A stretch of DNA of 33,822 nt from Magnetococcales bacterium DCbin2 (GTDB lineage Bacteria > Pseudomonadota > Magnetococcia > Magnetococcales > UBA8363). The notes under the pieces were generated by a model that saw only the letters and a list, made by a program, of their open reading frames with translations, made no database searches and had not been told where the DNA came from. A program made the position numbers and the translations under genes. Location of the stretch: contig PEAO01000024.1 of the NCBI GenBank assembly GCA_002753615.1, positions 2,078 to 35,899 of the forward strand. The letters are read 5' to 3'. Positions 1-33,822 of this stretch are shown piece after piece. Position 1 is the stretch's first letter. Every line of letters begins with the position of its first letter.

Positions 1-202
1 GTGGTGGAGATTCGTGTGGTAAATAGGGGGACGTTTTTTGGGGGGGAGGGCGTGCGACTGGGGTCGCTTTGGTTTAAAACTCAATCCCGTTGATTCGGAT
101 GCTAGGACACTTACCAACCGTTGAGATTGCCCGCGAGGGCAAATGTCTCGGTTGTTTCATGTGGGCGTTTTCTAAATTTCCTCAAGCGATTAGGAAACAA
201 AA
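1..202. other. leader region without a recognised gene
   Basis: This stretch precedes the octaheme cytochrome gene. It is G-rich near positions 25-50 and I see no convincing coding frame in it. A short open frame starting at base 90 overlaps the cytochrome start and its product resembles nothing I know, so I did not call it. The cytochrome's ribosome-binding sequence (AGGAA, about 192-196) lies at its right edge. A promoter must lie here or further upstream, but I cannot pick one with confidence. Confidence 0.5.
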
Positions 203-1735
203 ATGGAAATCAGTAAAATTTCAAGTTTTCACAGCAGGAGCCATGGTGCCGTGCCACAGCCAAAGGGGGGTCGCCGTTTCCACGTTTGGCTATTTTTGGT
301 GGCCATCTTCCTTTTGATGTCGTCGGGGATACCTGCGGCAACCGCCGCAGGTGGGCAGGAAAAACCGGTGGCGACGGCTCCGGGCGGTGGAGAAAAGCCG
401 GTGGTTGCAACCGCGCCGGGTGGAAGCGAAAAGTCTGCGGCTGCACCTGCCGGGGCTGGGGAGGCTGCTGGTGGGGCTAAAGACACTCCCAATGCCATGA
501 GTGTCATCAGCAACACCTGCGTCTCCTGCCATTCGGAGGATAACCGCGGTATCATTCAGCAGTGGGGTAATTCGAAGCACTATGGTGCCAATGTCGGCTG
601 CTACGAGTGCCATAAGGCCGAAGAGGGTGATCCCGATGCCTTCATGCACAAGAAATATCTGATTTCTACCTTGGTGACCCCGAAGGATTGCGCACGCTGC
701 CATGAGACCGAAACCAAGCAGTTTGCTGCGAGTTCCCATGCCAGGGCGGGAAGCAACCTGGATGTGACGATTCCCCATACATTGGCGACTATGGTGCAGA
801 GCGACGGCACCAAGGAAGGGATTCAGGCGGCGACCAGCGGTTGCGTTCAGTGCCATGGGTCCAAGATCGAAGTCAATAAAAGCGGTAAGTTGCTTGCCCA
901 TACTTGGCCCAACTCTGGGATCGGTCGTGTCAATCCAGACGGTTCTTTGGGATCCTGCACCGCCTGTCACCAACGTCACGATTTTTCGTTGAGCCAGGCT
1001 CGGCGCCCGGAGACCTGCGGTAAGTGTCACCAAGGGTCGGCCCATCCTCAAAAAGATGTGTACAATGAGTCCAAACATGGGATCAGTTTCTATTCAAACA
1101 TTGAACACATGAACCTGAGTTCCCCCAAGTGGATTCCGGGACAAGACTACTATTCCGGTCCCACATGCACCACCTGTCACATGTCTGGGACGTTGACCGT
1201 CGGGATGACCCATGATGTGAGTAAACGGATTAGCTGGAATCTTGCCCAACCGATCTCCAAGCCGACTGGCGAAGATTCGGACGCCAGAAGGGATGAAATG
1301 AAGTCGGTCTGTTTCTCCTGTCACACCGAAAGATATGTCGAGAATTTCTACAGCCAGTTTGATAACACCGTGAACTTGTATAATAGCAAGTATGGTGAGC
1401 CGGGTGTACGTCTCATGGAAGCACTCCTCAAATCGGGATTGCGTACTGAAAAGCAGTTTGACGATCCCATCGAATGGGTTTGGTTCAAGTTGTGGCATGT
1501 CGCTGGTCGGAACGCCCGGAGTGGTGCTGCGATGTTGGCTCCCGACTTTGCGCAATGGAAGGGGTTTGCGGAGCTTGCGGAGCTGTTCTATTCCCGGTTG
1601 CTTCCTGAAGCGGATGCGTTGATTACCAAGGCAGAGGCTGCGGGTCGCGGGGCACAGGTTGCCGAGGCGAAGAAAGCCCTCCTTGATATCAAGAATGATC
1701 CTGCAAATGTATGGATGAAGAGTAGTGGCCAATAA
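203..1735 (+). CDS. octaheme c-type cytochrome, hydroxylamine oxidoreductase (HAO) family
   Basis: This 510-residue periplasmic protein has a long basic N-region, a hydrophobic signal segment at about 28-48 and a Gly/Ala/Pro-rich linker at 50-95. Eight CxxCH heme sites follow, starting near residues 106, 133, 163, 214, 252, 272, 322 and 370. The stretch after heme 6 (HPQKDVYNESKHG) and the later THDVSKRISWNL are typical of the HAO family, and the length suits it. Family members oxidise hydroxylamine or hydrazine, or in anaerobes probably reduce nitrite or hydroxylamine; the direction cannot be read here. I could not tell whether the tyrosine that cross-links the P460 heme in true HAO is present. 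A hairpin and the nonaheme-b gene follow, a likely quinone partner. The start at 203 is chosen for AGGAA at 192-196. Confidence 0.88.
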   Translation: MEISKISSFHSRSHGAVPQPKGGRRFHVWLFLVAIFLLMSSGIPAATAAGGQEKPVATAPGGGEKPVVATAPGGSEKSAAAPAGAGEAAGGAKDTPNAMSVISNTCVSCHSEDNRGIIQQWGNSKHYGANVGCYECHKAEEGDPDAFMHKKYLISTLVTPKDCARCHETETKQFAASSHARAGSNLDVTIPHTLATMVQSDGTKEGIQAATSGCVQCHGSKIEVNKSGKLLAHTWPNSGIGRVNPDGSLGSCTACHQRHDFSLSQARRPETCGKCHQGSAHPQKDVYNESKHGISFYSNIEHMNLSSPKWIPGQDYYSGPTCTTCHMSGTLTVGMTHDVSKRISWNLAQPISKPTGEDSDARRDEMKSVCFSCHTERYVENFYSQFDNTVNLYNSKYGEPGVRLMEALLKSGLRTEKQFDDPIEWVWFKLWHVAGRNARSGAAMLAPDFAQWKGFAELAELFYSRLLPEADALITKAEAAGRGAQVAEAKKALLDIKNDPANVWMKSSGQ

Positions 1736-1755
1736 GAAAGTCGGCTAATAACTTG

Positions 1756-1778
1756 CCCCCTCCCGCCAAGGGAGGGGG
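1756..1778. other. intergenic hairpin between two cytochrome genes
   Basis: A perfect 9-bp stem (CCCCCTCCC / GGGAGGGGG) encloses the loop GCCAA. It lies between the stop of the HAO-like gene and the start of the nonaheme-b gene. No U-tract follows, so it is more likely an mRNA-stability or processing element than a full terminator. It would let the two genes share a transcript at different levels, which is an inference. Confidence 0.6.
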
Positions 1779-1797
1779 TGGTCAGGAGGATTCATCC

Positions 1798-3810
1798 GTG
1801 AAACGGCCCCCCAGCATTGTATGGATCGTGTTTTTTTGGGTATTGTTTCTCCCTGGAGCGGTATTTGCTGCCGATCCGGCGGCGGAACTGATGGAGAGGA
1901 AAGAAGTTTTCTTGGTCACCAAGGATACGGACAATAAGGCATGTCTCTATTGTCACGGTGTTGATGGATTTAGTGCCCCGATGAGTGAGGGGCGCAACCA
2001 AGAGCGAAAGAATTTGTTCGTCGATGCGGATCGTCTTGCCAAGAGCGTCCATGGTTCGCGTTCCTGCGTCGATTGTCATTCGGATATCACGAAAATTCCT
2101 CATGACAAGAACAAGGAATACAATGTTAGCTGTGTTCAGTGTCACACCAACCTGAACAACGAATTAAAGGTGAAGGAAGGGGAAGCTGGGGAAAAGAAAA
2201 CTCTGGGCCATGTGGTTGAGAATATCGCATCCTATCTGAGTTCTGTTCATGCCCAACCCAGAAAGGGCGATCCCAACAAGCCGAACGCTTATTGTTCTGA
2301 TTGTCATACGGGACATGCCATTTTTGCCAAGGGGACTCCTGAGCGCAAGGATTACCATATGAATTCGCCGGCCATGTGCGGGCGGTGCCATGAAAAGCAA
2401 CTTCTGGAGTATGAAGATTCCCTGCATGGTGGTGCGGTGTTGCGTTTGGGCGATGAGAAGTTTCCGGTCTGCGGAGATTGTCATACCACCCATAAAATTT
2501 CGCATCCTGAATCGACGTATGGTCAGTTGGTGATCACCAAAAGCTGCGGTGGTTGTCACAAAGACTCCTATGAGAGTTATACCTCCACCTATCATGGGCA
2601 GGTCAATACGTTGGGGTACGTCAATACGGCCAAATGTTTTGACTGTCATGAGGCCCACAAAAACAGGCGGGTGACCGATCCCGAGTCTTCGGTGCATCCC
2701 GATAACCGGGGAAAAACGTGTAAACAGTGCCATGAGAACGTCTCTCCGGGCTTTCTCTCATTTCAACCCCACGGCAATAACCACTCCTTTGATAAATATC
2801 CCGAGATGTGGTTGGCTTCCAAGGGGATGATCGGTTTGTTGGTTGGTGTTTTTGCTGTGTTTTGGACCCATACCTTTTTATGGTTCCTGAGGGAAAGAAA
2901 AGAGAAAAAACTGGGTATCCATCATAAATTGCCCCAGGATGTGGCTGAGGCTCCGTTGCCGGCGACGGGTACTCGGGTCAATGTGCAGCGTTTCCCGGCG
3001 TTGTGGCGGCTTGCCCATATTTCGTTTGCCCTTTCCATCATGGTGTTGGCTGCGACGGGGTTGACGGTCCTTTTTGCCGATAGTTTCTGGGCGCAGACCG
3101 TTGCCAAAGCCTTGGGTGGGGCGAAGGTCATGGCGATTATTCATCGTGTGGCCGGGGCGGTTTTCATCGGTGTCTTTTTCATCCATCTGGTGGCGGTTTT
3201 GCATAAGTTGTTGATCAAACACCGCGCAACCTTTGAATGGTTTGGTCCCAATTCGCTGGTGCCGCGTTGGCAGGATCTTTGGGATCTGATCGCCATGATC
3301 AAATGGTTCTTTGGCAAAGGGCCAAAGCCATATTTCGACCATTGGACCTATTGGGAGAAATTTGATTATTGGGCACCATTCTGGGGTGTATCCATCATCG
3401 GTGGTTCGGGTCTTGTCCTTTGGTTCCCGGTTTTGGCGGGTGAGTATTTGCCGGGATGGATATTCAATGTGGCGACCATTTTCCACGGCGAAGAGGCGGT
3501 TTTGGCTGTCATATTTATCTTCTCAGTCCACTTCTTCAATTGCCATCTGCGTCCTAGCAAGTTTCCGCTGGATATCATGATGTTTGTGGGCAACATGCCG
3601 ATGGAAGAGTTCAAGGAGGAGCGGACGGTCGAGTTTCAACGGATGGTTCTGGAGGGCAAGCTGGCCGAAATCATGGTGGAACCACCCACCAGCAAGGCTA
3701 AGAAGTATTCGAGAATTCTTGGCTTTACGTTGATTGGTATCGGTCTGACCTTGCTGTTCTTCGCCCTGACGGGAATCGGAACACATTTGGTTCATTTCTT
3801 CTCTTCGTGA
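1798..3810 (+). CDS. nonaheme cytochrome c fused to a cytochrome b561/FdhI-like membrane domain
   Basis: The 670-residue protein has a signal peptide (KRPPSIVWIV... ending VFAA), then a periplasmic part with nine CxxCH sites (CLYCH, CVDCH, CVQCH, CSDCH, CGRCH, CGDCH, CGGCH, CFDCH, CKQCH). A transmembrane helix (WLASKGMIGLLVGVFAVFW) follows, and then a multi-helix b-type cytochrome with histidines in the helices near AHISFAL, IIHRVAG, VFFIHL, IFHGEE and FSVHFFN. This resembles the b subunits of formate dehydrogenase and thiosulfate reductase. It should exchange electrons between the quinone pool and periplasmic cytochromes, most simply the upstream HAO-family protein. The GTG start at 1798 is preferred over in-frame codons from 1753, because AGGAGG sits just before it and it begins exactly at the signal peptide. 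A strong terminator follows. Confidence 0.85.
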   Translation: MKRPPSIVWIVFFWVLFLPGAVFAADPAAELMERKEVFLVTKDTDNKACLYCHGVDGFSAPMSEGRNQERKNLFVDADRLAKSVHGSRSCVDCHSDITKIPHDKNKEYNVSCVQCHTNLNNELKVKEGEAGEKKTLGHVVENIASYLSSVHAQPRKGDPNKPNAYCSDCHTGHAIFAKGTPERKDYHMNSPAMCGRCHEKQLLEYEDSLHGGAVLRLGDEKFPVCGDCHTTHKISHPESTYGQLVITKSCGGCHKDSYESYTSTYHGQVNTLGYVNTAKCFDCHEAHKNRRVTDPESSVHPDNRGKTCKQCHENVSPGFLSFQPHGNNHSFDKYPEMWLASKGMIGLLVGVFAVFWTHTFLWFLRERKEKKLGIHHKLPQDVAEAPLPATGTRVNVQRFPALWRLAHISFALSIMVLAATGLTVLFADSFWAQTVAKALGGAKVMAIIHRVAGAVFIGVFFIHLVAVLHKLLIKHRATFEWFGPNSLVPRWQDLWDLIAMIKWFFGKGPKPYFDHWTYWEKFDYWAPFWGVSIIGGSGLVLWFPVLAGEYLPGWIFNVATIFHGEEAVLAVIFIFSVHFFNCHLRPSKFPLDIMMFVGNMPMEEFKEERTVEFQRMVLEGKLAEIMVEPPTSKAKKYSRILGFTLIGIGLTLLFFALTGIGTHLVHFFSS

Positions 3811-3828
3811 ACCTTGAAAGACTTAAAA

Positions 3829-3868
3829 CTCCCAGGGGGCTTTTCCGCCCCTGGGAGGTGTTTTTTTT
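3829..3868 (+). terminator. Rho-independent terminator of the HAO-like operon
   Basis: A GC-rich stem (CTCCCAGGGG with CCCCTGGGAG, loop around TTTTCCG) is followed at once by eight thymines at 3861-3868. It begins about 20 bases after the nonaheme-b stop codon, so it should end that transcription unit. Confidence 0.88.
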
Positions 3869-3895
3869 ACCGTGACCGTTTAGACCCCCCCCTTA

Positions 3896-4151
3896 AAATA
3901 TTGAAAGAAAAAAGGGGTCTGGGGGATTGCCCCCAGGGTTTTGACTTTGTTTTTGAATTTAAACAAAAATGTTTCCATGTTCCGCTTTTGACCTTGATTT
4001 TTGATCTTAAACAAAAATGTTTCCATATTTAAGTTTTTGGTTTAAATTAAAAAAACTAAAATCAAAAGCGAAACATGGAGACCTTTTTGTTTAAATTCAA
4101 AATCAAAACCCTGGGGTAATTCCCCCAGACCCCTTTTTTCTTTCAATATTT
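3896..4151. repeat. 256-bp imperfect inverted repeat, MITE-like
   Basis: The left arm (3896-3991) and right arm (about 4061-4151) are near reverse complements. Both begin at their outer ends with AAATATTGAAAG, and each contains a G-run/C-run palindrome flanked by GGGGTC or GACCCC. A direct repeat (AAACAAAAATGTTTCCAT) occurs inside at 3961-3978 and 4009-4026. The element is AT-rich between the G/C blocks and contains no transposase or credible coding frame. The layout suits a non-autonomous miniature transposable element, or a very long intergenic hairpin. I could not define a clean target-site duplication. It fills the gap between the two cytochrome operons. Confidence 0.65.
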
Positions 4152-4207
4152 ATCGAATGTCAACACGCCCTAGGCTGATAGGGCGGTGGAACAAAAAGGA
4201 CGTTTGC

Positions 4208-5818
4208 ATGGCTCGATCGACGTGGCGTGGCCTGATCGTTTTGGGATTATTGGCACTGTCCTGGTTTTTGGCTTCCACCGTCGTCATGGCTGATGATGTC
4301 AGTCGTAGCATCGCCCCTCCCACCTCGACGACTCGTCACAGTAAATTTCATATCTTAGACGGCCCTTTTGAGTCTGGCAGAGAGGTCACACGGGCCTGTC
4401 TGACCTGTCATACGGAGGCGGCCAACCAGGTCCGCCGCTCTGTCCATTGGACGTGGGAATACAAGTCTGCCGATTCCGACGAAAAAAAGGGTAAATTGCA
4501 TTTGCTCAATACGTTTTGCGGAACGGTATCGACCAACATGAGTTTGTGTACCTCGTGCCATGTTGGTTATGGCTGGCAGGAACCGGGGAACGATTCCGTG
4601 GTGGATGAACAGGTCGATTGCTTGGTGTGCCACGAACAAACCAGAAAATATAAAAAATATAATTATGGTTCGGCGGTATTGAAATATAAAGACCGTGTTC
4701 TCAAAAAACCGGACTTTCCGTCGATGGCCCACAGTGTCACGCGACCGACACGTTGGAATTGTGGATTCTGTCATTTTTACGGAGGTTCCGGCGATGGTGC
4801 CAAGCATGGTGATTTGGACTCCTCACTGTTTGATCCCAATCATCAGTTGGATGTCCACATGGATGCGGCGGGATTGAACTTTGATTGTGTCACCTGCCAC
4901 ACCGCCAATGATCATGCGATTACGGGATCGCGGTATGACATGAAAGCACAGGATCCCATCGGTGTGGATCGTCCCGGGCATACCGATGCCACACGGAGTT
5001 CTTGTGCCTCCTGCCATGGCAATGCGCCCCATGGCGATAAAAAAATCAACGATCATACCGATCGGGTTGCCTGTCAGACCTGCCACATTCCAAGGATGGC
5101 ACGCGGTGGTGTCGGAACCATGGTGTTCTGGGATTGGCGCACTGCTGGGAAGCGGGCGGGAGATTTGGAGCCGCCGGAGGCCTTTGAAAGGGAGGGGCAT
5201 ACCTCCAAAATGATGCATACCAAATATTCGGATAGTCATGGAACCTCGTGGTGGGCGGAGAATCTGGTCCCAAAATTTGCATGGTTTGACGGTCGCATTC
5301 GTTATCTTGATATCAAGCAAACGGTGGATGGTTCGGAATTGGTCCGTATCAACCGTATTCTGGGTACGCCGGGCAATCCGGCTGCCAGGATTTGGCCGTT
5401 TAAGAATACGTTGGCGATGATGCCCTATGATCCGGTCAATAAAATCATGATTGCCAATCATCTGATCAGGAATGCACCGGAAGATAAGGAGGCGTTTGAG
5501 GCCAGTTTTGATTGGCGTCGGTCGGCAGCGGTTGGCATGAAGGCGAAAGGGTTGCCATTCAGCGGTGAGGTCGCTTTTGTGGAAGCGGTTATGTCGTTTC
5601 CTTTGACCCATATGGTTGCCCCGAAGGGGGAGGCCCTTTCTTGTCTTGAATGTCATCGGGATGGTGGGCGATTGGAAGGTTTGGAGGGGGTGTACTTGCC
5701 AGGACGGAAAAACTTCCCATTGTTGTACGCCATCGGGATTGGAGCGGTGGTTGTGACGCTGATCGGGATTTTTATCCATGCGGCCATTCGTGGGTTGATG
5801 GCTTGGGGGAGGCACTAG
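4208..5818 (+). CDS. octaheme c-type cytochrome, tetrathionate reductase (OTR) family
   Basis: The 536-residue protein has a signal peptide (MARSTWRGLIVLG... VMA), eight CxxCH sites (CLTCH, CTSCH, CLVCH, CGFCH, CVTCH, CASCH, CQTCH, CLECH) and a C-terminal membrane helix (LLYAIGIGAVVVTLIGIFIHAAI). The arrangement CLTCHTEA...HWTWEY followed by NTFC...CTSCHVGYGW matches my memory of the octaheme tetrathionate reductase family first described from Shewanella. Those enzymes reduce tetrathionate and, in vitro, nitrite and hydroxylamine; the true substrate here is unknown. The start at 4208 is preferred to an in-frame ATG at 4157 because it directly begins the signal peptide and has AAGGACG upstream. 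The b-cytochrome gene begins 10 bases after the stop, so the two should form an operon and a complex. Confidence 0.87.
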   Translation: MARSTWRGLIVLGLLALSWFLASTVVMADDVSRSIAPPTSTTRHSKFHILDGPFESGREVTRACLTCHTEAANQVRRSVHWTWEYKSADSDEKKGKLHLLNTFCGTVSTNMSLCTSCHVGYGWQEPGNDSVVDEQVDCLVCHEQTRKYKKYNYGSAVLKYKDRVLKKPDFPSMAHSVTRPTRWNCGFCHFYGGSGDGAKHGDLDSSLFDPNHQLDVHMDAAGLNFDCVTCHTANDHAITGSRYDMKAQDPIGVDRPGHTDATRSSCASCHGNAPHGDKKINDHTDRVACQTCHIPRMARGGVGTMVFWDWRTAGKRAGDLEPPEAFEREGHTSKMMHTKYSDSHGTSWWAENLVPKFAWFDGRIRYLDIKQTVDGSELVRINRILGTPGNPAARIWPFKNTLAMMPYDPVNKIMIANHLIRNAPEDKEAFEASFDWRRSAAVGMKAKGLPFSGEVAFVEAVMSFPLTHMVAPKGEALSCLECHRDGGRLEGLEGVYLPGRKNFPLLYAIGIGAVVVTLIGIFIHAAIRGLMAWGRH

Positions 5819-5827
5819 AGGCTAGCC

Positions 5828-6862
5828 ATGGAAGAGAACCGCCAATTATTATTTTCCCGTTATGAGCGATTCTGGCATTGGTCACAGGCTTTACTGATCA
5901 TCGCTCTGATGGTGACTGGTTTTCATGTGACTGGCTTATTGCAATGGTTGGATTATAAACTGGCGGCCCAGTGGCATCGCTATTTTGCATGGAGCCTGAT
6001 CTGCTTATGGACGTTTACCATTTTTTGGCATCTCATCACTGGGGAGTGGCGGCAGTATATTCCCAGCACGGAAAAAATGTTGGAGGTTATCTACTATTAT
6101 TCAAAAGGGATTTTTGATCCGAATCTTCAGCATCCGTTCAAGGTGACGAGGCGTTTGAAGCATAATCCGTTGCAGAGGCTGACCTATCTGGTTTTGAGCG
6201 TTGTTATTTCTCCGATGTTGTGGATTTCCGGGCTGCTTTTCTTTTATTACAACGAATGGGATCAGTTGGGAATTCCCAACCTATGGCTTTCGGGTGTGGC
6301 TGCGGTCCATGTTGCCATGGCGTTTGCGATGGTTTGTTTTTTTTGTTTGCATGTTTATATGGTTTTCTTGGGTAAGCCCGCTACAGCGCAGCTTAAGGCA
6401 ATGCTCACGGGTTATAGGGTCGAGGATATTCGGCTGGATGCGGATCGGGAATATACGGTCATGCTGGTGGAAGATGATAGCGACTTTGCCCGGATGATTC
6501 AGGAATGGTTTGAGACGAATGGGGTGAATGAAACAGACAGAATATTACCGGTGCGTGTAACGATGGTTTGTATTGAAACATTGCATGAAGCGGTCAAATA
6601 TTTAAACAATAAATCGGTGGATTTGATTTTACTGGATCTTGATTTGCCCGACAGCCGGGGAGTTGAGACCCTGCGGAGCGTCATGTCTGTGATCCGGGAT
6701 GAGCCTGTTTTGGTGTTGACGGGGGAGGAGGATGAGAATTTGCAGTCCATGATCATTCGTGAAGGGGCGCAGGAATTTTTGATCAAAGAAAATCTGGATC
6801 GTCATCATTTGCTTCGTAAAGGTCGCTTTGCCATGGAGCGGCAATGGTTTTTACGGCAATGA
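5828..6862 (+). CDS. cytochrome b561-type membrane protein fused to a response-regulator receiver domain
   Basis: Residues 1-190 form a four-helix b-type cytochrome with candidate heme histidines at 17, 33, 49, 68, 161 and 175, a plausible quinol-side partner of the upstream OTR-family cytochrome. Residues 208-344 form a full receiver domain: acidic cluster VEDDSD at 214-219, phosphoacceptor Asp270 in LLDLDLPD, Thr298 in LTGE and Lys320 in FLIK. All residues needed for phosphorylation appear present. The reading frame is continuous, with no sign of a stop or restart at the junction, so the fusion seems genuine. The receiver would lie on the cytoplasmic side after the last helix. I infer that phosphorylation, or binding of a partner, could tune electron flow. 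No histidine kinase gene is in the window. Confidence 0.85.
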   Translation: MEENRQLLFSRYERFWHWSQALLIIALMVTGFHVTGLLQWLDYKLAAQWHRYFAWSLICLWTFTIFWHLITGEWRQYIPSTEKMLEVIYYYSKGIFDPNLQHPFKVTRRLKHNPLQRLTYLVLSVVISPMLWISGLLFFYYNEWDQLGIPNLWLSGVAAVHVAMAFAMVCFFCLHVYMVFLGKPATAQLKAMLTGYRVEDIRLDADREYTVMLVEDDSDFARMIQEWFETNGVNETDRILPVRVTMVCIETLHEAVKYLNNKSVDLILLDLDLPDSRGVETLRSVMSVIRDEPVLVLTGEEDENLQSMIIREGAQEFLIKENLDRHHLLRKGRFAMERQWFLRQ

Positions 6863-7032
6863 GATAAAATCCATAAGCGTCGTTACGTCGGCATCAATAC
6901 ACTACCTAAGATGAATTCCAAGATTTTTCCTGGCACGGCCAAAGCGAACACCGTCCCGATGCTGGTTTAGCGGGGGTGTGTACGAGCGGCTTGCGCACGT
7001 GCAACGAACCGTGAGCGTCTGTGTGTTTGGAG

Positions 7033-7107
7033 TGGAGCCGCCTCTCGGAATTGAACCGAGGGCCTGCTCATTACGAGTGAGCTGCTCTACCCCTGAGCTA
7101 AGGCGGC
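7033..7107 (-). tRNA. tRNA-Thr (anticodon CGU)
   Basis: Read on the minus strand, a full cloverleaf folds. The acceptor stem GCCGCCT pairs with AGGCGGC, the D arm is GCTC/GAGC, the anticodon stem is GCTCA/TGAGC with loop CTCGTAA, and the T arm CTCGG/CCGAG carries TTCAATT. The discriminator T is followed by an encoded CCA at 7033-7035. Anticodon CGT reads the threonine codon ACG. The 3' end points left, toward the cytochrome genes and away from the prophage. Confidence 0.96.
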
Positions 7108-7338
7108 CTTCCATCGCCCAATCCTATGTTTAATGATCACTGTCCGCAAGCAATTTTCGGCATAGGGAAAAAAAATGTGTCACGATTCTTAAAGATTGCG
7201 TGTGTTCGGCGTTTATCGTGACTTTTGCAAAATTCCTATGACTTAAGAATCTTCTGAAGTTCTTCATCTTGTTACTTTTTCGCCTTTGCGCTTCAATCCA
7301 TCCTGTTCGGTTACCGTTAATCCCAAACAGGAGTCATC
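7108..7338. other. left junction between tRNA and prophage late genes
   Basis: This gap has no credible gene. It carries an inverted repeat with 9-bp arms (GATTCTTAA at 7184-7192 and TTAAGAATC at 7243-7251), which could be an operator, an attachment-site arm or chance. It is more AT-rich than its surroundings. If the prophage has a left end in this window, it lies here, but I found no copy of this sequence at the right side. A GGAGT Shine-Dalgarno-like sequence (7330-7334) precedes the next gene. Confidence 0.4.
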
Positions 7339-7920
7339 ATGAATCCAAAACACGCACTCACCCGCTTGGCTACCCGAATCTCCCGTTATGAAGATACCGT
7401 GGGTGGTGGGCAAGGGGTCATAACCTGGGACGATGTTGCTGGGGCCATGCCCAAAAGTACCCTGCAATCCCTGATGATTCGGGTCAAATGGAGTGGTGAA
7501 AACCGCTTTTGGGAAGATTTGGTTTGGTGGGCCTTGCGCGAAATCTGGCCAAAAGATTGGAAAACCCAGGATCCGCGTCGTGCCCAACGCCTCATCGAAT
7601 TGGCCTTGCGCGATTGGATCGATCCCGGTATCTGCCACCGCTGCGGTGGACACGAAATCGACGGACGAACCGTCATCCGTACCCGTAATAAAAATCAACC
7701 CATCCGTTCCTGCCCCGTCTGCCAGGGAACAGGAATTCGTCGTCCCCGTTCCGGTCGCAGTATGGCGAAAACCATCGGCGTCGATGAAAAAACATGGCGT
7801 GATATCTGGCGTGATCGTTTTGCACAGCTCGAAGCGACCTTGAATTCCCTGGAATCACAGGCACTAAAAACCCTGGAAAAAAATTTAAAAGGGGAAAAAA
7901 ATGATTCAATGCAAAAATAA
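7339..7920 (+). CDS. candidate Q-like late antiterminator with a zinc finger
   Basis: The 193-residue basic protein has a four-cysteine cluster (CHRCGG ... CPVCQGTG, residues about 99-133), like the zinc finger of lambdoid Q-family proteins. A helix-turn-helix-like stretch (SMAKTIGVDEKTWRDIWRDRF) follows. The context is the stronger argument: a promoter, a roughly 100-nt leader and a strong terminator come next, then the lysis gene, which is the lambda Q-pR'-tR'-lysis order. By analogy it would load on RNA polymerase at the promoter and let it read through the terminator into the late operon. The sequence alone would only support a phage zinc-finger regulator. Confidence 0.6.
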   Translation: MNPKHALTRLATRISRYEDTVGGGQGVITWDDVAGAMPKSTLQSLMIRVKWSGENRFWEDLVWWALREIWPKDWKTQDPRRAQRLIELALRDWIDPGICHRCGGHEIDGRTVIRTRNKNQPIRSCPVCQGTGIRRPRSGRSMAKTIGVDEKTWRDIWRDRFAQLEATLNSLESQALKTLEKNLKGEKNDSMQK

Positions 7921-7923
7921 CTA

Positions 7924-7952
7924 TTGACCACACCCGCAAACTAGGGTAAAAG
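7924..7952 (+). promoter_or_regulatory. candidate phage late promoter (pR'-like)
   Basis: TTGACC at 7924-7929 and TAAAAG at 7947-7952 are separated by 17 bases. The -35 matches the sigma-70 consensus at 5 of 6 positions and the -10 at 4 of 6. It lies just after the Q-like gene stop and about 100 bases before a strong terminator. The leader contains a short direct repeat (CAGAACTGT at 8021-8029 and 8033-8041) whose role is unknown. Confidence 0.55.
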
Positions 7953-8050
7953 TGTTCTAACGATGGATCATTGTGCCTGGTTATAAAGGTCTCGACTCGG
8001 ATCGTGACTAGCATAATGGCCAGAACTGTGATCAGAACTGTAATTGACAC

Positions 8051-8077
8051 GCACCGGCTTGCCGGTGCTTTTTTTTT
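8051..8077 (+). terminator. strong terminator ahead of the lysis gene (tR'-like)
   Basis: A perfect 8-bp stem GCACCGGC/GCCGGTGC with a TT loop is followed by nine thymines. It lies between the late promoter and the first lysis gene, so without antitermination it should block most late transcription. That fits control by the Q-like protein upstream. Confidence 0.9.
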
Positions 8078-8117
8078 GCCATTTTCCCCAGACTCGAAAA
8101 TAGACCAGGAGATCATC

Positions 8118-8645
8118 ATGCCCCCGTTTACACTACCCGCAGAAGGGTCCATCTCTCCCAAGTCCCGTGGCATTCATCCGCGCCATCTTGTGGAATGCGT
8201 CATCCAGCCAGCATTGCAATTTTTAAATATGGAAGGGATCGCCGTGGAACGGTTGCTTCTCGGAACCGCAATCCAAGAATCGGGATGTGGTTTGTACCTG
8301 CGACAACGGAGCCACGGACCCGCTTTGGGGATTTTTCAAATGGAAGCGGCGACCCACGACGATATCTGGCATAACTGGCTCCACTGGCAGATTCCTATCC
8401 GCGACAAAATGCTTGGATATCTGGGACGCCAGGATCAACCCGATGCCTCACGGTTAGTGACCGATCTGATGTATGCCGCCATGATGTGTCGCCTCCATTA
8501 CCGTCGCGTCGCAAGCCCCTTGCCCGATGCCGATGATCTGGAAGGATTGGCCAATTATTGGAAGCAATATTACAACACCCCCCAAGGGCGTGGCACGCCG
8601 CAGGCGTTTTCAGACAATTGGAACCGTTTTTTCGGTGTTGCGTAA
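8118..8645 (+). CDS. phage lysozyme-like peptidoglycan hydrolase (endolysin candidate)
   Basis: This 175-residue protein has a lysozyme-like fold signature: LLLGTAIQESGCG with Glu54 as the likely catalytic acid, then GPALGIFQMEAATHDDIW, the second conserved block of phage lysozyme-like and transglycosylase-like hydrolases. There is no signal peptide, so export would need a holin, and the next two small membrane-protein genes are candidates. The start at 8118 is chosen because GGAGA precedes it and because upstream in-frame codons from 7971 would run through the terminator hairpin. It is the first gene after that terminator, in keeping with a lysis role. It could instead be a virion-associated hydrolase. 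Confidence 0.72.
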   Translation: MPPFTLPAEGSISPKSRGIHPRHLVECVIQPALQFLNMEGIAVERLLLGTAIQESGCGLYLRQRSHGPALGIFQMEAATHDDIWHNWLHWQIPIRDKMLGYLGRQDQPDASRLVTDLMYAAMMCRLHYRRVASPLPDADDLEGLANYWKQYYNTPQGRGTPQAFSDNWNRFFGVA

Positions 8646-8662
8646 CCCAGGATATTTTTCCC

Positions 8663-9025
8663 ATGAGCAACGAAGATATTGCCAAAATCCGTACCCTGCT
8701 GGAAGCGCAATACGCCGATTTCCGCAACAGCCAGCAGGATGTTCCATCTTGGGTTCGTTGGAGCTTATCGGGGGTAGGTGCCATGCTCCTGGCTCTGGGC
8801 AGCCTGATCTTGAACATTACCCTGGAAGCGGGAGAATATCGCGAACGCATCAGTGGTCATGAGCGGCAGATTGTCTCTTTTGATAAAGATATCCGCGTAT
8901 TGCATGACCGTTTCAGTCTGATGGAGCAGGGCCAAGCGGTCGCCGCGACCAAATTGGATGCCATTCTGGATAAATTGGATAAACATGAAGCACGAGAAAA
9001 TAAACAACGCCACTCCAGTTATTGA
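8663..9025 (+). CDS. small membrane protein with coiled coil (holin or spanin candidate)
   Basis: The 120-residue product has one transmembrane helix (WVRWSLSGVGAMLLALGSLILNITL, about residues 27-52) and then a charged, heptad-like helical tail (HERQIVSFDKDIRVLHDRFSLM ... LDAILDKLDKHEAREN). A single-helix protein next to an endolysin gene could be an inner-membrane spanin or a holin, but it matches no family I can name. The start at 8663 is preferred because the earlier in-frame ATG at 8558 would overlap the endolysin gene by almost 90 bases. The Shine-Dalgarno sequence (CCAGGA, about 8647) is weak and distant. Confidence 0.65.
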   Translation: MSNEDIAKIRTLLEAQYADFRNSQQDVPSWVRWSLSGVGAMLLALGSLILNITLEAGEYRERISGHERQIVSFDKDIRVLHDRFSLMEQGQAVAATKLDAILDKLDKHEARENKQRHSSY

Positions 9026-9051
9026 CCCATCCATTTTGGATTCATCACGCC

Positions 9052-9366
9052 ATGATCGACAGTTTCCTTGCGCTGGTGGCCACCATTGTTTCCCTGGTGG
9101 TGGCCCTATTGACCATTGGCATGTTCTCTAAGAAACAGGAAACCATGAATACCATCAATCCCGAAAGAGTCTTGGAAGAACTCATGCGGTTACGCGATGA
9201 AGCGGCGGCAGAAGGACAATTTACCGCTGCGGTACGGGCCACGGAACTCATCGGCAAACATTTGTCGATGTTTGTCGATCGCGTGGAACACAAAACCGAT
9301 ATCGATTTTGCCACCCGTTTGATGTCGGCCCGCAGGAGGAACCATGAAGAATCCAGCGACACCTGA
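9052..9366 (+). CDS. terminase small-subunit-like protein with an N-terminal membrane segment
   Basis: From residue 32 on (NTINPERVLEELMRLRDEA ... ATELIGKHLSMFVDR) the protein resembles the C-terminal part of small terminase subunits, and it lies directly before the large subunit with a 23-base overlap. The first 25 residues (MIDSFLALVATIVSLVVALLTIGMF) form an unexpected, well-shaped transmembrane helix. An internal ATG at 9145, preceded by AGGAAACC, would make a soluble 74-residue form without this helix. The start at 9052 has a poor ribosome-binding site. Either the gene makes two products, a membrane form and a terminase form, or only the internal start is used. The small-subunit identity is moderate, resting on one motif and position. 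Confidence 0.6.
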   Translation: MIDSFLALVATIVSLVVALLTIGMFSKKQETMNTINPERVLEELMRLRDEAAAEGQFTAAVRATELIGKHLSMFVDRVEHKTDIDFATRLMSARRRNHEESSDT

Positions 9367-10795
9367 ACAATTGCAACAACAACTGGCAGAATTGCTGGCG
9401 GAATGTTCCCAAGATCCCCTGAAGTTTGTCCAATTGTTTTTTCCCTGGGGGAGTGGAGATTTGGCCGATCATGCCGGCCCCGATCAATGGCAACGGGATG
9501 TACTGCAATCGATTACGACTGCGCTTAAGGCGGGACATGGTGCCCCAGTACGGGTCGCGGTCGCATCCGGGCATGGTATTGGCAAATCGGCTTTGGTTGC
9601 CTGGTTGATCTTGTGGTCCATCATGACTTTTGAGGAGACCAAAGGGGTGGTGACCGCTAACACCGAAAACCAACTTAAGACTAAGACCTGGGCGGAACTG
9701 GCCAAATGGCGGCGGCGTTGCCTGGGGGGGGATTTGTTTCGGTTGACCGCCACCGCCCTATTTACCGCCGACCCCAAGTTTGAAAAGACTTGGCGTATCG
9801 ACATGGTTCCCTGGAGTGAACGCAATACCGAGGCCTTTGCCGGTCTCCACAACGAAGGTAAACGGGTGGCCCTCTTCTTTGATGAGGCTTCTGCCATTCC
9901 TGATTCGGTCTGGGAGGTGGCGGAAGGGGCGATGACCGATGCCAATACCCAAATTTTATGGTGTTGTTTCGGCAATCCCACCTTGGCGTCTGGACGATTT
10001 CATGCTTGCTTTGGCCGTTTTAAACATCGATGGCTGACGCGACAAATCGATTCACGCACCTGTCGCCTGACCAACAAGGGACAGATACAACAATGGATCG
10101 ACGATTATGGCGAAGATTCCGATTTTGCCCGGGTCCGCGTCCGGGGTCTTTTTCCCCGTTCCGGTTCCAACCAGTTCATCCCGGTATCGGCGGTGGAACG
10201 GTGTCGCCATATCAAAGCGCAAGGATATGAAAGCCAACCGCGTATTTTGGGGATCGATGTTGCCCGTTTTGGTGAAGATCAGACCGTCTTTGCCCTGCGC
10301 CAGGGGCGCAAACTCAATACATTGATCAAATTGCGTGGTTTGGATACCACCCAAACCAGTGCCCGCGCCGCCGAAGTGATTCGGCAATGGCGGCCCCATG
10401 CCGTTTTTGTGGATGGGGTGGGCATCGGCGGTTCGGTGGTGGATCAGTTGCGGCAGTTGGGATTTGACATCATTGAAATCAATGCGGGTTCGACCGCCAT
10501 GGAGCCGCAAAAATATTTTAATCTGCGCGCCGAAATGTGGGGCCGTATGCGGGATGCCTTGGTGAGCGGTATGGAACTTCCCGATGACCCGGAACTGCTG
10601 GGTGAATTGACTTCGGTGGAATATGGTTTTTCCCCGGCCCAACAGATCCGGCTAGAAAAAAAAGAGGTCATGAAACGCCGAGGACTTTCCTCGCCCGACT
10701 GTGGTGATGCCCTGGCATTGACGTATTCCAGGAATGTCTCCACCAACCATGAAGATGAAACCGCCTGCTACCCGGAGGATGTGGGAACTTTATGA
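9344..10795 (+). CDS. terL: terminase large subunit (DNA-packaging ATPase/nuclease)
   Basis: This 483-residue packaging motor has a Walker A motif SGHGIGKS (75-82), Walker B VALFFDEAS with Asp180-Glu181, and a C-terminal RNase-H-like nuclease whose acidic residues are visible in GIDVARFGED (Asp305), VFVDGVGIGG (Asp357) and DCGDALALT (Asp452, Asp455). It cuts concatemeric DNA and pumps it through the portal. The length is normal for the family. AGGAGG lies 5 bases before the ATG. The stop overlaps the next start (ATGA), so translation is probably coupled. Confidence 0.95.
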   Translation: MKNPATPEQLQQQLAELLAECSQDPLKFVQLFFPWGSGDLADHAGPDQWQRDVLQSITTALKAGHGAPVRVAVASGHGIGKSALVAWLILWSIMTFEETKGVVTANTENQLKTKTWAELAKWRRRCLGGDLFRLTATALFTADPKFEKTWRIDMVPWSERNTEAFAGLHNEGKRVALFFDEASAIPDSVWEVAEGAMTDANTQILWCCFGNPTLASGRFHACFGRFKHRWLTRQIDSRTCRLTNKGQIQQWIDDYGEDSDFARVRVRGLFPRSGSNQFIPVSAVERCRHIKAQGYESQPRILGIDVARFGEDQTVFALRQGRKLNTLIKLRGLDTTQTSARAAEVIRQWRPHAVFVDGVGIGGSVVDQLRQLGFDIIEINAGSTAMEPQKYFNLRAEMWGRMRDALVSGMELPDDPELLGELTSVEYGFSPAQQIRLEKKEVMKRRGLSSPDCGDALALTYSRNVSTNHEDETACYPEDVGTL

Positions 10796-10992
10796 ACCAG
10801 AATGTCTCTACGCGCGTCTTCGACTGGGGTGAAATGGTGGCCCTGGCCGATGATGGTCATTATCCGCCGATGACGACCTATGAGTTTTCCAATGGACGCA
10901 AGTTTACCCGTGCCACGCAACCGGCGCAAACGGTCCTTCCGACAGAGGGGCCGGGGTTTCCACCGCGTTTGTCACATCAGGATGAACCATGA
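10792..10992 (+). CDS. small phage protein of unknown function
   Basis: The 66-residue product (MNQNVSTRVFDWGEMVALAD...) starts inside the terL stop codon and ends overlapping the next tiny gene, both through ATGA junctions. The chain of overlaps is the main support for its being translated. It has no membrane segment and no motif I recognise. Confidence 0.6.
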   Translation: MNQNVSTRVFDWGEMVALADDGHYPPMTTYEFSNGRKFTRATQPAQTVLPTEGPGFPPRLSHQDEP

Positions 10993-11105
10993 TCGCCACA
11001 CCACCCCCTCCCAATGTGACACCCCTCATGCGGGTTGGGGCCGCTTTGCGCCGTTTGACTGATTCGGTCAGTCTTTTGTCTAAGAAAATGGGAAAATCCG
11101 CATGA
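10989..11105 (+). CDS. 38-residue translationally coupled small protein
   Basis: This tiny gene links the previous and the next gene through ATGA overlaps at both ends. Its product begins MIATPPPPNVTPLMRVGAAL and ends in a basic amphipathic helix (LRRLTDSVSLLSKKMGK). The exact fit between two overlapping neighbours makes it credible despite its size. The function is unknown. Confidence 0.55.
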   Translation: MIATPPPPNVTPLMRVGAALRRLTDSVSLLSKKMGKSA

Positions 11106-11434
11106 ACCAAACGATCAATCAGTCCATGACCCATGAACAACAGCAGGCGGCACTTGTTGGCGAAGTACTCTGGAGGGCGTATCCGGGCTATCGCTGGGCG
11201 GTGACGGTGGTGGGTGGTTTGGCCCGTATCCGTAATTTGGATCTTTCTGGGCGATGGGGGTTTGATATTTCATTGGAAACATTAAAAACCGATCCGCTCA
11301 TGAAAAAGGTTATCATGGCGGGTGGTGAAATTTTGGAACGGTATCGGCTGGCGCGGGCAGGGGCTGATGCCGATCAAATCAACGCATTGCCCCGGTGGAT
11401 CACCGGCGATGCCAAGGGAGAGAGTGACGCATGA
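11102..11434 (+). CDS. phage protein of unknown function before the portal
   Basis: This 110-residue protein (MNQTINQSMTHEQQQAALVG...) has a mixed sheet/helix pattern (YRWAVTVVGGLARIRNLDLSG, then KVIMAGGEILERYRLARAG). It shares ATGA overlaps with the tiny gene before it and the portal gene after it. Small proteins often lie between terminase and portal in podovirus-like phages, but I cannot name this family. Confidence 0.7.
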   Translation: MNQTINQSMTHEQQQAALVGEVLWRAYPGYRWAVTVVGGLARIRNLDLSGRWGFDISLETLKTDPLMKKVIMAGGEILERYRLARAGADADQINALPRWITGDAKGESDA

Positions 11435-13494
11435 ATCGTGATCACGCAGCACCGGATGAGTTTTTTACCGATGGCGCTGACCATTGGCAGGAAGAGGATC
11501 AACCTGTCGTCCCTGAAATTTCCGATGAAACCTGGCTCAAGTTGTCCCAGGAGGCTTATGAAGGGAGTCGGGAGTGGATGGAGCGCAATCTGCGCCGGCA
11601 ATGGCGGCGTAACTTGGCCAATTTTCGTTCGCGTCATCCCGATGGGTCGAAATATCATTCGGAACTCTACAAACGACGCTCATCGCTGTTTCGGCCCAAA
11701 ACACGCAATGCCCTGCGGCGCAATGAAGCCCATGCCGCAGCGGCGTTTTTTCAAAATTCGGAGTTGGTGAGCCTGGAACCCAGGGATGATGGTGACCTCA
11801 GACAATTGGCCAGTGCCGAGGTTTTCAAGGAGATCATTCACCATCGCCTGGACAAGGATATCCCATGGTTTCAGACGCTCATTGGGGCCTTTCAGGATTC
11901 CATGGTGCATGGCATTTGCGTTTCCAAGCAAACCTGGGAATACACCGAAGAGATGCGGGCGGTAGAAACGGTTCTCACCGATCCCATGACTGGGCAGGTC
12001 ATTTGTGATTCTCGTGGGGAGCCGATTATCCATCGGCGTATGGAGCGGGTGCGTGTTGTGGATCGACCGCGCATCGAGTTGCTGGAGCCGGAAAACATTC
12101 GGTTGGATGCCGGTTCTGACTGGCGCGATCCCATTCGTTCCTCACCTTTTGTCATCCATATCATCCCCATGCGTTTGGACGAAATCAAAAGAAAGATGGA
12201 GGGGGGGTGGCGTCCTCTGGATGAAGAGGCGATCCTGGCCGCCGCATCCGAGACGGAGGCGTTCAACGATAGCATTCAGAGGCAACGCCAGGATCGGATT
12301 CCCGATACCGGACGCCGGAGTATTCGTGAATTTTCTATCCTTAATGTTCATGAAAATTTTATTCGGCGCGATGGCCAGGAGTGGGTCTTTTTTACACTGG
12401 GGTCCAAGGCTTTACTGAGTGATCCGGTATTGGTGACGGAGGTTTATCCCCATGGTCGTCCGTTTGTCATGGGGACTTGCATTATCGAGGCGCACCGTCT
12501 GTATCCGGCGGGATTGGTGGAGTTGTCCCAGGATTTGCAATCGGCCATCAACGAGGTTCAGAACCAGCGATTTGATAATGTGCAACTTGTCCTGAACAAA
12601 CGTTATTTTGCCAGACGTGGCAGTGGTGTGGATTTAAAGAGTCTGACCCGCAATGTCCCTGGTTCTGTGACGATGATGACCAACCCAGAGTCTGATGTTG
12701 TCGTTCATCAAACACCGGATATCACCACCAGTGCCTATGAGGAACAACAACTGCTCAATGCCGATTTTGATTCGGCTATTGGTACGTTTGATCAGGGGAG
12801 TGTCAATGTCAACCGTGCCCTCAATCAAACGGTTGGGGGGATGAATATTCTTTCGGCGGATGCCAATTTGACCACGGAATATCTGCTGCGGGTTTTTGTG
12901 GAAACTTGGGCGGAGCCGGTGTTACGGCAGTTGGTCAAGTTGGAGCAACATTTTGAGACCGACGAATTTATTCTCACCATGGCGGGACAACGTTCCCCTT
13001 TGGTCCAGCGATTTGGATTGAATCCCATACAGGATCGGTTGTTGGAGCAGGAATTGACGGTACGGATCAATGTGGGGGTCGGGGCCACCAACACACAAAA
13101 TCGGCTGGAGCGGTTTTTGATGGGGGCACGCACGGTTTCCGACTTACTGGGGATGTCTCCCGATCCCAAACAATTGGTATCGGAGGTGTTTGGTTTATTG
13201 GGTTACAAGGATGGGGTCCGTTTTTATCCCCAACTCAATGCCCCGCCGCCCGCTCCGCAACAGGATCCCCTGTTGGAGGTGGAACAGGACAAGGTGAATG
13301 TGCAACGGGAAGCGTTGCGTTTGCAACGTCAGATTGAGGCGGCACGCTTGCAAACCCGGCGTGAAGAGCAAATCCGTTCCGACGCCTTGAAAAAAACCGA
13401 ACTGGCTACCAAAGCCCATTTGGAACACATGCGCATCCAGGCCGCCTTGGCGACGGGGGCCAAGGGGGGAGGACGAAATAGCTTGCCCAGGTAG
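11431..13494 (+). CDS. portal protein (head-tail connector)
   Basis: This 687-residue protein forms the dodecameric DNA gate at the capsid vertex. The size, the place after the terminase, and the pattern SLFRPKTRNALRRNEAHAAAAFF ... EVFKEIIHHRLDK ... ENIRLDAGSDWRDP fit podoviral portals. The later segment AINEVQNQRFDNVQLVLNKRY resembles the long portal helix region. The last 60 residues are a charged helix rich in Gln, Arg and Glu (EVEQDKVNVQREALRLQRQIEAARL), as in portals with a C-terminal barrel. The start overlaps the previous stop. Cassette A interrupts the operon immediately after it. Confidence 0.88.
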   Translation: MNRDHAAPDEFFTDGADHWQEEDQPVVPEISDETWLKLSQEAYEGSREWMERNLRRQWRRNLANFRSRHPDGSKYHSELYKRRSSLFRPKTRNALRRNEAHAAAAFFQNSELVSLEPRDDGDLRQLASAEVFKEIIHHRLDKDIPWFQTLIGAFQDSMVHGICVSKQTWEYTEEMRAVETVLTDPMTGQVICDSRGEPIIHRRMERVRVVDRPRIELLEPENIRLDAGSDWRDPIRSSPFVIHIIPMRLDEIKRKMEGGWRPLDEEAILAAASETEAFNDSIQRQRQDRIPDTGRRSIREFSILNVHENFIRRDGQEWVFFTLGSKALLSDPVLVTEVYPHGRPFVMGTCIIEAHRLYPAGLVELSQDLQSAINEVQNQRFDNVQLVLNKRYFARRGSGVDLKSLTRNVPGSVTMMTNPESDVVVHQTPDITTSAYEEQQLLNADFDSAIGTFDQGSVNVNRALNQTVGGMNILSADANLTTEYLLRVFVETWAEPVLRQLVKLEQHFETDEFILTMAGQRSPLVQRFGLNPIQDRLLEQELTVRINVGVGATNTQNRLERFLMGARTVSDLLGMSPDPKQLVSEVFGLLGYKDGVRFYPQLNAPPPAPQQDPLLEVEQDKVNVQREALRLQRQIEAARLQTRREEQIRSDALKKTELATKAHLEHMRIQAALATGAKGGGRNSLPR

Positions 13495-13505
13495 TTATTG
13501 TCTTC

Positions 13506-13534
13506 ACTCCGGGAAGGAGTCACCTTCCCGGAGT
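13506..13534. other. 12-bp hairpin at the end of the portal gene
   Basis: A perfect stem ACTCCGGGAAGG/CCTTCCCGGAGT encloses the loop AGTCA, 12 bases after the portal stop. No U-tract follows, so termination would be inefficient. It marks the left edge of cassette A. Confidence 0.7.
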
Positions 13535-13575
13535 AATCACAGAAAGTCGGTTATATCCTTATTGGCGAAAGATCA

Positions 13576-13604
13576 TTGACGCTGATAAAATTCTTCTCTA
13601 CTGT
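13576..13604 (+). promoter_or_regulatory. candidate promoter of cassette A
   Basis: TTGACG and TACTGT are separated by 17 bases, about 40 bases upstream of the first cassette gene. The -35 is a near-perfect sigma-70 match; the -10 keeps T1, A2 and T6. The same format (TTGACC-17-TACCGT) is found before cassette C. Confidence 0.5.
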
Positions 13605-13645
13605 GCCGGAAATTATTCCATATTCATCTTGGATACCTTCTGGCT

Positions 13646-14092
13646 ATGACTTCCAAAACCAAAACCAATAAAGCCAAACCTGCCGGAAAAAGAACTTCCG
13701 ATCAGGTCATAGGGAAAGGCTGGCCTGATGTTGCCGATAATATTGTCAATAAGACCTATAGTTTGTTGGCGTCCGGTAATTTGTTGGGTCTTGGTATCAT
13801 TTTCTTTGTCGGTTTGGTTATGCTTGTTACTTATCGTATGCCTGCCGAACAAATACCCTGGCTCATCGCTGGCATTGTTGCCCATTTCTTAAAATGTTCA
13901 TGGATAACGGGTTTGCTGGTTTTATATGCATTTGTCGCTACAGTCATTTTCCTCTCCAGGGACAGAAGCTTACGCGAGGAGATTCATCGTCTGACAGAAA
14001 TTAGGAAGGAATTGACTTATGGCCTGGAAAATGCGACGCTGAAACATCTCAGTGAGCATCCAGAATCGTCCGGCTACAGCATATTGGAGTGA
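13646..14092 (+). CDS. cassette A, two-helix membrane protein of unknown function
   Basis: The 148-residue protein has a basic cytoplasmic-type N-terminus (TSKTKTNKAKPAGKR). Two transmembrane helices follow (LLGLGIIFFVGLVMLVTY at about 46-63, and WITGLLVLYAFVATVIFL at about 88-105), then a charged helix (SRDRSLREEIHRLTEIRKEL). It forms a unit with the next gene, only two bases downstream, under its own promoter and followed by its own terminator. This is the layout of a phage moron, a gene expressed independently of the lytic genes. I do not recognise the family. Exclusion of other phages is a plausible but unproven role. Confidence 0.7.
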   Translation: MTSKTKTNKAKPAGKRTSDQVIGKGWPDVADNIVNKTYSLLASGNLLGLGIIFFVGLVMLVTYRMPAEQIPWLIAGIVAHFLKCSWITGLLVLYAFVATVIFLSRDRSLREEIHRLTEIRKELTYGLENATLKHLSEHPESSGYSILE

Positions 14093-14094
14093 CC

Positions 14095-14670
14095 ATGAGT
14101 ACCTTTTCCGATATCGCCCTGACCATCAATCTCTTCGCCACCCTTGCGGCGGGATGGGCCTTGATTTGGTTATATGGATCTATCTGGCACCGTACTAAAT
14201 TTGATCGCGATCGGTTTCGTTTCTTTGCGCTGAGAGATCGTCTTGCCTTGTTAGTCATGAAAGGTCAAATCCCGGAACGGTCCCTGGAACACCGGATTCT
14301 TTGCCGTCTTTTGAATGGTGCCATCCAAAGTACAGGTACTTTTGAAATCATGCAGTTCTTACGCTTTATTGCCAACTGGTCCAGTGACCAAAACGCTCAA
14401 AAAGACGTGGATAGGGTTTTGAAGCACATGCGAGGCCATGAGAACGCGGAATATCGGGAGATCGTCCAGGAAACCTTTGAGTTGACTTCCCAAATGTTCA
14501 AGAGGGATACGTGGTTACTGTTCCGTGTTATCTACCCCATCCTGAAAAAATTGGTTCGCCATCTCAAGTCCCTTTTGGTTTTACAACGGGCTTGGATCAG
14601 AGTTACGCGGGTCGTTGAGGCGGAAAACGTTGTTCGTTCTCGTCTGCGTGCCTTCGCTATGGCACAGTAG
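14095..14670 (+). CDS. cassette A, membrane-anchored helical protein of unknown function
   Basis: This 191-residue protein has an N-terminal helix (ALTINLFATLAAGWALIWLYG, residues 8-28) and a long helical soluble part (FFALRDRLALLVMKGQIPERSLEHRI...). The start at 14095 (ATG, with TTGGAG upstream) is preferred over a GTG six bases earlier. It is separated by two bases from the preceding membrane protein, and a terminator follows. No catalytic motif is visible. The pair could work as one membrane complex, which is an inference from their coupling. Confidence 0.7.
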   Translation: MSTFSDIALTINLFATLAAGWALIWLYGSIWHRTKFDRDRFRFFALRDRLALLVMKGQIPERSLEHRILCRLLNGAIQSTGTFEIMQFLRFIANWSSDQNAQKDVDRVLKHMRGHENAEYREIVQETFELTSQMFKRDTWLLFRVIYPILKKLVRHLKSLLVLQRAWIRVTRVVEAENVVRSRLRAFAMAQ

Positions 14671-14734
14671 TCGTCTTGTCTTCTATATCAAGGTTGATCT
14701 AAAAGTTTAGACCCAATTATTCAATCTGTTCCCA

Positions 14735-14771
14735 AAGCCGGGCACGTTTATTCGTGTCCGGCTTTTTTGTT
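14735..14771 (+). terminator. terminator of cassette A
   Basis: The stem AGCCGGGCACG/CGTGTCCGGCT (one G-T pair) has a TTTATT loop and six thymines after it. It isolates the two-gene cassette from the downstream structural genes in cells where late antitermination is off. Confidence 0.85.
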
Positions 14772-14796
14772 TTTCACTCCAACGTCTGGGAAGAAA

Positions 14797-15162
14797 ATGG
14801 CTAAAAGAACTCAAAAAACAGTGACTTCTGACTGGCTGGACATGTCCAGGCCAGGACGGATGATGGAGGCTTTGGCCCAGGAGGATAGTCGGCGCATCTG
14901 GTTGGCTGAGGTGGATCTTGGACTGCAATGCCAGCGGTTTTTCAATTCCGATGTGGGCCGCTATCTGTTGGGCCGGGCGGCGCAGGAAATCCAGGAAGCG
15001 CGCGACCTTCTGGAACAGGTGCATCATGAAGAAACCGGCAATGTCCGGCAATTGCAAAACCGTATCTGGCGTTCTCGATCCTTCATCACCTGGATCGACG
15101 AGGCGATCAGAGACGGCGAGGAAGCGGAAATCAACCTGAGTGGACTAACTTTGGAGGAATAA
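14797..15162 (+). CDS. phage protein of unknown function between portal and scaffold
   Basis: The 121-residue, mostly helical protein (MAKRTQKTVTSDWLDMSRPG...) contains a helical segment rich in Arg, Gln and Glu (AAQEIQEARDLLEQVHHEETG). The start at 14797 is preferred to an in-frame ATG at 14767 that lies inside the terminator's T-tract. It ends just before the scaffold gene, whose Shine-Dalgarno sequence lies in its last codons. Its place suggests a head-assembly role, but nothing in the sequence proves it. Confidence 0.7.
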   Translation: MAKRTQKTVTSDWLDMSRPGRMMEALAQEDSRRIWLAEVDLGLQCQRFFNSDVGRYLLGRAAQEIQEARDLLEQVHHEETGNVRQLQNRIWRSRSFITWIDEAIRDGEEAEINLSGLTLEE

Positions 15163-15166
15163 TGCC

Positions 15167-16216
15167 ATGACCGAACCATCAGCCATCCCCATGGACGCTG
15201 AACCCGATTTTGATCGTGTGGAAACCCCACCCTGGGAAGGGGAAAACCCCTCTCCGGTCGCACCCGAATCCCAGCCGGGACCAGAAGTTGTCGATGAACG
15301 GCTGGAAACGCTCAACCGTATTGCCCGACGCAATCATGAACAGGATTTTGCCACCGACTCAACCCAGGCACCACCAACCGCCGTTTCCAAAAAGGATGCA
15401 GCCAGTATCTCACCCGAAGGGGGTCAGGAAACTCAACCCTCTGGCGCAGTCCCCGGTGGCAATCCATCCGATGGGACAGGTGCCGTTGCCATGCCATCTG
15501 GGGATTTAGTCGCAGTGACCATCGACGGCAAGACCGAAATGGTTCCCCTGAAAACGGTGGTCAAAGGTTACCAGATTGAATCGGCAGCGCGTAAACGCCT
15601 GGGTGAGGCGGCGGTACTTTACAAACGGTTGCGCCAACGTGAAATGACCCTCGCATCTGCCGGGAATGCCAACCCTTCCGGGATCTCTGCATCCATTCCG
15701 ACGCAAGGCACCGTCGCCGATCCAGGATCCGACAGCCCGACAAGTCAGGAAATTCATGGGTATCTGGATCGGGTGGAACCCGAATCATCGGCCACCGCCA
15801 CTGCGGCACCGGTGAATCCAGAGCATTTGGCCGAGTATGTCTTTTTACGTCAGGAAGTTCGTGGGGAAAAACAACGGCTCATCGACAGCCAACCCCATAT
15901 CGCCCGCGATTCCAAGTTGGCGACCATGCATGCCCAGATGGTGATGGAAACCATGGAAGCCCAACCCGGACTACCCACTCGGGATTATTTCGATCACGCC
16001 ACCGAAACCATCAACCAATGGTTGGCCCAATTGACCACGGCCAAGCTTACCCGGCCCACCGATGCCGGACAGCGGCTCATGAACAAGCGTGATGCAACAA
16101 GCAAACAGGCCCCTTCCGGTATTCACCGTAAGGTGCCATCGGGAACTGATGCCCCAGCACCACCAACCTATGCCGACAAGATACGGCAGATGAAGCAGGC
16201 GCGGGGCTTGACATGA
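15167..16216 (+). CDS. head scaffolding protein candidate
   Basis: This 349-residue protein directly precedes the major capsid gene. It is rich in Pro, Glu, Ser and Thr in the first 120 residues, with a compact central part (VTIDGKTEMVPLKTVVKGYQIESAARKRLGEA at about 120-150), disorder-like linkers and a charged helical tail (TYADKIRQMKQARG). The central DGK...PL...L.GY...A.K pattern is common in scaffolds of podovirus-like phages. It would guide capsid assembly and then leave. GAGGAAT lies 6 bases before the ATG. Confidence 0.75.
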   Translation: MTEPSAIPMDAEPDFDRVETPPWEGENPSPVAPESQPGPEVVDERLETLNRIARRNHEQDFATDSTQAPPTAVSKKDAASISPEGGQETQPSGAVPGGNPSDGTGAVAMPSGDLVAVTIDGKTEMVPLKTVVKGYQIESAARKRLGEAAVLYKRLRQREMTLASAGNANPSGISASIPTQGTVADPGSDSPTSQEIHGYLDRVEPESSATATAAPVNPEHLAEYVFLRQEVRGEKQRLIDSQPHIARDSKLATMHAQMVMETMEAQPGLPTRDYFDHATETINQWLAQLTTAKLTRPTDAGQRLMNKRDATSKQAPSGIHRKVPSGTDAPAPPTYADKIRQMKQARGLT

Positions 16217-16232
16217 ATGGAGGATAAAAATC

Positions 16233-17183
16233 ATGGCTGGACAAATTTGGAGTGTATCCGCCGACGGCGGTTACATGTATGCGGATAATCTGTCGGAAAA
16301 ATTGCGCTTTGCGGTTCAACCGTTGAGCAAGTTTCGGCAGTTTTGCGATATCAAGGAAGCTTTCGGCAAAAATCGTGGCGATACCTTTCATTGGAACGTC
16401 TATGGCGATGTTGCAGCCCAGGGGGGGACGTTGGTGGAAACCTCCACCATGCCGGAGACCAAGTTTTCCATCGCCCAGGGGACACTCACGGTCCAAGAGT
16501 ACGGCAACAGCGTCCCTTTTACCGAAAAATTGGATAATCTCTCGGAACATCCCGTTACCGAAGTCATCCACCAAGTACTCAAGCATGATGCCAATCGTAC
16601 TTTGGATGCCGCTGCCCACGCGCAGTTTGCCGCAACCCCGTTGCGTTTGACGGCGGGAACTTCGACTTCCACGGTAACCCTGATCACCAACGGTACCGCC
16701 CTGGAAACCAACAATGTCGCCCTGGGCAAAGGTCATGTGCAGGTCATCGTCGATCTGATGAAGGAACGTTCGATTCCTGCCTATGACAACGGTGATTATT
16801 ACGCCTTGGGCCGTCCTGCGACCTTCCGCCAGCTCAAGCAAGATCTGGAATCGTTGCATCAATACATCGAATCCGGGTTCAAGATGATCATGAATGGCGA
16901 GATTGGCCGCTATGAGGGGATCCGTTTTGTCGAGCAAAACGGTATCGCCAAGGGGGTCGGCACCACGGCTGGCAGTGCGTGGACCCACGGCAACGACGCC
17001 GTTTTTTTTATGGGTCGTGACACCGTTGCCGAAGCGGTCGGAGTTCCCGAGGAAATTCGCGGAAAAATTCCGGGCGACTTTGGTCGGGATCGTGGCATCG
17101 CTTGGTACTATTTGGGCGGCTTTGGCATTTGCCATACCCAGGCACTTCAAGCACGTATCCTGATGTGGGATTCTGCGGCTTGA
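16233..17183 (+). CDS. major capsid protein, N4 gp56-like family
   Basis: The 316-residue HK97-fold candidate resembles the N4-gp56 family of coat proteins in the stretch VQEYGNSVPFTEKLDNLSEH...VLKHDANRTLDAAAHAQF and in the C-terminal GIAWYYLGGFGICHTQALQARI. The place after the scaffold and the GGAGGATAAAAATC ribosome-binding region suit a highly expressed coat protein. Tandem hairpins follow its stop and could stabilise its mRNA. Confidence 0.88.
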   Translation: MAGQIWSVSADGGYMYADNLSEKLRFAVQPLSKFRQFCDIKEAFGKNRGDTFHWNVYGDVAAQGGTLVETSTMPETKFSIAQGTLTVQEYGNSVPFTEKLDNLSEHPVTEVIHQVLKHDANRTLDAAAHAQFAATPLRLTAGTSTSTVTLITNGTALETNNVALGKGHVQVIVDLMKERSIPAYDNGDYYALGRPATFRQLKQDLESLHQYIESGFKMIMNGEIGRYEGIRFVEQNGIAKGVGTTAGSAWTHGNDAVFFMGRDTVAEAVGVPEEIRGKIPGDFGRDRGIAWYYLGGFGICHTQALQARILMWDSAA

Positions 17184-17194
17184 TTTTTTGAACC

Positions 17195-17245
17195 TTGGGG
17201 CGCTGCCCCAAACCCCGCCGGGGGGGATAATCCCCCCCGGACCCC
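17195..17245. repeat. tandem G/C-rich palindromes after the capsid gene
   Basis: Two hairpins follow each other: TTGGGGC-GCT-GCCCCAA (17195-17211) and CCGGGGGGGA-TAA-TCCCCCCCGG (17218-17240), then ACCCCC. No U-tract follows. The second resembles the palindromes inside the 3896-4151 element (AACCC, a G-run, a short AT core, a C-run, ACCCC), so it probably belongs to the same dispersed extragenic repeat family. Confidence 0.65.
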
Positions 17246-17272
17246 CGTAATAGTTTGAGGAGACGAGTGGCT

Positions 17273-17641
17273 ATGTCTTATAGCGATCCCGATTTTCAAG
17301 TACGTCGTGAACATTGTGCTGGAGAAGTGGGCGGTGCCGCAACAACGGAATACGCCCGTTTTGCTTCGTTTCAAAAAGCACGTTTGAAGCAGGTCCACGC
17401 CGTTGTTACCACCGCCGGGACCACCACCGGCCACGGTTTGGATGTTTATTCGGGAACCACTTCTATCGGTTCCATTACCCTGGGAACCGGTGCCGCCGGT
17501 GTTTCCGGGTCATCGGGTTCCCTCGATGCCACCATGGCCGCCATGGGACGGTTTTCGGTGAAATCTTTGGCCGATGCCGCCGGAAAAGCGGTCGTGGTCT
17601 ACGAATATGAAGTCACTCCCGATGCGGTACAAAGTGCCTGA
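17273..17641 (+). CDS. capsid-proximal structural protein of unknown function
   Basis: This 122-residue protein (MSYSDPDFQVRREHCAGEVG...) is rich in Gly, Ala, Thr and Ser with a beta-strand pattern (AVVTTAGTTTGHGLDVYSGTTSIGSITLG). It suits a head decoration or capsid-stabilising protein by location and composition, without a named family. The start at 17273 is chosen over an in-frame ATG at 17255 because TGAGGAG (17257-17263) lies between the two. Confidence 0.72.
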   Translation: MSYSDPDFQVRREHCAGEVGGAATTEYARFASFQKARLKQVHAVVTTAGTTTGHGLDVYSGTTSIGSITLGTGAAGVSGSSGSLDATMAAMGRFSVKSLADAAGKAVVVYEYEVTPDAVQSA

Positions 17642-17674
17642 TATTTCCATTTTTCTCGAAAGGAGTTTTTCTCC

Positions 17675-17851
17675 ATGAGTGACCATGAACAGAACGAATC
17701 TCAACCCAAAAGCCCTGCCACCTCCGGTTTGAACCAACGGTCCCCTTTGGTTTCCGACGCCGTTGAAGAGACTCCGAATCCTCGCCCCAGGGGAATCCCG
17801 CAACGCTCGGTGAAAGGCCAGGACGGCAAGAAAGAGTTCACCATCTGCTGA
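17675..17851 (+). CDS. 58-residue hydrophilic phage protein
   Basis: The product (MSDHEQNESQPKSPATSGLN...) is short, charged and proline-rich, and probably disordered. An AAAGGAG ribosome-binding site lies 9 bases before the ATG. It sits in a series of small genes after the capsid gene. Its function is unknown. Confidence 0.6.
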   Translation: MSDHEQNESQPKSPATSGLNQRSPLVSDAVEETPNPRPRGIPQRSVKGQDGKKEFTIC

Positions 17852-17863
17852 TTTTGGTTTGTC

Positions 17864-17908
17864 CCCCCATCCCGGCAAAGTTTGGGCGAGAGTTGTCCGG
17901 GATGGGGG
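17864..17908. other. intergenic hairpin in the head operon
   Basis: A perfect 12-bp stem CCCCCATCCCGG/CCGGGATGGGGG with a 21-base loop fills the space between two small genes. There is no U-tract. Like the hairpin after the capsid gene, it probably affects mRNA processing or stability. Confidence 0.65.
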
Positions 17909-17940
17909 TCCAATCACCCTGGAAAACAGGAGAGTTTCCC

Positions 17941-18165
17941 ATGATGCATTTTTTTTCCCCATTGCCACAACGGATGGATCCCGATGCGCCCCTGTCCGAC
18001 GACGGTCAGACCGAACGGGATGGCTGTTGGAAAAAACCTCTGAATCCCAAAGCCAAGGATTGGTTGGGGAATGTCCATCCGCTTTCCGATGATGGCGAAC
18101 GGCGTTTTTATCACGAAGATGGTGCCCCCGCCGCCGAGATTTCTGGAAAGGAGGATCTATGGTGA
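17941..18165 (+). CDS. 74-residue phage protein of unknown function
   Basis: The product (MMHFFSPLPQRMDPDAPLSD...) carries a near-repeat: MDPDAPLSDDGQTERDG at the start and NVHPLSDDGERRFYHEDG later. ACAGGAG lies 8 bases before the ATG. Its last codons contain the ribosome-binding site (AAAGGAGG) of the next gene, with a 7-base overlap. Confidence 0.6.
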   Translation: MMHFFSPLPQRMDPDAPLSDDGQTERDGCWKKPLNPKAKDWLGNVHPLSDDGERRFYHEDGAPAAEISGKEDLW

Positions 18166-18493
18166 GGGTATTGGATCGCTCGCGTCCTTTCGGAGAAATC
18201 CATGGGGCACCGGGTGTTGCCTTTGTTCAGGATGAACGTTTGTTTAATCACCTGGGCAACGAAATCGTTAAAAAAAAATCAGCAAAGTCTGGGAAAGGAT
18301 GTTTGCCGATCCCCAATTTGCCCAAAAAGAGCTGACCCTGAGAGCCGCTGCCAATACGAGACGGGAATTGTCCCAACGTTCCCACGCCGACATCATACGC
18401 ATTGCCCAGGATGAATATGGTCTGCAAGCCATCCGAGGGGATAAATGTGCGTTGATCCAACGAATCGTCAACCGCATCATGGAGCAGGCATGA
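18159..18493 (+). CDS. phage protein made through a probable -1 frameshift (or broken by an indel)
   Basis: The zero frame starts at 18159 after AAAGGAGG and encodes a 58-residue product (MVRVLDRSRPFGEIHGAPGV...) that stops at 18335. This N-terminus is like small phage head proteins that begin LDxSRPFGxxHG. Its last 20 residues are poor-looking. At 18270-18278 there are nine adenines. A -1 shift there continues as KISKVWERMFADPQFAQKEL and reads through to the stop at 18493, which overlaps the next start by ATGA. The continuation ends in a small helical domain (SHADIIRIAQDEYGL...CALIQRIVNRIMEQA). The joined product of about 111 residues looks more natural than either part. A sequencing or real indel in the A-tract is the main alternative. 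Confidence 0.6.
18270..18278 (+). other. nine-adenine slippery site
   Basis: In the zero frame the run reads GTT AAA AAA AAA TCA. A-runs let paired tRNA-Lys slip by -1. The -1 frame has a stop at 18269-18271, so it opens exactly at the run, as expected for a shift site or for an indel in a homopolymer. No clear downstream pseudoknot was identified. Confidence 0.5.
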
Positions 18494-20034
18494 CCTGGAA
18501 CCCTGTTCATTCCAATGATTTGGAAACCCGTAAAATCAAATATCATGTTGTCCCTTACACCCGTGGCACGGGGGTGGATCTTGGGTGTGGCCTTGAAAAG
18601 ATATGGCCGGGAGCCTTGGGGATCGACCGTAGGATGGCACCGGGCGGTGCTGGCCTAGTCATGGACATCAGCGAATTGTCCATCTTTGCCGATGAAAGTC
18701 TTGATTATCTGTTTTCTTCCCATGCCTTATCATGTTTTCCAGCCAACCAGATCTTAGGAATACTGGCCGAATGGTGGCGGGTGGTGAAAGTGGGGGGATA
18801 TTTGGTGTTATACCTACCCCACAAGGGGCATTATCCCAAGGTGGGACAACCGGGTTGCCATCCAGACTATCGCTGCGATTTGGATGAAACCGAGATTTTG
18901 GATTTGATGCGGGTCATCAGCGACACCAGTGGGTGTGGTGTGGTGGTGGAGGTCAACGAGGTTCGTCGCGACGCTGACGAATATTCATTTCTCCAGGTGT
19001 TTCGGAAAACCCGCCACACCGAATTTTCCGCCGCCCCATCCCTGTCGGGTCGCAAACGGGCCTTGGTGATCCGTTATGGTGGTTTTGGCGACATACTCCA
19101 GGCGTCATCGGTATTTCCTGGATTGAAAGGGGAGGGATACGAAGTTTGGGTCAACACCACCCCCAAAGGACGGGATATTCTGGCGTGGGATCCCCATGTG
19201 GATGGTTGGTGGTTACAGGATACCGATCAGGTTCCCAATGATGCGCTTGGCCCTTATTGGCAAGCGTTGCGACAACGGTTTGACCGGGTGATCAACCTGT
19301 CCGAATCGGTGGAGGGGACGCTGTTGACCATTCCCCAGCGGATCAACGATCAATGGCATGACCAAGCGCGACGCTTGTTGCTCAATCATAACCATATGAC
19401 GGTGATTCATTCTTTGGCGGGTGTCCCCACGGGTTCCCGACTTCGGTTTTATCCTTCGGCCAAGGAAAAGCGTCAGGGGGCTAGGATGCGCCGTGCTTTG
19501 GGGCATGGGTCGGTGGTGATGTGGGTATTGGCGGGATCTTCGGTCCATAAGGCGTGGCCGTTTGTGGATCATGTCCTGGCGGCGTTGCTCATGACCCGCC
19601 CGGATATGCGCATTATTTTGGTGGGGGATGATGCCTGCCGGATTTTGGAAGGTGGTTGGCGTTTGGAACGTCGGATCATACGCCGCAGTGGTCGTTGGTC
19701 CATTCGCAAAACCCTGAGTTTTGCACAGCATGTGGATGTTGTGGTGGGGCCGGAGACCGGCGTTATGAATGCCATGGGGCTGGAGGATGTGGGCAAGGTT
19801 CTTTTTTTGTCGCATTCGTCGGTGGAGAACATTTCCAGCCATTGGAAAAATACCATCAACCTGAAACCACCCGTGGAGGTGACTTGTCACCCCTGTCATC
19901 GGCTGCATTATGGCTGGGAGCGTTGCCATCGTGATCCTCAAACCGGGGCCGCTTGGTGTGCCGCCGCTATTACTCCTGATCGGGTGACGGCGGCGATCCT
20001 TTTTCTTTTGGGAGAGTTTGATGAAAAGAGATGA
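18490..20034 (+). CDS. methyltransferase-glycosyltransferase (GT9) fusion protein
   Basis: Residues 1-170 form a class I SAM-dependent methyltransferase-like domain: GVDLGCG at 28-34, and SLDYLFSSHALSCF ... WWRVVKVGGYLVLYLPH, as in methyltransferases acting on sugars or lipids. After a short linker, residues 188-514 form a GT9 (ADP-heptose:LPS heptosyltransferase-like) domain: RALVIRYGGFGDILQASSVF at 190-209, VMWVLAGSSVHKAWPF, VVGPETGVMNAMG and a C-terminal CHPCHRLHYGWERCH cysteine/histidine block. It is translationally coupled to the head gene before it and overlaps the adaptor gene after it by 14 bases, so it belongs to the structural operon. It might glycosylate virion proteins or alter host LPS. 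The substrate is unknown. Confidence 0.82.
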   Translation: MTWNPVHSNDLETRKIKYHVVPYTRGTGVDLGCGLEKIWPGALGIDRRMAPGGAGLVMDISELSIFADESLDYLFSSHALSCFPANQILGILAEWWRVVKVGGYLVLYLPHKGHYPKVGQPGCHPDYRCDLDETEILDLMRVISDTSGCGVVVEVNEVRRDADEYSFLQVFRKTRHTEFSAAPSLSGRKRALVIRYGGFGDILQASSVFPGLKGEGYEVWVNTTPKGRDILAWDPHVDGWWLQDTDQVPNDALGPYWQALRQRFDRVINLSESVEGTLLTIPQRINDQWHDQARRLLLNHNHMTVIHSLAGVPTGSRLRFYPSAKEKRQGARMRRALGHGSVVMWVLAGSSVHKAWPFVDHVLAALLMTRPDMRIILVGDDACRILEGGWRLERRIIRRSGRWSIRKTLSFAQHVDVVVGPETGVMNAMGLEDVGKVLFLSHSSVENISSHWKNTINLKPPVEVTCHPCHRLHYGWERCHRDPQTGAAWCAAAITPDRVTAAILFLLGEFDEKR

Positions 20035-20641
20035 AGCCATTGAATTGATACGGCTGCGAACGGGTCGGGACAATGTAGCGGGTTGGGATGAACGGATCCG
20101 CTTGGAACTGGAGATGGCGCAGGCTTCGTTGGAATGGGATGCGGTATTGCCCTGGTTTCTTTTGAATGTGGACGATACGTTGAGCGTCACCGGGGGGACG
20201 GCGACGCTGGCTCTCCCTTCGGGGTTTTTACGTTTGGGGAATCAAGGTGGTTTTTATCGTTACGACAGCACCCGTGATGACCCTTGGGTGGTCCTCAAGC
20301 GGGATTCTTATGAAGCCCTCAGTGCCCGCAATCTGGGGGAGGGGATTGTCGAATGGTATGCCATTTTGGGGGCCAAGATTTATCTATTTCCTACCCCTGC
20401 CGTGACCACGACTTTTCGTTTGATCCATTTTAAATCGGGCGGATCGCTGGCAACCAATACCGCCACCAATCCCTGGCTGGTTTATGCCCCAGAGGTATTG
20501 ATTCACGAAGCCTCAGCCCGGGTCGATCCAGAGCGGGCCGGGTTATGGATGGGATTGGCGGAAAAGGAAAAAAACCGGATCAACCTCAATGAGGATCAAC
20601 GTGATTTTGACGGTTTGAATCCACGGGTGATTCCAGAATGA
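20021..20641 (+). CDS. head-tail adaptor protein (copy 1)
   Basis: The 206-residue protein opens with a helical domain (DEAIELIRLRTGRDNVAGWDERIRLELEMAQ...VLPWFLL) typical of podoviral adaptors that bind under the portal. A beta-rich part follows (SVTGGTATLALPSGFLRLGNQGG ... IYLFPTPAVTTTFRLIHFKSG). The gene at 22935 is a paralogue with the same start pattern (AISLIGSRFGNRSDLDTIIEDELNLAQ...FLPWFLI). The start at 20021 follows GGGAGAG. A terminator and cassette B come next. Confidence 0.78.
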   Translation: MKRDEAIELIRLRTGRDNVAGWDERIRLELEMAQASLEWDAVLPWFLLNVDDTLSVTGGTATLALPSGFLRLGNQGGFYRYDSTRDDPWVVLKRDSYEALSARNLGEGIVEWYAILGAKIYLFPTPAVTTTFRLIHFKSGGSLATNTATNPWLVYAPEVLIHEASARVDPERAGLWMGLAEKEKNRINLNEDQRDFDGLNPRVIPE

Positions 20642-20653
20642 GTATTCCTTTAG

Positions 20654-20704
20654 AACCCGACCGGGTGTAACGCATTTCTCCTGGTCGGGTTGCGATGTTT
20701 TTTT
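20654..20704 (+). terminator. terminator between adaptor copy 1 and cassette B
   Basis: AACCCGACC (20654-20662) pairs with GGTCGGGTT (20683-20691) around a 20-base loop, and a run of seven thymines follows at 20698-20704. The long loop and the 6-base gap before the T-run make it moderate in strength. Confidence 0.55.
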
Positions 20705-20743
20705 ACCTAGTTTGAATCTAACTGGCGCGTTCGTTGCTATTTC

Positions 20744-20752
20744 TGTTAGAAT
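20744..20752 (+). promoter_or_regulatory. candidate extended -10 promoter of cassette B
   Basis: TG at 20744-20745, one base, then TAGAAT (20747-20752) is a good extended -10 element, 5 of 6 bases of the hexamer matching the consensus. No -35 of normal spacing is seen. It lies 62 bases ahead of the ATPase start, just after a terminator. Confidence 0.4.
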
Positions 20753-20813
20753 CTGGAGAATTTTTCTCCGATTGAGTGATTTCTCTTTCAAAAATCCGAA
20801 TCCAGAGGTTTGC

Positions 20814-22193
20814 ATGTTGTTACGTTTTGTGGTGGAAAACCTTTTCTGCTTTGCCGGGGAAACTTTGTTTTCCATGGTGGCGACCAAGGATGATGCGCAC
20901 TCGAACCATAAGGTCAAGACGGGCAGGGTGGATGCCCTGCGTATTTCCGCTTTGTATGGTGCCAATGCCCACGGAAAAACACGGTTGATTCGTGCCATGG
21001 CATTGGCTAAGCGGTTTATCACCGAAGGATTTAAACCGGGGCAGTCTATCCCTGTTAAACCCTTTCTTCTGGATAGCCACTGTCGTCAGAAACCTTCCCG
21101 TTTTGAATTTACTTTCATGGTTCAGGACGTTGAGTATGCATACGGTTTTGTTTGCGATACGAAACGGTTCCATGAGGAATGGCTTTTCTCTCGCCCCAAT
21201 AAACGCGAAGTGATGCTGTTTAGACGTGACACCAACGCTGAAGGGGTCAGCGAATTCGATATTGGGAGAACATTGGCCAGGGGGCGGATAGAAGATAGTA
21301 GTTTTCTAGGTTTTTTGATCAAGGGGGTACGTGCCAATGAATTATTTCTAACCCATGCGGTTGTAAACAATTTTACCGGATTAATGCCCGTATTTCATTG
21401 GTTCCAGAAATCTCTTATTATACTCGAAACTAATAATTTTTCTGTAAACCTTCCCAGATTGGTAGATGGTAACCAGGATCTACGTAATTTTATCGGGAAG
21501 TTCCTGAAGATTGCTGATACTGGGATTGTTGAAATAACAACAAAAAATGAGAAAACTAAATTTGATGATCTTGCCGATGAAGTTCGGAGGCAGATTCAGA
21601 AGTTTATCGGGAGTAAGGCTAAAGAAAGAGGTCAGGGGATGCATATTGTTATCAATGAAGAAACTGATCTGCCGATCGAGGATATGCTTGTTGAGAAAAT
21701 TACTCTCCTTGCGCAACACAATACTGCCGAAGGGGATGTCGTTCATTTTCCTCTTGAGGATGAATCTGCTGGTACCAATCGTTTACTGGAATTGCTACCT
21801 CTCTTGTATAATCGGTCTGGTTCGGAGAATGTCTATATCATTGATGAGTTGGATAGGACTTTACACCCTAGCCTGTCGCGACTTTTTATCGACACTTTCC
21901 TTAATTTAAGCCCCGACAACAAAAACCAATTGATTTTCACCACCCATGAAAGCAATCTTCTGGATCTTGACTTGTTGCGCCGTGATGAGATATGGTTTGT
22001 GGAGAAGGATACCGATGGAAAATCCCATCTTTATCCCTTGTCGAGCATGAAAATTCGCCCCGATGTCAACATCAAACGCGGTTATCTGCACGGTCGGTTT
22101 GGTGCCATCCCCTTCATCGGAAACACGACAGCCCTGGGTTGGAACAGGAAAGAAGAGACACACGAAATTGGTAAAGATTTCCAGGACGAATAG
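20814..22193 (+). CDS. AAA/ABC-type ATPase, RloA/AbiLi-like defence component
   Basis: This 459-residue ATPase starts MLLRFVVENLFCFAGETLFSM, as usual in the AAA_15/AAA_21 group, with Walker A GANAHGKT at 49-56. A long middle insertion follows, then SAGTNRLLELLPLL (signature-like), Walker B VYIIDELDRTLHP at 340-352 and the switch histidine in FTTHESNLLD at 375-384. It overlaps a RloB-family gene by 26 bases. This ATPase plus RloB pairing is known from RloAB and AbiL-type abortive-infection systems. The cassette lies between two adaptor paralogues and has its own promoter candidate, so it is probably expressed in the lysogen to exclude other phages. Its A/T content is visibly higher than that of its neighbours, a sign of separate origin. 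Confidence 0.82.
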   Translation: MLLRFVVENLFCFAGETLFSMVATKDDAHSNHKVKTGRVDALRISALYGANAHGKTRLIRAMALAKRFITEGFKPGQSIPVKPFLLDSHCRQKPSRFEFTFMVQDVEYAYGFVCDTKRFHEEWLFSRPNKREVMLFRRDTNAEGVSEFDIGRTLARGRIEDSSFLGFLIKGVRANELFLTHAVVNNFTGLMPVFHWFQKSLIILETNNFSVNLPRLVDGNQDLRNFIGKFLKIADTGIVEITTKNEKTKFDDLADEVRRQIQKFIGSKAKERGQGMHIVINEETDLPIEDMLVEKITLLAQHNTAEGDVVHFPLEDESAGTNRLLELLPLLYNRSGSENVYIIDELDRTLHPSLSRLFIDTFLNLSPDNKNQLIFTTHESNLLDLDLLRRDEIWFVEKDTDGKSHLYPLSSMKIRPDVNIKRGYLHGRFGAIPFIGNTTALGWNRKEETHEIGKDFQDE

Positions 22194-22767
22194 AAAAGTC
22201 GATTATCGTGGAGAACCTTCCCCTCGGGGTCGCTTTATTGTTATCGCCACCGAAGGTCGTGTAACAGAGAAACAGTATTTTGAATTTCTCCGATATACCA
22301 ATGTCCGGCTTGTTGTGCTGCCCACCGGGGAGGATAATTGTTCCTCTCCCGAATATGTTGTCGAACGCCTGAACAACTACAAAAAAAAGTTTGAGTTGAG
22401 AGCGGATGATGAGCTTTGGCTTGTGGTTGATGTGGACCGATGGAAATGTTTGCCTGCTGTTGCGGATGAGGCTTTGCGGAAAAAATATAAACTCGCCATC
22501 AGTAATCCGTGTTTTGAGGTTTGGCTTTTGTGCCACCGGCAAATCCCTTCCCAAGAACTCAAATCATGCGACGATGTTAAGGTTGCATTGAGGAAAGCAC
22601 TGGGAGGATCCTATAACGGTTCAAACCTGAACTCTGCCGATTTCATAGAGTCTATTGATCAAGCCACCCAGACTGCGCAACAACTGGACACGTCGCCCAA
22701 GAATCGTTGGCCTGTTGACACCGGCACCCACGTTTATAAAGTCGTTCAATCCATCCGTGCTTCCTAA
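22168..22767 (+). CDS. RloB/AbiLii-family protein, partner of the ATPase
   Basis: The 199-residue protein has RGRFIVIATEGRVTEKQYF near residue 19, VVDVDRW near 86 and SNPCFEVWLLCH at 112-123. These are the conserved blocks of RloB proteins (TEG and DxDxW suggest a Toprim-like nuclease, SNPxFExWL is diagnostic). The best start is TTG at 22168, because it puts the TEG block at the normal distance and has AGAAGAGA upstream. The only in-frame ATG (22063) would overlap the ATPase gene by more than 130 bases. It is probably the effector, activated by the ATPase when infection is sensed; this is inferred from the family. Confidence 0.82.
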   Translation: MVKISRTNRKVDYRGEPSPRGRFIVIATEGRVTEKQYFEFLRYTNVRLVVLPTGEDNCSSPEYVVERLNNYKKKFELRADDELWLVVDVDRWKCLPAVADEALRKKYKLAISNPCFEVWLLCHRQIPSQELKSCDDVKVALRKALGGSYNGSNLNSADFIESIDQATQTAQQLDTSPKNRWPVDTGTHVYKVVQSIRAS

Positions 22768-22934
22768 AACCTGACTTAAACTGCGTCTGACCCCTTTTTT
22801 TCATCCATTGTCGTCCATCCACGGCCAGCCTTACCGCTGAAGCCGCCGGACGTGTTTGGCCTGTTGCATTCCTCTTTGTACCTCGAAGCAGCATTTCGCC
22901 GCATCCCGCAACACTTGCGCTCAGGAGATCTTTC

Positions 22935-23963
22935 ATGACTGTTGGACTGACTAAAGGCAATGCCATTTCTCTCATCGGTTCCCGCTTTGGTAATCGCAGC
23001 GATTTGGATACCATCATCGAGGATGAATTGAACCTGGCTCAAACCCAGGCGTTGGAAGGGGGGGATTTTCTCCCTTGGTTTTTAATCCGCGAAGTGAAAA
23101 CCACCGTCCGTGCCGGGATGACACAGGTCTCCATGGACGCCCTAGGTTCCAGCGAATTGACGACCAATGGTGCGCTCTCCAGTGATTCCGGCTGGACCAA
23201 AGGGACGGGATGGACCATCACCGGGGGGAAGGCGGCTAGCGATGGTACCCAATCCACAACATCCGATCTGGAACAGGATATCTCCGTTACACAAAATAAT
23301 TATTATACCCTCCGGTTTACCCTTTCTGCCGTGACTGCGGGCAGTATTACCCCAAAAATTGCTGGGACTTCCGGTACCACCCGCACGACCAATGGTCTTT
23401 ATGAAGAACGGATCATGGCGGGAGCGGGGACGACGCCACGCTTGGAATTCTCCGCCGATGCCGATTTTATCGGTTCTCTGGATAACGTTTCGGTCTGGGG
23501 TGAGGGGGATGCCAAGCTATTGCGGGTCTATGAACATGGTGGCGTCTATTGGGGTACCGCCGGGGCCACTGCGCCGACATCGGAACTGTTGCGCGGTACT
23601 TATAAATATCTGTGGAGCAAACTCAATACCGAAAGTATTTCCACCCCGACCCATTATGCCATTCGTGGTCGTGATTTTGTTTTCTACCCGGTCCCTTCCG
23701 CCGATTTTGAATTGTTCAGCGTCGGCTATCATCGTGAAACACCGTTTGCCAGCCTTGCCACCGGCAATGCCAATGCGTGGCTCCGTCATGCCGCCGACTG
23801 GTTCGTTGCCGAAGCTTCCTATCGGGTCGCTTACCACCTGAAAGACAACGAGAGTCTGCAAAAATTTCAGCAGGAGGCGGCGCAGGCGCGGGCGCGGGTG
23901 ATGATGGCGCATCGTGCCAATGCCCATCCCACCGAGGTGATCACCCTGGGAGGGGCCGCCTGA
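22935..23963 (+). CDS. head-tail adaptor protein (copy 2) with an inserted sugar-binding-like domain
   Basis: Residues 1-50 (AISLIGSRFGNRSDLDTIIEDELNLAQ ... FLPWFLI) match adaptor copy 1, and the end (WFVAEASYRVAYHLKDNESLQKFQ) is the C-terminal helix of the fold. Residues 71-188 are an insertion with the look of a beta-sandwich carbohydrate-binding domain (GWTKGTGWTITGGKA ... YYTLRFTLSAVTAGSITPKI ... LEFSADADFIGSLDNVSVWG). The same type of domain is inserted in the tail-hub protein at residues 104-216. CAGGAG lies 9 bases before the ATG. Copy 1 lacks the insertion, so this copy may present the domain on the virion neck. Confidence 0.78.
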   Translation: MTVGLTKGNAISLIGSRFGNRSDLDTIIEDELNLAQTQALEGGDFLPWFLIREVKTTVRAGMTQVSMDALGSSELTTNGALSSDSGWTKGTGWTITGGKAASDGTQSTTSDLEQDISVTQNNYYTLRFTLSAVTAGSITPKIAGTSGTTRTTNGLYEERIMAGAGTTPRLEFSADADFIGSLDNVSVWGEGDAKLLRVYEHGGVYWGTAGATAPTSELLRGTYKYLWSKLNTESISTPTHYAIRGRDFVFYPVPSADFELFSVGYHRETPFASLATGNANAWLRHAADWFVAEASYRVAYHLKDNESLQKFQQEAAQARARVMMAHRANAHPTEVITLGGAA

Positions 23964-24880
23964 TGTATTGCAAATATGTCTACAAGGCAGCCGCCTCCAA
24001 GGCCAACATACTGGCCGATGTGGTGCAATTGCTGACGGGTGAGACGTCTCTTTCCAATCTTTCCTCCGACTGCAATGTCGGGGCATCCCAACTGGTGACT
24101 ACGGTGGCGGCGGGGTGGACGCTTCATGATGCCTCCGCCGCCACCAATGCCCGGTGTATCAAAGCACCCCTGGCGGACGAGGCCACCACATTCAAGTATA
24201 TGGTGATCGATACCAACACCACGGGGTACATTTTTGGCAAGGTGTATGAAACCTGGAACGCTACCGCCCACACCGGCACCAACTTGGCGTATACGTCTGA
24301 CAGCAGTTCGTATTGCCAACGGATTTCGACCAGCAGTTACCAGCTTTATATCTTTGCCTCTCCCCGATCCATTCTTATGTTTTCCTACACGGGTTCCTAT
24401 GGCAGTTCGACAGGAAATTCACCCAGCGGCGTTTTTGAACGGACCCGTGAAATGGCTTGGGATACCCCTGGTGCGGGATACCCCCCCTATGCCCACATCA
24501 ATTTTTATCAGGCCAATGGATCTGGGGTCATCTATCCACCGCGGACCAAACGCCGTTCCACCACCGATGGCACCGGAGCCACGGCGGTTTGCACACTGGG
24601 CAGCACCTATGTGACCCATCCCGGTACGTTTGCCGAAACAGGTGTGATCACGGATGGTGTCGGTGGGGAGTATGTCCCGCTTTTGCCGTTGATTATGACC
24701 CGTTGGAACTGTGGGACCACCGCTTATCCGGGGGGATACGGAAATTTTTCCAGTTTGTGCCACACCTTCATGATCCCTACCGGTGTATTCGCTGTTCTGG
24801 ATGAGTTTCAGGTAGGTTCCGAGACCTACATCGCCTTGAGTACATCAACCGGTGTTAAATATTGTGCAAGGAAAGCATGA
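23963..24880 (+). CDS. structural protein of unknown function, duplicated pair member 1
   Basis: The 305-residue protein starts MYCKYVYKAAASKAN and holds LLTGETSLSNLSSDC, TTVAAGWTLHD and FERTREMAWDTPGAGYPP. The next gene encodes a clear paralogue with the same blocks. It is rich in Tyr, Ser, Thr and Gly with predicted beta structure, like tail-fibre or virion-surface proteins. The start overlaps the adaptor stop (TGATG), so it is co-translated. I know of no named function. Confidence 0.75.
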   Translation: MYCKYVYKAAASKANILADVVQLLTGETSLSNLSSDCNVGASQLVTTVAAGWTLHDASAATNARCIKAPLADEATTFKYMVIDTNTTGYIFGKVYETWNATAHTGTNLAYTSDSSSYCQRISTSSYQLYIFASPRSILMFSYTGSYGSSTGNSPSGVFERTREMAWDTPGAGYPPYAHINFYQANGSGVIYPPRTKRRSTTDGTGATAVCTLGSTYVTHPGTFAETGVITDGVGGEYVPLLPLIMTRWNCGTTAYPGGYGNFSSLCHTFMIPTGVFAVLDEFQVGSETYIALSTSTGVKYCARKA

Positions 24881-25824
24881 TGTATTGTAAATATGTCTAT
24901 GATGCCGGCACGACCTATGCCAATTGGGCGTCCGATTTGGCCCAATTGTTGACGGGGGAAACCAGTCTTTCCAACCTTTCTTCTCAATGTATCGTGGAAA
25001 AATCGGAATTGATCACCACGGTTCCAGCGGGTTGGACACTCCACGATGATGCCCCTGGTGGAGACTATTATGTTTTGAAGGCACCATGGGCCGATGGCCA
25101 AGGGTACAAGTATGCCCTGGTCGGATCGGTATATGCCTCCGGCAATTATCTCAACCATTGCATTGGTTACCAAACGTGGGACGCCACGACCCATACGGGA
25201 GGCTCACCGATCTACCTGTCGGACAACGCGACCTATGCCCAACGGTTCAACCTGAATGGGGCGGGAACTTTGTATCTGTTCTCCAGTTCCAGATTTATCA
25301 TGATGTTGGGGGTGACGGCATCTGGACTGGTTGGTGGGAGTATTTATGCGGGACCGTCTGGAATTTTTGAGCATACCCGCGCCATGCCGTGGTGTACCGC
25401 CGACGAAGGGGTTCCGCCCTGGGGATGGACCAATTTTGCCTGGTCGGGTGGGTATGGTACCGGATTTGTCTTGGCGCGTGCCAAAAGGTGCTCGACCGGT
25501 TCCATGGAAAATTCGTGTTATGCCGCACTCAGAATACCGGGTGGGGGTATTTCCGATCTGAATTCGGGAATTTCGGAACGTTCCTTGACCGATCCGACCA
25601 CCCTGTCCCTCCAGATGTATCCCCTGATATTGACCGGATTTGGAATGAGCGAAGATTCCTTGGGCGCGGTCAATGGATACCATGGCAATCTTTCTAGCCT
25701 TTGCGATGTCTGGGGGGTGCAAACCGGGTGGCTCAACCTGGAAGACACGTTTACATGGAACAACCGCACATTTGTCTGCATCCTCAACGCAGGTGGTGTC
25801 AACATTGCCGCACGAAAGGAGTGA
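24877..25824 (+). CDS. structural protein of unknown function, duplicated pair member 2
   Basis: This 315-residue protein is the tandem paralogue of the preceding one: MMYCKYVYDAGTTYAN, LLTGETSLSNLSSQC, TTVPAGWTLHDD and FEHTRAMPWCTADEGVPPWG align in order. The two diverge most in the second half, as expected for surface proteins under selection. Two ATGs overlap the previous stop (24877 and 24880); I chose the first. A tiny gene follows three bases after its stop. Confidence 0.75.
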   Translation: MMYCKYVYDAGTTYANWASDLAQLLTGETSLSNLSSQCIVEKSELITTVPAGWTLHDDAPGGDYYVLKAPWADGQGYKYALVGSVYASGNYLNHCIGYQTWDATTHTGGSPIYLSDNATYAQRFNLNGAGTLYLFSSSRFIMMLGVTASGLVGGSIYAGPSGIFEHTRAMPWCTADEGVPPWGWTNFAWSGGYGTGFVLARAKRCSTGSMENSCYAALRIPGGGISDLNSGISERSLTDPTTLSLQMYPLILTGFGMSEDSLGAVNGYHGNLSSLCDVWGVQTGWLNLEDTFTWNNRTFVCILNAGGVNIAARKE

Positions 25825-25827
25825 ACC

Positions 25828-25977
25828 ATGTCTTATTATGGTGTCATCACGACGCTGCCGACGATTCCCGAAGCCGATTTTACCCTGATCGGCGATGCTA
25901 TTCCCATCGAGGATAGCCCTGGTGGGGTGGGGGTGGGGTGTTATTCCGCCGAAACCCGTTGGAGTTCACAACTCTGA
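25828..25977 (+). CDS. 49-residue small phage protein
   Basis: The product (MSYYGVITTLPTIPEADFTL...) lies 3 bases after the duplicated structural genes and has AAAGGAGTG before its ATG, so it is probably translated. It contains a run of Gly-Val (GGVGVG). The function is unknown. Confidence 0.55.
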   Translation: MSYYGVITTLPTIPEADFTLIGDAIPIEDSPGGVGVGCYSAETRWSSQL

Positions 25978-26039
25978 TCCCGAATGATCGCAGGCCGTTT
26001 TGCCTGTTGCCAGACTTTTAACCAAGGACACCGACAGCC

Positions 26040-27473
26040 ATGCCGCTTTTCACCGTATCGCAATTGGATCAATTTGGCATCATCAGCGACAAACCGGCGC
26101 ATACGCTGCCACCCAATGCGTTTTCTTCGGGGGCCAACGTCAAATTTACCGGAGGGGCTGCCCGCAAAGTGCAGGGGTATAAGGCGGTGTTGGGGACGTT
26201 GAGTACCGCACCCAACTTTTTGCGCTATATGTATGACCAGCTTTGTTATTGTGGTACCGATGCCGTCCATACCGTGAAAGACGGTACACATTATGAAATT
26301 ACCCGGACCACCAGCGGTGCCGATATGGTGTATGACGGGGGAATGAATGACTATGACGCTTCCAAACCCTGGTGGACCCTGGGGACCGGGTGGTCCATCA
26401 ATACGGGTACCGACAAGGCGCAATGCAACGGTTCCCAAACCAGTGTCAGCAGTCTTTCCCAGAATGTCACCATCAAGGCTGGGCGGTCTTATGTGGTTTC
26501 GTTCACCATTTCTGGTTATTCCGCTGGCAGTCTCACCCCCCAAGGTGGCGGAATCGCTGGTACCGCTCGCAGCGGCAACGGAACCTTCAACGAAACCATT
26601 ACCGCTACTTCCCCGACCAATACCTTGCTGGCCTTGGAGGCCAACGCCGATTTTGTTGGCGATGTGACCAATATTAGTTGTAACCAGACGCAAAGTGCCT
26701 ATAATGCCGAGCCGAATTTGGGGTGGAACGGCGATGCCTTGGGTGGGGTTGGCTATCTGAATAATTGTGTAGATGCCCCACAGATGTGGAATCCCCTGTC
26801 ACAAACCACCCGGCTGGCCAACTTGACCCACTGGCCTGCCGGCACCACCATTCGCAGTTTGCGGTTTTTCAAAGCGTTTCTCATCGGTATTTTTCCCACC
26901 AAAGGGGGGATTGCCTTTCCCCAGGTGATCAAGTGGAGCCACCCCACCGAACCCGGACAGGTGCCCGAAACTTGGGATATCGGGGACGCCTCCAAACTGG
27001 CCGGGGAGACCGTCATCGATGAAACCGGGTCCGCTTTGGTGGAGGGGATGCCCCTCAGGGATCAGTTTATTGTCTACAAGGATGATCAAATCTGGTCATT
27101 GACCTATGTTGGTCCTCCCTACGTCTGGAAGGTGGCCCCCGTGGTCAAGTCGGTGGGGCTGCTGGCCCAAAACTGTGTCGCCATGGTGGAAGGTCAACAC
27201 TATTGCATGAGCCGCGATGATTTATACGTGTTCGATGGCCACAATGCCAACAGCCTGTTGACTGGCCGCAATCGCGCCTGGTTGGAACAACAGATTGATC
27301 CCGATAATGGTCAACGAGCCTTCGTCAGCGTCAACCGCACCGAACGCGAAGTTTGGTTTTGTTTTCCCGAACGGTTATCATCCTGGTGTTCACTGGCCCT
27401 CACCTATAACTATGCCCACAATACCTGGGGTATCCGTGACCTCCCCAACGTCTCCTCCATGTCGGAGGTGTAA
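26040..27473 (+). CDS. tail hub/stopper-like protein, N-terminal part, with an inserted sugar-binding-like domain
   Basis: The 477-residue protein begins like podoviral tail-hub (tubular) proteins: DQFGIISDKPAHTLPPNAFSSGANVKF, a CxC stretch, then the beta-propeller-type repeats PLRDQFIVYKDDQIWSLTYVGPP and HYCMSRDDLYVFDGHNANSL. Residues 104-216 are an inserted beta domain also seen in adaptor copy 2. It ends abruptly after NYAHNTWGIRDLPNVSSMSEV, where family members as I remember them carry about 150-200 more residues ending W-x-L-x-GYTLEYE-x-x-G-x-Y. Exactly that kind of C-terminal module is found in the genes at 28800 and 30346. I infer that an ancestral hub gene was split by an insertion. 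The hub would seal the connector and bind fibres. Confidence 0.75.
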   Translation: MPLFTVSQLDQFGIISDKPAHTLPPNAFSSGANVKFTGGAARKVQGYKAVLGTLSTAPNFLRYMYDQLCYCGTDAVHTVKDGTHYEITRTTSGADMVYDGGMNDYDASKPWWTLGTGWSINTGTDKAQCNGSQTSVSSLSQNVTIKAGRSYVVSFTISGYSAGSLTPQGGGIAGTARSGNGTFNETITATSPTNTLLALEANADFVGDVTNISCNQTQSAYNAEPNLGWNGDALGGVGYLNNCVDAPQMWNPLSQTTRLANLTHWPAGTTIRSLRFFKAFLIGIFPTKGGIAFPQVIKWSHPTEPGQVPETWDIGDASKLAGETVIDETGSALVEGMPLRDQFIVYKDDQIWSLTYVGPPYVWKVAPVVKSVGLLAQNCVAMVEGQHYCMSRDDLYVFDGHNANSLLTGRNRAWLEQQIDPDNGQRAFVSVNRTEREVWFCFPERLSSWCSLALTYNYAHNTWGIRDLPNVSSMSEV

Positions 27474-27485
27474 AGGGTGGTAGGA

Positions 27486-27511
27486 GCCTGGGGAGCGGTT
27501 TTGCCCCAGGC
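27486..27511. other. hairpin at the left edge of cassette C
   Basis: GCCTGGGG/CCCCAGGC form an 8-bp stem with a 10-base loop, 13 bases after the hub N-part stop. The T-rich stretch follows 22 bases later (27533-27544), so it may not work as a terminator. The portal gene, too, is followed by a hairpin just ahead of its cassette. Confidence 0.5.
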
Positions 27512-27542
27512 CGTAAAAGTGAAGCCGACTGCGTTTTTTGTT

Positions 27543-27571
27543 TTGACCCGATAATCATTTCTTGCTACCGT
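27543..27571 (+). promoter_or_regulatory. candidate promoter of cassette C
   Basis: TTGACC and TACCGT are separated by 17 bases, 57 bases ahead of the first cassette C gene. The -35 is strong. The -10 keeps the same three consensus bases as the cassette A promoter, whose format is almost identical. Confidence 0.45.
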
Positions 27572-27627
27572 GACGAGTCATGTAGCTGTGGCAGAAATTC
27601 TTAACTAAGTGCCGGAAAGGTGTTTCT

Positions 27628-27855
27628 ATGTCTTTGTTTGCGTCCGATAGGAGACATATCGAGGAAATGGGTACCGAAATCCCTCTCCGTGTCAATCCAA
27701 TCATCAGCAGGGCCGCGATTGAAAAATTCTTGCGGGGTAGCCCCGGTGTGCCACTTTCTCCAATACGTGTGAGCAGAGGGCATGTGCGGGAGGGTGAGGG
27801 GGTCTCTGCCGAGGAGTTGGATCGTCGTACCATGAAAATTTTAGAGCAATGGTAG
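27628..27855 (+). CDS. cassette C, 75-residue protein of unknown function
   Basis: The product (MSLFASDRRHIEEMGTEIPL...) is basic and charged without a membrane segment. GGAAAGG lies 8 bases before the ATG. The last codons overlap the next gene, so the two are probably coupled. It could be a small regulator or antitoxin-like partner, but there is no motif to prove this. Confidence 0.6.
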   Translation: MSLFASDRRHIEEMGTEIPLRVNPIISRAAIEKFLRGSPGVPLSPIRVSRGHVREGEGVSAEELDRRTMKILEQW

Positions 27856-28646
27856 ACCAGGATCCGTATCGTAGTCGAGCGCAGTCTCTTCTGAAAAGCG
27901 AAAAAGTCCAGGGTGCGCTGGCCGATTTGGTTGCCAAATATTGGTGTGAGTTCCATCCGGTTTTCCGAACCGCTACTGGCGAAGAAAATGGCAGGCGTCC
28001 TGAAAACGTCAGCAACGAGATGTTCTCTTGCCTGCACCACATCGTCCGCGGGCTGGTGAATGTTGAAAATGAGACCGATTCCGCAAGAGAGATTCGCAAG
28101 GCTGTCGATTCCCACATCAAACGGGGTACGCTGGATTCCTACAAGATTGCCATCAACAGTATTTTGGAAGAAGACAAAGTACTCGTAGAGCTTCTGGACT
28201 ACATCCTGCTGGCTGACGATAATCTTGATGGTAATTTCAAAGACAGAATCACGCACATCAAGAGGATCCAACAACTCAAGCGGGAATGCAAGGTGGCCTA
28301 TATCGACGCCAAAAAAATGGAGGCCGAAGCGCAATGGTCGCGTGCCATTGCACGGTACGAAGCCGCCATGGGACTTGCGTTGAATATCCGGGATTCCCTG
28401 GCAACGATCCATGATGATCCTGTTACCGTTTCCTTTCTCGTCCGCGAGGGAAAGCGGCGCGGTGAGCGTGAAGAAGACGCTGCCAAGCGGCTTGAGGAAC
28501 GTAAACAGGATAAAAAGCATGACCTTGTGAAGGCCGTTGTTGTCGCCGTTATTTCAGCTACTTTGTCTGCCTTTATCACCCAGGCGATTGTTTCGTCTCG
28601 CAGCGGTGCAATGAATCACTCCAGTTCGGTCATTTTGTCCCGGTAG
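27849..28646 (+). CDS. cassette C, helical protein with a C-terminal membrane anchor
   Basis: This 265-residue protein is largely alpha-helical. It has HIKRIQQLKRECKVAYIDAKKMEAEAQ and SRAIARYEAAMGLALNIRDSLATI (a TPR-like helix pair) at about 137-190, a very charged helix (REGKRRGEREEDAAKRLEERKQDKK) and a C-terminal transmembrane helix (AVVVAVISATLSAFITQAIV). It overlaps the 75-residue gene by 7 bases. No catalytic motif is seen. A large cytosolic sensor-like domain with a C-tail membrane anchor would suit a membrane-acting exclusion factor, which is a guess. It sits between the parts of the split hub gene. Confidence 0.68.
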   Translation: MVDQDPYRSRAQSLLKSEKVQGALADLVAKYWCEFHPVFRTATGEENGRRPENVSNEMFSCLHHIVRGLVNVENETDSAREIRKAVDSHIKRGTLDSYKIAINSILEEDKVLVELLDYILLADDNLDGNFKDRITHIKRIQQLKRECKVAYIDAKKMEAEAQWSRAIARYEAAMGLALNIRDSLATIHDDPVTVSFLVREGKRRGEREEDAAKRLEERKQDKKHDLVKAVVVAVISATLSAFITQAIVSSRSGAMNHSSSVILSR

Positions 28647-28799
28647 ACCCCTGTAAGTATCATTATATTCTGTAACACACCCAAAAAATCCTCTTTGGAA
28701 AATCATGCCTGTCCGTCAAACCCGAAGCGACCGCTTTGGGAATTTTTGCGTCATTATCTTTTAAAAACAACAACAAATAGCCAAGTTTGGGAGGTTTCC

Positions 28800-30305
28800 T
28801 TGGGAGCTATTGATTATAATCTTTCTGCGTGGGGTCCGATTGTCGATGTTTCTGGTTCTGGAGGTTGCCTGTGTGGCGGATGCGATGCGGCGGTGGATGC
28901 CGATGGTACGATCTACATCTCCAGAGTGGTTCAAGGGGGGGCTGTTCATGTCGCCTCATCTTCTGATCGTGGTGCCACCTGGGTCGATTGCCAGGTGGTT
29001 GCGGGCGGTGTCGAATTTTACCGTCATGCCTCGGCTTTGGTGGTAGATGCCGCCGGTACCGTCCACCTGTTTTATGTGGACGCTGGTTATATCCCGCAAC
29101 ATGCCCGTTCCTTCGATGAAGGGGCGACCTGGAGCATTCAAGCCGTCACCAACGACCTTGACCATTGTTCGCGCCAGCTTGATGCCGTCTCCACCGGTAC
29201 GCGCTTGGTTCTCCTATTGCGCGATGATGACGATGGTTCTATCTATCTTGTGATTTCCGACGATTCCGGTGTCACCTGGAATGGACCGCGCTTGGTTGCA
29301 ACGGCCCTGCCTCACCTGGGTTGGGCCATCCACATGCGCTTGGCCATGGATGCCAGTGGCCATATTTATGTTTTGAGCGAAGCGATTATCGATGATCAAA
29401 GGGAAACGTTCATCACCCGGTCTGCGGACAGCGGTGTGACCTGGAAACCTTGGAGCAAAGATTGGAATGCCGGACAAGCCATGGCCGCCTCCCTTCATGC
29501 TTCCGGCAGGGGGCAACTGGTCATCGTCTATGTTGCAGGTCAAACTTTGACCGCCGCACTTTCCACCAATGGTGGTCATTCCTGGGTCTCCCGATCCATT
29601 CTGACCAGTCCGTTGGTGTTTGATCTTTGGTCTCCTCCTGGTCTTCTCAAAGATCCCAACGGCACCCTCCATGTGTTTGTCTATTTGGGAATGCTCCACA
29701 CGATTCGTCATGTCTATTCCACCAACAACGGGAACACCTGGATCCAAGGGAATGATGTGTTTACCGCCGCATCATGGAAAACCCCAGCCTTCATCCAACC
29801 CATTTGGGCCAACGGCAACTTGGCGGTTGCCACGACCATCGGTATCAGTACCACCGTGGGGAAGGTGCAGTTTGTCACCGGCGATATTGTGGTGATTCAT
29901 CAAACACCACGGTTAAGACGGGTCGAACCCGATTTTATCGCTTCGGGGGTCGGCAACCATTTTTATCTCATGGATGCTGGGGAAACCGGAAATGGATCGG
30001 TGATCCCCTCGGTGTTGGAACGGGTGGGATTGACGCCGGAAGGACCGGACACTGTGGTGACGGTCCTGGAGGTCTGGCCCGATTGCTCCATGAACACCGA
30101 TATCACCATCCAGGTGGGGAGTCAGATGTCCCCCGATGAAATGGTCCGTTGGCACCCACCCGTCGTACTCAATCCCTATACCGCCGATTTTGTTCCAGTA
30201 CGGGTGACCGGTCGTTTTATCGCTGTCCGCTTCATCATCGACATCGACTGCCAATGGGCCATGCATGGTTACACCCTGGTGTATGAAAAATGTGGCCGTT
30301 ATTAA
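28800..30305 (+). CDS. Asp-box beta-propeller adhesin with a hub-type C-terminal domain
   Basis: The 501-residue protein has six sialidase-type Asp boxes (SSDRGATW, SFDEGATW, SDDSGVTW, SADSGVTW, STNGGHSW, STNNGNTW), the mark of a six-bladed beta-propeller that binds or cuts glycans. I do not see the full arginine set of active sialidases, so binding is as likely as catalysis. Residues about 370-501 (RLRRVEPDF ... FYLMDAGETGNGS ... VRVTGRFIAVRF ... HGYTLVYEKCGRY) repeat in the next gene as a module typical of hub C-termini. The TTG start at 28800 has GGGAGG upstream and gives MGAIDYN, parallel to MGSIDFS of the next gene. It is a likely receptor-binding protein. Confidence 0.78.
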   Translation: MGAIDYNLSAWGPIVDVSGSGGCLCGGCDAAVDADGTIYISRVVQGGAVHVASSSDRGATWVDCQVVAGGVEFYRHASALVVDAAGTVHLFYVDAGYIPQHARSFDEGATWSIQAVTNDLDHCSRQLDAVSTGTRLVLLLRDDDDGSIYLVISDDSGVTWNGPRLVATALPHLGWAIHMRLAMDASGHIYVLSEAIIDDQRETFITRSADSGVTWKPWSKDWNAGQAMAASLHASGRGQLVIVYVAGQTLTAALSTNGGHSWVSRSILTSPLVFDLWSPPGLLKDPNGTLHVFVYLGMLHTIRHVYSTNNGNTWIQGNDVFTAASWKTPAFIQPIWANGNLAVATTIGISTTVGKVQFVTGDIVVIHQTPRLRRVEPDFIASGVGNHFYLMDAGETGNGSVIPSVLERVGLTPEGPDTVVTVLEVWPDCSMNTDITIQVGSQMSPDEMVRWHPPVVLNPYTADFVPVRVTGRFIAVRFIIDIDCQWAMHGYTLVYEKCGRY

Positions 30306-30345
30306 GGGAAAATTTCAAACCTTAAGTGGAACAGGAGAAACTACG

Positions 30346-30810
30346 ATGGGATCCATCGATTTTTCAACCTATGGGGTGGGTGATCGCTACCGACGTACCG
30401 AACCCGATCTGCTGATGGCCTCCGCAGCGAACCAAAAGATCTATCTTTGCGATGCGGGTGAAAGTGCCGACGGGGTTGCCATGACCGCAACCTTGACCCG
30501 GGAAAGCCTTCCCATCGGTGGAGGCGGTCCGGGACAGTTTCAAATCAGTGATTTATGGCCCGATATGGAGTCTACCGGTGCGGTAGATATTCAACTGGGA
30601 TTTCAGAAAAAATTGGGGGACGCCATTACCTGGGGGACAGCGCACGCATTTGATCCCGGTACCCATTCCCATTTTGCCGAGGCCTGTCAGAGCATTGCCG
30701 ATTTGGCGATGACTGGCCGTTTTATCGCCATCCGTTTTCAAAGTACCACCGACATGGGTTGGACCCTATTGGGTTATACCCTGGAATTTGAACCACAAGG
30801 GAAATACTGA
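30346..30810 (+). CDS. stand-alone hub C-terminal domain protein
   Basis: This 154-residue protein is a paralogue of the last 130 residues of the preceding adhesin: YRRTEPDLLM, IYLCDAGESADG, LTRESLPIGG, ISDLWPDMES, MTGRFIAIRFQS and LLGYTLEFEPQGKY align in order. It starts at 30346 after CAGGAG, although the frame stays open upstream into the previous gene. It probably completes the tail hub whose N-terminal part is encoded at 26040. Confidence 0.75.
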   Translation: MGSIDFSTYGVGDRYRRTEPDLLMASAANQKIYLCDAGESADGVAMTATLTRESLPIGGGGPGQFQISDLWPDMESTGAVDIQLGFQKKLGDAITWGTAHAFDPGTHSHFAEACQSIADLAMTGRFIAIRFQSTTDMGWTLLGYTLEFEPQGKY

Positions 30811-30813
30811 CCA

Positions 30814-31077
30814 ATGATTGCAAATTTAGGTGCTGTTTATGGTGTCAATCTACCCCCTGCCCAACCTGAGCAATTGGGATCCTGGGTTTACCAGGAACTC
30901 AGTCGAATCGCCAATGCCACACGCGAGGCCAAAGAGATAGTCACACTGGTGGTGCTGCATACCGCGCCGACCAAATCGGAGGATGGTAACCTGGTGTATG
31001 CCGATGGTACCCACTGGAATCCCGGCTCCGGGGGAGGATTTTATGGCCGTGAAAATGGTCAATGGATCAAATTATAA
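30814..31077 (+). CDS. small tail-associated protein of unknown function
   Basis: The 87-residue product (MIANLGAVYGVNLPPAQPEQ...) has an N-terminal helix (LGSWVYQELSRIANATREAKE) and a C-terminal DGTHWNPGSGGGFYGRENGQW pattern common in short proteins near podoviral tail genes. It lies three bases after the previous stop. Its role is not known. Confidence 0.7.
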   Translation: MIANLGAVYGVNLPPAQPEQLGSWVYQELSRIANATREAKEIVTLVVLHTAPTKSEDGNLVYADGTHWNPGSGGGFYGRENGQWIKL

Positions 31078-31094
31078 ATTGAAGGAGAGCAGCC

Positions 31095-32720
31095 ATGCCT
31101 CAAGAAATCGCCGCGACCCATTCTGCTTCGGGGGCCAATCGGAGGAGCCGTTTGCGTTCTCAGGCCCCTGGGGAAAACGCCACGGGATTCCTCAAGGATT
31201 CCATTGCCTCCTACTGGAAGAATGCGGGGGACGATGAAGCAAAAGGGTTATACAACCATTTTCTCAATGCCAAAGCCCAGTTGGAACATCTGGAAACGTT
31301 GAAGGCGCAAGCCAATGCGGGAACGGGCGGCAAGCTTTCGGCGAATCAGGAAAATAGTTTGAACCAGGCCAAGCAACGTTTTGAAAATGAGGCCGAAACC
31401 GCCAAACAATCCTTGTTGCAAAGACTGGGCGACAATAGCGATGCCCGCTCATTATTGTTTAGTGAAATCAAACAGGGAGGCCCTGGCACCTATCAAACGT
31501 TGGCCAAGGAATTTGGGGCCATTTCCGAGGATTTGGAGACACCGGAATGGGGAGGTTCCTACGAGCAACTGGCTGGAAAGGCCAACCGTGTTTTGGATCA
31601 ACGCCTTACGGCATTGGGGGGAGAAAATGTTCCCGCAGGACGCCCATCCCCGTCCCAGGAGGCGGCATCCACAACCTTGCCGGTTGTCGCTTCCAGCACC
31701 AGCCGGACACCGGCGGTATCCGATACTTCTTTGATGCGTGCCGCCTATCAGGCGGAGTTACAACAGCAGTTCCAAGGGGCACGTCAGGCTTTGGGGCAGC
31801 AGTTGCAGAGCCAAGCGGATGCGCAACGACTGGCATTTTCCCAGGAGATGATGCCGCAATTGACCGGGGAGGGGGTGATGATGGGACATTTTGGTTCCAG
31901 CCGCCAAGGGATTACCGAAGGGATTGCCCGTGGTCGCATGGAGTCCCAATTGGCTTCGGAACAGGCGGCGGCGGTGGCCAATCTGGAATCGGGGTTTGCC
32001 GGAATGCAAAATCAATGGGGATTGGCGGGGATGGCGGCAGATAACCAGTTTGCCCTTCAGGATATGGCGGGTCGGCAATCCATGGCTGAAATGGGTTTTC
32101 GGAGCCAGGCCGACATGGAAATGGCGCGGCAGCGGGGACTGGTGGATAGGGACCTTGCCCGGTTGCAGGGGGATATCAGTATCGATGTCAGTCGCCAACA
32201 AAATCTTATGGGCCAGGAGGCTGCCGCTCGTCAAGGTGAGATGCAGCAAGCCATGGCGCAACAACAGGCGATGCAATCTTTTGATCTGGAAAAATGGCGT
32301 CGTGAAGAAGATCTTAAGGAAAAACAGTTGCTCATGGATCGTGAAGAGGCGGGCCAACTGCGACTGAAATCGGTTGATGCCGAGCAGGCCATGGCCTTGG
32401 AACAATTGCGCGGTTCCCAATCGCAGAATCAAGCCCTGTTGCAAGGGCAGTTGGATATGAAAAAGGCGCAAATGGCGGGTGCCTTCAATATTTTTGGCGA
32501 CATGGCCAAGGTTGGGGTGATGGATGGTACGCCGACGCCACAGAATCAGATGGCCGCTGCCGTGCGCAAGGAATTGGGATTGCCGGAATTCCAACCCACA
32601 CCCGTGACCAATAGCACTTTGTACGGCTTGAATGCGCAATCCGATCCGGTCACCCGCAGGATTCAAAACACCCTGGCGGTGACCAGGAATTATCAATCCA
32701 GGTTAGCCAATATCCGTTAA
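31095..32720 (+). CDS. internal virion/DNA-ejection (pilot) protein candidate
   Basis: This 541-residue, Gln/Ala/Met-rich protein is almost entirely helical (LEHLETLKAQANAG ... EAAARQGEMQQAMAQQQAM). The stretch MMPQLTGEGVMMGHFGSSRQGITEGIARGR at about 255-285 resembles ejection or pilot proteins of podovirus-like phages (QFGSSRQGI). Such proteins leave the capsid first and form a channel in the host envelope. GAAGGAGAG lies 8 bases before the ATG. It is the last phage-like gene in the window. Confidence 0.75.
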   Translation: MPQEIAATHSASGANRRSRLRSQAPGENATGFLKDSIASYWKNAGDDEAKGLYNHFLNAKAQLEHLETLKAQANAGTGGKLSANQENSLNQAKQRFENEAETAKQSLLQRLGDNSDARSLLFSEIKQGGPGTYQTLAKEFGAISEDLETPEWGGSYEQLAGKANRVLDQRLTALGGENVPAGRPSPSQEAASTTLPVVASSTSRTPAVSDTSLMRAAYQAELQQQFQGARQALGQQLQSQADAQRLAFSQEMMPQLTGEGVMMGHFGSSRQGITEGIARGRMESQLASEQAAAVANLESGFAGMQNQWGLAGMAADNQFALQDMAGRQSMAEMGFRSQADMEMARQRGLVDRDLARLQGDISIDVSRQQNLMGQEAAARQGEMQQAMAQQQAMQSFDLEKWRREEDLKEKQLLMDREEAGQLRLKSVDAEQAMALEQLRGSQSQNQALLQGQLDMKKAQMAGAFNIFGDMAKVGVMDGTPTPQNQMAAAVRKELGLPEFQPTPVTNSTLYGLNAQSDPVTRRIQNTLAVTRNYQSRLANIR

Positions 32721-32781
32721 TTGGATCCATTCCACGTTGCGTTTTATCCCGCGTTGTCTCAATCCCTCCTGAAATGATGAA

Positions 32782-32813
32782 CGCTGGATTCCCGTGTGTG
32801 TGGGAGTCCAGCG
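32782..32813. other. hairpin after the last phage gene
   Basis: CGCTGGATTCCC (32782-32793) and GGGAGTCCAGCG (32802-32813) form a 12-base stem with one mismatch and an 8-base loop. It lies 61 bases after the stop of the pilot gene. No U-tract follows on the plus strand. It could end or stabilise the late transcript. Confidence 0.5.
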
Positions 32814-32887
32814 AACCCACCATCGCTACGCCTATTCTTTCCATTCGACCACCAGTTACAATTCTGTTACAAAAAAAGAGAAAATTT

Positions 32888-32918
32888 TTGAGCGTGATAG
32901 GCAGGATCACCGTATATT
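32888..32918 (+). promoter_or_regulatory. candidate promoter of the TPEP-repeat gene
   Basis: TTGAGC (32888-32893) and TATATT (32913-32918) are separated by 19 bases, somewhat long. The -10 matches 5 of 6 bases. It lies 78 bases ahead of the repeat-protein ATG, which makes this gene independent of the phage operon. Confidence 0.45.
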
Positions 32919-32996
32919 AGTAAGGGAGAGTGTCTTGATGGATTCCTGGCGGGTCCAGGTATTAACGCAATGAAGTTGTCGATGGGAGTTGATGAC

Positions 32997-33822
32997 ATGG
33001 CCGAGGATACTGGTTTCGATGTTGGCGAAGACCAAGGGGAACAGAACGAAGAACGGCAGAATCTGGATGATATGACGGTTCTTCAGGACGTTCGAACCCA
33101 GGATCTCGGCGCGGAAGAAAATATCAGTGCCAGTGGTGAAGGGGTTGCCGAACAGGTCGATGCCGCTGCCATACAGATGGGCAGTGATCGAGGGCGTGTC
33201 GAAGAGGGGTCGATCGATGGCATCAGTTCCCTGGCGAGTGGTATCAACAACGCCATGGACATTGCTCAGGAGGCATCTGCATTTGAATCTTCTGGAACAC
33301 CAGGGGATGGTGCTGCCCCTTCAGCTTCTCGTGTCACGACGGCATCACCCCAAGGTGATTCCTCAGGAACAGAACCCGGTACCAATCCAGATCAGACCGA
33401 TTTGGATCCTGTTGCCGGTGTCGATGGTGGTGGCGTTGGGGCTGCGAGTCCCGACGAGCCGACGGATGATGCGGGTGAAGCGAACTCAACGGCGGGTGGA
33501 TCCGTTCCTGGCATTTCAGATGGCGCACAGGATGCAACCGTTCCGGCTCCAGGTCAGACGGTCACGGGTGGTGTAACAACGCCAGAGCTAACGCCGGAAT
33601 CGACGCCAGAGCCAACACCAGAGCCAACACCGGAACCGACGCCAGAGCCAACACCGGAACCGACGCCAGAGCCAACACCGGAACCGACGCCAGAGCCAAT
33701 GCCGGAACCGACATCAGAGCTAACGCCAGAGCCAATGCCGGAACCGACATCAGAGCTAACGCCGGAACCGACACCAGAGCCAATGCCGGAACCGACACCA
33801 GAGCCAATGCCGGAACCGACAC
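32997..33822 (+). CDS. acidic protein with TPEP repeats, partial (runs off the window)
   Basis: The frame is open from 32997 to the end. The first 190 residues are acidic and low in complexity ([20 protein letters not shown]...), with a helical stretch ([26 protein letters not shown]). The repeat [16 protein letters not shown] follows. There is no signal peptide at this start. GGGAG lies 9 bases before the ATG. An in-frame ATG at 32970 would add nine residues but has a weaker site. Such proline/acidic repeats are extended spacers in surface or cell-envelope proteins. The C-terminal part, which would tell the function, is outside the window. Confidence 0.7.
33579..33822 (+). repeat. 12-bp coding tandem repeat (TPEP-type units)
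   Basis: Twenty full units of 12 bases plus a partial one follow without interruption. Codons alternate between CCA GAG CCA and CCG GAA CCG sub-types, giving 24- and 36-base higher-order units (TPEP-TPEP and [12 protein letters not shown]). The 12-base period also keeps the reverse strand open (as VPALALAS-like), which is a by-product and not a gene. Copy number should vary between strains. Confidence 0.92.

Follow-up and report, generated by a model that had tools for sequence, protein, structure and literature searches.

The window, by which we mean the whole stretch of 33,822 nucleotides analyzed here, carries on its forward strand an open reading frame that occupies exactly positions 5828 to 6862, starts with ATG, ends with a stop codon at 6860-6862 and encodes a protein of 344 amino acids. 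Pfam recognizes two domains in it, Ni_hydr_CYTB (PF01292) at residues 9-195 (E = 4.1e-21, 76 bits against a curated cut-off of 30.1) and Response_reg (PF00072) at residues 211-322 (E = 3.9e-14, 53.2 bits against a curated cut-off of 30.2). The union of a cytochrome b and a receiver in a single reading frame, claimed in a preliminary description of this DNA, is thus borne out. Three parts can be delimited, all on the forward strand: a cytochrome b part resembling four-helix, b561/PhsC-like quinol-side subunits (residues about 1-204, positions 5828-6439; PF01292 and hydropathy), a short linker that, in the alignment, separates the receiver from the conserved TGY at which the cytochrome ends (about residues 205-208, positions 6440-6451), and a C-terminal receiver, predicted to be cytoplasmic (residues 209-344, positions 6452-6859; PF00072, structural model and Foldseek). 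Pfam finds no further output domain behind the receiver.

The cytochrome part has about four transmembrane helices, according to both the model and hydropathy, together with conserved histidines, and belongs to the b561-type family PF01292. Four of these histidines, His17, His50, His161 and His175, are invariant in all 19 rows of the alignment, and from the family we take them to be the likely heme b ligands. The best NCBIfam match is the thiosulfate reductase cytochrome B (PhsC, NF011582), at 87.4 bits for a cut-off of 204; judged by this score, the cytochrome is a relative of PhsC and not a member of NF011582. When the PDB was searched by sequence for the cytochrome part, no meaningful match appeared. 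Hydropathy and loop charge, crude as they are, suggest that the cytochrome has its two termini on the inner side of the membrane, which would leave the receiver on the cytoplasmic side, hanging from the fourth helix.

The AlphaFold2 model gives the receiver five strands and five helices, with block-mean pLDDT mostly between 80 and 90 in this part; its pTM of 0.44 makes the placing of the receiver against the membrane part unreliable. Among solved receivers, the best Foldseek match to the receiver part is 5hm6 (BfmR), with a target-normalised TM score of 0.90. The acid pair Glu215/Asp216 (codons 6470-6475), the candidate phosphoacceptor Asp270 (6635-6637), the switch residue Thr298 (6719-6721) and Lys320 (6785-6787) are all found, so that the phosphorylation site set of the window copy is complete, as had been described.

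Immediately upstream, with its stop codon 9 nucleotides before the start of the fusion gene, lies a gene for an OTR-family octaheme cytochrome c (4157-5818, forward strand), which has eight CXXCH motifs and, by hydropathy, a C-terminal transmembrane helix. Its TIGR04315 score of 523 bits (cut-off 375) and the eight motifs place it in the OTR family. Lys216 and Asp213 align with Lys153 and Asp150 of the Shewanella OTR (1sp3 alignment, positions counted along the alignment), Lys153 being presumably the axial ligand of that enzyme. Passages on the Shewanella OTR describe a lysine axial ligand (PMC12285233) and the reduction of nitrite, hydroxylamine and tetrathionate (PMC4484225). By analogy, one of these three compounds may be the substrate of the OTR in the window.

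Two other multiheme genes precede it on the same strand. The first (203-1735) encodes a HAO-like octaheme cytochrome c (PF13447), with a weak match, far below the cut-off, to the NCBIfam hydrazine dehydrogenase. The second (1753-3810; Pfam and ORF scan) encodes a c cytochrome with nine CXXCH motifs fused to a second b561-type membrane part; this neighbor possibly belongs to a separate operon. Between it and the OTR gene, positions 3896-4148 hold an intergenic dispersed repeat with matches on both strands and related copies at several sites of locus L055. On the other side, synteny with a relative ends at 6860. A tRNA-Thr gene follows on the reverse strand (7033-7107), and downstream of it the window contains a prophage-like block (within 7033-33822) with an SU10-type portal gene at 11431-13494; the tRNA and this block split the gene cluster from the sequence that comes next in the relative. 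In the close relative G004 (L055:11039-13836), the fusion gene is convergent with genes for an MFS and ferric-reductase protein and for a magnetochrome protein, which we take to be MamZ- and MamX-like, so that the OTR cluster there borders magnetosome genes. The MamZ-like gene of the window's own genome is on a different contig (C156).

The preliminary description had named a sequencing error joining two genes as the event that would undo its claim, and the window does come from a draft Magnetococcales MAG (201 contigs, 78% complete). However, a search for the same fusion in other genomes, which that description had also called for, found it in 15 of 48 genomes of the class Magnetococcia, as 19 copies that are 44 to 95% identical and full length in 15 assemblies, with one copy, in G030, cut by a contig end. 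The nearest named record is the Magnetococcales MAG nWRX3bin6, whose protein is 95% identical. In the comparison with G004, the window's receiver shows 20 synonymous and 8 nonsynonymous changes (dN/dS 0.095), and the cytochrome part has a dN/dS of 0.044; as judged from these codon comparisons, the receiver is under purifying selection, like the cytochrome. The reading frame being conserved in relatives, the idea of two genes fused by an error of sequencing or assembly is refuted, and we give it practically no weight. The fusion is authentic, and a receiver is covalently joined to a metabolic enzyme subunit, in one reading frame, in all 19 copies.

The cytochrome has a strong match in 20 of the 48 genomes of the class, and OTR (TIGR04315) is found in exactly these 20 genomes, at 27 places. 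Seven cytochromes from six genomes have no receiver (G018, G025, G028, G029 with two, G001 and G007), and that of G043 is truncated where its contig stops; G001 and G007 hold both receiver-less and receiver-bearing cytochromes. In 15 of the 19 fusion loci, the window among them, the gene immediately before the fusion is OTR, separated from it by at most 9 nucleotides or overlapping it slightly. In three more copies, from three different families (G020, G022 and G009), OTR, cytochrome and receiver form a single in-frame polypeptide (OTR-CYB-REC), where the membrane helix of OTR is followed by a short basic or proline-rich stretch and then by the cytochrome; a model of an 899-residue chain of this type, with a pLDDT of 55.4 and a pTM of 0.40, is of too low a quality to be informative. 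In the case of the nineteenth fusion, from G007, the OTR gene sits on a separate contig, where no cytochrome adjoins it. In G005, ankyrin-repeat proteins are encoded upstream of OTR (L033:6100-7095 and L042:12209-12934), and at L042 a molybdopterin/NrfD enzyme set lies further out, beyond the ankyrin-repeat gene. The preliminary description had seen in the protein a signal-dependent control of electron flow to the OTR-family enzyme, or else a redox sensor. Its link to OTR stands: the fusion has been conserved and is associated with OTR genes, and its role is probably to help electrons reach OTR. The dependence on a signal stays conditional, as detailed below.

Outside Magnetococcia, OTR is beside the cytochrome or fused to it at all 20 loci considered, none of which has a receiver, the protein stopping shortly after the cytochrome. 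Two such loci, L078:1447-3573 and L114:638-2815, have OTR and cytochrome b in frame or in one open frame, again with no receiver. The searches for the fusion covered Pseudomonadota and plasmid records. In the phylum set, 40 of 398 genomes match, and the 20 outside the class all give matches ending by query residue 204, with no full-length fusion. None was found either in the class of G245 (match in 30 of 369 genomes) or in that of G072 (6 of 78); the class of G150 (27 of 369) gives largely the same set as that of G245. Among the matches listed, the three that extend beyond residue 211 (G512, G656 and G405) and three others with long open frames contain no receiver, and among plasmids, none of the 22 records with a match spans 80% of the query.

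We propose that the fusion protein is the quinol-oxidizing partner of OTR, equipped with a cytoplasmic domain that responds to phosphorylation, a proposal drawn from sequence features that we regard as evenly poised between right and wrong. The four-helix cytochrome b would draw electrons from the quinol pool and hand them to the periplasmic, membrane-anchored OTR, while the receiver would sit on the cytoplasmic side, attached at the fourth helix. Asp270 would receive its phosphate from a histidine kinase or a phosphorelay whose genes lie elsewhere, and the ensuing conformational change would turn quinol oxidation, or its coupling to OTR, up or down. Phosphorylation, its direction and the identity of the kinase are the steps that we infer.

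Where could the receiver have come from? When 28 cytochrome parts are placed in a tree, rooted by midpoint only, the 19 fusions are separated from nine receiver-less proteins by a branch supported at 100/97; the nine include two proteins of the genus to which the window belongs and two of genomes outside the class. All fusions thus fall in one clade, which points to a single origin, and the receiver was likely gained once. With a profile of the fusion receivers, the nearest non-fusion kin are two cNMP-binding-REC proteins (144.8 and 136.5 bits), followed by the receivers of a KaiC/kinase cluster and their equivalents in relatives (112 to 129 bits); C-terminal receivers of hybrid kinases score 15 to 29 bits. 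In a tree of 39 receivers, fusions and cNMP-REC proteins group with 95/94 support, and fusions alone with 86/77, one branch being very long (G042). Profile scores and tree together indicate that the domain probably derives from a family of signaling receivers that the order already possessed. The cNMP-binding-REC and KaiC-cluster receivers of Magnetococcales are of the same subfamily, with a stretch of similar length between first helix and second strand; they differ in that they belong to signaling proteins with other partners and no cytochrome. The KaiC-type cluster at L056 (G000:C194:5000-22000) comprises a PAS kinase, two receivers, a KaiC-family ATPase, a PAS-GGDEF protein and a REC-kinase-REC protein, and one of its receivers counts among the closest relatives of the fused one.

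This kinship with signaling proteins, both by profile and by grouping in the receiver tree, also suits a reversed flow of information, in which the cytochrome would sense the redox state of quinone or heme, or the electron flux, and the tethered receiver would report it. Uptake, storage or loss of phosphate by the receiver would then be altered, and the protein would act as a membrane-tethered sink or flux sensor tuning taxis or gene expression. The terminal position of the receiver, with no output domain after it, is compatible with this scheme, and sensing by enzyme activity is reportedly a reviewed concept (PMC6978683), which we counted in its favor. However, the close pairing with the enzyme gene, up to the single OTR-CYB-REC chain, fits a control of the enzyme at least equally well. 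We consider such outward signaling unlikely.

Is the receiver a phosphorylation domain in all copies? Tabulated from the alignment, the full set (Glu or Asp at 215, Asp216, Asp270, Thr or Ser at 298, Lys320) is present in nine of the 18 complete copies, namely in the window, in G004, in two of the four copies of one subclade, in none of the six of another, and in five of the six from outside the genus. Asp270 is kept in 17 of 18 copies, as is Lys320 (Arg in the remaining one), and residue 298 is Thr or Ser in 11; it is His or Asn in the six-copy subclade and Ala in one copy. In G006a, with Asn270 and Gly216, the receiver is probably dead as a phosphoacceptor. The loss of receiver function in homologues that the preliminary description had named as a refutation is thus in part borne out, and the window copy is complete; these losses count against phosphorylation as a general rule for the family, not against phosphorylation of the window copy.

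The missing switch residue in seven of 18 copies, and the missing Asp270 in one, with other positions conserved, could also mean that the domain is a pseudo-receiver, that is, an interaction or assembly module that works independently of phosphorylation by recruiting a cytoplasmic partner or dimerizing the cytochrome. Leu240, Pro241, Leu269, Leu273 and Pro293, which are among the best-conserved positions, indeed look structural rather than catalytic. In contrast, the near-universal retention of Asp270 and Lys320 and the intact window site are at odds with this view, and the losses at Thr298 and Asp270 are limited to the six-copy subclade and to two copies of another. All in all, a pseudo-receiver seems improbable to us, a shade more so than outward signaling.

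If the receiver is phosphorylated, a cognate kinase might be encoded close by, as the preliminary description had proposed to verify. Over the first 12 kb of the contig from which the window comes (L031), a region that includes the gene cluster, no kinase gene was found. With six kinase query domains, neighboring kinases were found at four of 19 fusion loci and at four of 17 receiver-less loci, which indicates no association between kinase and fusion; given this lack of enrichment, a dedicated neighboring kinase is ruled out as a conserved feature. In a single genome, G011, a kinase is co-directional with the fusion: 15 nucleotides after it, on the same strand, follow genes for a DctP and Peripla_BP_6 protein, a hybrid kinase with two receivers and an HPt domain, and a receiver-SpoIIE phosphatase. 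L049:2099-8761 holds such a set, with DctP fused to Peripla_BP_6, a hybrid kinase with HPt and a receiver-SpoIIE protein, which we take to be TorT/TorS-like. The same-strand arrangement makes a dedicated phosphorelay possible in G011. This operon is suggestive only, since relatives of the binding protein and hybrid kinase occur in much of the class, and in both G026 and G020 a related pair is encoded away from the fusion; G013 has such a pair and no fusion.

Returning to the fusion protein as a phosphorylation-responsive partner of OTR, what counts for it is the spread of the fusion in the class, its single clade, the pairing with OTR, the OTR-CYB-REC chains, the co-occurrence in the same 20 genomes, the purifying selection on the receiver, the conservation of Asp270 and Lys320, the complete site of the window copy, the aligned lysine of OTR, the gene order in G011 and the existence of other receivers on metabolic enzymes. 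The lack of a conserved kinase in cis, the losses at Thr298 and Asp270 and the unreliable placing of the two domains count against it. A stronger version, which we put forward tentatively and hold to be somewhat doubtful, is that a phosphorelay gates a quinol dehydrogenase directly, bypassing transcription, so that phosphorylation of the receiver would control the transmembrane electrons delivered to the octaheme reductase. The KaiC-cluster kinases, or else a hybrid kinase of the TorS type, may act as phosphodonor for such a gate, and signal input, electron wire and catalytic hemes would be merged in one OTR-CYB-REC polypeptide in three lineages.

How does this system compare with known ones? 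The Shewanella oneidensis OTR (1sp3) is likewise a TIGR04315 protein with eight CXXCH motifs and the aligned lysine and aspartate near the active heme; a passage in PMC4484225 gives its electron source as CymA, via a small tetraheme cytochrome. In contrast, the OTR of the window has a membrane helix at its C-terminus and is paired with a cytochrome b of its own, to which a receiver is attached. Four-helix b cytochromes of PF01292 connect quinones with a periplasmic enzyme, and the cytochrome of the window shares this fold and family with PhsC, formate dehydrogenase gamma and the cytochrome b of Ni-Fe hydrogenase. It differs from these three in failing to reach the curated cut-off of any of the corresponding NCBIfam equivalogs, in having OTR as partner instead of a molybdenum or nickel enzyme, and in its receiver. 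Another close parallel is the OTR-cytochrome b pair of other Pseudomonadota (including the OTR-CYB fusions of G730 and G476), with the same two genes, adjacent or fused, and cytochromes 36 to 52% identical, but without the receiver.

Receivers on metabolic enzymes form an accepted class with a narrow phyletic spread, as stated in a section of the review PMC5847659, and response regulators with an enzymatic output, such as REC-glycosyltransferase and KaiC-REC, are similar in this respect (PMC5847659). Here, however, the output is an integral-membrane respiratory cytochrome, which is absent from the examples of that review section (PMC5847659). We found no published case of a receiver on a respiratory cytochrome b, in a literature whose coverage was light on subscription journals, and passages of PMC1183210 and PMC10376724 make no mention of such a fusion. 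A receiver on an enzyme is known, and the receiver on a respiratory cytochrome b is real, conserved and, by this literature, apparently new, its function being putative.

Two-component control of respiration is normally transcriptional, as with ArcA, NarL and RegA. The gain of a receiver in this lineage provides a natural comparison, because both versions of the cytochrome coexist in G001 and G007, and it offers a direct way to test whether two-component systems act on a respiratory enzyme post-translationally. If our proposal is true, a receiver in the electron-input subunit would permit fast switching of a respiratory branch without new protein, which would suit a cell swimming up and down redox gradients: in a magnetotactic lineage, respiration through an octaheme reductase may be directly switched by a phosphorylation signal.

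Follow-up and report, generated by a model that had tools for sequence, protein, structure and literature searches.

The tail nozzle of a phage shuts the tail channel and bears the fibres. In phage T7, the nozzle gp12 is one chain in which N-terminal platform strands are followed by the propeller, the fibre dock, which links the propeller with the platform, and the C-terminal platform, whose jelly roll has nine strands, three of them contributed by the N-terminal 45 residues (PMC6702177). In the SU10 nozzle (7z47_G), which harbors Ig-like domains between blades 2 and 3, the dock loop with W839, W847 and W857 is held by a separate trimeric short tail fibre, which it carries (PMC9509320). The platform touches the adaptor in both T7 and SU10 (PMC6702177, PMC9509320). 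The solved homologs matched in the present analysis (Pa223, VP1 and SU10) all have the nozzle as a single chain, and in the bruynogheviruses and Bjorn a single gene encodes it (513-516 aa); that nozzle has a three-Trp dock loop and lacks an adhesin propeller.

In a prophage family of magnetotactic bacteria, sequence comparison indicates that the nozzle is cut exactly where tail fibres normally attach. A nozzle made as a single polypeptide is absent from the locus, and the split is found in all relatives read. Searches of open-access literature yielded no paper describing a split nozzle, which, given this scope, is weak evidence.

Nozzle modules in three genes

The window, as the analyzed stretch of 33,822 nucleotides from a 35.9-kb Magnetococcales contig is called here, starts with bacterial genes of the multihaem-cytochrome and cytochrome b561 types (positions 203-6862), and the phage region that follows reads as a prophage adjoining a tRNA gene (Table 1). 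Its affinities are with several described systems. PaP3 gp13, Bjorn gp59 and Pa223 (9nwi_Y) are homologous to the nozzle parts of the window over the length of N-terminal segment, propeller and C-module, and in them, too, a fibre or anchor gene follows; the window differs from the bruynogheviruses and Bjorn in having three genes, in the near-complete loss of the dock loop, and in the additional domain that its N-part contains. The SU10 nozzle shares a homologous propeller and C-terminal region, and the portals of both belong to one family. T7 gp12 resembles the window in the order of its domains, but gave no sequence match to it in these searches.

Table 1. Features of the window discussed in the text.
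Feature	Position	Strand	Evidence or remark
tRNA-Thr	7033-7107		after the cytochrome genes, followed by phage genes
Terminase gene	starts 9344
Portal gene, SU10-type (SU10_portal family)	starts 11431		PF23899
Major head protein gene	starts 16233
Upstream tail gene with the nozzle's extra domain	22935..23963	+
Tail nozzle protein, N-part (hub), 477 aa	26040..27473	+	PHROG3287, PDB 9nwi_Y and A1 profile matches
Extra domain within the nozzle, residues ~93-214	26316..26681	+	gap between the hub's two profile matches
Variable cargo stretch	27474..28799	+	gap size and gene content differ among relatives
Cargo ORF, 265 aa, hydrophobic C-terminal stretch	27849..28646	+	homologs in L013, L016 and G044 (53-99% identity)
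Asp-box protein, 501 aa, starting with TTG: propeller joined to a nozzle C-module	28800..30305	+	BNR_2, Asp boxes, PHROG3287, AF2/Foldseek
Nozzle C-module (platform, C-part) ending the Asp-box protein	29910..30302	+	A1 394-516, E 4e-22
Lone nozzle C-module, 154 aa	30346..30810	+	A1 382-517, E 9e-27
Putative homolog of short-tail-fibre N-terminal anchor, 87 aa, no shaft or tip	30814..31077	+	family profile

The hub runs from N-terminal platform strands (residues ~1-50) through a seven-blade-type propeller and stops just before the fibre-dock loop. It matches positions 12-352 of the 524 in PHROG3287 (E 5e-76) as well as 9nwi_Y, a PDB entry described as the Pa223 tail (E 1e-53), and its N-terminal segment and propeller are homologous to those of solved nozzles. 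In A1, a 517-position profile made from ten unsplit nozzles, it covers positions 1-352, consistent with the original prediction that the hub ends after a propeller-like N-part. No continuation of the hub in another frame was found after 27473. The N-terminal platform segment, residues 1-50, is retained (56-100% identity). The extra domain is not found in the unsplit relatives and is shared with the upstream tail gene (41% identity over ~103 residues).

The C-terminal platform part is present in the window, but as two separate genes. It had been predicted that the expected C-terminal module occurs twice downstream, and indeed both products match the end of the nozzle profile (PHROG3287 positions 415-523 for the end of the Asp-box protein and 398-523 for the lone module). 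The two modules are 33% identical to each other (BLASTP E 1e-21), a clear similarity, the absence of which had been named as evidence against the idea. Hub and C-modules thereby give complementary coverage of the nozzle profile, in PHROG3287 and A1 alike, and the sole stretch without a clear counterpart in the three products is formed by the columns between 353 and 381 of A1, the dock loop. Good Shine-Dalgarno sequences precede both downstream starts (GGGAGG before TTG 28800, AGGAG before ATG 30346). In the AF2 model of the lone module (pLDDT 72), confidence is good mainly for residues 48-151, a region of six strands, and the PDB matches of the model in Foldseek at E<=1e-3 are exclusively nozzles (9nwi_Y, 8zkk_O, 7z47_G and 7z4b). 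The low confidence of the N-terminal 45 residues might be expected if this part depends on a partner. Nothing further was found in scans that used the lone module as the sole query.

The break falls at the fibre-dock loop

Three tryptophans (W366, W373 and W380 in Bjorn numbering) are invariant in the ten unsplit nozzles of A1, and when this profile is aligned with 7z47_G (E 4.5e-61), they fall on Trp839, Trp847 and Trp857, the dock loop residues of SU10. A triple Trp in the propeller-platform linker is found in 67/80 unsplit IMG/VR nozzles, several others having Phe, Tyr or Met instead, and a triple Trp of this kind in residues 1-330 in 0/80. Based on this alignment and the T7 domain order, the hub ends at the border of propeller and dock, and the C-module represents the C-part of the platform, the domain that meets the adaptor ring.

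The three-aromatic dock loop is missing in the window, with at most one aromatic residue near each downstream start. Of the loop, a few initial residues remain, and they stand at the start of both downstream genes (MGxID[YF]). Unsplit nozzles have AYGIIDPKESNLW at the base of the loop, the Asp-box protein starts with [L/M]GAIDYNLSAW, and the lone module with MGSIDFSTY or MGSIDFTTW, perhaps indicating that the downstream starts keep the first aromatic of the dock loop. The start motif MG(A/S)ID(Y/F), originally noticed on both downstream genes, is real and is kept as MG[ASTG][IM][DN][YF] in every relative read; the six frames of the window together contain just 4 instances of GxI[DN][YF], and two of these are the two downstream starts.

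Conservation and origin of the split

Homologs of the hub are encoded in further Magnetococcales genomes (61-98% identity), which are metagenome assemblies, and nine nozzle genes from eight Magnetococcales genomes have the same end, SMSEV or AMAEV, followed by TAA, TAG or TGA. Relatives that naturally end at SMSEV had been named as an observation that would speak against a split. Such relatives do exist, but they share the split, and their ends do not demonstrate that the hub was never longer; the state is therefore old and conserved. The Asp-box gene and the lone module lie downstream in every relative with a long enough contig; the G041 contig ends 1.3 kb past the Asp-box gene, and these 1.3 kb contain no lone module. 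The tightest coupling is found in G029, in which hub and Asp-box gene are 1 nt apart and the Asp-box gene overlaps the lone module by 1 nt (the other two copies in G029 are partial or masked). All three genes are under purifying selection: relative to the four same-genus relatives that have all three, the hub has a dN/dS of 0.03-0.06, the Asp-box gene one of 0.12-0.15 and the lone module one of 0.04-0.10. A recent lesion or assembly error is ruled out by the relatives and these values, and no Rfam match points to an intron or another RNA that would bridge the hub and the Asp-box gene. L117, in which an unsplit nozzle is interrupted by an in-frame stop after residue 208, was set aside.

In a tree of C-modules, the lone copies form one group (91/89) and the Asp-box copies another (86/81), and the two together form one group (94/80) against nine unsplit nozzles; the support values are moderate, and the tree contains long branches. 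It supports one duplication, which would predate the divergence of phages in two host families. As the unsplit state is widespread, it is taken as ancestral, and the original proposal that the module was detached and duplicated is thus well supported.

The distance between hub and Asp-box gene is variable (1, 69, 255, 1291, 1326, 1361 or 2138 nt), as is what it contains. L017 carries an Acb2-type anti-CBASS protein here (PF24729, E 3e-19), L019 the HEC-01A/B candidate defence pair, and some relatives have no cargo genes in the gap. The compact arrangement of G029 suggests that the operon was already split when cargo came in. In the cargo stretch, scans for terminators and promoters remained at chance level. 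The 1.3-kb cargo stretch, the break at the fibre-dock loop and the extra domain of the hub were all absent from the original prediction.

The Asp-box propeller and the fibre anchor

The Asp-box protein matches BNR_2 above the cut-off (E 4e-13) and contains six Asp boxes (Ser-x-Asp-x-Gly-x-x-Trp), which, together with about 27 strands in its AF2 model, indicates that its propeller probably has seven blades. The model has an overall pLDDT of 66, with the propeller mostly at 70-90 and a weak C-module. Foldseek relates it to the PLL/PHL fucose lectins of Photorhabdus (TM ~0.7 on target), glycoside hydrolases, BT3686 and sialidases, at an identity of only 13-17%. The model thus shares its fold with the seven-bladed PLL/PHL lectins, BT3686 and Asp-box sialidases, but differs from these in that the propeller of the window is fused to a nozzle module. 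Among members of the genus, conservation is lower in the propeller (57-74% identity) than in the C-module of the same protein (70-80%), except in the closest relative. No Asp-box fusion was found in other phages in IMG/VR, and nearly all INPHARED matches of the protein concern its C-module and lie in full-length nozzles. The propeller is a putative glycan-binding adhesin, as judged from the model, and could be an enzyme, given that lectin-like folds can also be enzymes. The original suggestion that it is mounted on the tail for receptor binding fits both the position of the break and the lectin-like model.

Directly after the lone module lies the putative fibre-anchor gene. A family profile without Pseudomonas phages finds this gene after unsplit nozzles with E down to 1e-21, and the fibres of Bjorn and PaP3 at only 1e-3, whereas a profile that includes Pseudomonas phages matches residues 1-81 of PDB 9nxp_A, a result that is partly circular. 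The anchor family is thus clear among many phages, and the link to the Pa223 fibre is strong only with its near relatives in the profile. The gene has a dN/dS of 0.03-0.05 where computable, indicating purifying selection. The notion that it is a remnant left by the loss of the dock is weakened by equally short anchors after unsplit nozzles in L010, L011 and several other contigs, and the size of the anchor is therefore not a consequence of the split. That the anchor gene is kept although the expected three-Trp dock is gone counts against the explanation preferred below.

Possible roles of the two C-modules

An ancestral one-piece nozzle gene, with N-platform strands, propeller, fibre-dock loop and C-platform, would have been cut at the base of the dock loop, after which everything between the loop base (GxID...) and the end of the gene would have become a separate gene and been duplicated. 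One copy would then have gained the lectin-like Asp-box propeller in place of the remaining dock loop, while the other stayed a bare platform half. In the virion, the N-terminal platform strands of the hub and one of the two C-modules would close the platform jelly roll in trans, and six strands of the lone module plus three from the N-terminus of the hub would give the T7 count. With the Asp-box version, the propeller would occupy the nozzle's outer flank, the site of the trimeric short tail fibres in relatives, and with the lone version, the dock position would stay bare. On balance, we think it probable that the platform is completed in trans, and that the propeller-bearing half shows a glycan-binding adhesin at the usual position of the fibre dock. 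How two C-modules are apportioned to six nozzle positions is not accounted for by this completion in trans, which counts against it.

A rather unlikely alternative is that the lone C-module alone completes the nozzle, and that the Asp-box protein, serving as an additional fibre or enzyme, attaches through its C-module at another site, either the adaptor or a second ring. The two paralogs had already become fixed when the host families diverged, and each has conserved features of its own; the lone module directly precedes the fibre-anchor gene, the position that the C-terminus has in unsplit relatives, both of which agree with such a division of labor. The core of the nozzle profile is nevertheless kept in both modules, and there is no evidence for a second site. 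It is improbable that the modules have their function outside the virion, for instance as chaperones of assembly or as free decoy or lectin proteins, with a hub that functions without a complete platform: a 154-aa gene by itself could encode an assembly factor, but the module stays in the virion chain of unsplit nozzles (9nwi, 8zkk and 7z47), the platform contacts the adaptor in T7 and SU10 (PMC6702177, PMC9509320), and the hub retains its N-terminal platform segment. Artefact or decay, in which the hub is still one gene, or was until recently, and has been interrupted by a frameshift, an assembly error, an intron or inserted cargo, is suggested by the cargo stretch that separates hub and Asp-box gene in the window, but is refuted for practical purposes by the identical stop site in nine nozzle genes with three different stop codons, the split in cargo-free relatives (gaps of 1 and 69 nt), strong purifying selection, the lack of an Rfam intron and the separate ribosome-binding sites.

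Completion of the platform in trans, with an adhesin in place of the docked fibre, thus appears the preferable reading. A conserved natural split at the fibre dock implies that completion in trans is probably possible for the platform, and points to the dock loop as an exchange site for receptor-binding parts; on the split nozzle it could be tested how tails come to exchange docked fibres for built-in adhesins. More tentatively, and with considerable doubt on our part, the nozzle ring might take either of two interchangeable platform halves, yielding a hexamer that mixes bare and propeller-bearing positions, with the dock loop as a recurrent point of fission and insertion at which a docked fibre is swapped for a built-in adhesin.

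A second, apparently independent split in the dock loop is found in IMG/VR contig L008 (3300049846_002530). Here, the nozzle N-part has 1087 aa, is extended by other domains, and its profile match ends at position 368, and the C-part, matching from position 371, resides on a repeat-rich protein of 440 aa. This break falls between W1 and W2 of the dock loop. Scans for close relatives found no second genome with this arrangement, and the split in L008 may be an assembly problem. As in the window, the nozzle is split within the dock loop into two genes; unlike in the window, the C-module has moved upstream, is not duplicated, and is not joined to an Asp-box propeller.

Domain transfer between tail genes

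The podoviral tail nozzle (hub) carries an extra domain that shares 41% identity with a domain of an upstream tail gene. In the related Magnetococcales genome G029 (L063), this domain is present in the nozzle and absent from the tandem homologues of the upstream gene, so one domain has been transferred between tail genes. In the tail region, two adjoining genes are paralogues arranged in tandem (MYCKYVY...LLTGETSLSNLSS).

Features in the window and in related loci (L-numbers)
Feature	Position
AAA_21 ATPase/RloB pair	20712-22767
Upstream tail gene	22935-23963
Shared domain, upstream gene	23193-23495
Tandem paralogues	23956-25824
Extra domain, nozzle	26373-26681
Cargo site	27474-28799
CLCGGC	28863-28883
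Pro-Glu-Pro-Thr repeat	32970-33822
Second split nozzle	L008:365-1687, 3998-7261
Mel-JY34 ORF	L001:6578-6823 (approx.)
Unsplit nozzle with stop	L117:3471-4961

Cargo, defence-like genes and related nozzles

The site between the nozzle and the Asp-box propeller gene is a hotspot for defence/counter-defence cargo, holding, depending on the locus (window, L017, L019, L016, L014, L018), an Acb2-type gene, a HEC-01A/B pair, a 265-aa ORF or no cargo. An AbiLi/AbiLii-like pair (AAA_21 ATPase and RloB; PADLOC E 1e-84 and 4e-20) sits within the structural gene cluster. Close to the propeller N-terminus, CLCGGC is invariant across all relatives, possibly as a metal site or disulfides.

A second nozzle is split in L008, where the fibre-dock loop is broken between its tryptophans W1 and W2 and the C-module gene lies upstream of the N-part gene. 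The unsplit L117 nozzle has a single in-frame stop after residue 208, which may reflect sequencing error, decay or recoding. In Microcystis phage Mel-JY34, an unannotated short ORF 3' of the nozzle belongs to the short-tail-fibre anchor family (E 2e-21). A long Pro-Glu-Pro-Thr repeat closes the window, continuing up to the contig end.
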